From Cloeon dipterum (taxonomy: Eukaryota > Arthropoda > Insecta > Ephemeroptera > Baetidae): 64,000 bases of DNA. Below are positions 1 to 64,000 of the stretch, one piece after another; the stretch's first letter is position 1, and every line of letters begins with the position of its first letter. A program made the position numbers and the translations under genes. The stretch lies in contig NC_088787.1 of NCBI RefSeq assembly GCF_949628265.1, forward strand, positions 19,086,501-19,150,500, written 5' to 3'. The notes beneath the pieces are model-generated. The model was given only the letters and a program-made list of their open reading frames with translations, made no database searches and was not told the DNA's origin.

Positions 1-38
1 AAACAACCCTGCTTAAAAAAGTAATCGTTGTAGCATAC

Positions 39-3000
39 CTGCTGGGTGAGGCGTGAAGCCAACACGGGCAAACTGTCTGAGACGAGTTGGAACTCGTCTT
101 GGTGCAGATTCATGCAGCAGTTTGAAGTGGTGGCCAGGGCAGCTCTTTGGGCGTTGATGCTGAAGAAGTCTAGATACATCAGGCAGGAAGAGACGCCACG
201 AGCTTGCAAAATGGCCTTGCCATGACGTCTTGAGAGCATTTCTAAGGCAGTCAGACTCTGCTCTGCCACATCCATGCACTGGATAACTTGCAACTTCTCA
301 AGGAAGCAAGGGACCGCATCAACAACAACCACCGAAGACCGTGGGAGAGCTTCCATCATGTAAGTGAGAGCTCGACAAGCATGGTTCATCTGGGGGATGA
401 AGTTAATTAAAAAAAACTGCTTTTAAGAGGACACGCACGATAACTCACCATGTCAAAGTTGTGTTCCATGGAGAGAAGATTGATCAGGGCAGGCACGACC
501 TGCTTGATGGGGAAACCAGCAAGCGTGTCCTCATTGCCCATTACCAGCGTTTGGCACATTTCGATTACGGCCGAGAGTTGAACAGTTTCATCAGTGCTCT
601 GGAGTCCAGTGAGTAGTTGCTGCACCTTAGAGTTGGAGCTGTTGGAGCCTCCACTCACCCCAATGCCCCCCCTGTTCAAGAGGTGTTGCATCCTGGGACC
701 GAGTGCACCAAACAAATGTGGTGGTAGACCTCTTGACTCCAGCAAAGCCTGCAGGCGACCAACCTGAGGAAATGATAGGAGTTTTTGAACACACTTATCA
801 AATAACTGTTATTGCAAATAGGCCATAACAAAATGTTGTGACCTAGTGAACCAACTAAAGGAGAATCATTTCCAAAACAAAAGCAAAAGGTTAAAGTTTC
901 CTTGGCGCAACTAATGACATCTAGGCAGAATTAACAGAACTTACGCTTACTATTATTTACAGTTAAGAGTTAGGAACTCAAAAAAGTCAGAGAAATGGTA
1001 GAAGTGCATGCGGTATCAAAAAGAGCAGGGAACTGCTGGCGAGAAATTTTAGGCCCACTATATAAAGCAAGTACTAGCTTGAGCCATGAAAGCAAATACA
1101 TAATAATTCTGTTCTCTGAGCGAGCAATAGACAATAAACACTGTGTTGCCGAGAAAAGCAATAATATTATGCCCCACATCAGACACCAACTGCCCGAGCC
1201 GAACGAAAGAAACCAAACTTAAAAGAGATCTATTGATTCGCCAAGAGGTAGTTGCACATACTGAGCTTGCAGTTCGCGCCAACAATTGGCTGCTGCTGCC
1301 GCTTGAGTTTGACTGCAGGAGCATGGTAGACGTGCTAGTGCAGCTGAGGCCCACCTCACTGTCATCACTTTCGCTGTCGGCCGCTGCGGCGGCCGTGGCC
1401 GCCGCAGCAGCGGCACTGCTGGCTGAGGCGGCTCCTCCCTGCTGAGCGGATCCTGCGGTTGCTGCTGTGGCCAGGAGAGACGGTCCTCCGCTGGACGACG
1501 CAGACAACAGCGGCGGGAGAAGCGGCGGAGACGTGGCCCTCGCTGCCGAAGAGGCTGCTGCTTCTGCCAGTCCTTCCCAGCCACCACTGTCCCCTCCTGA
1601 GGATGCGTTCATGATGACCGAATTATCGCCGGCCGGAGGATGAGAGCTGGATGAGGATGACGAAGGACCAGGAGCAGCCGACGAAGTCGACTGAGAGGAT
1701 GAGGCCAGAGGCAATTTAGTGCCCCCTCGCGACGTACGCCGGCCACTGTTCAACATAATCGATTTTTCTTTTTTAAATTTAATTCCAATTCACGTAAGAA
1801 AGCAGCAATGTTATTTATGGTAATTACAAGGCTATCAATTTGCTAAAAAAAATTGTTATGATTGAGCAAGCTCACCAACCAATTAATTAAATAGAAATCA
1901 AACCAAGACTAACCTGCTGCTGGCACAGGACCCCGTGGTTGTTTTGCTTCTCGAGCTTCGCCTCAGGTTGTCCTTCGACCCACCTGACTGCTGCTGCTGC
2001 TGAGAGGGCTGCGGACCGACCTTGCTACTCTTATGGTGTTTTTCAAAGGCGGTTGACTCGTAGCTAGCCAGGTATGGAGATGCGATTGAGGCCCTGGTGC
2101 GGCCTCGGCTGTTGCTTCGAGACTTGGCTGAGCCCGCAGAGAAGGAGCGACGGTGTACTGTGGGAGGGTAATATTCTGGAGGGGGCACCGGCACCTCCAA
2201 GGGCACTGGCTCTTGGCTCCCAGGCAGCAAACGCACCTGGTTACGCAATGGGTACTTTCTTGTTGGAGCCGTTTGATTTGGCACCTGGGGGGTTGACTTT
2301 TTGTTGACTGGCTGGGAAGTGAGGGATGAAGTCGAGCCCAACGAATTTGTGGACAGGCCTCGTTTACGACTGGAGTCACTACTAAGCAACTTCCTTCTGT
2401 AAAATAATAATTACAACCAAATTTCAGATACTAGCTGTCAACAGGAAACGATAAGAGGATATCAGCTAAATTTGCCGCAAAGATATCTGACTCACAATGC
2501 AACTGTGGAGTTTGTGGCAGCGCTGCTGGCTATTGTGACAGCGCGTCTGTTCCGTTCAGTAGTTGTGCTTGGAGCGTCTAATTGTGAGGTGCTAGTGGCT
2601 GTGGCTGAGCTTGATGGCTTAGTTTTTGGGTATGCACCGGTACTATGTTTTCCTGGAAACGTAGGACGATTGAAATAAAGTATGCGGATTTAAAAAAGAA
2701 ATTTCACCTGGCTGTGTTAAAGAGGTACTACTAGCGTGGGATTTTTTAGTTGACGCTTTCTTGCTTTTAGAAGCTTTGGCGCGACTCTTGTCGCCTTCTG
2801 AGACAAAATAAAACAAATTTTAATAAACAAAAAAACATCAGTGGCAAAGATCAAACCTGTGTGACTTGAGGATTGGTCAGCAGATGAAGCGGGAGCAGTC
2901 TTGCTGCCCCTGCTCGAACTGCGTCTGGAGGCCGAGGAGGTTGCGGGCGCTGCTGCGCGGCCCCGCTTGCCCCCGGGGTCCTCCTTCTTTGAGGCTGTGC

Positions 3001-3226
3001 TGCTGGCTGTAGATGCCGCCGCCTGCTTCTCTGCTAGGCTCCTCTTGCGGCTGTGCTGGCCACGAGAGGGTGACTCTGAGGATGGCACGGCCGGCCTGGA
3101 GCCGTGCTGCTGCTGGTGGCCTGTTTGCTGAGCCGAGGAGGCGCCTGCTGCCCCGCCGCCGACGGACCAAGATGAAGTAGCTGCTAACCCCCCGCTGCTC
3201 CACGATCTGCTAGGTTGCTCGGCCAT
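39..3226 (-). CDS. TRIP12: TRIP12-type HECT E3 ubiquitin ligase, N-terminal part (3' end outside window)
   Basis: By family knowledge this is a nuclear HECT E3 ligase of the UFD/N-degron pathway (fly circadian trip). Seven coding exons on the minus strand, in order: 3226-2857, 2797-2708, 2652-2496, 2396-1914, 1745-1355, 763-449, 389-39; every junction is GT-AG, phases agree, and they give 719 codons. The first ~495 residues are Ser/Ala/Lys-rich and disordered, with a TTGSCASS stretch and SESDDSE as in vertebrate TRIP12. From about residue 498 the conserved part begins ([18 protein letters not shown], then [13 protein letters not shown], then FSINAQR), the armadillo-like repeats. WWE and HECT domains must lie to the left of the window. 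The ATG at 3226 opens the first coding exon, whose acceptor at 3281-3282 implies an upstream non-coding exon. Identity is secure; the exact N-terminus is less so. Confidence 0.93.
1355..1745 (-). repeat. Poly-alanine / poly-serine coding tract in TRIP12 exon 5
   Basis: This exon is dominated by Ser and Ala. A run of GCN codons near 1375-1430 encodes about 14 alanines broken by a threonine, just before the conserved SESDDSE acidic patch. The plus strand there reads as GCC/GCA/GCG repeats. It is a candidate length-variable tract inside the disordered region. Confidence 0.6.
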
Positions 3227-3280
3227 AGAAGCTCGGCTCGCAGTGGCGTGCACACAACATTCCACGGTTCACACCTGAGT

Positions 3281-5050
3281 CTGCAACAACAACGAGCCAA
3301 GTATCAGCACTTGAGCGAGAGATAAGTTTAATGCTGGCGTAGCAATGTTTGTTTTGAAATATCGTGTTGATGTTTTCATACCCATCACATTTGACGCAAA
3401 CCATCGCTTATTTAGAATGGCAAACATTAACCGGCAAGAGAGTTGCAAAATTTGAAGAAGGTCAGAAAAGGTATTGATTGCACCCGCATGAATCCCTTAG
3501 TGACTCGATACCGATTGCAATAACTTATTTTTTATTCTATTTCTGTTTCTATATTAATTTGATCGTCGCCAGTTGAAAAAAAAATTAATCGAAAATCTTG
3601 AAGCCAAAATTATTTACTGTTTCAGTGAGATATCAACAGCGTTATCAGTTTTATATTCTTAGTTCCTGATAAAATATTTAAACTTCCAGAGTGAAATTGA
3701 GAAAAATAAATATTTCCAAAGATGTCATCAATTTGAGCCACAATCCTTTGTGAAACGACGATTATCGGACTGTGTGAATTGATCTCATAAATTATAAACT
3801 AATTATTATTTCTACTCATGCGCGTTTTTGAGCCAAGGTGATATAATGCCCATATTGATCACTGCCTCCGTTGGTTACCTAAATCTGTAAATAAGCAAAA
3901 TAAGCGGAATAGCTAAGCTGAGATGAAAACAAGCTGCATTTGGCTAGTTGGAAGGCTTTATGGATTTTTGTAATATTTCGTCGGTACCATCCGCCGCACC
4001 AAGCAAATCGTCGGGGGCAACCACCACGATCACTACGCCCTCTGCGTGAGCTGTGTCACCGCTCGACAAACAAGACCACTGTCGCTTCGCTTGGCGATTT
4101 AAAAATGGACTCTCTCGCGAATTTCGGCACATCCGAAAGGGTTGGCCGCGACTGAGCTGCGACGCGAGGCCGACAGTCCGAGAGCGTTCGTTGGCCTGCT
4201 CTTAAGCAAAAGCTCGCTCGTGGACTCAAGGCCGAAAAAAATAACTTGAATTAAACAAGTAACAAAATGGAGTCGACGACCACAGCCTCAGTCAATGTCA
4301 CAATTGCTTCCGCGATCGATTCGATGACTGAATGACTGGCGAAGCGAAATCACCAAAACTCGAAAAGCGAACCCTGCGGGGACTGGCGCGGCCCGTCACC
4401 AGCGGGGGTGCCAATTAGCAGACCCCGCTTCCTAGTTTGCAGCCATTTTAAAAGTATCCGATATCAGAGGCTCGAGAGATCGGATGTAAACACCTCGCTG
4501 GGGGCCCGCAAACCTGGGCCCAGGGCCCCGGACGCGAACTAAGGACCCACTCTGTCTATTGGGACGAGAAATGGGCCCCTAGGGCGCTGGTTACGGTCTG
4601 GGCGAGTGCCAGAGTCGATGATTTACAGTCGACAAAATGATAACCTTGAAGAGCCAAGTAGGAGCCCCCTCCAGGGGGCGGGTGGCCCCCAGTTATTACA
4701 AGAAGTCAAAATGTTAATTACCAAGTGGAGAGCAACGCAAGTCTTCCTCAGAAGAAGCAAATCGGAGGCGAGAAGCGCTTCGACAGCGAGAAAATGGTTT
4801 CCATTCGCGTGTGCACGCAAACGCAAGCAAGCAAGGTAAGTGAGCTCTCGTCAGCTGGCCTTTGCAGAGTGAGCAAGCAAACGCTGTTCTCTCTCTCTCT
4901 CTCACTCTCGATCGGGACCTTCTATAGTGCGGGCCTCGGAATCGGAAGTAATGATTTTCTCTCAGTTCGCGCAGCTTTCGTCGAATTGTTTAAACGAGTC
5001 GCCGTTATCGACCAAACTAATCAAGAGTTCACTTCAAAGTGAAGAAAAAA
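3281..5050. promoter_or_regulatory. Upstream region of TRIP12 with GC-rich core (about 4380-4720)
   Basis: No coding exon is recognised. From 3300 to 4370 the sequence is AT-rich. From about 4380 to 4720 it is clearly GC-rich, with runs of GGGCCC type, which suggests the TRIP12 promoter on the minus strand. On the plus strand a near-perfect splice donor AAG|GTAAGTGAG lies at 4834-4836, 41 bases after an ATG at 4793, so a plus-strand transcript may also start here. A short CT repeat lies at about 4889-4903. The promoter call is inferred from composition and position only. Confidence 0.35.
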
Positions 5051-8000
5051 AATAACAATCCTCCTTAAGACAATAATGGACATTGAAAACTAACGTATTA
5101 TTATTTTACTACAAAATGCAAATTTAAGCTCGCCATCATTTTTCGAGTTTATAAGCGATTGTTGAGTTGAGGGCTTAACTCTGACTATGAGCCTCGTTTG
5201 GGTCTTCACTAATAACTAAATCGGTGTTGTGCATAAACAATAAATTCAAGATTACAGAATTTGGGAGTAAACTAAAAACTTATCAAAGTAAGAAATAGTA
5301 GAACATCCACGTGAACCGGTTTACTGGTGAATAATTTACAAAAATCAATTCAAATTAAATTTACAAGACTAGCTTTATTTAATAAAATTATCAGTGCAAG
5401 GTTTCTTGACGCATAAGCAAAAGCTGCAAATTATTTTGTGCACATTTTGAGCAGATATATACACCATCTAGCCTATTAAAATTCCCACTGAAAGGTTAGC
5501 AACCAAAGAATATAAATTAGTCTTAAACTTTTTAACTTTTTAAATTATCTTCAGCATAAATGACAAAATATTGAGGGTCATTCTGAGAAAATGATGAGTT
5601 TTAGTTCAAATTTTTAAAAACAAACAAATATCTGAAGTAAAAATAATTTATCTTGAGTCATTAAATATTCAAATGCGTATGAAAGACCGGTTGGCGTCTG
5701 CTTTCATGTACTATCATCACTAACGGGAAGACACCCGGTTTTTTATATTTTCCGACCGCTCCATAAAAACTGATATAAACGACCCGTTCCCCAGCGAAGC
5801 AAGACGGCCCCTGATAGAGGCATCCCGACCCCAGTACACATAACACATACGCACAGGCAGATCCCCTCTATTGATCTACAGCCAATGGCATTGCACATAC
5901 ACACGGGCTGTTGGACAAACAACACCTTTTTACTCTAAATTTCCACATTTGCCCTGAACTAAATGGGTCTAAGGGTGGTTCAAATAGGACAGTCAACCAG
6001 CGATTTTCCAGCAGCTGGTTGCCTGCTATGTGTCGTCACTCGCTCCCTTGTTACTGGGCAGGAAACGTACTCTCCGTTTGATGGCACCTCCCGAAATCGC
6101 TCGTGGCGCAGCCAAAAGATGCCATAGCCACACTAAACAAGCCCATTAATTTCGCTGCAACGTGACTTCCGCCGAGAATGTAAAAAGTAAAATTGCAGCA
6201 AATGTAATCCCATTGAAGTATTTTAGAGCCTCTTTTATCAAACTTAGAGACTGAATTATATTTAATTTCAAAAATTCTTAAAATAAAACCGATGGATAGT
6301 AATTATTTTAGGGTTGTGCCTGTTGCGTTGGGTATCAAAAACAAAAAAAAGTACGTGAGGGAAATCACTTAAGTTGATGAGAAATAAACATTTACTTTTT
6401 ACTCGTCGTGATGTCTTTTCACCTGTTCATTAACTACGTATGAGGAAACCTGGCTGTTTAATGATAAAATTATAAAGAATAAAAATGAGTCGCACATGCT
6501 GCGCTTTGCCCAAATGTTGAGTATGTTTTAGTTTGGTTAGTATATTTTAAAATCAATTAAATATTTTAATATGTAATTTTGCTACAAACATACTTCTGTG
6601 GCACTTTGTTGTTTGAAGAAAATTTAAAACAAATATTGCAGATAGTGGGTTTTGCCCCCTGAGTGTGCGCAAAATTATGGGCACTGCGAGAGCAATTTGC
6701 GCAGAAATGAAAACGATTTTTAAAAATGTGGGACTGTTTCGAATCACTTAAGAAATAATCTTGGTATTAGCAGATAACAATTTTAATTTCAACAATATTT
6801 TCTGCGAAAGCCCTTGGTAATTGAAGCCGTCTACAGATGGCGCCACTGTATATTTGCGTATTCATGCTACTGTTTATTTAAACCCTAAAAAAATATATTT
6901 TGATGTGACGAAAACCAAAATCAGTTCAACCGAACGTCGCAGTAACGAGAAAACTAATTTTTTGGAAATAAAAATTCTTAGCTGACGTGTCTGCGGCGAT
7001 TGGCTGAACTGATTTTGTTTTCAGCGCATCAAAAGAAATAATAATTAATAACAATATATACTTTGCGTTTAAAATAAGGATTGTTAGAAAAATATTGATA
7101 AGATATAATCAAAAAACATAATTCACTAATAGCCATAAACCAATAAGTTTAGTCTTACAATTTGTAACGAAATTCAATTTAAGTGTTTTCATATTCCTGC
7201 ACGTCATTACCAACAAATTAATTTTACAACACCTAATACGAAGTAAGCAGTGCTCTGTAATAAGCACATACGCACAATTTAAATTTGCAACGTTCACGAT
7301 TGCGTACTTGTTCTGCAAATCGTGTATGTATGTAAGTAAACACTAGAGTCGAGCCTTGTTCTTCGCAGCATAATGTTATGCAAGAAAAGCAGCGCCACGC
7401 ATAAAATATTGAAGACACGTCAAGATGTTTGATATGAGAGAAAGAGAAAGATAATACCACATTATAATCATGTTATAATCCATGGAATGTAAAAATTAAT
7501 TTATAAGGGCCGTGATTATGTACTTTCCGTTTTTGAGTGACTTACTCAGTAAGGCGCAAGTGTACGCATCAGGAGAATTCCTCGCAACGAGTGGAAGTGG
7601 AGGGATAAAAGTTTCATTTATACAACGAATTTGAGTATAATGCACGTATTACGTACATAATACTATGTAGTATGTAATACTCAACATTGCTCAACAGGAC
7701 ACAAGATGTCTAAATTCCAATAGCGACACCAAAGGATCGGCATTTTTCTGCAGAAGTTCGGGCTTTCTGAACGTAAAGCCACCCAAAAATTACGCAAAAT
7801 AGTCCAAGTTCTGACATGATTCACACGAACTTTAGCAACGAAATCGATTGCAATTAATCAACCAAAATTGCTGGATGCCTCGGCCCTGAACCGCACATTT
7901 TGGCAAAGATTACGTGCCTTAGAATGCTTGGATCGACGAAAATAATGCATAAACAGAAAACAGATGCTATGATTGAGCGATTACGGGTTAAATTTCGCAT

Positions 8001-9540
8001 GATTAAGAAGCAGAACCCACCTTAAATAGCTATTTTTCGAAGAACTTATGTCACACTTGACGACAATCAACCATTACAGCTGCAGGAATGGAAAATGTGG
8101 TAAGCCGCGATCCGATTGGTCGACCGTTCTGAAGAATATAGGGACTTCATTGGCTGACCGAAAATTTATAGACACAGCAGACACAATGCGGGAAAGTCAG
8201 GAGTTTAGCTGATCGTTTTCATTTCTACTTAATAATAATAATTTTATTGTAAGTTTTAATGTTTTAAAAGATTATCGTCGTTGACCGATTTCATTTCACT
8301 CATAATATTATTATTCGCTTAAACTAATTTTATTCTCTTAGTTAATGAAATAACTTTTTTTCCATTATGCTCAGCGCATCATCCTTTGCGCGCTATTATT
8401 ACGCGGAAAGTAAAAAAATCTGACTCATCATTCTCCTGAGAAAGGAAATCTTGAACTCGCTTTACTCACTTCTGATAAAGTGGCAGACCAGTAGCAGAGG
8501 ATGAGTATGTTTAAATAGGTACAAAAATTTCATATAAATATTATATATTTATATTTCAATGAATAATTGGAATAATTGATTACAAACAGTATATCATATA
8601 TTAATAATAATTATGAATTGAATAATAATTTTTATAACATTAAGTGTTTTTAAAAGAAAATAATTAATCATAATACATGAGTAATAATAATTATTCCCTT
8701 TTTGGCTATGTTAAAGAGGAATGATACTGGAAAAGCCTGGAAAATGCTTGTTGCCAATGCATAAATTCATACCTTAGGATCCAGTTAAAGCCTAAATTGA
8801 CCTAAGGAGCGCTGTAATTTTTTGAGAAAATTGGCTGGAAAGTTACCGTGCTTTTCAAATGGTAATGGCTGTATCCTTACTTGAAATCCGATTTAATTTC
8901 GAAACCAAGTGTTTCCCCAATAAGTGGCATACACCGTTGGACAGATCTCGACGAGAGGAATCGGAATATGCCGAGAAAATATGTTCAAGCACTGTAAATT
9001 TTGGAGAAAATTGGCAAAATTTGAATTTTTACTGTAGGAAGGTCCTTTTTTATTATTGCAAATTGTCGAACAAATTGTTTATCGGTCAATTGTTTAAGGC
9101 ATCCAACAATTTAAATAATTTTCAATTGTTGCCCACTATCATTCCACTTTAAGATAATTATTGTTCTTCGGAATGCGATAAAATTATTTTTTCTATGTAT
9201 TGAAAATTAACAAAATAATTCCAACTTAATTTTAACATCGAATCCCTTCATTTAATTTCGTTTTTCCTTGAATTCTGAAATCCAACAACAATTTAAATTG
9301 TAATATATTATTATTTAACAAATAAAAGGATAGGGATGCCATTCACGGAACACGTGAAATTTTACTTAAAATGTTATTTTTATTTCGTTTATTTCAACGA
9401 TTTAAAAATCTTATTCACCAATAGGGAAGAATGTGGTGAACTTAAAACCTTTCGTTAGAGTATTATACTGTATAATATTACGATCTTTAATCAACAGCCC
9501 TGTGCACTTTTTAAAGACAAAAATAATGCTTCATGGGCTT
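5051..9540. other. AT-rich intergenic stretch without recognised genes
   Basis: No coding exon with a recognisable product on either strand; open frames are short and low in quality. Contents worth noting are a CAGATGGCGCCACTGTA motif at 6834-6850 and a large imperfect inverted repeat at 6898-7034. The rest is AT-rich single-copy-looking sequence with short AT-rich palindromes near 7640-7680. Confidence 0.6.
6898..7034. repeat. Imperfect inverted repeat, 45-base arms
   Basis: Left arm 6898-6942 and right arm 6991-7034 are near reverse complements. Both contain CAAAATCAGTTCA in the same relative place and share TTTTGATG at the outer end and CGCAG at the inner end, with a 48-base AT-rich spacer. 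This could be a short MITE-like element or a structured RNA hairpin. No target-site duplication is obvious. Confidence 0.6.
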
Positions 9541-9817
9541 CACCTACTTCCGCGTTCCGCGCCACACATTGGTTAAAATGTTAACAAAAACAAACGAGTT
9601 CGCAGGGGCGTAACGTCGATGCGCTCGTTGCGGCAACAGAAATATTAGCATTCAATCAGCACAAACAGCGAGCACCTACACCGGGCTGACAGAAGATTAT
9701 CCAAATACTGCGAGTTTCAAGAAAGATCGAGTATGAACTTTTTCTCACTTTTTAAATATAAATATGTACGTTTATCCAACCTTTTTTAAACACCCTATCT
9801 GCATTTTTTTTTTACAG

Positions 9818-9881
9818 AATTTGACGCTGTCGGAGACTAGGAAAATTTGTCTAGACGCATCTTTGATAAATAAATCTACGA
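9818..9881 (+). other. 5' UTR exon segment of the DDX19 gene
   Basis: A TTTTTTTTTACAG acceptor ends at 9817, and a matching donor CGA|GTATGAAC lies near 9730, so the transcript probably starts upstream near 9550-9730 and has one 5' UTR intron. The exon then runs into the ATG at 9882. Confidence 0.55.
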
Positions 9882-11412
9882 ATGGCTGGAAAAGTTGATT
9901 GGGCGGCTTGTGCCGAGGAGCAGCAAAAGATGCTGGCGTCCGAATTGAAGAACCTCAAAGTGGAAAATGCCGGCGGCGAAATGCACAATGAAGATGCCGA
10001 TGAAAAACCAGACGACATGATATCGCAGGCAGAGGTTTCGTTGCTTCAAAAGGTCATAAGGAAGGGTCTCATCACGTCCAAGCATGACATTGAAGTTCAA
10101 CGAAAAGATCCCAACTCGCCACTTTATTCCGTGAAAACGTTTGAAGCGCTGAAGCTGCGACCAGAATTGCTCAAAGGTCTCTACGCCATGGGCTTTGATG
10201 CCCCTTCTAAAATCCAGGAGACCGCGTTACCAACTTTATTGGCAGACCCGTTAGTCCTACAAATGGAATTTTTTTGGTCGTTTTATTATTTTCACATTTT
10301 AGGCCGCAGAATATGATCGCACAGTCGCAATCGGGCACAGGAAAAACAGCTGCGTTTGTGTTGGCCATGTTGAGTCGAGTCGACCTGAACCTAAACCACC
10401 CTCAAGTACTGTGCCTTGCGCCGACATACGAACTGGCCCTGCAGATAGGCGAGGTAGCCACCAAGATGGCTCAGTTTTTGCCAGCAATGAAGATTGTATT
10501 TGCCGTGAGAGGAGAAGACCGAGCAAGAGGAACCAAACTCACCGAACACATCATCATTGGAACTCCTGGCAAGGTGCTTGACTGGGGAGTCAAGTACAAA
10601 TTTTTCGATTTGTCCAAAATCAAAGTGTTTGTCCTTGATGAGGCGGATGTCATGATTGCCACTCAGGGACACCAAGACCAAAGCTTCCGCATCCACAAGT
10701 ATCTGCAGCCCGCCTGTCAAGTCATGTTCTTCTCGGCAACTTATGAACAACAGGTAAGCCCCACCTGAGAAATTCTACATCAAGATTAACTCTATAAATA
10801 TCGCTTTAGGTGATGGAATTCGCTGAGGTGATCGTACCAGATCCAATCATCATCAGGCTGAAGCGAGAGGAGGAAAGCTTGGACAACATTAAGCAATACT
10901 ATGTTTTGTGCGGAGACCAAGAGGCTAAATATAACTCCATTGCCAACATCTACGGTGGCATCACAGTTGGTCAGGCGATTATTTTCTGCCACACAAAGAA
11001 GACAGCCAGCTGGCTGGCTGGGAAAATGACCAGGGATGGCCATTCGGTGGCCTTGCTCAGTGGCGAGTTGACAGTGGAGCAGAGAATCGCAGTCTTGGAC
11101 AGATTCCGACAGGGCGTGGAGAAGGTGCTTATCACAACGAATGTGCTCTCAAGAGGCATCGACGTTGAGGCAGTGACAATTGTGGTCAACTTTGACCTTC
11201 CTATAGACCTCCAAAGACAGGCAGATTGCGAAACTTACTTGCACAGGATTGGAAGGACTGGCCGATTTGGCAAGATGGGACTGGCGATCAATCTTGTGGA
11301 CAACAGGTCGATGCACATCTTAAAGGATATCGAGCGTCACTTTGGCAAAGAAATCAAACCACTTGACACTGAAGATCCAGATGATATTGGCAAGCTTAGT
11401 CAAAATAAGTGA
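9882..11412 (+). CDS. DDX19: DEAD-box RNA helicase DDX19/Dbp5 (mRNA export)
   Basis: ATP-dependent RNA helicase that removes export factors from mRNA at the cytoplasmic face of the nuclear pore, activated by Gle1/IP6 and recycled by Nup214 (family knowledge). Three exons: 9882-10249, 10303-10753, 10810-11412, giving 473 aa, close to the usual ~480. Motifs read in order: Walker A AQSQSGTGKT (~residue 130), PTYELA (Ia), GTPGKVLDW (Ib), VLDEADVM (II, ~235), FSAT (III), ARGID-like SRGIDVE (V) and HRIGRTGR (VI, ~417). The MIATQGHQDQS stretch after DEAD is diagnostic of DDX19. Intron 1 is only 53 bases. An AATAAA lies at 11590-11595. Start chosen because it gives the family's N-terminal length and follows the 5' UTR acceptor. 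Confidence 0.97.
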
Positions 11413-11820
11413 GGGTTGCATAATTTATATGCTCTTGAATTTTTGTAAATATGAAACAATGCTGAGGGTCCCTTTTATTTTGCGTTGTAACACATAATTA
11501 AAATAATAATTATGTTGATAAAAAACCATTCAAATAACTTGATTTTGAAATTAAAATTGTTTGCATTTTGCATCTTAATGACCCAAACAAATAAAAATTT
11601 AATGAGACTTATAAATATTGATTATATTGTAGAAGCGTTAACCCTGTCCAAAGTCAATGTCACGAATCTGAATCTCGCGCTACATTTTCACACAACTTGT
11701 TACTCGCAAAAGCAAACCAATGAATGAGAGGCAAGAGAGATCCGGCCATCTGATTGGTCGCAGGCTCAGATTGTTCTCCTTGTGGTGTTGTTGTAAATTA
11801 ATGGTGGACACCCAGCTGTT
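11413..11820. other. 3' UTR of DDX19 and short spacer before EAF
   Basis: AT-rich sequence with AATAAA at 11590-11595, then a slightly more GC-rich stretch from about 11720 that should contain the EAF promoter. No extra gene seen. Confidence 0.6.
11590..11595 (+). terminator. Polyadenylation signal for DDX19 (candidate)
   Basis: AATAAA about 180 bases downstream of the stop codon in AT-rich sequence. Confidence 0.45.
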
Positions 11821-12311
11821 GTGAGTGGAACTTTCTCCTCGACCCATTCGCACGTTTTATTACGTCGATTAACTTTACGTAATAGCCAAATAGAATTCGG
11901 ATGTGACTCCCGGAATCACCTAACGCAGCTCGAGGCCGAAAACTCAGGTCAGCGCTTGCGAACAGGCGCCGACGGCTCGAAAAGGGTATCGCGGCTGGGT
12001 ACTGGCGAACGGCACTTGAGCTGGGGATTTTAAGATTTGAAAGGTGAGTCAGGAAGGGAAATGGATGGTCGATTTAATTGGGTCACTAATTCAGATTAGT
12101 CTATAATATGGCAACTAGATATCTAGATTGCTCGTTTAAAAGCGCGTTATTTGCAGCTATCGGAAAGTGGAGCGCGATTTAATTTCACTTAAAGGTGGTG
12201 AACCATTCTTTGCAGCGAGCTGCATTGTCACCATATGCCTAGGAAGTTGCTAGTTTCACACGTCATCTCGTCTTTTTCTTTTCAGCTTTCAAAATTTCCT
12301 GAGTCGCTACA

Positions 12312-14889
12312 ATGAATGCATTGGCAGAGAAACTTAAACTGGCTGACTCAAGAGAGCGAGAGCTAAGACTTGGCTCGTCGTTTTACAAGAAAAATGCTCC
12401 TGGTTCGTCCTTTCACACGGTGAAATGTAAGTGGTTTTATATTATTTGTGTTAGAAACGATAATATAGAGTCAATTTTAAAATATTTCTTTACACCCCTA
12501 GATGACTTCAAGCCAGCGAGTGTTGATGTGCAGAAAATGGCCACAGTTGATGTCGGCTCAACCAATGATATTACCATCACTGTCCCAAATGTGGACGGAG
12601 CTAGTTTGGGGCACACTGTGTATCGTGGAAACCAAAAGCCATATAACAAGGAGTGCGTCCTCATTTTTGACCACACCACGGGAGAATTTACTTTGGAGAG
12701 GCTAAGCAGTAACATCCAGGTCAAGAAGACGAGGTAGAGTGAAACCAAACATTAAAATTCATTTTTTAAACTCTGCGGTTTGATTCCAGATGCGAAGGGC
12801 CTTCAAAGCTGGGAATCCCGCGTTCGGATACTCCCGAAGTGTCCAAACGACTCTCGCCTCACTCGAAGCTATCCCCACACCATCCCTCTGCCCCTACTCC
12901 GCCTTACGGCTCGTCCAAGCCGTACTGCTCGCCATGCATGCCCAGGCACTCGCCCCTGCACGCGTCACCCCCTTTGCCAAGTCACAGCCCTCTTGCCAAT
13001 GCACAAGTTTCACCCAACTACCCGACGGTACCTACTTCGGCAGCTGCCCTGTCATCACCCAGTTTACCAATTATCGGCCTTGATGATGGTCCGCCTTCAA
13101 GCGACTTTGGAAACATTCAGGAGGTGTGTAATTATTCATTTCAAATGTTATATCTATATCTGACGTGGCTTTTGTATGATCCTCAAGTTGCAGGTATTTA
13201 GACTAGACCAGTAGCTTCATTTTTTAAATAATTAAAATTTCAAATGGATTGAGATTTTTCCACTTCATTATTTTAAATATTTTCAATATACTGGACATTC
13301 AATCTGGAAAAATTTTCATTCCATCTGAGATTTTGTTTGCCTATTTTAACATTAAAATTTAACTAACAGTGTTGAAAATTTGGAGATGACTTGGGCATCA
13401 CTCTTTTTGCCGAAGGTTAACAACTTCTGAGCGATATTTTAAAAAATGGTGTCATTGTGGGCAGCACTCAAAACAGAACGCAATTTTAGTTGTGAATTAG
13501 AGCATGAAGCCAACTTGGTTATGATAAATGACAAAAATATAGACGTCAGAGCCTATGTTACATAAACGCCTCCAACGTTGTTAACAAGGAAACTCTTAAG
13601 GATTCATCGGTTTACCTTATGGTGAAACTATTAAATTTGTGTAGTGTCCAACAATTTAGAGATACCATAAGAATGAAATTTTTGATTTGACAGAGTTTGC
13701 GAGTTATGGAGCTTTAAAGGTTATGGTATTTTAACATTGATAATAATTCAAAATTGAATTGCAGAGCCAGTTTTCATTCAATCGTGATGATATTTTGTAG
13801 ATTTACTCTAGTATCCATGGGTACTTTTTATTTTCCAAAAATAATGTTCAATAGATTTTAGACTTTTGCTGGGAAATTTGGCTCATTGACGGTTCAAGAA
13901 AATGTTTTTTAAAATTTCTGAGCTTACTGCCAGGTCATGTAGCTTCATTTTGCATCATTTATATTTTTTAACCATTTCTATACTTAAATTAAAATTTATT
14001 TGAAAATAAAATGTGATCCGATAAAGTTTTGGTACACCTGTAAAAAAAAAGGAAATTTACCATGTATACACAATATTCTAAAAGAGGTTTAGTTTTTAGC
14101 TTCACGACTAACCATTTAAAAACTTGCACAACCCAGAAGTTTCCAAATTTTTTTCCGCGGTGTCAATAATGACTTGTAAGAGTTTTGTGAGCGGAAGCGT
14201 CTGTTGAGCGATGAGACTGTCCAGGCTCAGTGTCCCGAAAGGTTAGCAGATGTCTTAGCGTAGGTAGAAGTAACGAGAGTGGTGGGTGGACATCTTAGGT
14301 TCTGAATGGCGATGTCTAATCAGTGACGGCTAGAGTTGCTGGTCAAACAATAAGCCGTCGGGGTAGTCCGATGTCCAGGTTCCAGGGTGTCACCAGTTGT
14401 AAGAGGTAGTTGAGTAACTTGTTGTGTTTTGGGTCGCATTCTAAAAATCTCAAAAACTGCTAATCGTCAAATCGAACAATTTCCACCACTTTATATGTCG
14501 TTCTCAACAATAAAGATAACTCAAATTCAATGGTTTCGCCAAAAATTAAAACATTCCTTAAGAGATAATCATAATCGTATCTAGTGACATTAATTTCTTT
14601 CCTGTTGTCTGCAGGATGAAATTGGTGTGCTGTCAGATTCCTCAAGTGACAGCAGCAGCGATAGTGCCTCAAGTGACAGTGAGCCAGAGCCACCGCCACC
14701 GCCACGACCTAAGCCTCAGCTAAATGGTAGGGTTGATATTATAATATTAAATTTATTAAAACCATTTTTACAGGTCACACAAATGGTCGAGCTTCTCCAG
14801 CGCCAACTTTGCCTATGACGCCTGTATTTTCTGATTGTCTTTTGAGCGAAGATCTACAACTCTCAGAGTCTGGGTCTGACAGCGACTAA
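12312..14889 (+). CDS. EAF: ELL-associated factor (EAF), RNA polymerase II elongation
   Basis: EAF proteins bind ELL and act as positive cofactors in the super/little elongation complexes in the nucleus. Five exons: 12312-12426, 12502-12733, 12790-13123, 14615-14726, 14774-14889, all in phase, 302 aa. The N-terminal EAF domain spans about residues 17-117 with LRLGSSF, YDFKPASVD, GNQKPYNKECVLIFDH, TGEFTLERLSSNIQVKKTR. The middle is Pro/Ser-rich, then a serine-aspartate stretch (DSSSDSSSDSASSDSE), and it ends in the conserved acidic SEDLQLSESGSDSD. Intron 3 is large (1.49 kb). A 5' UTR intron is likely (donor AAG|GTGAGTC near 12041, acceptor TTTTCAG ending 12285). AATAAA at 15251. Confidence 0.96.
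13124..14614 (+). other. Intron 3 of EAF
   Basis: 1491 bases, AT-rich, bounded by GAG|GTGTGT and TCTGCAG. I see no coding exon, repeat array or structured RNA in it. Confidence 0.8.
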
Positions 14890-15451
14890 TTATCCAAGTC
14901 CAACCGCATCATCCAATCCATTCCAAGGCCTCTCTTGATTGCTTGTGTAAATTAGTTGAATGTCTCTTTTTTATACAGTTACAACCAAAGCTTGTTGTTA
15001 AAATTTTGTCGCATTGACATGAAATATTTTTGTATTAGGTTTTTGCTTGAAGAGCTTAAGCCAATGAAATGCTAAGAATTGGCTCTAATCATTCGCCTTC
15101 CACATTAAATGAAATTTGTAAAATTATATTAATTATAACAGAGAAAAGAGGCATCTTCTAATAAGGATGAAGTTAATTTGTCTTAAACGACAACCGATGC
15201 AAGTCTTTGCAGGGAATGTTTGAACAGGGAACATTTCAGTAAAGCAACTTAATAAAACGAATGAAAATAAAAGTTAGCTTTTCAAAATATATTAATATAC
15301 CCACATGATGGCGCATTTTATATAGTAAATTATATAATTTTAATCACATATAATAGTTTCAAACTGCAATAGTATAGTATGGCAAGAGATTTCATGTTTG
15401 GCAGTTGAAGTAAAAATACAGCTGTCAATCTAAGTCAAGCAGTAATGAAAC
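14890..15451. other. Convergent 3' UTRs of EAF and CHPF
   Basis: The interval holds the EAF 3' end (AATAAA at 15251-15256) and the CHPF 3' end on the opposite strand. AT-rich, no other gene. Confidence 0.65.
15251..15256 (+). terminator. Polyadenylation signal for EAF (candidate)
   Basis: AATAAA 360 bases after the EAF stop, followed within 15 bases by a second AATAAA-like run. Confidence 0.45.
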
Positions 15452-18400
15452 TCAGCGAGATTTTTCCTCTAAATTCTGCAAAATAAGGCCAGCAAGTTGA
15501 GCTCTCGTTCCGAGGCCTTTGGCCTTGGATGCCTGGCACTCTAAATACTGATTTGGGCCAAGCGAGGGTTGGCACTGATCCTGCGGGTACCAGAGCCGTA
15601 AACAAGGCTCGACAGCTCGCAAAACGTGGATTTCATCCAGTCCTTGAATAAACATGGACAGAAGACTCGGAATTTGACTGTCCTTATTTAGGATAGGAAT
15701 ATCTCGGTCTTGACGAACCAATGGAAACTTCCCATCAAGTTTGCTACGAGCTGAAAGTAAATTAATTAGCCACGCTTACACAACACAATTTTTCAAGCAA
15801 AACTTTACCTGCAACGTAATCTTTCAAGTAGAATGAGAGATGGTTATAGTTTGTGCTGTCAAAGTGGCCATATTTTTTGTTGATGTCCAGTTCCTTCGGC
15901 CTTTCACTATCCTGGTAGACTATGTCAGGGTGATACTCCACAAAAGGCACAGGGCTGAACACTTGCTTGTGAAGAATTGTGTTCATTCTGACCTGCAAAA
16001 GAAATCACATCGAAATCAAGTTCAAAAACTCCCAAAGGAAAGTTTTACTCTGTTCAAAAAGTCCTGCCGCAAATTCATAGTAGAAGAGCAAATCAGGATC
16101 ATGGCATCCTGTGGCAGTTTCCTCAGGGTCAGGTCGACAATGGCTATATCATGAGGTCTTTGGCCTTTGGATTTAATAGATAACCAAGCCATTGGCATGC
16201 TGTCCTGGCTTTGCACCATGGATTGGATATTCGACTTCAGCCCTCCAAACACATCTCTGTGGTCTCCTTTTCCAGGCGCCATTGGATCGTACAACAGCAC
16301 AAGGAGTAAGAACATTTTGTCCTGTCGCTCAGTGCACACCTTAGTAATGTCATCAGAATCACAATTGGTTTGATATATTGTAAACTTACCACTTTGGAAG
16401 TTGTGCAAAGGTCAGTGTACTCTTTGATAAATCTAGCTGCATCCTCAATTTGATATGCCTCGATCGGTAAGATTAAATGAATTCTTGAGTTTTCGGTCAC
16501 ATAAGGCATGGTGACAACCTCAACCTGGCCCAACAGTTTAGCAACCTCCACTCTATAAAAACGATTCAGATCAGCAAGAGGAAATTTAGAAACACAAAAA
16601 ATGCTACCTTTTCAGAACTTCCAGCCCTGTGTCCATGTCTCGGAACGCCAGATCCAAAATATAGTCCATGCCTCTTACAGGGTCGTACCGTCTGTAGCCA
16701 TTGACAAGTCTTCTGTATTGAAGTTTCTCGTTGTATTTTTGGGTCATGTGCGAAATACTAGCATTCATAACTCGCTGAAATGCGTTGGATATTATTCAAA
16801 TGTGATTTGAAAAAAAAATCGTATTTCACCTTCACGTCTTCACCATCTGCGCCAGTCAAATCTTTAACGTTTCCAAAATCTGACTCTGGATACAAATTAG
16901 ACTCTGTGAAAAAGTCCCACTGAAGAACATCAAATCGATTTTGCGGTTTGCTGGCAGGTTGACTTCCTACAGGCCAGGACAGTGCATCAGAATCCTCTCC
17001 AATTGCTGGGTGCATTTCAACAATGGCAGACTGTAAGCTAGCTATAGCTTTTTTAAGCTCCTCAAACTCAACCTAAGCAAAGAAAATATAATAAATTTAA
17101 AGCAAAACAGAAATATATATATAAAATACCTGACAGAAATATTTATGAAGCTTGTAAATGGTTGTCGCATCATTTACAGGAAAAACCACTAGGCTGTCAG
17201 TGTTTAACTGTGCCAAATTGATGTCCACCTTCAAATCGTCATTCACCTTCTGACTTCTCAAACACTGACCCTGAAAAATGGTGAAATTATTGTAAAACCC
17301 ATAACCCAGATTGATGTAGCACTTATTGAAGATTCACTAATGACTGAAGAAAAAATTGAACATATTCCTTGTTGAAGTCTTCTTTAAATTTTTATGCCTT
17401 TCAACTGCAGCCCTATTTTATGGAATGAAAAAATTTACAGTCAAAATTACTCAGAATGCAATTTTTAATTTATAACAGGGAAAAGATTGAAATCTTCAAA
17501 CAAATAAATTCCTTGGAATAAAATTCCCTGATATGCATGGCAAAAACTATAGCTTTGTTGGCAGGTGAAGGCAAACTGACTGTATTTGCATTTATTTTGC
17601 AGTTGACAGTCAAAACTAGTAGCCATAAAAATATAACAAGAAAACTTTTATCAAAGAAATTTTAAATTTTTTTCTTCTAATACCGCAAAATTTTAAAACA
17701 ATTTAGTTATACCTGTAGAGTTGAAGTGCATGGCAGTCCAGAAGAATGGACAATGCATCTTCCTATATTGTCATCGTCGTTGTCTGAAAATGCGTTTCTC
17801 ACACACCAATCCAGGCCCTCTGCGACCTTTTGCATAACTGAATTGCTCAGCAAAATTCCACCATCTGTAAAAAAGTGAGTTGAATCAATGAAACGAAATC
17901 AGTAACACGAAACTGACCCAAAGAGCAAAAGGCAGATTCTTTGTCTCTCATAAATCCTCCTAAATGTACGTCTTCACTTACGCTGATTTTCTTCACAGTT
18001 TCAATCAAATCATATGCTCTGATGTAGCTGTCGTCCTTAATTAGAAAAAAGTAGTCAAACTTGTCGATGTAATTGTCAGCAATGTATTTGAGCACGTGAA
18101 AAGGCTTCAGAATTTTCCTTGAGTCAGAAAAGCCAATTATCCCTGTCAGATTGACGCTGGGAGGGTTGATGCCGTTGTTAAAGAACATGACTTTGTCCAC
18201 GAGATGCGCCATTGTCTTGTTGATGGCCACTCCTCTACTGTTAATGGTGCTTGTGGTGGTCATCACCCCGATGAAAATCTTTTGCCGCAGACCAAGCTCG
18301 GAAGAAAAGAACCTCGGCCGGACGATGTTCTGCGGCACCTTCTGCGCCTTTTTAGGCTTTCCATCCAGGTTGATGCGCGGCTCAAAGTCTTCATTGTTGC

Positions 18401-18605
18401 TCAGGGTGAGCTGGCTGCGTAGGGACCTACCCTGAGAGTAGTGGCTGGCCCTGCTTTCAGGGTTCTGGTTGCCTGGCAATAAGGGACAAGAGATTTCGTC
18501 AAGAACAGGCGTCAGGAATAGACAAACCGACACTCCAGCGCAGAGGCCGACAAAGAAGATTGCATTTTGTCTTCGTTGCAGTTTGCAAAACAGGATGGTG
18601 CTCAT
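15452..18605 (-). CDS. CHPF: Chondroitin polymerising factor (chondroitin sulfate synthase 2 type)
   Basis: Type II Golgi protein that, with a CHSY partner, extends chondroitin chains (family knowledge). Nine minus-strand exons: 18605-17918, 17864-17713, 17270-17130, 17072-16830, 16774-16608, 16552-16390, 16339-16049, 15992-15809, 15750-15452; phases agree and give 775 aa, the same length as human CHPF. A signal-anchor lies at about residues 16-35. N-terminal galactosyltransferase-like domain carries STELG-type SSELGLRQK, KDDSY and WCVRNAFSDN. The second domain has RFDVLQWDFFTE, NGYRRYDPVRGMDYILDL, VVTMPYVTENSR, and ends with DEIHVLRAVEPCL and GLGTRAQLA. Where catalytic CHSY enzymes have acidic DXD residues in the second domain, this protein reads LICSSTMNL, so it is probably a non-catalytic or weakly catalytic subunit like vertebrate CHPF. 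Confidence 0.95.
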
Positions 18606-19408
18606 TGTGGCTGACGATTAACACTCGACTAAGCTGCTCTTCAAATATTTAGCGCTCCTGAGTACATTGAGTCGCAATAAAACTGCTCTTCAAGATTTGC
18701 TTATATTATGACGCTGGTCACCATGTCACTATAAAATTCCAAGCAAATAGCGGCAAATAGCATGCGCTATATGCTAAAACTCAAAACTGAGTCTTCCTGG
18801 ATGTTTTCATCTGTAACATAATATCATACATTACAGTTTACAATCGCAATAAGCTTTATTTTGTTTTGAGTAGAAATTACTGTACACTCAAGTTAAAAAT
18901 ATTTTATCAAATTAACTTCCTCTGTCAGCTTACCTCATTTAAATAATATGTGAAGCTTGTTTAACCTTCTTAGCTTACTAATGCCGACATTTAATAAATG
19001 ACCTGTTGAGCTGGAAACAAATAATGTTTTCTTTATAGCAGACAGCACTGGCACACCTGACACCAGACAAGAAGCTAATGTGCGAGCCAGATGGCGCACA
19101 AAACGCCATCTGGGGAATTTAAGGATAATGACTGAATTGAAGTTCATTATATTAATTTATTTCTTCTATTTCCTTTTTTACTGCACTTCATGCTATATAT
19201 ATATAATCTGTAATCTATAACTTGACGGATACACTGAAATATAACACATTATCAATATTTTCGAAACAGTGAATAGAGAATAGAATATTATTATTGATTG
19301 CGCTTCTCATACACATTTTGGACACCACTTTGGAATGCAATGGTGGAAACAATATTTGAATATGATCAAATAATATAATTATAACTAACATAACCATTTA
19401 AAGACTAA
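18606..19408. other. Intergenic region between CHPF and CCDC22
   Basis: Holds the CHPF promoter side and the CCDC22 3' end (a minus-strand AATAAA near 19156-19161). The only notable structure is a perfect inverted pair of AGATGGCG motifs at 19087-19113. No coding exon seen. Confidence 0.6.
19087..19113. promoter_or_regulatory. Perfect inverted CTCF-like motif pair
   Basis: CCAGATGGCG at 19087-19096, a 7-base spacer, then CGCCATCTGG at 19104-19113. AGATGGCGC resembles the core bound by insect CTCF. The pair sits between two transcription units, which fits an insulator role, but binding is inferred from the motif alone. Confidence 0.4.
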
Positions 19409-21631
19409 TTATGATAGCGATTTCAGCTGAGCTTGCAAGGCGGCGCTCTCTTTCTGCATTTGTAACAAGTCTGCTGTGATCCGTTCCAGATTAGCTGAAA
19501 TGTTCTTGGCATTTTCTGTCTCAATCTAACAAAATACAAATATTAAGACATTAGCAGCCACTTTTTTAGATAGTTACAAACCTGGTCCTCTAGATCTCTG
19601 ATTTCCCTCATAATTGAGCCAGTGTCTTCCACCAGCTTGACTAACTTGGAGCAGTCACTGTGCAGAGTGGCCAAGAGCTTGTAAGCATTTCGTGCAGTTT
19701 CATCTCGTTTCGCATCCTGTGTTGTCAATTAATTAAAATACAAATAAAAACCAAGTTCAAATTACTTGCCTTGAAAATCATCTCATCTGTCACTGCAAAA
19801 GATCTGTCCAGCCTGCCAGTGAGTTGATTGATATCTTTTTGGATGAAGCGGGTGTCAGCCAAAATTTTGTTTATGTCCTCTTTTTGCTTGTTAATATTGC
19901 CAATAATCTCGAAAATCCTCCTCGTGTATGAAGACCTAGAAAGCGCAAAGTTAAGTAGAAAAACGTGACCGTTTAAACAAGCTTACCTTGAAATATCTTT
20001 ACTCAGTTTTTCATACTCTATTTTGAGCCTACTTTGCTGCTGCTCTTTTTCTTTTACTTCAATCGAGAGTTCCTGTAACTTTTGTTCAACGCTCCTAGCA
20101 ATTTCTGCTTGCAATTGGGCTTCAGTCTGGAATTGGTAAATGTCGTTAATATTTGACAAAATTCCCTTGCTGAGTTCTTACAAAATGATGAGAACTGCTT
20201 TGTCTCATGTCTCTGTATTGATCGATCAGTGGGGCTCGACGTTTGTCCCACTTTGCACCCAGTGATAGCAGCTTTTTCAACTCTTCATTTATCAAAACAT
20301 CCAATCTTTTTATATTTTCGTCCGCTTCTGGCAACAGTTTGAATACTTTTCTCTCCGTTAAAAGTTTTTCATTTCTGTTTTTTAGCTGCTGTTCCAGAAC
20401 TCTGGATTGCTTTTCAGTCTGTAATATAGAAATATGCACATAAAATGATTCGAACAAAGAGAATCTCTGATTGTTTTACCTCTGAGAGTTTTGATTTTCC
20501 TTCTTTCAATTCACCCTGCTCACTTTCAATCTGGATCAAGAGATTTGACACTTCCTCTTCAAGTTCTTGCAGCACCACCTCTTCTCTCTTTATTTCCTCT
20601 GTTGTTTCCTGCAAATTTCTTGTAAGCATTCAGTAAACATATTTATTATTTTGCGAACCATAACCAAAACTTCTTGCTCTTCTGTTGCGTTAATCGGCTC
20701 CTCCACCTTCTTCAAAAATTTTGGTTTGGGAGGCAGTGCTGGTTTTTCCAAAGCGAATATTGTGCTCCAGTCTTTGGTAAATGCTTGCACCTGTTCATTT
20801 GAATTCACAAGATACGTAAAAACCAAAGTCTACCTATAACCTGCACCTGTTCTGAAGTGCTGTTTGACATTGAGTTGAGTGTAAGAATTGTAGGCACAAG
20901 TTGTTGAATGCTCTGAATCTGTCCATTGATGGATCGGTCAATGCAGAGTGGTACACTATCAAACTTGGAACTGTTGATGGCCAATATATCTGCGTATGGG
21001 GATTTATCTGCCATCATAGTAACTCCTCTTCTTCGGCATTTTAGAGGAAGCCAAGGCTTTGAGAGCTGATGTCGAAGAGTTTTCGTAACCATTTGTTTGA
21101 AATGATAATTCTTTTCTGTGAATGATCACAGTCATAATTTAAAACAAAATAATATAAAAAATTACCTAATGGAACATCCGGCAATTTTTCAGATTCCTTT
21201 GGCAGGAGCTCGATGAGAAACATGAGAACTTTTCTAATATCAGCCTCGGTTGAATACAGGAATGTTTGGTAGCCAATATCTCCCTTGTACCCAAGGTCCT
21301 AAAATAATCATAGTTTTCTTTCTTTCGACATTAACTAATGTGTATTATATACTTGACAAGCCTGGGCTAGAGTCGCCCCAATTCTGAATCGCACCGACAT
21401 TGATTGGGGCATATTCAAAGGAGCCTCAATCTCAGGGTTGATGCTCCTGAGGCACCTTGCTGTTGCCTCGACGACAACTTCTGTGGTGAATTGGCCAATG
21501 CTTCTTATATCATCATCAAGTTCACTGAATAGAAGAAAAAGTTTAAGAAGTTGTGGTTTTATGATAATTTTTCAACCCTACCATCCAATTTGTCGAAGAG
21601 AATGAATGATGATCTTGTCTACATCCTCCAT
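19409..21631 (-). CDS. CCDC22: CCDC22, coiled-coil subunit of the CCC/Commander complex
   Basis: CCDC22 joins CCDC93 and COMMD proteins in endosomal recycling and in control of cullin ligases and NF-kB (family knowledge). Eleven minus-strand exons: 21631-21582, 21524-21353, 21298-21166, 21115-20847, 20790-20659, 20608-20480, 20418-20182, 20126-19987, 19935-19770, 19716-19582, 19525-19409; in phase, 559 aa (human 627). The start MEDVDKIIIHSLRQIG and LAQACQDLGYKGDIGYQTFL are the NN-CH domain. From about residue 250 to the end it is coiled coil, with the conserved YTRRIFEIIGNINKQKEDI, RSFAVTDEMIFKDAK and EDTGSIMREIRDLEDQ. The intron after FK uses a GC donor (AAG|GCAAGT at 19769). An acceptor just before the ATG implies a 5' UTR intron. 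Confidence 0.95.
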
Positions 21632-24234
21632 GGTTGACCTAAAACGTAAATATGTAATACAACTATTTTTAATTTATCTACGCAAAAAACTGAATGCATG
21701 TTGAGTTGTATGTAGTAAGTTCATAATTTAGATAGTTAAATTTCTACCTTACGAATGGTAATGGTTAACACCTCATCAATGCAGTTTGTTTACAAAATTT
21801 ATACGACAGAATTTTTCATTTCCAAGGTGATTTCCAATTATATTTTTAATATAAATCGCTGCAAATCGTACAACTTCCTCATTTATACCATATCTGAATA
21901 AATCTAGATGGAAACTCACTAAGATAATATAATTATATTGAGCAGAAAATAAATTCACAGCTTTGTTGTGTCACAGGAGTATTGTCTATGGAATGGAGGC
22001 GTATGGAGGTGGTGAGTGGTGAGCTAGAGAGAAGTGTGGCGCTGCTATCGCCAGTGTGTGTACCGTCAATCGCAAAAATAGGCTGTGACCGGAGCAACTC
22101 GACCAATCAGAGTCAGCCTTTAGCCTAACCTCCAACCCGGTGCTAGCAGTCGTTTCGACCAGGAATCAGCAGGGCTCTGTCTTGTCCTGTCTTTCCCGTA
22201 GGAAATCTCATTTTCTGCATCAGCTTTTCGACAATCGTGAGTAAAACATCCCTGTTAATTACCTTTTTCGTGATATTGAGCAGTACGTGTCGATAATGCC
22301 TGTTTTACGAGTAAAGCCAGACAAAGGAATCGGTGCAAAATGTCTCGCACGTGTGTTTCTGCTTTCTTGTATAAATCAATAAAATGTACGTGGGACTTCC
22401 GCTTAGCAAGGAGAATTATTTTGATGACAGCACCCTTCTGACGTTCGAAATCAAGTCTATTGCAAATTCCGCGGTGAATTCCCAAGAATCTGAGGTTGCT
22501 CTTTGCACTTAGTGGTCTGAAAGCTGCGAACCCGGCTTTACAAACTTGTGGCTTTCCGCAGCGCTTTTGAGCTTAAATGGCGCCTCTTTTTCATCAATGC
22601 ACTGCAATAACCGGCATTGCGGTTTTCTTCTCAATCCAATATACTATTTCCGTTACGACCCTCTCATTTTGAAATTCGAGAAAATCGTCTGTATTGTCAG
22701 TATTAGAAACTATCAAATGCCCGAATATGATTTGGCGCCCACAAGACCATAAATTCATCTCATTGAAGACTAGAGAGAGGAGGAGGGGAGTGGCCCACCT
22801 CCTATTCATCTGTTAATTATCACTTGTCTCGATGTCATGAGAGCCTGATACTGATAAAAGCTGAAAAACGATGGGGTGGCGAAATAAAAGTTGCAAAATA
22901 CAGGCGGAAAGTTCTCGCAGTTTTTCGAGATGATGCATTTTTCAGAAAAAAATTATTCTCAACAAACTTTGAGCTAGATAAAAACAGTAAAAGCACCTCA
23001 CTGTTTCAGTTTGCTATTTATTTTCGTAATCTTTATAGCATACACACAAGTAATTATATCAAATATACTATGGATGGAAATAAATACAAATCAAAAGTGC
23101 TAACCAGGAAAGTCGGATGAATTCCGGTCACGTGTCTCATTCAAAACCTAAACGGGCGACTGAAACACACATAATAAATGGCGATTAATTATCGACATGT
23201 CAAAGTGTCGCGTTGTCTGATTGAAGAAAGTTAAGTGCGCGTGTCAATAGGCGCGAAGCAAATTAATAAGGCCCCGGCAATATTAGATCAATTCAACCTT
23301 CACCAAAGTCACAAACAAAATTCTGTCATTTACTCTACCCTTAATTTTCAGTGAAATTAACTCTCTGCTCATGTTTTATTCTTCAAACCTTAAATAAATT
23401 TAGCGAAACATGTTTGTTCTTGTTAATTTCTGGCGAAAAGTAGGGTGATTGACTGCACTGCAATTCGTTAGGCGTGCAACGTGCAAGGTTAAGTGCCTAA
23501 CAGGTGACAATTTATTTCTCCGCTAATAATAGTAATATCACGGTCCCTGGTGCGCGCGTGGTATTTGTTGCGCGGTATCGTGAGTGCAGAAACGCGTGGA
23601 TGTTGAGTTGAATTTCTGATTAACAGGTCGCGAGTGCAAAGTTTACCACACGAGTCAACTCTTTGTTAGTCCGAGTGGCACACTTTGGCCAGTTTTTTCA
23701 AATCAAATCGTGATTTTATTAATCTGTTTGTGCGACGGACGGTGTTGACTTAAATTTGGACTACTTGATAAATAAGTCGCGGGGAAGCAAAGGAATGTAA
23801 AGTGGCTCGGTTGAATCATCGGACTTAAGTGAATTTTCCGTGCTCAACAAACGGATCAACTCGGATAACGTGGAACTCTTTTTCAAGCCTTGTAGAAAAT
23901 TAGCTTCTGGTGAGTTCCACCTTTTTTTAAAAGAACCAACAACTTGTGAAATTGCTATTATTTGCAAATGCGTTGTTCAGTGTTAGCAGTTTTGTAATTC
24001 TCAGGTGTCACTTTCCACAAACCGCCCTTCACAGTGCCCCCCACCAACGGAATGCAAATCAGGACAACGCAAGGCACAAATTTTTTTCCGCTTTCGACAT
24101 GGCAGACAAGACATTTTCATTTCGGGTGACCACTCGTCTTGAAATCCTCTGTGTGTTTGCGTTTTTTTTTAATTCAGTGCATTACTCCCCGCTGGAAGGG
24201 AAATGTGATACATAGACATTGCATTCCCGCTTGT

Positions 24235-24259
24235 ACACACACACACACACACACACACA
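24235..24259. repeat. (AC)n microsatellite
   Basis: Twelve AC units in a row. Confidence 0.9.
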
Positions 24260-27200
24260 TGTCGCCGGCAGTCGTTGAAAATCGAGAATTCCTTCTGAGA
24301 GCGAGCGAGTTGAGCTGAGCGAGCTTGTTTCCTCTGCGCTCGCTTTTTGCTCACAGGCGCTCGAGATAAGGTTACAAGGCTGCTGCTCCGCGGGAATAAC
24401 AAAAAGCGGCAGGAAAAAGGACAAACTGGCGGCTGGAGAGTTCCACTCAACTCGAACCTTATTAATTTTATTGTATGCGATGCTTGACTGTTCTTCGTTC
24501 TGGAGGTGCACGGTGCTCACGACACGAGGGGATTTCGTGACTGCGCTCAAGCTCATTCTTATTCATAACCCCGCACACGACCAGACGGTTATTTTTGGAT
24601 AGGGATATTTTTCTAGACACTGGTATTTTTTAGAGTGCTGATAAATCATTTAACAACTTTTAGTGGAAAAGGGTAAATTATAAATCATATTGAAAAATAC
24701 TCTTATTCTACCAGTTTTCCTCTTTTTAATCAAGATCGAGGACCAATTTAACACCATTTTTACTAAAAAAATACCTTGATATAAATGCAAAATCGATTGA
24801 TCGACCAATTATTATGCTTCAAACTGTTAGGAACCTAGTAGCCTAGAGGTGAAGTACCTCTTAGGATTAGACGCAGGGGAAACCATTGAATTTGTGTAGC
24901 CTTTCCTGATGTGAACCACACACTGTAAGGAAATTTTCTATTTGCTGATTTTAGCGACTTATGATAAGAAATAGCCAAAAATTTCAATATTGATTTAAAA
25001 ATAGTTTTTGCTCAATTTGGCCGAAATTTGGTTTGTTCAATGAAACATTTCGATCAAGAGACCCACAAAAATTTAACTTTTTGAACGAGTTTAAACACAT
25101 TTTAAAATTGGCCTTGAAAATAAATCGCGTTATTCCTAGGGTGACTTACAATTAGTCGTATTTTTCGTCTAAAATCCCGCTTTTCTCGAGACGCACTAAC
25201 TGGTTCACACACCAATGGATGTCTTACTCTCTACCGTCGAGCAGCGTCCTGTCACAAGGGTCGGTAGTTACCCTCTCTCGGTCATAAATCGACATTGGTA
25301 TAATTGTTGTTTATACAAACAGCCAGATGTGTGCATCGGATTCGGTTCTTTAAAATTTAACCGCGGTTGGTTTATGAATTTCTGCTTTAAAAATACAAAA
25401 CGAGCAAAAGGGTAAAAGTACTATCGTATGGATACATCTGACCGCCGTCCTAAATAAATAGATCTCTCTTACGGATGCACGTTGACAAATTATCGTTCCA
25501 CCTTTTTTCAGTCTTTCACTTTTCCAAGATAAATGATTTTCTTCTGGCTGGCCAAGTTGTGTTATTTTTATATATCCGGTCGCCACAGATGTTCATTAAT
25601 CATTGCACAAGTATTGAGTTTGGTTTCTCATTTGATTCTTCTAATCAACTCAATTACCTATCCATATTCTATTATTTTTTACGAAAATTTTTTTATGCCT
25701 GCCAAAATAGCATAGGGATATTACAAGGTTTAAATTCAAATATCTATCAAATCAATTCCAATGGTGACTGAAAAGAATAGGCTATTTCAAGCGGAGAAAT
25801 TTAAACGAGGTGAGGAAATTGGCGCAGCAGGCGAACACTTTTGGGTCTGTCATTTCGGCACAAAGTGGTGATTTGGGAAACGCCATTCGCTTCAGTGGCG
25901 CAGTCAAAACAAATCAACGAGATGGTGATGGCCGAAAAAGAAGATTAGTTGGTGGAGCAGCGACTTTTTTTCTGGGTCCAGCCAGCCCTGACGGCAATTA
26001 AGTCATTAGCGTGCGGGTGCGGCCCTGAACCGGAATATCGCGGCATTTAAACATACGTGCGCATGCAAATTGGCGCGTTGTCGTCGTCGACGTCGCACTC
26101 TGATCTACCCACTTAAGGAATGTCTGGATGGCGTCACCGTCCAAAAGAGCGCCATTCATTCGCAGATCGATCCTTTTCACACGTGTAAAGCCAAAGGACA
26201 ACCGGTTCGTTTGCAAAATTGAAAATCCGTCGCGGGAAAACGCAGCTCGTGCGGAATTTATGGCGCCTGTCTCTCTCCCGCTGCGGACTGCCGGTACTAT
26301 TTCTAGTTTTCCCACACAAAATCTTGTGCTCTCACATGGAAACATCTAGAAGGAATTATTTGTCCAGATTTCACAACGTTTAAACGCAAAAACTTTTTTT
26401 CTTTCGGAAATAGCAAATGATCTGATTAGATTGCAAAATGATGAGGCGAACACCTGTTAAATTAGCTTGGCACCTGCCACTTGGCGGCCGGCCATTCGCG
26501 AAAATGGTCCACCGAAATGAGTGAAACCTAAATGCGGTTCTGAGAGCATTAATTAGTCCTTGAGTAAAGGCAAAAACTAAAAACCGGCTCAATGCGATGC
26601 TACTATCAGTGAACGTAAATGTAGTGGGGAGTAATTTCATGTACGACTGGCTTGGTTTCAAACACAGTGACTCTTTATTAACCGGTATTATATTGCACGC
26701 CTTGAAGTAGCAGCTTTGAACACGAAAAAGACACGCAGACAGCTTTTTATGACACCAAACGTGCTTAAATTTATAGAATGAATGGAATAAAACTCTTTGA
26801 TCCTCCGGACTCAGCGACTCTCTCTTACACTGCTAATACTACTACATACTTGCTATGGAAGCGTTGAACCCTTAGTGTTACATTTTTAGTTATTTTGTTT
26901 CTTATTGTGGCTTGATAATGATAAGAGACATTATTAGAACATAAAACTAAACAGAGCAAGTCAGCACTGATATTATAAAAGCAAACAATTTTTCTGTGTC
27001 AGTAACACTGGATAAAATTGTTTTTATTATTGCAAAGTATTTTTTATGTTGCATGAAAAAGAGTTAGCCCTATTTCTCTTACATTATCAAATATTTTTAT
27101 TCGCATGAAGCACTTGAAGAGAATAAAAATATTCTAAAATATTTAAAGATGAAAACTGTTTGATTACGATAGATAAATGGGAAAGTTATCCTTGTTTGCT

Positions 27201-27681
27201 TCTTTTTTCATACTCTTAAGAAATTTTCAAGTAATGTGCTCTTTATTTGAGAGAAACCCCATTTTCTTAATATGGGAGGTTACAAATTGAGTGCAATATC
27301 AGACACTCCCTACTTGTTTACAAACTTTCGCAAATAAAAAATGCCATCTTTAAAACTAAAAGAGTCACCACTTTTCTGTATGTTTGACAAGCTGAAACGA
27401 CTACATTTAAAAATGAGCCTGAGTGTCGCGTGTCGAATATATCACGAGTCCTCTCCTCGCTCGTATTGCGCGAATGCTCAAGCTGCTGGCGAGCATAAAT
27501 TCTGCCGATTGCCGTGGGTGTATGACCCCGACGAGCCAAATTGGCCGCCTGTGCAGGTATTGGTGAACCGAGGCACCGCGCGGCCTTACATCATTTGAAA
27601 TTCCGCCAAAGTGGTTGACAGACAGAGCCGCAGGCGAACAATTTGAGTATCGAAGGCACGAGGAAGATGTGCATTTTTTGC

Positions 27682-27705
27682 GAGAGAGAGAGAGAGAGAG
27701 AGAGA
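27682..27705. repeat. (GA)n microsatellite
   Basis: Uninterrupted GA units; GAGAG runs can also bind GAGA-type factors in insects, but no function is shown. Confidence 0.85.
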
Positions 27706-27977
27706 AGGTTAAATTTAGACGTTGATGACTTGGGGGTTTCTGCTTTAATTTTCACGGAAGTGAAGGGGTGATTACTGTCCCTTTTGCGAAATGAGTTGGC
27801 TGTTGAAAATGAACTGTGACTCAGGTTTACGTTTAACATGTGTGGCAATAGATGTGAGGGATTTTAAATATTTCTTGTAGCTAGGTTAACAACCTTAAAG
27901 TAGAGCTTAACAGGCCAACAATGAAGTAGATTTTTTTCCATTGTTGACTCTTGCGAGAAGTGGTTCATTGTAAGAAT

Positions 27978-28090
27978 GATAGACACAGGATACGACAATC
28001 AACTTTGATCCTAGTTACTCGCCATTCGCCATTTGCGAACAATAGCAAAGTAACTACAGTCCAAGTCGATTGTCGTATCCCGTGTCTACC
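27978..28090 (+). ncRNA. Candidate miRNA-like hairpin (41-nt arms, 31-nt loop)
   Basis: Left arm 27978-28018 pairs with right arm 28050-28090. About 35 of 41 positions are complementary (counting one G-U), including an unbroken run through GGATACGACAATC / GATTGTCGTATCC. The 113-nt length, the terminal loop and scattered single mismatches fit a pri-miRNA stem. I do not recognise the mature sequence. Either strand could be transcribed, so the strand is a guess; a short inverted-repeat transposon remnant is the alternative. Confidence 0.45.
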
Positions 28091-29044
28091 ATCGAGTCTA
28101 TTGTTTGTGGAACTTACTTAGTTAGCATCCGTTTTCTCTTCAATGTGCAATAACGAAATCAGGACCAAGGAGCAGTTGAATTCCAGATTTTGCCAAATTT
28201 ATCGGACAATTAATCGATTTGTCAATGATTTTTCGCTTGATTTCGATTTCATTTGTCAAAATCTTTCGAACAGTGTGCGATTTATTGGGTAAATTTTACT
28301 TTTGGCGAAAAATCTTGGTTTTTAATGGGGAGATAGTGTTCGCAGCTTATTTAGCATGCAACCGTTACAGCCGATTTTCTCAGAAATTTAAACGACAAAC
28401 CTGAGAAAATTTGAGCCCCTTCCCAATTTTTAAAGAGTATTTCAAGTAAAGGTGGAAAATATTTTTCTGGAAATCTTTAATTTAAACTGGGATTTCCGTA
28501 TTTCCCAATATGAGAAATTTTTATTGAAATTGGCTAATTTACTGCTGAGATATTGCTACAAAAAAAATCAAGTATCCAGACATCCAGAGTTAAATCTACA
28601 TCGGATTAGAGGCTGTGTACGGTTTTGAATTGTCCCCTTTTCTCTTATCGGTTGTTAAGGCCAAAACCGAAGGACAATGGAATGAATGGTCACCTGACCT
28701 CTCACCCGTTTGTGCCGACTGAGTACTTCCTTATCTAATTTCAACGTACCAAAGGTCTTGCTTTTAAAATAACCATCAAAATTGAATCCCGGAATTTCCG
28801 CATCTGCTCAAATTTGGTTGACATTGACAACTTTGTTGCACAGCTAAAATAATATTTGTTTTTTTTATCATCATTTCAATTAAGAAATACAGCAAAGCAT
28901 CAAAAAAAAAATAAAAAAAATAAGAAATACTTAAACTTAGATGGTCTTCGTCACCGTTTTTATTTCGGAGCAGCGGCTGCTCGAATGGATCAAAATGTAG
29001 CAAATTCGTGATTTGTCACACGGCGAATGAGAGGCACATGATCG

Positions 29045-29337
29045 GTGGTTGGGTGGCTAATTAATCGTCTGCTCGAACTAGGTCGGAGGGGGCTACGTCT
29101 TAGGCGCCTGCCAAACGGGTTCACTTGGTTATTCTCGGCACGCGTACAAATCCCTCCCCGAGGGGGCTGTGGCTCCCTCTCCGCGCGGCTCGCCCCGCCG
29201 CCTCACCGCTCACACACACACATGTTGCGCGCCTACCGCCGCCGCTGTCAGTCTGCCTCAAAAGCGCTACGCACACACTTCCTCCCGTACCTTCCGAAGG
29301 GTGGCTCTCGGCTCTCTCTGCACTTTGTTACCACAAC
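29045..29337 (+). promoter_or_regulatory. GC-rich leader before an orphan first exon
   Basis: A distinctly GC-rich, CpG-containing block in AT-rich surroundings, ending directly at ATG 29338. It looks like a promoter and 5' UTR. No TATA box is evident. Confidence 0.35.
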
Positions 29338-29428
29338 ATGGAACTGAGTAAATCCTTGTTTCGTCAAATGGTCAGCGGCCCAGTCACTAACGCGGTGCTC
29401 AGCAGGGTCAACGCCGGCGTCGGTCAAG
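29338..29428 (+). CDS. Orphan first coding exon, product not recognised
   Basis: The ATG is in good context (CACAACATGGAA) after a GC-rich leader. The exon encodes MELSKSLFRQMVSGPVTNAV and ten more residues, then a donor CAAG|GTAAAATCG in phase 1. I do not know the protein; the basic, hydrophobic start could be a targeting sequence. No partner exon is certain. The donor phase matches exon 2 of the downstream SLC20 gene (42462), so it might be a far-upstream alternative first exon, but that product would lack the first transporter repeat. A separate gene, or a chance open frame, is equally possible. Confidence 0.35.
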
Positions 29429-30075
29429 GTAAAATCGCTTTATTTTGTTTTTTGGTTTTTTTAGTATCTTTGCCGAATTTCATGGTCCGTGCTTAATGCT
29501 ATTTGCGCAAAGAGTTGTCATCCTCGCTGTTAGCTAAGCGAATTATGCATCAGATGTCGATTCCGAGAAGCCATTGGTTTGTTTCTCTCTGTCAATATTT
29601 GATTTCTTTTTGCTGGCTAGAACGAAATTGCAAAGTAGTGAGTTTACTTCGAGGCCGTCCTCACCTGAAACGCAATTCAGCGGGATCTTTCGTTGCTTTT
29701 TTTCTGCCGTGCCAAAAATGATGATTTTAAGCTAAACGGAAACTTAAGTAAAATAAATTCCAAGACTTTCCTTGAACGATAAAAATTGTGGTAGTCAGTG
29801 CGGGAAAAATAAAAAGGCGCGAAAAGCACCAGTATAATGTTCTCTCGTCCGCATACTCCGCACCTGGCTCCTCCACACGCCGGCATCATTGCTGGAAAAG
29901 CAAACATCATCTACGGTGACACGAGCCAAAATCAACTCATCCTCCAGCAGTTTCTGCATATTTATTTTCGGACCACGCGATGGGGCAAAACGCCAAAAAA
30001 AGTAATATTTTTTATTGTTCCTCGTGCATGTATAGGCCAGCGTGGGAGTTTGGCGCGCATTTCAGCCCAAACTCA

Positions 30076-30115
30076 GGCGCCATCTCCGCGCCATCTTCTC
30101 GACAGAGATGGCGCC
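30076..30115. promoter_or_regulatory. Cluster of three CTCF-like AGATGGCGC motifs
   Basis: GGCGCCATCT at 30076-30085, GCGCCATCT at 30088-30096 and AGATGGCGCC at 30106-30115. Two point one way and the third faces them. Three copies in 40 bases is far above chance for a 9-base motif. Confidence 0.4.
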
Positions 30116-33100
30116 TTCTTCCGCTTCTTCTCTTATCACTCCTGCTTATCAAAAAGCAATCGTTAAAATTGTGAACTGAGTGATTTGCCGCTTCGCCACT
30201 TCCACTGGCGCCTTCGGTGCTGTTCGCCAGTATTAAATCACGTCTCCTTGTTACTTGTCATTACTTTTCTCTTAGAGGGATCACATGTTTTAAAGAATCC
30301 TCTTTTTTGCTTTCAAATTATTTCATTGCTGCATGCTAGGAGGAGCCAAGGTTCAAAATTTTAATTGGATTGCTTCCGCTTGAAAAATCGACTTGCTAGA
30401 TTTGTACCATGTGATCTTATCTTAAAAAACCTGCCAAGCTTAATCGACTGCTTTTTAACTTTGAACTCGATTTCAATTTTTTAAACAATTTCATATGGGC
30501 CAGTCAATTTAAATTATTAAAATTTTAACAAACTTTCCGCAATATGATTTTTAATAATGGTGGGGAACTAACAATATTTTGAAGAAAAAACTTGGATACA
30601 GCTATTATGTACATTTATTTAACGACTAGTGGTTTTTAATCTTTATAATGATGATGAACTACTTTTTTGCAAGCTTTACTTTGGCTTATATCATCCGTGC
30701 GACTGCTTTAGTAGTGTAAAAAACTGTCATTATCTGATTCTCTAATTACTGCTCCACAAGATTTATTGTGGGTTCCCCCCCCCCACAAACTCGTTGCGCA
30801 CGAGTTTTGCGGCGATTCAAGGAAATTATTTCACACGAAAGATGATAGCTGGCATGAATTACGTCATGCGGCGATGTAATTCCAGCGGAGATCATGACAA
30901 GTTGGCGTGCACATCTACACAGTCGCATAAACACGATGTGTGGATGTAGATGTTGGCGACCGCTGCTCAATCGCGCCCAGCATTGAAACCAAAATGATAA
31001 TTTTCCTAGAAGGATGAGTAATCTGCTGGTTACGCAACGTTGCTTAAATTTTTTACCTCACCCTGATACTTCAACATTACACATCGTAATTGATTTTTTT
31101 TACTACTGGCTTGTTGACATTTTTGGTCGCGTATGGCAATTATCATCGCCCGACGATCAGGGACCGAACAAGTGGCATTGAATAAATTGCTTGCAAATTA
31201 GTGCAGTGCTGGCCAAAACAGTGGTGTTTCGTCAGCTGACACATCAGTGGACACTTCACAGAATTACGCAAGTGTCCTGAGCTTGCTCCTTTTAATTAAT
31301 ATAGAAACGAGCGCCGTAATGACGTCTGTCGTCGAGATCAATCGCGTGCCACTGGGCTTAAACGGAAAACCAAAAAGCTATTTTAAGAAAATTCATGGTT
31401 GTTGCAGTGAAATGTGCAAAAGTGAAACTTTATTACTATTTGCTCCATGTCGTAAAAACTCTGAGCGCAGTAATAAATGTATAATATCACGGCCGCATTA
31501 TTGAAATTGAAAAAAAAATGTAATCAGATTTAACATGTGCGTTGTATTATTGTTGTAAGGCTAGCAGTTCTATTTTTGTAGTGTATTAGAGCAGGGTAAT
31601 AGTGATTCTTTATCTTTGTCCATGCAAAATTATCTATCTACATATCGCAACATGGAAACTATTATTATGACAAGGTTTCCAAGCACCAAGAAGTGCTTCG
31701 GTAATTTTCAATTTAAAATCATGTTCCTGTTTGAAGATTCACACGACCCATCGCAAACCTGTTTGAAATAAAGTACTCAGTTGAAAACCTCGTGATCTCT
31801 TTTCGGCTCAAAGGAAAATCAGAAAATGCAAAGTAGACGCAAATTCTCGGCAAAGGTAGTAAATAAATTGCAGCTTTACTTGCTATTACGGTTCAGTACA
31901 CAAGGTTTTATTTGCGTCTCGTCAAGTGTGCTATTCAAACAAAGTAAATCACTGGGTAGAGTAATCGCATTGTTTTAACTAAAAGCTAATCCCGCCCCTG
32001 CGCGAAGAGTGACGATTCGATCGAAAGTGTTGTCTGCGTCTCGCGGCGTAAAAAGAAAACGTAGAGGGGGCACAACAAAACTGAAATGCACCTTTGGCGG
32101 CTGGCCAGGGCGATTTACACGCGCCGCCGGTGTGACAGAGCGAGCAAGTGACCGAAAAGAAGTTCATGCCCTCGCATTTTACGGCCTCGAATCGGCGCCA
32201 AGTTTTATAACGGGCAATTTTTGGACTTTTAGTGCGAAATTAAAGTAGAATTTAATTGGGCCCGTAATAGCAGCACACTTCTCACCGCAACACGTGTTGA
32301 ACTGATGTTGTTTGCATCTCCTCTATGTGCATATACTTCATGCTGCTGAAATTGGCTTATTTGCGAGTCGTACTCCTGCTAATTGCACGAAGTTATTTAA
32401 AAATTATATGGGATAACTCTAAAAAAATTTCTAAATGTGGAAGGAACAAGACAATAATGTTTTTAGAAAAGTCAGATATTAAATTGTAAGACCTCTATGT
32501 TATTTTAGCAGGTATAAAATAAATTTTCACAATACAAAATAAAATGGATAGGTTATTTAGTTAATTTGAAGGAAAAAAATTAGAAACCAAACTATTTGGC
32601 TGTACAATGATAAGTGAACATCCTTGGCAACCACAGGAATAGAAAAAACAACTTTGACAGCCAAAAGAAAATCATTTTTCCTGGTAATGTGAAAAGACCG
32701 TGAGAACGACTTCCAAATGTGCATCCCTTAAGGAAGAATATTTTTGTTGTACGACCACAGGCATACATACAATAATAGTGCTTTACCCGGAAACGCTCTA
32801 TTTTTTTTTTTTTTCTAGAAGAAATTCAGAAAATTGACTGACTGTAAATATGAAAGAACCTAATTCGACGCGCACATCTGTTTTTTTTAGAGACAAGATA
32901 AACAAATGTAGGACATCCATTAGTGAGTAAACCAATGAGTGCATCTAGCAAAATATTACAATTCAATTATTGGCTAATTTTTACAAACTAAATTCAATAA
33001 ATTTTGTGGACGCGCAAGAGAGAAGGTCGGCGTCCGAGGAGCAGGCAACCCTAAAACACCGCCAGGGAGCGGAGCAAGAAGATGACCAGCAGCTTCTTGT

Positions 33101-35635
33101 CTCTTATTTGATGCGATCATTAATGAATTGCCAGAAGTACGCTATTGAAGTTGCATGATCTGAGAGAGTTGGATTAAGACGCGGATGTGCGCTATTTTCA
33201 TTATTTAGTCTGTTCTTACATAACAAGCTAATCAGATGTAATTGTTGTGCCAGACGTACATGGTAAAATTTATTACCAAGGAAAAGTTTGCATAAAATCA
33301 TTAAGTGCTGAGGAAGTTGAATGCAAAATGACTCACACGCTCTTAGTTGTTTGAACCCGTTTAGTCCTGTTTAGCCGGTTCACCTGGCCAGAGAATTCAA
33401 TATTTTTGCGTGACGTCAGTTATTTGGACGCGATAATCGGCGTTAATAGGCGCCAATGAGTGCGCACTTATTTTTCCTCCGATCGGCCGCCAGATCGATC
33501 GTAGTGGGATGTTTTTTGTTTGCACGCAACTTTATGTAACGACCGAGTTCGATCGTGTTGTTTTTATTTGCTTTGCTACCGACCCTGTTAGCCGTTCTAA
33601 TGAGGAAATAATATGCGCGCGGGCCATAAGCTCTAATCAACACCAACCAACTTGTTTTCCAATTGCTTTTGAAAATTTTTTCACTCTCAGATGGTGAAAC
33701 AGCACGCTCTTAGAGAAGCAAACAGCCATGTTGTTTTCTCTTGCGAAGGGGAAATAGGTTTGAAACAAAGTTTGCTTCTTTCAAAGTATAAAAATTATTT
33801 TCTTAAGTGCATGTTTTGCGTTAATGTGCAATTTATGTGCGCAAGTAACAATAGTAACTGCACTGTCAGCAGCAACTTGTGTTATCAGTTTTTAACTGCT
33901 CGTTATATTGTTAATAAGAATTTTTTCTTTATCGCAATGTTCGTGAAGCCCCTCTACATTGACGTAATACCCGGATGGAATGACGAAGATTACTCAATGA
34001 AGAGTGAAAAAATTGGTTAATGTAGTGACCGAAAAACATGGTCCCTTTTGACGCTACTAAAAGAATTTTCCAATCTTATTTTTGTTTTTATAAAAAATTG
34101 AAACGTTAAGAATCTACAGAAATTCTTAACTCAATGAAACATGAACCGTAACGTATTAACTATTGTTAGGCAACACATTTTCATCACATGCAAGAAAGAT
34201 TTTGTTTCATATCCTGAATGTTTTTTTATTTTCATGGATCACTGCTTAAAATTTAAGTAGGGTCGTTTCACAGAAAGATTGCGTCTGGGGAAAATAAGCC
34301 CATCGTCTTAACTCTCTTATAATACCTTTTGAATTCATTCTGGGGATTACCCCCGAATACCAAAGTGGGGATTGGGGAGGGAATTTTTTACCCTTCAGTC
34401 GACAGTCGTCGAGTCACAAACCATCCATCACCATCAGATCCGGGTAGGACAAAGAGCTTATATATCTTTAGGTATTTATATTCTATTAAGCAAGGACACA
34501 CATTTCACAGCAATCAAAAACTTAAATAAGTAATTTTCTACTTTACTTTGGCAACTAGATACTGAGGATTTCATTTTACGAATTTTCCGCTCAAATTTTT
34601 TAAAGATAGGCCTAGTTTGCCAGGTTTGGGCTTGTAAAATTTTAAGATAGCCCATTTGAATTAATTTCCTCGACGTCTAGCTCAAGGCTGCTGATATTCT
34701 TCGAAAGTAAAATTTGCTAACTCGATTCACCTTTCGCACTCACAAACACGTCACCGGAGGTGTGTTCGCCTGCGTATTAAGATGTCCGTGTGCAAATCCA
34801 CATTGGCGGATGTCAGCAGGGAGTCCTGTTTTATGTAGCACACTTAGCTTTAATATTTTTTGCGCCCGGTGAGATAACATCGCGAAAACCACACCCTCGT
34901 GTCAATGCGCTCGCGTTGTCTAGCTTATCTCGCCTTCATTTGGTGTGTATAAATTTATTTAGAGCGACATTCATTGCGAGCTTTTATTCCGTCACTGGCG
35001 TTAATCCACGCAGGTTGTCGGGTTGTCGCCTTCCAGCACAAAAGGAGGAGATAAAAAAGGTATAAAAACTGCAAATGGGGTGTCATTTATTTTGCTCTTC
35101 GGTGACAAGTCTCTATTTCGAGCGACGCCACCAAACAGAGTAGGGCCTTCCTGTTTGTGTGTTGTGTCGCCCAAAGAAAGGGAAACAAAAGTGCCGTCAC
35201 GTCTGCTTCCAGCACGCTGCTCCAATTTCGATGCCGTCTAAATATTTACGTTCTGCGCACTTTATTGCTGGCGTTTGAAGGTCAAATTCAGGCTCTAATG
35301 CTGATGAGATTAGCCGTGGAGGAGTTTTATTAGGATCGGATTAAATTTTGTTACAAATTCTCTTCTGGAAGATCTACTTAATGACCCTCCACAAATATTG
35401 TATATTATAAATTTATTGTATTTATTGTTTAATGATTTATTTATTTAAATTTTTTCATGAAATTTCAAATATATTGGGGAAATGTGGACTTAAGATTTAA
35501 TTATAAAAATCATGTGGAAAAACCAACACATCATAAACTTATCAACGAAGAAATAAATAATTAATTTCTCGATAAGACACGCTAGTGCCTTCTTTAAGTT
35601 GAAAGCTAAGCTTAATCTCGTTCTTGTTGTTTCAG

Positions 35636-35828
35636 ATGTCTGCCAGCAATAACGTGCAATTACGGTGCTGCGCTCGCGTGGACCGACAACTGGTGTCCTA
35701 GCCAGGGCTTCAAGTTCGCCCAACGCAACTCGTCAGGGCCTCCACACCCCCACACATCTCAATAGTCAATCTTCAAGTGCAACCAATCAGAGGCGAACAC
35801 ACTTCTTTTCCTTTTCCTTCCCAAAACT
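35636..35828 (+). other. Possible spliced exon (non-coding or UTR)
   Basis: A good acceptor (TTGTTGTTTCAG, ending 35635) and a consensus donor (ACT|GTAAGTGAC at 35829) bound a 193-base, relatively GC-rich block. No frame is open throughout in a way that joins the recognised genes: joined to the 29338 exon it stops after five codons. It may be a UTR exon of the SLC20 locus or of an unknown transcript. Confidence 0.25.
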
Positions 35829-36191
35829 GTAAGTGACACATTCGATTTCATGAATTCAGGATGCTGCGGCGGCAATACAGGCTTGGCACTGGACCCACCA
35901 CGTGTCGCAACGCGTTCTGTCTTCATTCGCTCGATTTGAAATCGGATCTGGCGGCGCACTCGCTTTGGCGAGCCCGAAGGCCTCTCGTCCAAATGAACCA
36001 GAGCTGCGAATTTCTCGCCTGTCTCTCGAGGTTTGCGTCTTCCTCATGGGTTCAAATCATTTTGTTTTGATCGCATTTCGCTGATGACGTCTTGTGCAAG
36101 CTTGCGTGCTCTCATCTGCTAGAAATAAATCACCGACTCCAAAGGCGCAAACGCTTTGCTTTGACCGGATCCAAAGACTGAAAGTAGAAAT

Positions 36192-36221
36192 GCGTTAATT
36201 AATTACCACATTAATTAACGC
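36192..36221. repeat. Perfect 12-bp hairpin
   Basis: GCGTTAATTAAT, a 6-base loop and its exact reverse complement. It contains paired TTAATTAA homeodomain-type sites. Confidence 0.6.
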
Positions 36222-38720
36222 TTTATTTGCATTGCCTACGTCTGCACCAGCTGGTGTGTCGATTTTTAGAAAGTTTGCAGTAAACAGCATCTGTACACGC
36301 TCGCCAAAGTACTTTTCTTCTGTGTCGGAGTTCTGAAATTAAAATTTTCCTCGAATGCAAATGTTATTGCGTCCTCGAGCGAGAGTGTTTATTGTTTGAA
36401 AGTGATTACTTCCTCGGTTGCTTTGTCGCCAGAGCGATTTGCTGACTGACAGCCCCGGCGGATCGGACACATCTGCCTCGGCCTTGTGCTTGGGCGCTGT
36501 ATTTGCATGTTGATCAAAGACAATTGCGTGCCCCGCACCTGACGGACCGAATCGAGGAGCAATAACAAGCGTAATGTTTCACACCGCGTGCTGTTTGTTT
36601 GTTCTCACTCTTTGTCTGTCTTTTTATGTTTGTCAACCGCTGTCACTTCCACTTCAGCCCGACAGTGCAGCCGCGCGTTCTATCTGTGTCAGCCAGATTC
36701 GCCTTATTCGCTCGAGTCTCCACCACACCAAGTTTTATCGAACTAAATTGAGACAAAATGGTGGATTTTAGTTCCTAATTAACACTGAAATTATATTTCG
36801 GTGATTTAACTTTCATGGACTAGACGCTTGATTGAATTAGCTCTTTAGTTTTGTTATTTATTATTTATTAAATGGGTATGGCGTTTAATTTTTAATGCCA
36901 TTTTGTAACGTAGCATTCATTCATGTCTTACACCGTGTTACTAATTAATTTTCAAAACAAAGGCTTGACAGCTGTACGCCACTCATCTGCCAAATTTTAC
37001 AGCTCTCGCACCATCCTGCCAAGTGGTTAAGAGGATTAAGTTTGATTTATGTCATTTTTCAGAGCTTGAATTATGAAGTAACCATTTAAAGTTGTTACGC
37101 GCGACGAGACTCAATTCAAATTGACGCAAGGCGAATGAGCAATCTCAGTCTAGTCAACATGCGCGCCTCCACCGACGCTTTGCATGTGCACTATCGCACT
37201 TTATCACACAAAAATCGATCGAGTTTTGACTATTTATACAAACCGCCGACGTATTGATCGCCCGTTTTCACTAGCACACGTTGCAAACCCCAACAGAGAT
37301 TGCAGCTGCCGATCAATGCTCTCGCGGCACCCTGGCTGGGACGCATTATTTTTTGCCCTGCGCTTTATATGGGTCATGATCAGGCGTGCTGGGCGCCGGG
37401 CGCGTGTTTATTGGCAAATGATCAATAGCTGCTGGCGCGACGCTTCAATTCGCTGTGGTGACATTTTGCCGTTCCGTCAACCCACCCACCGTCCACCCCC
37501 TTACCAATATGAGGATTCTGAATACGATCTTAACGAGTTCTGGGTGCACTGCTTTGCTTTTGTAATCAGTTTGGTATCACATATGGAAAGAGGAAATCAA
37601 GGTTCTAAGTTCGAAAAGGAGTGCTTTTCGCATCCTAAAATTTACGGTTGAAATGTTTAAATATTTCTATACTTTGTAGATTCGATTCATTCACATATTT
37701 CGTTTTTCTATAATGGCTTCATTTGTTATAATCATAGCATTGCATTGTACTGCAATGTCGTGCATTGCATAGTCACTTATAGAAAATTGTGCGAAAACAA
37801 ACTGAATTTATTACATCAGTTGAACCCTTGGTTTGAAACTGAAGTAGCAACAATTAATCAAGCAGTTATCACTAGTTTTTGTTTGTTTGAGCCTTTAATT
37901 ACACAACCGTGCGGTGAGATATCATTCATTGTGCCTGTGCATACATTATTTACCAATTTCGTAATTGCAATAATTCGTCATTTCTCCTTCGTATGCTGCT
38001 CTTTTCATTCCTGGCCAAAAGTTGGAACTATAATTCAAAGTGACAAACCGCTCTCCATTGTCTTTGTTTGCACTTTGAAGTTCGTGGCTGAACGGGGAGT
38101 TGGCCACTTTTGGACACGAAGCCAGCGCGTCCTTGGCCTGATACTCGCGGCGCGAAAAGTGAATCTGCAACCCTCAAGGCCGAGCTTATGTGTTACCCTC
38201 GGTGCAATTGCGCAAATAGCTGACATTTTTATCTTCTAATCTCGCTACTTTCCATTACGAAGCACCAGCTAATCCGATCTCCGGTTAATTACCCCGCCAT
38301 CGACCATGTGCCGCTTGCTGACATAACATATCTTAACAGATTAGTTTTGTGTCATTCCTTTTGCAAATCGTTCCGATCGAACCTTTGTACCCATAGAGAT
38401 CACGAATAGAGTTTTTTGTGGTCTCGTTTTTGCTCTATTTGATATTCAAAGCGCTGTCAACAGTGAGCGTTGGTGATAAAAATTTTCAAAGAGCCACTAG
38501 AATCTTCTAGAGCGGGATCCCGCCACTCAGCACACACTCTCAGCACCGTTTATCCACCCTTTGTTCGTGGTGCAAAGTAGGTCATTCAATTAACCCAGCA
38601 GCGAAACAGGCCAGTAGTCTTGTTCGTGCTGCGAACAAGGGAAGCGAATGCACAACAATTGTCGACAATGTATCTTGGAGCTGTAAAATAAAACGACAAC
38701 GGTGAAAGGACAACGCTTAA

Positions 38721-39325
38721 TCATCCCCCTTCCGCATGTAGTGCGAGGGTGGTTGGCGCCAAGAGAGTGCACCCAAGGCTAGCCTTCGTCTGCCCGTCCT
38801 TTTTACTCCTCAGCTGGAAAAGTTCTGGAACCCGTCGGGGGGTTGAAGGGGTGGGCCAATCGATGGCGCGGCGCCGCCGCCGTCGCCGACTGAACAGCGA
38901 GCGGGCAAAACACCACAACCGAGTTTGCGGTGGTCCGGCGAGCATGGTGTCAGCATCCGTCGTTATCAGTTATAGTTGCTGGAAAGAGAAGTCTTCTACG
39001 CTCGTCGAGTGGAGGGGCACCCCTTAGCCGGTATAAAAAGGCAATGTGCGGTGGTGTTGTTTTGGCATCATGTCGTTAATGGCCGATCGGCGGGACAACA
39101 CCGAGCACCGCACCAGCGGCTTGTGACCATCTGGCCATACTCCTGTCAATGGCCAAAAATTAGCGCCTCGTCCTGCGGCGTGTGTGAGTGTGTCAGTGCG
39201 AGCAAATAACACCCGCGCGCGTATAAAAGGCCGAACGCAATGTCGCACCTGCTCAACTGAAATTTGACCGGCGAACCGACTGATTGTGTGCTCTCCGACC
39301 TACTTGCCCAAAGCGAGACGCGACG
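38721..39325 (+). promoter_or_regulatory. SLC20 promoter region with two TATA boxes
   Basis: GC-rich block with TATAAAAA at 39032-39039 and TATAAAAG at 39222-39229. The second is followed 33 bases later by CTCAACTG (about 39252-39259), a plausible initiator, giving a short 5' UTR of about 70 bases to ATG 39326. The first could serve an earlier start site. Confidence 0.55.
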
Positions 39326-42300
39326 ATGGCTGCTCGCTACTCCGGATCCAGGAGAATTTTCCTTGTGATACTGCTACTGTCCGCCTGCTGCTGTGATACG
39401 GTCCGATGCTCACTTTCGACGCCGGCACCTGTCTTGGTGACCGCGTGGTGCCAGGACGTTGCCTGGGTTGTCATCCTCGGCTTTCTGGTCGCTTTCTTCC
39501 TCGCGTTCGGCACGGGCGCCAACGACGTCGCAAACACGTTCGGCACTTCGGTCGGCTCCGGGGTCATCTCCCTGAAGAACGCCTGTATTGTCGCCACGAT
39601 ATTCGAAATTCTCGGTGCAGCCCTCATCGGTGAGTCTCTCAAACCGTGTTCTCCGTTCTTGTTTCAGGTCCGTCAGCAGCAGTAGTGCCCGAGTTTCGCA
39701 GCCTTCTGCCTGATGACTCTATTTTAAAACCCCTCGCGTGCCATTCAGCTCAATTTCAGTATTTTCTCTCTCTCTCTCTCTTCCGCTATTTTTTCTCTAC
39801 ACGTAATGCCGACTGTGATAACTCCCGTAATTGTAAGCTGTTTTAGTTTGTAATATCATGAAGAGTGAGCGTGCAATCTAGACACAAGTTCTTTTTTTTA
39901 AATTTTGCATATTTAGTTTTTCTCTCGTAACTATCGCAAAAAAAAAATCCAAAATGATTGCACCCGAGTCACCCGAAGTTATGTGGATTCTGATCCTTGG
40001 ATTTGTGGTCGCGTTCGTTTTGGCCTTCGGCATCGGTGCTAACGATGTGGCCAACTCTTTCGGTACGTCCGTCGGTTCCCGCGTACTTACCGTCAGGCAG
40101 GCCTGCATCCTCGGCACTATCTTCGAGATCGCTGGCTCCGTGCTAATTGGTAAGTTTGGTGTTGATGCAAATGCAAATCAAACATGAACTGTACACCGGA
40201 CTTTCTTGATTTTATGACTGGAACATTAGTTTACATCCTGTCCTTGTTGTTCTTTGGCGAACTGGTTTCATTCAGATTATCAAAGTAAAAAAAAGTTTTT
40301 ATTTATTTGCCTTCATATTAATTGCGAAAGAGGAATAAGCGTGACCTCCGTAAAATCAGTAGTTGTCATTTTAAAACCGAGGAGGCTCGATCGTCATTAA
40401 TTAGTCTGATAATTGAGTGTGGATTCCAATGCGGACAAAATTTATGGAACTGATCAACGCCGCCTCGGCCGTATGGCGTCTACATCCGTGACCTTCTAGC
40501 CATCCGAAACCCACGTGCTCGCCGCCGCTAAAAATAAGCGGCTTGTGGTGAAAATTGGCGCGCGCGTGCTCTCTCATCGCGTCTAGCTTTTAAATTAGTC
40601 TCTCTATTTTTTGGACTCCCGCGGATTACGTAATGTTGCGAAAAGCCCCGCTAGCAATAGATACCATATGTGTGCCAGCAGCCCGCGCGAGTGACGCAAC
40701 GTGCCCAATTCCCTTGCCCTATTATCGATTCGCGCGGATGCCCCTCCGCGCGTCGCACTCACTTGTGCCAGACTGGCGGCGCCGAGTCCGCTGCACGCAG
40801 CCTCCATCCACCGCGGTCTGCTTAGCAAATTGCGGTAGCGCAAATCCGCACAGCATGTAGAATGTCTGCCTGCATCCCTCGGTCGACATTGGAAAAAAGG
40901 AATGCAGACAAAGAAAATAATTAGCCTCGGGCTTCTTGGCTCTAAAGTGGAGATTTATTTGCGTCTTTATTTATTCTTTAGCAATTTATCCCTGATTAGC
41001 CCAACTGAAAATGAACGTGGAAAATAAAACATAAATTCTGTTCCCTTGTTGTTTATCATAACAGAACATTCACATTAGTAAGATAAACACTTCTGTTCAA
41101 CAAGGAGTTTAGTTAGTGGCAAAACAAAACGGATTTTCCATTAAAAAATAGCTCTGCCTATAGAGTTTCGCTTTCTCTTTTTTATCCTTGCATGAAACTC
41201 ATCAAAAAGAGAACAACAACTGAAGGCTAAAATTAAGTGGAATTGTTTTGTTTCAATTCGTGGCGCAAAATTGAAACGCACATGTGGCGAGAGCGAGGTT
41301 TTAAAACAAGAACATCGAGCCTCAGGGGATCCAAAGGTGGTGATAGCTTAAAATAACTCACAAACCTTATCTGGTATATTATTAAATTTCTATTTATTTA
41401 CGATATATTTGAGAACTTAAATTTCGCATAATGTTCTTTCTTTTTTCTGTTAAAAATGAGGTAAAATTAAACGGCTGATGCTCTTGTTTGATAAAATTTC
41501 AGCACCCCCCCCCTCCCCTCACAAACTTTTGATGTTTGCAGACTTCTCATTATTAGTTAGCTGCGTGATTCATAAATTTATAGCTGTTGCCAGAGTGTAT
41601 AAACCCGGGGAAATGAGATAAAAGCGACTCCCGTACTTAATGAAAATTGCGCACTTCGCAGCCCCCGCCGCTCCTCTTTTTCATTCGCACAGAGTTCAAG
41701 GTGGCGGCTCTGCCATTGGTGCACACCTTCTTTTTTGCCTCCGCATTTCGGCAGCAGCGTGACGGCCGCTTTTACAACCGCACACGCCGCTAGAGAGAGA
41801 TAAAATTGAATTTAAAAAAATCAGGCGACGCGTTGGGATCCGCCCTCCGGCTGCCCACCACCACCCTGCTCACGTAGGCTCCGCGAGTTCGATAACCAAA
41901 CGGTCAAAGGTCGCGGCCGCGCTTCTGCTGACTGCCGTCCACACGAGTGTGCGTCGGGCCGGTTTTGTGCCGCCTACAGCACGACACACATTTTTGAAAG
42001 ATAAAGAGGATTGTTCTCGCGGCCGTCGAGAACCTTCGGGTCAACGTGGTTCACGTGGGCTCTAGAAAGAATATCATCGTGATTTGAAAAAAAAAATTTT
42101 GTTCGTACGTATTTGATCGATCGCCGGCCATTGCGGTTAAAGAGGCAAAGAGTATGACAGCTTATTTAGGTGGTAGGCAACCTGCGCATCACCAATGCCA
42201 AGAAGTTGCATAATCCTTTGAAAATCAGATCGAGTTTTTATAATGGGGCATGATAGAAGAAAATAATCTGAAAAGTTTAATTTAACAAAAGAATCGTGTC

Positions 42301-45300
42301 ATTCTTTATTTTAAAATGATAAATTTACAAAAGGTAAAATCACACAATAATTCCATGTAGTTTTATTTACGATCGAGGATCTAGAAATGGGCAAACCAAA
42401 ATTTGTCATTTTACGTCCTTATGTTAAGAATTGTGTCGTAAAATGGTTGTGCGTGTTTCAGGCTACAAAGTGTCGGATACAATGCGGAAAGGAATACTGG
42501 ACGTCGACCAGTACCACGGTCATGAAAAGGAGCTCATGATGGGCTGCCTCTCGGCGCTGGGTATGTCCCGACGACACTGCTTAGTGGCAGAATCTAATTT
42601 TTTTGAGTGCTCCAGCTGGCAGCGCTGTCTGGCTGATCGTCGCCACCTACTTCAAGCTGCCCATCTCGGGCACACACAGCATCGTCGGCGCCACAGTTGG
42701 CTTCTCCTTGGTGGCCCGTGGCACGGGTGGAATCTCGTGGAGCAAGCTCCTCACCATCGGTATTACTATGTCAATACGCTGTGTTTGCTTTTCTTCTAAA
42801 TTGGAATTTAGTTGCTTCATGGTTCGTGTCCCCGGTGCTGTCCGGCACGATGTCGCTGGCCCTGTTCGTGCTGATCCGGCGCTTCATCATCAGCCGACCT
42901 AGACCGCTCATACCTGGACTCAGGGCTCTGCCCCTGATCTATGGCATCACCATCATTGTGAACGTCTTCTCTATTTTCCATGATGGGCCCAAGCGTAAGC
43001 GTGTTCCTGTTCATTTGGGTTAAAATTTAAAATTTCTTTCTTTCCAGTTCTCCACTTCGATCGTATTCCATTGTGGGGCTCAATCGTGGCAAGTTTGGCC
43101 ATTGGTGTGACCGTGTCATTGATCGTGCAATGCTTTGTCGTGCCCTATCTCCGTAAAAGTATAATCGGTAAGTATTTCGTGGATCGAATTTTATGTTAAA
43201 AACAAAAACCATGCGAAATCAATAAAATGCTCCAAACTTGAGGTTAAATACACACCTGTGTTGTCCTGAAATGAAAGGAAAAGAAATATTCCAAAAGTGC
43301 TTGCTTGTTGGTTGAGCTCTCTGTATGTTAGTCTGCTTTAAACTATGTCGGGACATTCCAGAGATTTTTCCAAATTGAAAGCATGACCTAATTGTAACAA
43401 ATCAAATGATTGGCCAAACCCTGGATTAGTTTGATTGGAGCCTCTCTAGATTTGCATGGCTTCTAATGGCAGCTGGATAATTTTTGGCCCCTTTCAGAGC
43501 ACACAACGAAAGAGTGCGAGGGTCAGGTGAAGTTCACTTTCGGAGAGTCTGCAGGTAAGTCAATTATCCAAAAAAAGAGAGGACTGTTTGTCTTAGTTTG
43601 TTGGCTTTTGCGTTTGACCCTTTTGTCTTCCCACTCCCCTACTCTTTGTGATTTAAACGTGTTCTGAATTCATAGACGCCCCAATTTTAGATTCGTCTCG
43701 GGACCATAGTCCGCAGCAGAGCAAGAACATCTCCGTCGAGGATATGGGCCGACTCGGAGTGATCACCGAAAACATCGAAATCACCGCACTCAGCCCCAAT
43801 GAACTCAAATCCAACGGCAACGCCAAGGGCACAAACGGCTTCATCATTGGTGACAAAGTAGTTGCCAGGGTGAGTGTGTTTCCCATTCAAAGTAAAACTC
43901 ATATTGAATAAGCTCTGCGATGTAGATTGGAGAAAACGGAGACATGCCAGTGCCACAGTTGCAAGGAGGCCTCAACTCTGGCAATGTCACCCCAGCCTAC
44001 GGTCTTTCTCCCAACAGCAGCGCAGTTCCTCTCATCAGAGAACGGGTGCCAGCCAACCAGGTATGACGCAGAATAAAATTCCTATTTATTTTTTTCCTAC
44101 TGCCCAGAGCTACAGAAAATTCCCCCTATTTCTAGATATTATTTTTGTTTCAAAATTTTGCCAGGATTTCTTTTAAGTGGTTTGACATATTTAACAAAAA
44201 TCATCCCATTGTAGGGGATGGGCAAAGGCAAATGAAGAATATCTTAAGGTTGATAGACATTTATTAAAATTTTAAATACAACCCAGGCATTTAAATATGT
44301 GACTTAAGTCTGACCATTTAATCCAGCCAAAAATGGAATCGTAAAAAATTATTTAAAAATCTCCAGGACCCTGAAGCTGCAAATGGCAATCTGCCCAACA
44401 GCAACGCTGTTGTCCAAGACACTCCAGAAGTTAGCCGGCTCTTTTCATTCCTGCAAATCCTCACGGCAACTTTTGGTTCCTTTGCTCACGGCGGAAACGA
44501 CGTCAGGTAAATCAAATTAGCATCAAACCCCTACAAAAATCTCTACAACTTTTTTTTTAGCAACGCCATCGGTCCTCTAGTGGCGCTTTGGATGATTTTC
44601 AAAGATGGCGCAGTGCACCAAAACTCCGAGACCCCGATTAGTATCCTCTTCTACGGAGGCATCGGCATTTCACTCGGCCTCTGGATCTGGGGCAGGCGGG
44701 TCATCCAGACAATTGGAGAAGACTTGGCAGCCATCACTCCTTCAACGTAAGCCAGCCGGCTGTTTCTCAAGCGCACAGAAGAATTAATAATTTGTATTCT
44801 GCCCCTATAGTGGTTTCACCATTGAGATAGGAGCCGCATTTACAGTTCTGCTGGCCTCAAAAATTGGCTTGCCAATCAGCACAACCCACTGCAAAGTGGG
44901 GTCCGTCGTGTTTGTCGGATGGGCGTCATCAGACCCTGACAAGAGAGGTGTTGACTGGAAGCTCTTTAGGTATTGTGACACTTTAAATAGAAATTGAAAA
45001 TTAAAAATTTTCTTTCCATGTAAAATGTAAGCCACATTTGCAAGGTTTTAGCTACACAGGTTTTCCCTAATCTATTATTTTTGCCAAAAGAAAACTAGTT
45101 TTGCTGCCTGACTAGCGGTGTACTAAGTTCCCGGTAAAACAAGGACACGCAGAGTTCAAATATTAAAATTAATACATGACACCTGCTCGCAGCGAGAAGA
45201 CATGCTGAAAAGTAGCAAATAAAACAAAAATTAAATTAAATCCTTTGCAATAAATCAATATGAGAGATTTCATAATTTCTTTTTAATCTTACGTTATCAA

Positions 45301-45575
45301 GGAAATTGTTTTTTTTTCACTTTTTTTCCATCCTTTAACAATTTTAGGTTATTGGAACACTCTTTAAATAAAAAACTCCCGCTCTAATGTCAGTTTTTGC
45401 TCAAAAATTTGATAAGTTATTTTTGAGTCAAATATCGCATTATATTTTAATTTCTATTCTTTACACGATCTCACATGATTGCAGGAACATCATTTTCGCC
45501 TGGGTGGTGACGCTTCCAGTAGCGGGCTCGTTGAGTGCTGCTTGCATGTACCTGCTGACAACGTTTGCTATGTAA
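39326..45575 (+). CDS. SLC20A: SLC20 (PiT) sodium-dependent phosphate transporter
   Basis: Type III sodium-phosphate symporter of the plasma membrane. Exons with the first variant: 39326-39629, 42462-42560, 42616-42759, 42812-42994, 43048-43167, 43498-43554, 43676-43869, 43926-44060, 44367-44506, 44561-44746, 44811-44969, 45485-45575; all in phase, 603 aa. The two PiT signature repeats are present: [16 protein letters not shown] near the N-terminus and [17 protein letters not shown] near the C-terminus. Other landmarks are [20 protein letters not shown] and its C-terminal mirror [20 protein letters not shown]. Multiple membrane segments flank a long hydrophilic cytosolic loop (43498-44400), as in the family. 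Exon 1a also encodes a signal-like hydrophobic stretch ([13 protein letters not shown]). A second first exon lies at 39954-40149. AATAAA at 45610. Confidence 0.97.
39954..40149 (+). CDS. SLC20A: Alternative first coding exon (1b) of the SLC20 transporter
   Basis: Starts [17 protein letters not shown] and carries [18 protein letters not shown], ending in a phase 1 donor identical in phase to exon 1a, so either joins exon 2 at 42462. Over the shared 59 residues the two exons match at 40 positions by my count. This variant gives 567 aa and lacks the signal-like leader. It has its own ATG. An acceptor-like ATTTAG ends at 39916, but splicing 1a to 1b there would shift into a stop, so the two exons appear mutually exclusive. 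In 1b the usual G of GSG is R. Confidence 0.85.
40150..42461 (+). other. Large first intron of SLC20
   Basis: 2.3 kb between exon 1b and exon 2. Contains a C-rich run near 41504-41518 and GC-rich patches near 40440-40860 and 41640-42060 that may be regulatory. No additional homologous exon 1 copy was found. Confidence 0.6.
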
Positions 45576-45609
45576 ACGCCGGCCGGTTGGATGAAGTGCA
45601 GCATAAAAC

Positions 45610-45615
45610 AATAAA
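45610..45615 (+). terminator. Polyadenylation signal for SLC20
   Basis: AATAAA 35 bases after the stop codon. Confidence 0.5.
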
Positions 45616-45870
45616 ACCACGGAGACTTAAGACATGATGGGGAAGTGCAACAGAGGGGAGAATGTATCTTAATTTTTTAATATTACATTTATTTTCTAGA
45701 AATTAAAATTATATTACAATTTAAAAATTAATTGACTCACGGTGTTGAGCCAGGCTCTCGATTGGCTGGCTCGATAGAAGAAGTAACTTTAAATAAGCAA
45801 TAGATCATCATTTAAGAAATCATGTCGCGCGCATTATGATTGTGTATCACAAAGAGCAACACAAGAATAA

Positions 45871-45895
45871 CACACACACACACACACACACACAC
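45871..45895. repeat. (CA)n microsatellite
   Basis: Uninterrupted CA units. Confidence 0.9.
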
Positions 45896-47024
45896 TTTCT
45901 TTTTATATAATAAACATACTACATTAGTTGTGTTTTTTATGTTTTAATTTTTTTAGAAGAATGGAATGATGAAATAGCAATTTTTATTTATGTATCTTCA
46001 GTAAACTTGACAAAGTTTCATTTATTTATCTCATGATATGTTAACGCAAGGAATGTGTAAGTTAATCATCGGACATGTTGTCATTTAATTTATTGCAAGA
46101 ACGAAATTATACAGTTGCTGGCAATTTAACAATTCAAACTTGGCACGCGAAAAATTAAAGAAGTTGTACACTTCAGCATTGAATTTTCAATGTCTTACTG
46201 TTAAAATTAGAGCTGGTTAAGACTGCAAAAAGTGGGTGATTCTCAGCCAAATTTTAAATTGATCTAACTTTGACAAACGCGTGAAAAGGTCCAACAAAAA
46301 TTTGGCTGGAAATTAACCTTGAAACACAATTGTCTGTAATATTTTTAAGACGGACTTCTGCACCACAGGGTAGCATTTGATTTGGTAATTTCGCCAGTGG
46401 AAAATGTATTCTGAAACTCATCTCTTTCAAAAGCAACACATCCTTTATTTAACTTTGGAGATCAAAATTCTGAATTGAGACCAAAAGAATGAGGCTTGCC
46501 GAAAAATGAATAATATTTTCCTACTTCCTCAACGCGCAGTTTTCACAAAGATAATTAGCTAACGACTCAAACACATAACCAATGTAATGGTAGTAAGAGT
46601 AAATTTGTGTAGCTCCAGTTACATAATGTTAGTTGAAGAGTCGATGTACTGCAAGCACTCCTTTAAACTCGGCTTTTTAGGCAGTAAAGAAAAGGCGCTA
46701 AATTGATATGCTGGTTTTTTCTGAGTGAGGTTTACCAGTTGTTCGATTAAATTTAGGTAATCCGAAAAACAGTTTAGAGCAAGAACAGACAGCCCTCAAA
46801 TTTATTATCCTGTAGTTGTGGTACAGAATGTTCTACATTATCAGTCCAATGTGCTGCACAAATTGTGCTTTTTCATGTGCTTTATGAAATTCACTGTAAT
46901 AATAATTACTGTTCATGTATAAATCCTGAAATTTCAAAAAGAGTTTTGAATTCAATTTAATAAGTGACAACAAGCGGCCAAACTGTATATTGATTGGCAT
47001 AATTTGGTGAATAAAATTTTCTGA

Positions 47025-48850
47025 TGATCCATAATTTGTATTAAAAAAATTCTGGCCCTATTGGAAATTCAAGTAAAAAAAGCAGTTTTATTTTTAAATA
47101 TCTTCGTTTTATTATTGGAATTTAATTCATAGTGACAAAAAGAGTCAGCAATATTTTAATCACAACATTTCTCTGAAACCACGGGTTCATATAAAAAATG
47201 TAGATAACTGTGCAAAATTGATAAATAATTATTAAAAAATAAATTTTTGAAATCGAGATACATCTCATTGATCACACTTAAAAAACTCAGCCAAATGACT
47301 ATAATAGCCTGGCTCTTTTGCAATTGACACTATGACGTGTTTTAGAGTAGTCACCCTGCTGGTCAACAATAAACAAAATGTGATTAAGGCAAGCTTTCCT
47401 CTTCACAGTTATTAGTATTAATTATAGCTTCATTCTCATTGGCAAGACTCAGCAAAGCAATATTTAAATTTTATTCGCATAAGAGTTATTGCTTTTTTAA
47501 ATTTAAAATAATAACACTGCGCATTGAAACAATTGTATTGAAATCTTCAGTAAATAATTTGAACCAATTACTCGATGATGCAACAATATTTAAGACAACC
47601 ATTCATTTTTTCGGGGTGTACCGTGTTCATCTCGTCTAAAACACTTTTACAAAAGACAAACGAAATTCTTTGTTTATCCAGAGGAGCAGAGAAAACCACC
47701 CGATCGAGTATTCACAAATTATTCTCCAGTTCGCACATTTGATCTATAGAGGCATCACGCCATGAACTCGTTTTTATCTCCGGCTTAGCACATCCCATGA
47801 GCTATGAGTCTGTGTCAGGTTCCATTTACACAGCCGAGCGGGTAACACTCGGTCAGAATGGACGCAAAGCAGGTTATTGTGAAAGAGATATGGTCTCTGA
47901 AGACGGAGACAGTGAGAGACGCGATGTGAAGCCATCTGAATTACTGGAATTGGAGATTGCCCATCAGAGGGGAGACTGGCTGCTAAATAAGGGATCTATA
48001 AAAAACCTTCTACGTCTCATAAATATTGAAGTATAAGTGCCTAATACAAATTCTTACAAGACGAATAAAATACTTCAAATTACCAAGCGACCCATGAAAT
48101 CCAAATCCATCAAATCTACATTATTCAAGTGTTGAGACTCAGGCACTTTATCCTAAATAGAAAAAAAATGGGTTACGCTGCGCAATAGTATACTAAGAAT
48201 TTTTTATCACCTCTTCAAGTTCAAGTTGAGGTAAGGAAAATTTTTTAGTGAAGAGCAACTCCCAAAATCTGCATTTTGGAATCTTCACGCGCAGTTGACC
48301 ATGGCACCATGGCTCGTGCGGCTGCAGAGATAAAAATATTCATTTCTTTACCAAAAACAGAACATTTATTCAAATATATGTGTAGAATTGCAAAGAGTTG
48401 TTATTGTTATGAAAAATGAAAAAATATTTTTCAATAAATTGTCCACATTGATATTAATTTTTATATTATTTTGTTTAAAAAGCCCCCATACCAGTATATT
48501 ATTTCCAATTTTATTTTTATTGCGGCGAGAGGCTACCATGCACACGTAATAAAAATCGTTTTGGCGAATTTTATCTGGGAATATTTTTAGTAGCGAGCGA
48601 CTTTGCAAAAATAAAAAAGGGTATATACGGCTCAATTAACATATCCTCTTAAAGAATATCAAAATTAAATTTCAAGCACCACTCAAGTTTTCAAGTAATT
48701 TTCATGGAAAACATTAGATGTAACAGAGATAATTTTTAGTATCTTAATAAAAATTACTGCGCTCGGAAAGGTTAAAATATCGCTCGATCGGTGTAAAAAT
48801 TTGACTTGTGATATTTTGGGCCACTCCACTCATAAAGAAATAATTTTTCA
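47025..48850 (-). pseudogene. Degenerate, internally deleted copy of the THAP-domain gene at 56.3-58.7 kb
   Basis: The block is colinear with 55395-59265 on the same strand, including 3' flank (AGTGACAAAAA.AGTCAGCAAT, CCTGGCTC, ATTCTCATTG), last three exons (homologues of exons 10, 9 and 8 at about 47800-48270), and start codon plus 5' flank (GCGCAGTTGACCATGGC at 48290, then ATATATGTGTAGAATTGCAA). At about 48270 exon 8 sequence runs straight into exon 1 sequence, so roughly 1.9 kb holding exons 2-7, with the second half of the THAP domain, is missing. Remaining exons carry small indels and stops. I read it as a dead tandem duplicate; an internally deleted non-autonomous mobile element is an alternative. 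Confidence 0.75.
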
Positions 48851-50389
48851 ATAATAAAACCTCTAACTTTACTGAAAAGCACTACTTATTATTCCGCACT
48901 AGTTTCACCAAAGACCGAAAATTCTAACAATAGTCGAATTTTTCCAAAATTTCTTGCGCTTTTTGCGTGAAATGTGATCTTTTAGAGGTTAAATTCGGAA
49001 AAATTAATGCGGAAAACCCCAAAACTGGTGTTTTTCAGCTGGTTTTATGCGCAAAAAACCAGTGGTGCATTTTGGCTCATTGCAACCCTGGAGATGAGTT
49101 TAATTATGGGTAGTTTTTGCCAATCTGATGGTTAAATAGAACCCAAAATGTGGGGTTGCATAAAATAATGAAATTTGAAAATTTGCAATTTTTTACGAGT
49201 TTTGAAGTGGAAAAAATTATCACTAAGAAATTAATTGCAAAGCTCACATTTGACATGGGACATCTTTTGAACACGTTTTCTAAATTTCAAAATCGTATTT
49301 AAAAAAAATAATTATGTTTCAAGAAATATTTTTTAAATTAAATAAACATAAAAATATTCATATTTTGGAAAAAGATTAAATGCGTGAATTTGCGGGATAA
49401 CAGAAAACTGCAAAACCTAGTGGGGTTTTCTCAGGGTCGCAAAAACACGCACTTGTCCAGAAAAACCAATAACAACATCGTAAAAAACTTATTATAGTAT
49501 TTTTCCCGAAATTTTGCGCATTTTTTTCAAAATTTGAATATTTTTTTAATGAAAATGAAAATTTGTAGATTTGTATATATATATATATATAATTATTATT
49601 ATATTATTATTTAATTATTATTTATTATATTATTATTAAATTATATATATATATATATATATAATTTAATACAAATTAGCAATTATATATATCAACAGAT
49701 AAAAAAGTTTTTATTATTTCAAAAAGGAAAAGTTCAACTAAAAATCATTCTAAATTTATAGCGTATTTTTGAATATGATTTTAAAATATAGAAAATGTAT
49801 ATTAATTTTTAATTGTAAAAAATTCTAATTTGTACGAGATTAAAAATGGAATTTCGACAAAACAAAATCATCGCTAAGAAATTTTCTGCAAGGTTAACAT
49901 TTGTCATGGAGCAACTTTATTTTCAATAAAAATGCATGAGTTTTGGAAAAATCCGCATAATTTGAGAATAAAGTGTTTGCAATGCATTGGGTTTTTTTTC
50001 CGGAAAAACGCGTTTTTTTATTTTTGCGAACCCCGGGTGGAGGGGGGGCTGGTTGGGCCGCTACTTTGTAGTGGACTGCCAAAATTAAGAATGCCCCGGG
50101 AATTTTTCGATACCAGTTCGGCCCTGATTGGACTATACATATATTGAAGAATGTGTAGAACGTCAATGGCACGTACGCGATGCTGGCGTGTTGAGTATTG
50201 TGATAAAATTTTATCAATTTGGCTCTATACCTGTTCCTTAACACCTCGGTCCATAGCAGCACGCACGCAAGTAGAATTTTTATTTACTAAACCCAGCTAG
50301 CAAAATTTGTTGATTTAAAAACCGGTCTCAAAACTTGCGCAGCCTTAATTAATGGCTAGAAAAAACAAAGCCAATTAGGCTGCTGGTGC
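48851..50389. other. AT-rich spacer
   Basis: No recognisable gene. Contains an AT-rich palindromic microsatellite at 49573-49670. Several phrases about non-matching AT-rich sequence recur loosely, but I cannot define a repeat unit. Confidence 0.5.
49573..49670. repeat. Palindromic AT microsatellite
   Basis: (TA)n blocks flank an (ATT)n/(AAT)n core so the whole stretch is close to self-complementary and could extrude as a cruciform. Confidence 0.75.
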
Positions 50390-51190
50390 GAATTTGCAGC
50401 ACTCGGTCAGGTTCGCGCGCGACCCTCTTCGTCACTCTTGTCGAACTCGCGGTTCGAACCCCTCGCGCGAACCCCCGTCGCGCCCACGAGCCCTGAATCG
50501 GGACCCTCCGGCGGGGGGAGAGGGTTTCATCCCTTACGGGGGATTAAAAACTTCGCAACGCCGTTACGGGAGAACGCGTCGTTGAAACCTCGCCGAATTC
50601 GCGCTGCGGCCGGCGTCAACAGTCTACTTTTTGGCGCCGCGTCACTCGCGGCCTGGAAAAATACCGCGGGGGCCCATTCGGGTTCCAAAAGATTTCGGAC
50701 GCCCGTTTCACGTGCACTTTCGCCACCGGTGGCGCCGGCGTCGGCGGACCCGGCGCGCCGATCGGCGGCGTTCAACGTCCCGAGCCGAGCGGTGGCCGAC
50801 GCCGCCGTTTTCGCGGCGTTCGAACCGGGGGGCCATTTTTTCGAATTTCTGTCCTCCGTAGAAGTTCGAGGAAGCGGTAAATCGCCAATTCGCACGCGAT
50901 CGGCGCCGATTTCGCCCTGGCGCCGTTTCTAGAGCCCCTGCGTTGATTCGTGTTCGCAACGTCCAACCACTCCCTCGGGGGTGGTTTGCCCATTTTTGCG
51001 GATTTCGCCATTTGACTCAGCGCGAAATTTTATATAGATTCCCGCACGGTTCCGACAGCCGCTCCAGCGAGTTGAACCCCCTAAACCTACCCCCTAGGAC
51101 CAAAAGACCTGTTGTTCCGTCTCTTGGGACCTGCTGGATATTTACGCTGCGGGCGAAAACTCATTTTGCTGGCTGGGATATTTTAAGAAA
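50390..51190. other. CpG-rich island of unknown nature
   Basis: About 800 bases of strongly GC-rich sequence, full of CG dinucleotides, in an AT-rich neighbourhood. Several frames are open on both strands (the longest 50438-50932, 164 codons on plus), as expected for GC-rich sequence; the translation is low-complexity Ala/Pro/Arg and no domain is seen. It could be the promoter of the zinc-finger exon that follows, or part of a repeat. Confidence 0.45.
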
Positions 51191-51238
51191 CCTTTTCCCT
51201 CTTTTTAAAAAATGATTAACAATAATTATATTTTCAGT

Positions 51239-51500
51239 TTCGATGGAACGCCAAGTACAAAAACATGAAAAACCTGAAAACACTTGCCCATGGTGCCGAG
51301 CGACATTTAAAAAGGCCGCTCAGTTACAAGCACATGTAACTGAGCGGCACAGAGATAAGAAACAAATTCAATGCAAGCTGTGTGGCGAATTTTTTAAAAA
51401 CCCTACGTCAAAGATAATTCATGAAAAACATGAAGACTATAAAAGTTCTCCTCAAACCTTTTTTAAATGTGTTCACTACTGCTTATTGCATTTTTTTTAA
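51239..51500 (+). CDS. C2H2 zinc-finger exon, gene incomplete
   Basis: A TATATTTTCAG acceptor ends at about 51238 and the frame runs from ATG 51243 to a stop at 51500. It encodes a linker-like HEKPENT, one good C2H2 finger (CPWCRATFKKAAQLQAH then VTERH) and a second, imperfect finger (CKLCGEFFKN then HEKH, with only two residues between the histidines). The tail after HEDYKSSPQ is hydrophobic and may be intron read-through; no clear donor was chosen. Nucleic-acid binding is inferred. Upstream exons are not identified, so this is either an exon of an unknown gene or a remnant. Confidence 0.5.
51315..51348. repeat. Perfect 14-bp hairpin inside the zinc-finger exon
   Basis: GCCGCTCAGTTACA (51315-51328), a 6-base loop, then its exact reverse complement (51335-51348). 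It lies in the first finger, across the codons for the AAQLQAHVTERH stretch. Confidence 0.8.
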
Positions 51501-53782
51501 AACATTTTTTATTGCTGATATAAATATTAAAAAAACAAGTGGATGAGGCGAGCGTGCCGGACGACGAGCACGATGGCACACACACCTACCTCAACGCGCG
51601 CCTAAAAATATCATGAACGCGTTAGTTGGTGCCGTTCGACGCCCCTCACCCATTCTGTTGAGTATGTGGGGTACGTGGAAGGCGTGACAGAAATGCGTCG
51701 TTCTCATTGTAGTAATTCGTCTTTTATTTAGGTCTCGTGGTTTGGTAATTAAGATCAAGATCAGAAGCAAGATCAAGACTGCGAAATTACATTAATAATC
51801 AAAATCACAAATACAAACAGTAAAAATATCACATTCGAAATACAAACAATTATTACAACTTACCCCGTAGTTCGGGTCTAATATGAAATAGTTTTTTTGG
51901 AATTTTCTCGCACCAAATCTCATCCTAGCCGGAGAGAGAAATTATTGTGTTGCGACTGCTTTGGTGCGAGTCTGATTGTGCAGTGGGGGAGAAGGTGCAG
52001 TAAGGGTGCACTGATTGTCGCACACCTTTGTACTGCCACCTGGCGATACAGGTTAAATGCAAAGTAGTAGGACAGTAGTGGCGAGAAGGCGCCACAAGTA
52101 CGCAAACTAAGAGCTCGGCGCCCAGTAACCGGTGGACCAAAGGCCCCTGTTCACTATTCGATATGGATTTAGGGTCGCCTATACTCTATTCAACTTCCAG
52201 GTAATATTTTTTTGCATTCTTAGAAACAAATTTTTTGGTTAAAAATAGGCAATTTTACAATAGAATATCGTCTATCATAAAAGTCCTCTGTTGAAAGATT
52301 GAGTCAATTTTTATTTATGAAAAAATTATTGTTTCAAACAAAATAAATCCAATTTGTCATATATTGATATCTCGTTGAAATAATTGAAGAATGCTTTATT
52401 TTGCGGCGGCGAGAGAGCAACAGGAGGAAAGTGAGCGAGAGGAGAATTTCGCAAACAGGCTGAAGAATCAAAGTTGCAAAACTCGCAGCAGCAGCAGCAG
52501 CTGTCGTGATTCAGCGGGGCCGTCGTGCGGAAAAACGACCAGCGCCGGAAAATCGCTTTTTAAAAGATGCGGCTGCACGAATAAAACACGTCTCGCGCGC
52601 CGAGTTTAAGCTTTTGTGTGGCACCTCGTGTTTACCAACGGCAACAACCTTCCTTTTATTTAGTGCTTTTCAAGAGCGACTGTAGCGTGAAATAATCTGT
52701 CTATATTTTCATGCTCTGGTTCGAAAACTTGTTTGAAAGTTTTATCGCACCCTAAAATATTGGGCTAAAATTCATAAAATTGCCTTTTTTAAATAAAAAA
52801 TGGGAATTTTTCAGGTTAAAAATTTGGAAATCTAGAATTTTTTACAGAGCACATTTTTTGTACAGATTTCGAGGGGATTTGATTGGAAATAACTAATTCT
52901 GAAATTTGGAGGTCATGGTTGGGGGGTTGAGACCCACCCCCTGCCCCCCCAGGGGTGGAATATTTTGAGTTAAATTAATTTTAGTCAGAAATTAGCGTTT
53001 TTTGTTTTTATGTCGTTTTATATATTTTATGCCACGAGAAACTCAATTCTGGGCCTGGTTTCATGGTATCTCACCCCCCTTGGTCAGAATAAAAATGGTT
53101 CTTACACCGGGTGATCCTTCTTTTTGAACGGACTAAATTAATATTAATTACAAACCACAAACCGGTCGATGAATCAGACAAAAACAAGCCATTTCATGAA
53201 CTCGTATGATTAATTTCACTTGGCTCCACAAAAATTGATATTTCTATGATTTTCATAACCGTCTAAATTATGCTGATTCAAGTCTTTTATGCAAAGATAT
53301 GAAAACGAAGCAAAATTAGTTAATAAATTAAATTTTGAAACTTATTTAATGACTCCATTTGCAAATTGGGAGCGCTTCCTTTAAAAAATTCTTATCAATG
53401 AGAAATTTTTATCATGTTTAGTATGCATTGCCTCCTGTAGGTCGCTTTAATCATGCATAATTGAACTACTGTCAGATGGTCTCCCGTCTCCCTTCATTAT
53501 CCAATTTTGCTAAAGGGTCTCACTGCTGGCTCTCGCTTTATTAATGGATACCGCTTGCCTTAACAATTTTAAATTAGTCTTCCAGATAATTTGCAACGAG
53601 ACCCTCATTTGATAGATCGTTTAACAACAATGTTGAGGCTTGACTAATTGAAATTTTGGGGGAAACTTGGTGAAATGCTGGCTGTTTTTATTTAAAAAAA
53701 TCCATTTCGTGCAAATGAGCACCAATTAGCCTTAATAGTTACAAATAAAATGGAATTATTGGTTGTGTTGTTGTGTCCACAG
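51501..53782. other. Spacer without recognised genes
   Basis: Mostly AT-rich, with a more GC-rich patch at 51900-52150 and a (CAG)n run near 52485-52500. A short frame at 52391-52609 is Ser/Arg-rich and not convincing. Confidence 0.5.
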
Positions 53783-54034
53783 GCAGCGCAGCCGGAAGGA
53801 ACGGCGACGCTGGTGAAGACGCGTCGGTCGCGCAATCTGCTGCGGCACCCGTTCCGCGTGAACACCACATGACGGCGGTCGTGTCGTCCAACAACAGTTG
53901 AGGCTTGAGGCAGCATGGTGTCCATCGCGCCGCATTCCTCGACTAGCAGCACCAACCTTTGGCCCAAGAAGTCCTACTGGGAGGTGATCGAGCACTTCAA
54001 AGCCTCCTCCGGCCTCATCGCCTCTTCGCTCAAG
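53783..54034 (+). CDS. Orphan first coding exon, product not recognised
   Basis: A strong acceptor (TTGTGTCCACAG, ending 53782) and a donor (CTCAAG|GTAATG at 54035) bound a GC-rich exon. ATG 53915 follows an in-frame TGA, so it is the true start of its frame. The 40 residues include NLWPKKSYWEVIEHFKASSG and end in phase 0; they look like real protein but I do not recognise them. A possible second exon at 54634-54741 (acceptor TGAAATTACAG) keeps the frame but reads low-quality sequence to a stop. The remaining exons may lie beyond, with other genes nested in the intron. Confidence 0.5.
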
Positions 54035-56285
54035 GTAATGACAAGACAGGAGAAATCTGATTAGCTATTTTTTAAGTTTTTAAAAGCAAAAATTGATATT
54101 GAATTTTCGTATTCTCAATTTTCTGGGACATTATAAGAGAGATATAACAGAATAATTGATTTTTAATCACTATAAATTATTGGTTATTTATAATTATTGC
54201 GCAAGTTAAATTAATGAAAAACAAGAATTTTAACCGACATTTTCATGCAAAATTACAAATACCATGTTATTGATAATTTTTATTGCATAAAATTTTTTAC
54301 ATGCCGCCTTTACAAATGATCGAAACCCCGATTTTTTGGTATAAAAGAATTGTTCTATTGATTTATAATCCCAGAATCACATTAAAAGTTGATTTAATTA
54401 GCAATAAAGAAACACGCAAATCGTAGAAAGCAGCAAGAATTATTTGCTTGTGTGTGTTTATATATATATACGTTTTATTTTTATTAAATTTTAATGATAA
54501 AAAAAATGTAACCTACAGGGAAATTAATTCACATGAAATGAATTTTATAGTATCTTCTATCAGGTTTCATCATTTAAAAAAAAACACGCTTGTGTCACAA
54601 ATTACGAATGAAACCCAATTTTTGAAATTACAGAACCACAACAACAAAATGAAGAAGAAGTTAAATAATGTTCTCCAACATTGTCAACGCCACACAGAGA
54701 GAGCAGCTGGGCAGCTTCCTCGCTCAGCTCTCAAAGTATAGGGACACAGCAGCTATAGCTAAACTCTGACGCAGTATACTAACAATAAATAAGCATCAAG
54801 TAAAAAGGAAAACAAAGTTTCACCATCTCTTTCAGTTCCCAGTTGTTTCAAGATTTTTCCCACAAATCAATGAGGGATCGAGTCGTGTTTATGAAAAGTA
54901 TAAACTTACGGAATGTCTCTGTCAGGCTGTCGGCTTGGTAGAGGCCAAGAATGGCCCAGCTAGTCGCGCGCACTTCTTCGGTGACCACCTAGGAGCTTGC
55001 AGTTTTCCATCCTCCACTAGCCGTTCATCTCCTGCTGGTCAGCCCTGTACTTAAGGGTGGGCAGGTTAAGAAACCTCCTCTACCTGCGCCTTCACCTTGA
55101 TTTGGAACTCGATAAAGATCAGGTCATGGTCTATGTTTGCAGGCTGTTAATTTACACAACATTAATTTCTGGCCGAATTTTGGGCTTTAATTTTAACTCA
55201 CAGCGTCCAGGATCCTTTCTTTGCGCAAACTGGGATTTATCTTTATCGCTGCTTCTTTCACCATGAACTGCTAGGTCGGCCTCCTAGTCTCGCACCAACT
55301 AGGCACGAGGGATACCCATATTGTGGGTAACTGGAAGCAAGGGAGAAAATTAAATTTATCAGAGATGAGCACCGAGATACAGCATAATTTTCTCGATAGG
55401 CCATAATTTGTATTGCAGTATTCTGGCTCTATAAGTTAAACAAAGTATTATTTGTAATTTTCTGCATTTTATTATTAAATATAACATTACATTTTATTCA
55501 TAGTGACAAAAATAGTCAGCAATTATATATTTACAACAAAATTTCAGATTTAACTAAGTGCTAAGGAATTTTGCATATTTTAACTAGTACACAGTCTGGT
55601 GTTATTCTTAACAAACTCAGCCCAATTTTTAATAGCCTGGCTCATTCACAATCATTGAAATTTTGATGTGTTTTAGTGTAGTCACCCTCCTGGTCCACTA
55701 TAAACAATCGTGATTGAAGGTTTTCCTCTTTTGTTAGTATTAACTATCCTCATTCTCATTGACAACACTTGACGAAGCAATATATTTAAATAGGTTTTAT
55801 AGCATTTTATTATTAAAAAGCTAAATACTAATTTTCATTACTCAATTAAATATAAAATAACGCGCTGCATTGCAAAAATTGCACTGAAATTTTGAATAAA
55901 TAATTTGTACTAATTTATAATGCAGTATATTTATTCGAACAAGATTTAAAACAACCATTCATTTTTCCGGGGTGAACATCTCATCTCATTTAAAAAAACT
56001 AGGACAAACGAAATCCTATATGTTTTATCCAGAGAAGTAGAACCCCCCCCCCTCCCCCAAGTATTCACAAAAATGTTCTCACACTAGCACATTTGATCTT
56101 GAGGTATCACGCTAAAAACTCATTTTTCGTCTCTGCTTAGCACATCCCGTGGGCTACGAGCCAGTCCAGTTCCTATCACACAGCTGAGCAGGTAACATGG
56201 GGTCATAAAGTACGCATGGCAGGTCGTCATTGGAAATCTGTGTAGGATAATTGTTACTCAACGTAAACTGATCTGAACATCCTTC
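54035..56285. other. Spacer and THAP-gene 3' flank
   Basis: From 54035 to about 55390 no gene is certain. On the minus strand near 55085-55150 a frame reads DHDLIFIEFQIK, reminiscent of the endonuclease of non-LTR retrotransposons, but it is short and broken. From 55395 to 56285 the sequence is the 3' flank of the THAP gene, matching 47025-47800. A C-rich run lies at 56043-56058. Confidence 0.45.
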
Positions 56286-58723
56286 TCAAAGTACCTTCAT
56301 TTTAGCCGCACCATTATCTAAAGACTGTAATTGATGGAATTGCAGTGGCAAATGTGAGGGTTCATAAATGGTCTCCGAAGACTGGGACAAAGAGAGACGC
56401 GATGTGAAACCATCTGAATCACTGGAAGGAGCTTGCCCATCATAGGGGGGACTTTGGCTGCTAAATAATGGATTTCCAAAATCTATCTGCGTCATAAAAA
56501 TTGAACAAAGTGTAAATAAGAATATAGTGCTTAATACAAATTCATAGAAGACACATAAAATACTTCAAATTACCAGCGGCTCCATATTATTGAATTCGAA
56601 TTCCATAAAATCTACATTATTCAAGTGTTGAGACTCAGGCAGTTCATTCTAAATAGAAAAAAATGAGTTACACTGTGCAATAGTATATTACGCATTTTTA
56701 ATACCTCGTTAAGTTCAAGCTGAGGTAAAGCAGAATCTTTTAGAGAAGAGCAGCTCCCAAAATTTGCTTTACTGGACTCGTCTCGATTACCTGTTTGCAA
56801 ATAAAACCACTGTTTATCATTTTCTTCTAACTTTTAGTAGGAATAAGAGGCAAAATAACTCAATTCTACTTTAAAATAAGGTTATTATTTCATACCTGAT
56901 GTAGATTCAATAGTCTCTGAAGTGATTTTATCATTGACAATATTTTGAGGGTGACCAATTACACTGGGAATGAATGCTAAGATAGAAATCAGGTCATTCG
57001 AATCATTTCTGTTGTCCTTTGAGTCTTGAAACAGAAAGCAGTATTAATTTTTACACCAAATCGTCAGTCCAAATAAAACCTTCATTGTGTTGTGAAGGCA
57101 CCGTCTTTTTTGTGGCAGATTTTATCTTTTCACTGTCTCCTTGTGATATTCTTTCATCCTAAAAATGTTCAATATAATTATAGACTTCAGAAATAAAAAG
57201 TTCGACTTACTATAGAGATAGAGTAATCTGAGGATATCTGTAAAAATTGTCAGGCATTAACGAAATCCAGGGGGTAATTTAAAAAACAAACTTACAGATA
57301 TGGTGTACCCGTCATCTTTCCCCTCATTTTGAGATTTAACTCCCTCAGACGTTACAGTGCCATCAACAATGCCACGGTCAACTTCAAAACTTTGGCAGTG
57401 CTTAAAGGTTTTTGCAACCTTTTTTCTCTGACCAGTGCTCTAAAAAGAAAACATACATACTTAGAAAAATCCTTAAGACAATTAAAATGAAATTTTTTGC
57501 CTTACAGTTATTTCCGCACCCTCAATTGGCAAAGGGTGAATCGTGAGGATGTGTGCGACGCCGGATATGAAAAACAAATAGCACCCTGCAGCAAAAGGAG
57601 GTGCCCCGTCTAAGATTCTAATATCTGAAACCGGCTTGTCGATTTTGTGTTCAAGCTTTGCTTGTTTCGGCTTTGAGCTCTCAGTGGGGAATGTGTTTCT
57701 TCTCTGTTGACAAAAAAAACAATCCATGAATTCAAATGATATAATGCACCGCAATAATGAAACAAATTCAATAATATTTTATAACAAAATTGCCAGTATA
57801 TTTTCTAACGCATTTGGAATCCCCACCAACCCGCGAATTGAAAGTGTAAGAAATCTCGAAATCAAACAAAGTGCAAAAAATGCTTTTTTCTAAGGGTGCC
57901 AATTACGCATCATGAATCTTTCACCCTTCTCTGACGCGAATATCAAATGTGAAGAGCTAGTGCTGACATTCAGCGCCCTTGGTTCTTGGTTGCATATTAT
58001 GTCCACTCTGGCTTTAGCGCCCTTTTCAGTAAAACAAAGCAACAGTACCAGCTTGTTTGGCGCTGAACAAAATCATCAACGATCAGTGCTACTTGCTGGG
58101 CGCTGGTACCCTTTGAATTAATTGATTCAAAAGCAGTGAAAACTTTCTCCAAAAGTTTGTTATCTATACTCTTTATTAAATTTGTACTTAAAAAAAGAAA
58201 GACATAAAATTCTTTTTTCACTTCATGAATTCAAATTAGCAAAATATTCTTATAACTTAATGACAAATTTTGCAGGTTTATATAGATTTTTAAATATAAT
58301 TGATAAGATATTAAAAGACAATTGCAATCCAATATAAAATAAATATGCATTTTACCTTCCTTGACTTTCCAAGTGGTTTCAAAGTTGGGTTTTTGATGGT
58401 TGGAATGAATTCCAAAGATGGAGTCTTTCCACGCCCAAAATTCTCCATTAAATCTGCAGTAAAATGAAGGCCACAGATTTTGCTTCCTTTTGAAGGTTTC
58501 CAGTGATGCAATCCATCGAAGCTGCGCATGAAGCTAATCCACTTAGCCAGCAGTGTGGGTTTTTTAAATGGAAACCTAAAATTAAATATTTAAAAGTGGA
58601 AAATCTTTTTGGTGTATTAAATTACCCTAAGAAGCTGACTTTCTTTTTGTTTTTCAAACGGTCATCAGTTATTTTCGAGCTGGATGAGTTTAATGTGCAT
58701 CCTGGAATCGCGCAGTTGACCAT
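56286..58723 (-). CDS. THAP-domain protein, 418 aa
   Basis: Ten minus-strand exons: 58723-58626, 58575-58356, 57703-57506, 57439-57296, 57237-57211, 57158-57080, 57024-56896, 56790-56705, 56648-56574, 56486-56286; all phases agree. Residues 1-95 form a C2CH THAP zinc finger: MVNCAIPGC (C-x4-C), FPFKKP, the conserved W of AKWISF, PSKGSKICGLHF (C-x2-H) and LEFIPTI in place of the AVPTIF box. THAP proteins bind DNA through this finger. The rest is Ser/Asp/Gln-rich without a transposase core, with one hydrophobic stretch (CYLFFISGVAHILTIH) in exon 3. No vertebrate orthologue is recognised. Exon 5 is only 27 bases. A broken copy lies at 47025-48850. Confidence 0.8.
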
Positions 58724-60650
58724 GGCTCGTAAGGCTGCAGAGAGAAAAATATTCATTACTTAACCAAACACAGAATATTTATGTTTAAATATATGTGTAG
58801 AATTGCAAAAATTATATTGTTATGGAAAATTAAAAAATTGCTTTTTAATTTATTAATTGTCCGCAGTGATATTATATAATTACTATAAATTTTGTTGCCC
58901 CATAGCAGTATAATATATTAATTTCTATTTTATAACTGCGCCGAGAGGCTGCCATGCATACAAAAATATTTTTTTGCGAATTTAAATATTTTTAGTACCG
59001 TGACTTTGCTTACATTAAAAAAGTGTACGGCCCAGTTTATTTCCTCACCCAATTTATTTCCTCTAAAAGAATAGTGCCAAAATTAGATTTAATGCACCTT
59101 TTACTCAATTTTTCGAGTAATTTTCATGGTAATATCGACAGACGTATGTAGTAGAGATTATTGTTATCATTTTAATATAAATAATATTGCGCTCGACAAG
59201 GTTAAATATCACTCGGATAAAAAATTGACTATGTTGTGCTATTTTGGGCCGCATTCATAAAGAAATCACTTTTGAAATAATTTTGTATGCTTTTTATCCC
59301 TGATCGAGGACCGGGAAGGGCGCGCACTGTACTAGCACGAATGCTGATATTCGGGTCCCAAGAACACCGCGAACGGATAACATAATAGGCGCACCCAGGG
59401 CGCACCAGAGGCCGCACAGGGACCCAGCCCACTGAAGAGCCAACGAATTTCATGTGAACGGTGAACGTGAGAAAAATTAGACAAACTTAAAATTATTGTT
59501 CAAAATTCCGTCACAAGTAAACGCGCGATGAGGATTAATGAAAAATTAGAACCATATAATATTATATACATACGAGCCTATTGGCTTATATTTTATGAAG
59601 TCATTTTACTAGCAAATCTCAAGACAATTGGAGAATTTCAAACATTTTGCGGCTATTTTTGGCTCTGGCTGCCCAATGTCGGAGGTCAGAAAAGTGGCAA
59701 GCAAGAAGGTGCTTAATTAAGTAATATTCAGCATAAAATCGTATGAAAAAGATGTAAAAATTTGGAGAAATTCCAAGATAATATTATGGAAAAGCTTCAG
59801 TTTTCGCCGCCGAGTTAAAGTTTCCGCCACCCCTACTTTAGCATGGGATTCTCATAAGAACTGGCGAGATGTGTAACGCGGCAGAAACTGTAACTTTACC
59901 ATAAGTACATAATAAATTATAATATGTAATAATATTATTCCCTTTGCTTTTACGGTCTGAGTAATACATAATATGGACAATATGCAGCATTTTAAAAAGA
60001 AACTGAAAACTGAAAATGGCTTACCTTAATTAAAAATGAGTCGTTCTAAAAATTCAATGACCGGGATTCTGTAGCCTGGTCGGATTTTCTGAAGAGACTA
60101 GAGGGGGATCTGAGAAAACTAGTGTGTACATTCGTGTATGTACATTATACAATTATATACAAAGGTTTCATGTTTTACAATTTAAAATATACATAATCAA
60201 TTTTTAACTTACCATATTTATGTATGATACATAATATTAACAATTAACACTCAAAGTCCTCATCGAATCAGATCAGTTTCTGATTCTTCAGAAGATTTCT
60301 GTAAAAATGTCACTTCAATAATCTTGAAGCTTTTATGATGATCCAAATAAAACTTACTTTGACTTCTTGCTTGCTAATGCTGAGCCTGTGCTGTGTGCTG
60401 ACAATGAGCCATTGAGTCCTTAAATTATGTCATGAAAATAGTTTCTACTTTTTGATTAGAGAGGGCATCGTCGATTGCCAATCAGAATCAGCTACAATCA
60501 AATTGGCAACTTTGCAACATCTCTTGCGTCTTGATTGCAAGCTACTATTGGCCAAAGCATGACTGGTGCTGCTGCAGTGTCAAAGAGGAGATAATGATAT
60601 TTAAGCGAGAAGAGTTTAACATGAAAAGCGTGTGTTTATTAAGTCTTATG
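58724..60650. other. THAP-gene 5' flank and intergenic spacer
   Basis: 58724-59265 is duplicated at 48290-48850. The remaining part is AT-rich with a GC-richer patch at 59290-59460. No gene recognised. Confidence 0.5.
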
Positions 60651-60931
60651 TTAATGGTTTAGGTCATAAGTAGGTGTGTTCCAGCAGTGAGATAGAAGAG
60701 AGGTAGGGCGCTTGGCGCTTGTTCAAATAATGGACACGCCCCCCCCGTTCCCTGTGTCGCCTGACGCCTGTCGCTTCGCTTGTTGTTTGTTTGTGTAGCC
60801 CTGGATGTAGCAGCGTGCGTTCTCCAAATTCGGCAACTTTCTGCTAATTTCTTACCAGACTTTTTCCCAATAAACGCTCTCAACCAAAAGAAATAATTCT
60901 GGAGGTTCGGTGAACGCAGGAAGCCGGCAAC
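60651..60931 (+). promoter_or_regulatory. Promoter and 5' UTR of NCBP2
   Basis: GC-rich block (with a run of eight C near 60739-60746) just before the NCBP2 start. No TATA box seen. Confidence 0.4.
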
Positions 60932-61808
60932 ATGAGCACAGGAAAAGTGGTAACGCCGTCTGTGGATCTCAGCTCCTACCGCGACCAGCACTTCAAAGTG
61001 AACTATTATCCTTTATTTTTTTAATCCAAAATAAATTAATCGCGTACTTTAAGGGCTCTCGCACCGAGCAGGAGCGTTTGCTGCGCAACTCCACCACCAT
61101 GTACATAGGCAATCTGTCGTTCTACACCACCGAAGAGCAGATCTACGAACTGTTCTCCAAGTGCGGGGACGTCAAGCGAGTAGTCATGGGCCTGGACAAG
61201 TACAAGAAGACTCCCTGCGGTTTTTGTTTCATAGAGTGAGATTCCATCACTTAATTTCTACGAATATTTGAGAATCTATAAATTTCTTGAATGCAGATAC
61301 TACAACCGTGCTGATGCCGAGGCCTGCATGAGATACATCAACGGCACCAGGTTGGATGACAGAATCATTCGGTCTGACTGGGATGCTGGGTTCTCAGAAG
61401 GGCGTCAGTATGGCAGAGGAAAGACTGGCGGACAGGTAATAATAATTACCAATTTGTGCGTTTGTCGCTTCAATTAAAGGGGACTCTCGCTTTCCGATCA
61501 CTCACACTTTCGCTCTGATGGGAAGAATCAATGTAAATGTCCTATCCTAGCGAGAAGTGCGAGTTGGGAGTCTGCCATAATTGACAGAATTTAGACCAAA
61601 CGGTCCTTTTGATAATTAACGTCATTTATTCACTGGTGATGGTTTGAATAATTTTTTCGGCTATTCTGACAATTTTGGTTTTATTATTTAGGTGCGTGAT
61701 GAGTACAGGACAGATTACGACAGTGGTCGAGGTGGATTTGGCAAAAATGCTCAGCCTAAGTCAGCTGTGCAGATGTTCCCTGGGTCAACTACTGGTGGAA
61801 TCCCGTAA
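60932..61808 (+). CDS. NCBP2: Nuclear cap-binding protein subunit 2 (CBP20)
   Basis: Small subunit of the nuclear cap-binding complex; binds the m7G cap with NCBP1 and serves splicing, 3' processing and export. Four exons: 60932-60997, 61054-61235, 61297-61435, 61692-61808; 167 aa (human 156). One RRM: RNP2 [12 protein letters not shown]1 CGFCFIEYY, with the family block [17 protein letters not shown]. Cap-stacking tyrosines are present as Tyr16 (SSYRDQHF) and Tyr39 (MYIGNL), equal to human Tyr20 and Tyr43. The C-terminal [19 protein letters not shown] and [15 protein letters not shown] are conserved. Intron 1 is only 56 bases. It runs tail-to-tail with ALG9. Confidence 0.98.
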
Positions 61809-62094
61809 TTATTTTGTACATACAAACTGTAAACGTGATGCTTTCGCTATTATAAAACTAATTAACATGTATTTCATACGCAGTTTCACATCTAACGTCC
61901 AAGGTTATACCAAACAACAATATTACGTCAATGCTTCAATTTACTGTTATTTATTAAATCTCTTATTTTTTGAAAAATTTAAAATCAGTCAAATAACATA
62001 ATAATCAAAAGCAAGAAAAAAACCGTTTAAATATCAGCGATTTCGGGAAACATTTAATTATTTTGATTCCCGTTCCAAATTTTCTAGAAAAGAA

Positions 62095-64000
62095 CTAACG
62101 CGTTTTTGCTTTCCGCCTTGATTGGGGTTTCCCTCTTGCTTTGAGCAACTGGTACGACGCGTATGTGCACGATTCTTCCGTCAAATAAGGAATGTAGAAA
62201 GCTCGGAGAAGTTTCGGAGATCTGCAAATAATCAAAATTAGTGCCGTGATAGCCTGTGTGAATCAAAAACCCACCTTTCATTATCAAGATACGGTATTGA
62301 GATAATTAAATCCCATTTTGCCTTGTCATCGGCGTAAATCGGCTCTAATTTTGTCAAACGAGAAGTGTTCAAGTCAACCAAAAAATCACACTTGGCTATA
62401 TCAAACTGCAACAAATTCATATTATAACTTACTTTTATCTGTAATTAATAATTAAACGATTTGCTTACATATCTCGACCGTTCCTCTCTATTTTCATCAT
62501 TGAAGTTGGGTGGCACGATCGACGTTCCATCTGGCCCAGGCTGGTATGGTTGCGGTAGCTGCCCTTTGAACTCTGACTCGATAAAACGCAGATTCCACCT
62601 GATGAAATATTTTATCATAAATTTCAAAAGTTCAACAGGAAGAAGGAATATTAGTTTTCATGACTTTAAATCAAGTTCCGTTATAATATATGCTGTCCTT
62701 AAAACATGTATTTTAAAATGACGAGGTATTTTTGAAGTCTCCAGTTTAACGCCACAGAGACCAGAGACAGTTTTCTATTTGAAGTATATCAAGAGAAATT
62801 GTGTGCAAACCTGTTATTCGGAAGGAAAAAACTTGAAGGAAATCTGTGCCACTCCTTGCCAACACAAACGTTGATTTCTCGCGAAGTACCAAATTCGTTT
62901 TGCGATCCAAACTTGGAAAGCTCCATGTAAATGTCAAGAGGGGCATGGTAGCCTGGAATATTTACTTTCAACCATTAAATTGTTGCTGCTGGCGTTTCTC
63001 ACCTTTGTAAAGGGCGAAACTCCTGGACAGTCCCAGCACAGTAAAAATCAGGGCGATGCCCACTGCTACAAGATTCGTCTGCGGCAGGTATCCGGACATT
63101 TTCATTCTGGTAATTTTCTTCAGCGCAAAAAACATGGTTCTTTGAATGCCGTCCAAGGCGAATGCACCATTCAGGCAAATAAGCGGGTAAATCGGGAAAA
63201 GGAACCGCTCCTCCTGCATAATGACTTAATAAATTGAAGGTTTCAAACCAAGAATAATATTTTTAATCAAACCTTGTGCTGCTGTAATCCAAAAACAGCC
63301 AGCCAAAGGTACAATGGGCTGAGATGGAGGAAATATTGAATTTTCTGTGAGCTCTCCCTTTTGTCACTTATGAGGACAACGACAGCCTGTGTAAAAAGTC
63401 GTATAATTAATTTTTTTATTGCTGATCAGTACTTTCAAAAAGGCTTACTGCGATCAGAATGCTTATCAGGGCTAGAGGGAAAGCAAGGTTGAAGTTGAGG
63501 AAACCGTTGATAAGGTAGAAATGCCATGGCTCTGTCCCGTACAAGTCTGGTCCTCGGTTTGATGAAAATACGTTGTACAAAACAATGTTCAGAGGTGCTA
63601 TCACTATTTTTCCATAAGCATCTGTGTCGATTTTCATAATTGGCACCTGCAAACCAGAATAAAGGCGGCGTACAAAATTTACCTACTAATTTATCGGGAG
63701 TTTAAAAATGTATTTTATATAGTATGACGTGATAAATTACAGCAGAGAGTAGAGTTAGGTCTTTTGAATGTCAGACAAAAAATAGAGAAGGCGCTTACCA
63801 TGACGACGACTAGAGAAATCAAGGAGTATTTACAGAATTCGAAAAGTTCTCTCCTCTTGACAATCAAATCAAAGGCAATTGGTAGACTGTGGAGAAAATT
63901 AAAATAAAATGAAAAGGCAAGACTAAAGGCGATTATTCTCACCCAACGAGAGCTGCAAAAGGCCAACTGAGCAGGGCAGAAAGAGCCGTGGCCAAGACTG
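62095..64000 (-). CDS. ALG9: ALG9 alpha-1,2-mannosyltransferase, C-terminal part (5' end outside window)
   Basis: ER membrane GT22 enzyme that adds two alpha-1,2-mannoses to the dolichol-linked N-glycan precursor, using dolichol-P-mannose. Minus-strand exons: 64000-63943 (partial), 63886-63799, 63646-63449, 63386-63273, 63213-63003, 62952-62811, 62598-62469, 62405-62275, 62221-62095; in phase. Conserved blocks: SWPFAALVGLPIAFDL, DAYGKIVIAPLNIVLYNVF, GPDLYGTEPWHFYLINGF, the GT22 HKEERFLFPIYPLICL, VCVGKEWHRFPSSFFLP and the tail SPKLLRAFYIPYL. The last exon must be read in the frame ending at TAG 62097-62095; another frame is open longer but does not match the family. N-terminal exons with the first luminal loop lie to the right of the window. 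Confidence 0.96.

Follow-up and report, generated by a model that had tools for sequence, protein, structure and literature searches.

In vertebrates, the type III sodium-phosphate cotransporters of the SLC20/PiT family include a pair of transporters, PiT1 and PiT2. The signatures of the family, which we take to be an N-terminal motif of 11 residues and a C-terminal motif of the GGNDVSNA type, lie in two repeats, and conserved transport-site residues lie in the repeat with the first PiT motif. For Drosophila, the passages on dPit (NaPi-III) describe one type III gene and leave alternative first exons unmentioned (PMC3280997, PMC6584732).

Duplicated exons used as alternatives are, in turn, a known arrangement in other genes. 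In tandem duplicated exon pairs such as the N-terminal pair of tropomyosin, as the passages on them have it, the homologous exons are adjacent and of like phase, and the resulting proteins differ only in one homologous stretch. For human genes, 236 tandem duplicated exon substitution events are reported in the passages of PMC9741552 on this subject, most of them ancient and with three quarters of the isoforms being tissue-specific. Twelve gene families have such events also in their fly and worm orthologues, six of which are ion transporters (PMC9741552, same passages). The sole name beginning with SLC in the main text of that paper is SLC12A1. A description of alternative first exons in an SLC20 gene was not found among the titles and abstract openings listed from open-licence literature, which is weak evidence of absence. 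The SLC20 locus of the mayfly Cloeon dipterum described here shares with the tropomyosin-type pairs the adjacent homologous exons of like phase, but the duplicated exon is the first coding exon, so that alternative promoters, and not splice choice, may enforce exclusiveness. As a sequence feature the pair is well supported, and the gene probably makes two transporters with different starts.

The analysed window, a stretch of 64 kb to which all coordinates refer, contains a complete gene of the SLC20 type on the forward strand. Our model has 12 exons and ends at 45575; its open frame comprises 598 amino acids when it begins with exon 1a and 562 amino acids when it begins with exon 1b. The parts of the gene are as follows.

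39326..39629, + strand: exon 1a, alternative first coding exon of 101 codons and 1 base; donor gtgagt, phase 1
39356..39394, + strand: hydrophobic, signal-peptide-like segment of 13 residues in exon 1a, behind a stretch of 10 residues
39515..39535, + strand: signature GANDVAN (first PiT) in exon 1a
39954..40149, + strand: exon 1b, alternative first coding exon of 65 codons and 1 base; donor gtaagt, phase 1; start context aaATG
40035..40055, + strand: signature GANDVAN (first PiT) in exon 1b
42462..42560, + strand: exon 2, shared, with the first acceptor for both first exons
42616..42759, + strand: exon 3, shared
42812..42994, + strand: exon 4, shared
43048..43167, + strand: exon 5, shared
43498..43554, + strand: exon 6, shared
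43691..43869, + strand: exon 7, shared
43926..44060, + strand: exon 8, shared
44367..44506, + strand: exon 9, shared; contains GGNDV plus two bases of the following codon, the bulk of the second PiT signature
44561..44746, + strand: exon 10, shared
44811..44969, + strand: exon 11, shared
45485..45575, + strand: exon 12, shared; stop codon TAA at 45573-45575

Every intron of this model is of the GT-AG type. The donors of exon 1a (TCG|gtgagt) and exon 1b (TTG|gtaagt) are both good and both in phase 1, and one acceptor, gtgtttcag|GC with its exon start at 42462, serves the two of them. A sequence-only reading of this DNA had placed the two exons at these coordinates, with phase 1 ends that fit exon 2 at 42462, and the open full-length models bear this out at each point. 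The existence of one SLC20/PiT gene with two homologous first coding exons, 324 bases apart and each compatible with exon 2, is confirmed at the level of the gene model. For exon 7, a second in-frame acceptor AG lies 15 bases upstream; its use would move the exon start to 43676 and add five residues.

The domain and signature matches place the gene product in the SLC20/PiT family of type III sodium-phosphate cotransporters. Each of the two first exons, scored alone, exceeds the cut-off of 33.7 bits for PF01384 (PHO4), with 44.8 bits for exon 1a and 52.2 bits for exon 1b. The signatures of the two PiT repeats are in place, GANDVAN in both first exons and GGNDVSNAIGP across exons 9 and 10, and isoform B (the protein that starts with exon 1b) aligns to the Thermotoga PiT (PDB 6L85) over two stretches that span both halves (263 bits, E 4e-77). 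A PHO4 search of the 190-Mb, 10-contig genome, made in six frames, exon by exon and scored for the best candidates only, returned seven matches that all lie inside this gene; six of the seven exons score above the cut-off, one of them only jointly with its neighbours, and the seventh falls below it. As genome queries with E values up to 10, exon 1a and exon 1b each find themselves and the other exon only. A separate SLC20 paralogue elsewhere in the genome was thus rejected on both searches, within the best candidates scored, and no relative was found in a viral sequence collection. The genome searched resembles that of Drosophila, as described in the passages cited above, in that one type III gene was found.

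The divergence between the two first exons is that of an old pair. They are identical at 39 of 58 aligned residues, and the 40 of 59 counted in the sequence-only reading is reproduced when the Gly split over the junction is included. By contrast with the first and second codon positions, which agree in 43 and 52 of 58 cases, third positions agree in 21 of 58, against 21.0 expected for unrelated third bases of the same composition. Fourfold sites agree in 6 of 22 cases, and the NG86 estimates are 0.21 for dN and 3.48 for dS (ML dS = 11). Neutral decay was simulated with substitutions only and one drifting copy (3000 runs per level), counting the runs in which this copy acquired no stop and still matched at 39 or more of the 58 residues. 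At 0.25 substitutions per site such runs numbered 230 of 3000; at 0.5, 1.0 and 1.5 there were 0 of 3000 at each level. Since the silent sites are saturated, the real divergence must lie far beyond 0.25 per site. Proteins that remain alike over randomised third positions, together with the failure of neutral drift to produce such a pair, argue that the duplication is old and that both copies have stayed under protein-level selection. For conservation of both copies among related species, the same pattern is no more than indirect evidence. The flanks of the two exons are unlike, with local scores of 16 and 22 compared to shuffle means of 16.4 and 19.2 (maximum 25), as is expected for an old duplication. 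A recent duplication is rejected on the saturated silent sites and the dissimilar flanks. In addition, the PiT parts of exons 1a and 1b have in-frame mean codon log-odds of 0.68 and 0.50, respectively, where the 95% point of the null is 0.17. This null consists of 432 open segments from 24000-38000, a region assumed, without annotation, to be non-genic, and the codon table was drawn from the shared exons of the SLC20 gene plus a helicase piece, after two further pieces with internal stops had been excluded.

The proteins encoded by the two exons differ in their N-termini and in individual residues. The shared stretch is preceded by 7 residues in exon 1b and by 43 in exon 1a, and the start of the Thermotoga PiT aligns to the tenth residue of exon 1b; over 55 residues, 28 are identical to the Thermotoga protein in exon 1b and 21 in exon 1a. 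Among 80 relatives, a sample found with exon 1b as query and hence biased, 58 are nearer to exon 1b, 18 nearer to exon 1a and 4 tied. In 26 relatives from a family search (56 loci, 30 of which were left out as low-scoring, incomplete or duplicate) the corresponding numbers are 18, 7 and 1. The N-terminus of exon 1a has the shape of a signal peptide, a positive start followed by a 13-residue hydrophobic run with a mean Kyte-Doolittle value of 3.05. The Thermotoga PiT has the two PiT repeats in common with the mayfly protein, but no counterpart of this segment. The signal-like segment proposed in the sequence-only reading is therefore right in its hydrophobic shape, whereas codon usage lends no support to its coding status: the region 39326-39451 scores -0.04 in frame and -0.01 in another frame, compared to a null median of -0.24 and the 95% point given above, and so is not distinguishable from non-coding sequence by this measure. 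The ATG at 39326 is the sole one in the open frame of exon 1a. Upstream of exon 1b, its frame is open for 72 bases before the ATG (39882-39953) and would read as a hydrophobic stretch; with its negative codon score (-0.43), this stretch is probably an untranslated leader.

The contrast between GSG in exon 1a and GSR in exon 1b, to which the same reading had pointed as a difference in the pore repeat, carries less weight than was claimed, since G and R are both frequent at that site in the family. The 26 family-search relatives have K in 11 cases, R in 7, G in 6, N in 1 and H in 1; the 80 relatives found with exon 1b have G in 53 and K in 27, and the Thermotoga PiT has R. As the functional difference between the isoforms, this site is weakened by the K/R/G variation. 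Other sites separate the exons from relatives to a similar degree, on both sides. In exon 1a, the T before GAND, the T after VAN and an N for Q are present in none of the 80 and none of the 26 relatives, and the same holds for a G for A at one site of exon 1b; the sites of these residues themselves vary in the family sample. The S after VAN sat inside the search pattern of the 80-locus sample, so that constancy there is partly built in. Both exons keep 18 of the 22 positions that are invariant among the 80 relatives, the departures being S27 in exon 1a (within a search pattern) and F14, A46 and A54 in exon 1b. With departures on both sides, neither exon stands out as the damaged copy. A functional difference between isoforms A (starting with exon 1a) and B is possible on these residues and N-termini.

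Candidate core promoter elements were located before exon 1a.

39032..39038, + strand: second TATA match, which could serve an upstream leader exon
39222..39228, + strand: TATA box (TATAAAA) 104 bases before the exon 1a start codon; candidate core promoter for transcript 1a

In the interval 38500-39325, two TATAWAR matches stand against 0.11 expected, with a probability of 0.006 for at least two (2000 mononucleotide shuffles). With a transcription start about 31-33 bases beyond the match at 39222 (near 39253-39255), the 5' UTR would be some 71 bases long and free of ATGs; a start near 39063, from the match at 39032, would place four ATGs before the exon 1a start codon and is less likely for this exon. 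Between exons 1a and 1b there is no TATA match, and no clear core promoter was located before exon 1b. The single TCAGT between the exons lies at 39756, and the ATGs behind it at 39806 and 39858 each open a short upstream ORF. The presence of a TATA box and a leader without ATGs before exon 1a, and the absence of a TATA match between the exons, favour a TATA-driven transcript 1a and a TATA-less transcript 1b.

We infer that the two exons are used in a mutually exclusive manner. The sequence-only reading had held that splicing exon 1a into exon 1b would hit a stop, and this is nearly, not strictly, true. Seventeen AGs are listed, of which 13 were tested, and joining through 12 of the 13 gives a stop; the AG with its exon start at 39889, a weak acceptor with a score of -3.7, yields an open 1a-1b fusion. 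Pairing of intron stems as a mechanism of exon choice was not convincing, as 38900-42600 contains ten inverted pairs, all of at most 22 bases, and one of the two longest holds a CT/GA stretch. A 14-base direct repeat at 39655-39668 and 42449-42462, the latter being the end of the intron that precedes exon 2, was put down to chance.

The reading that we prefer, and consider moderately probable, is that two promoters drive the alternative first exons 1a and 1b of the lone SLC20 gene found, that these exons were born of an old tandem duplication, and that the isoforms differ in role. We infer the promoters, the exclusiveness and the roles of the isoforms from the sequence. The duplication would have produced two exons, each encoding an N-terminus, the first transmembrane segment (TM1) and the first PiT signature. 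Transcription from the TATA-type promoter at 39222 would yield transcript 1a, in which the exon 1a donor is spliced to exon 2 and exon 1b leaves with the intron; a TATA-less start shortly upstream of 39954 would give transcript 1b, spliced straight to exon 2. Exclusiveness would most likely follow from the two promoters. Isoform B, with a short N-terminus nearer to the Thermotoga PiT and a canonical PiT start, may be the general-purpose transporter, and isoform A, with its signal-peptide-like start, may be regulated or tissue-restricted, differing in insertion or targeting and perhaps also in kinetics. A more far-reaching version is that of a long-standing split within the gene into two phosphate transporters, with two promoters, anciently diverged TM1/pore exons, a cleavable signal peptide on one of them, and differences in both targeting and transport, as a counterpart of vertebrate PiT1/PiT2. 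We put this forward tentatively, as a doubtful extension, since the unusual look of exon 1a's pore residues derives in part from a sample that its search pattern had biased.

Exclusive use could also be a matter of alternative splicing, with a non-coding leader exon upstream shared by both transcripts and with exon 1b as an internal exon that has its own acceptor and start codon and is picked instead of exon 1a. Its elements could be the TATA match at 39032 and, behind it, a donor-like GTGAGT at 39184, yet from about 39063 to 39184 the leader would carry ATGs at 39070, 39079 and 39149, and the TATA box directly before exon 1a speaks for a start inside that exon. Acceptor-like AGs do precede exon 1b. 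Six of them score 4.4 to 6.8 (exon starts 39668, 39677, 39749, 39760, 39847 and 39917), two of which exceed 5.5, the 95% point of the background, and all of which stay below 7.7, its 99% point; the training set of the acceptor model comprised 11 introns, and with leave-one-out scores of -3.8 to 9.1 for the gene's own acceptors these values say little either way. We judge a common leader to be quite unlikely. It is very improbable that one exon is a relic or stands outside the normal transcripts of the gene, for instance exon 1a as a remnant of a second gene copy. Such a remnant could do without its own set of downstream exons, but neither exon has a stop or a frame shift, the donors are intact, and protein identity has been kept while the silent sites were randomised.

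The preferred two-promoter reading also has to be weighed, in its part on isoform roles, against the view that both exons are expressed and the proteins are equivalent, the duplication mattering only as a second promoter and the residue changes being tolerated drift. As this view is compatible with either promoter scheme, its probability overlaps with theirs; taken by itself we regard it as unlikely. It would account for the 18 of 22 invariant positions present in both exons, for the variability of the GSG/GSR site, and for the variation in the family at the sites of exon 1a's unseen residues. Less easily accommodated are the four invariant positions at which one exon departs (the one in exon 1a being partly pattern-built), the T before GAND and the N for Q in exon 1a and the G for A in exon 1b, found in no relative of either sample, and the N-terminus of exon 1a, which is a different kind of segment.

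If both junctions, from exon 1a and from exon 1b to exon 2, are used, the two phosphate transporters made from this one gene would be identical outside the N-terminus, TM1 and the first PiT motif, and would amount to a natural swap experiment in the repeat with the conserved transport-site residues. An insect with one SLC20 gene then need not have one transporter, which bears on work that equates a single type III gene with one function.

Some observations concern the assembly and the neighbourhood of the gene. Family matches in the genome look like those of an insect: 7tm_6, the family of insect odorant receptors, gives 5 (two with internal stops), and Chitin_bind_4, the family of arthropod cuticle proteins, gives 94. 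For Cloeon dipterum, RNA-seq of tissues that include gut, gills and Malpighian tubules is described in PMC7250882, and ATAC-seq of embryos in PMC11491810. TTAGG is the common telomere repeat of insects; no exact run of six units occurs in the genome assembly. For COX1 the assembly gives one weak match with two stops inside, and a mitochondrial contig seems to be absent. Two further pieces of the window scanned with Pfam gave no match, and the Pfam matches outside the SLC20 gene are the following.

407-808, - strand: TRIP12-type TPR, below cut-off
10810-11409, + strand: helicase C-terminal domain
12303-12737, + strand: EAF elongation factor
16237-16611, - strand: chondroitin N-acetylgalactosaminyltransferase
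21041-21298, - strand: CCDC22
51216-51500, + strand: zinc-finger matches
61093-61236, + strand: RRM protein
62999-63225, - strand: Alg9-like mannosyltransferase
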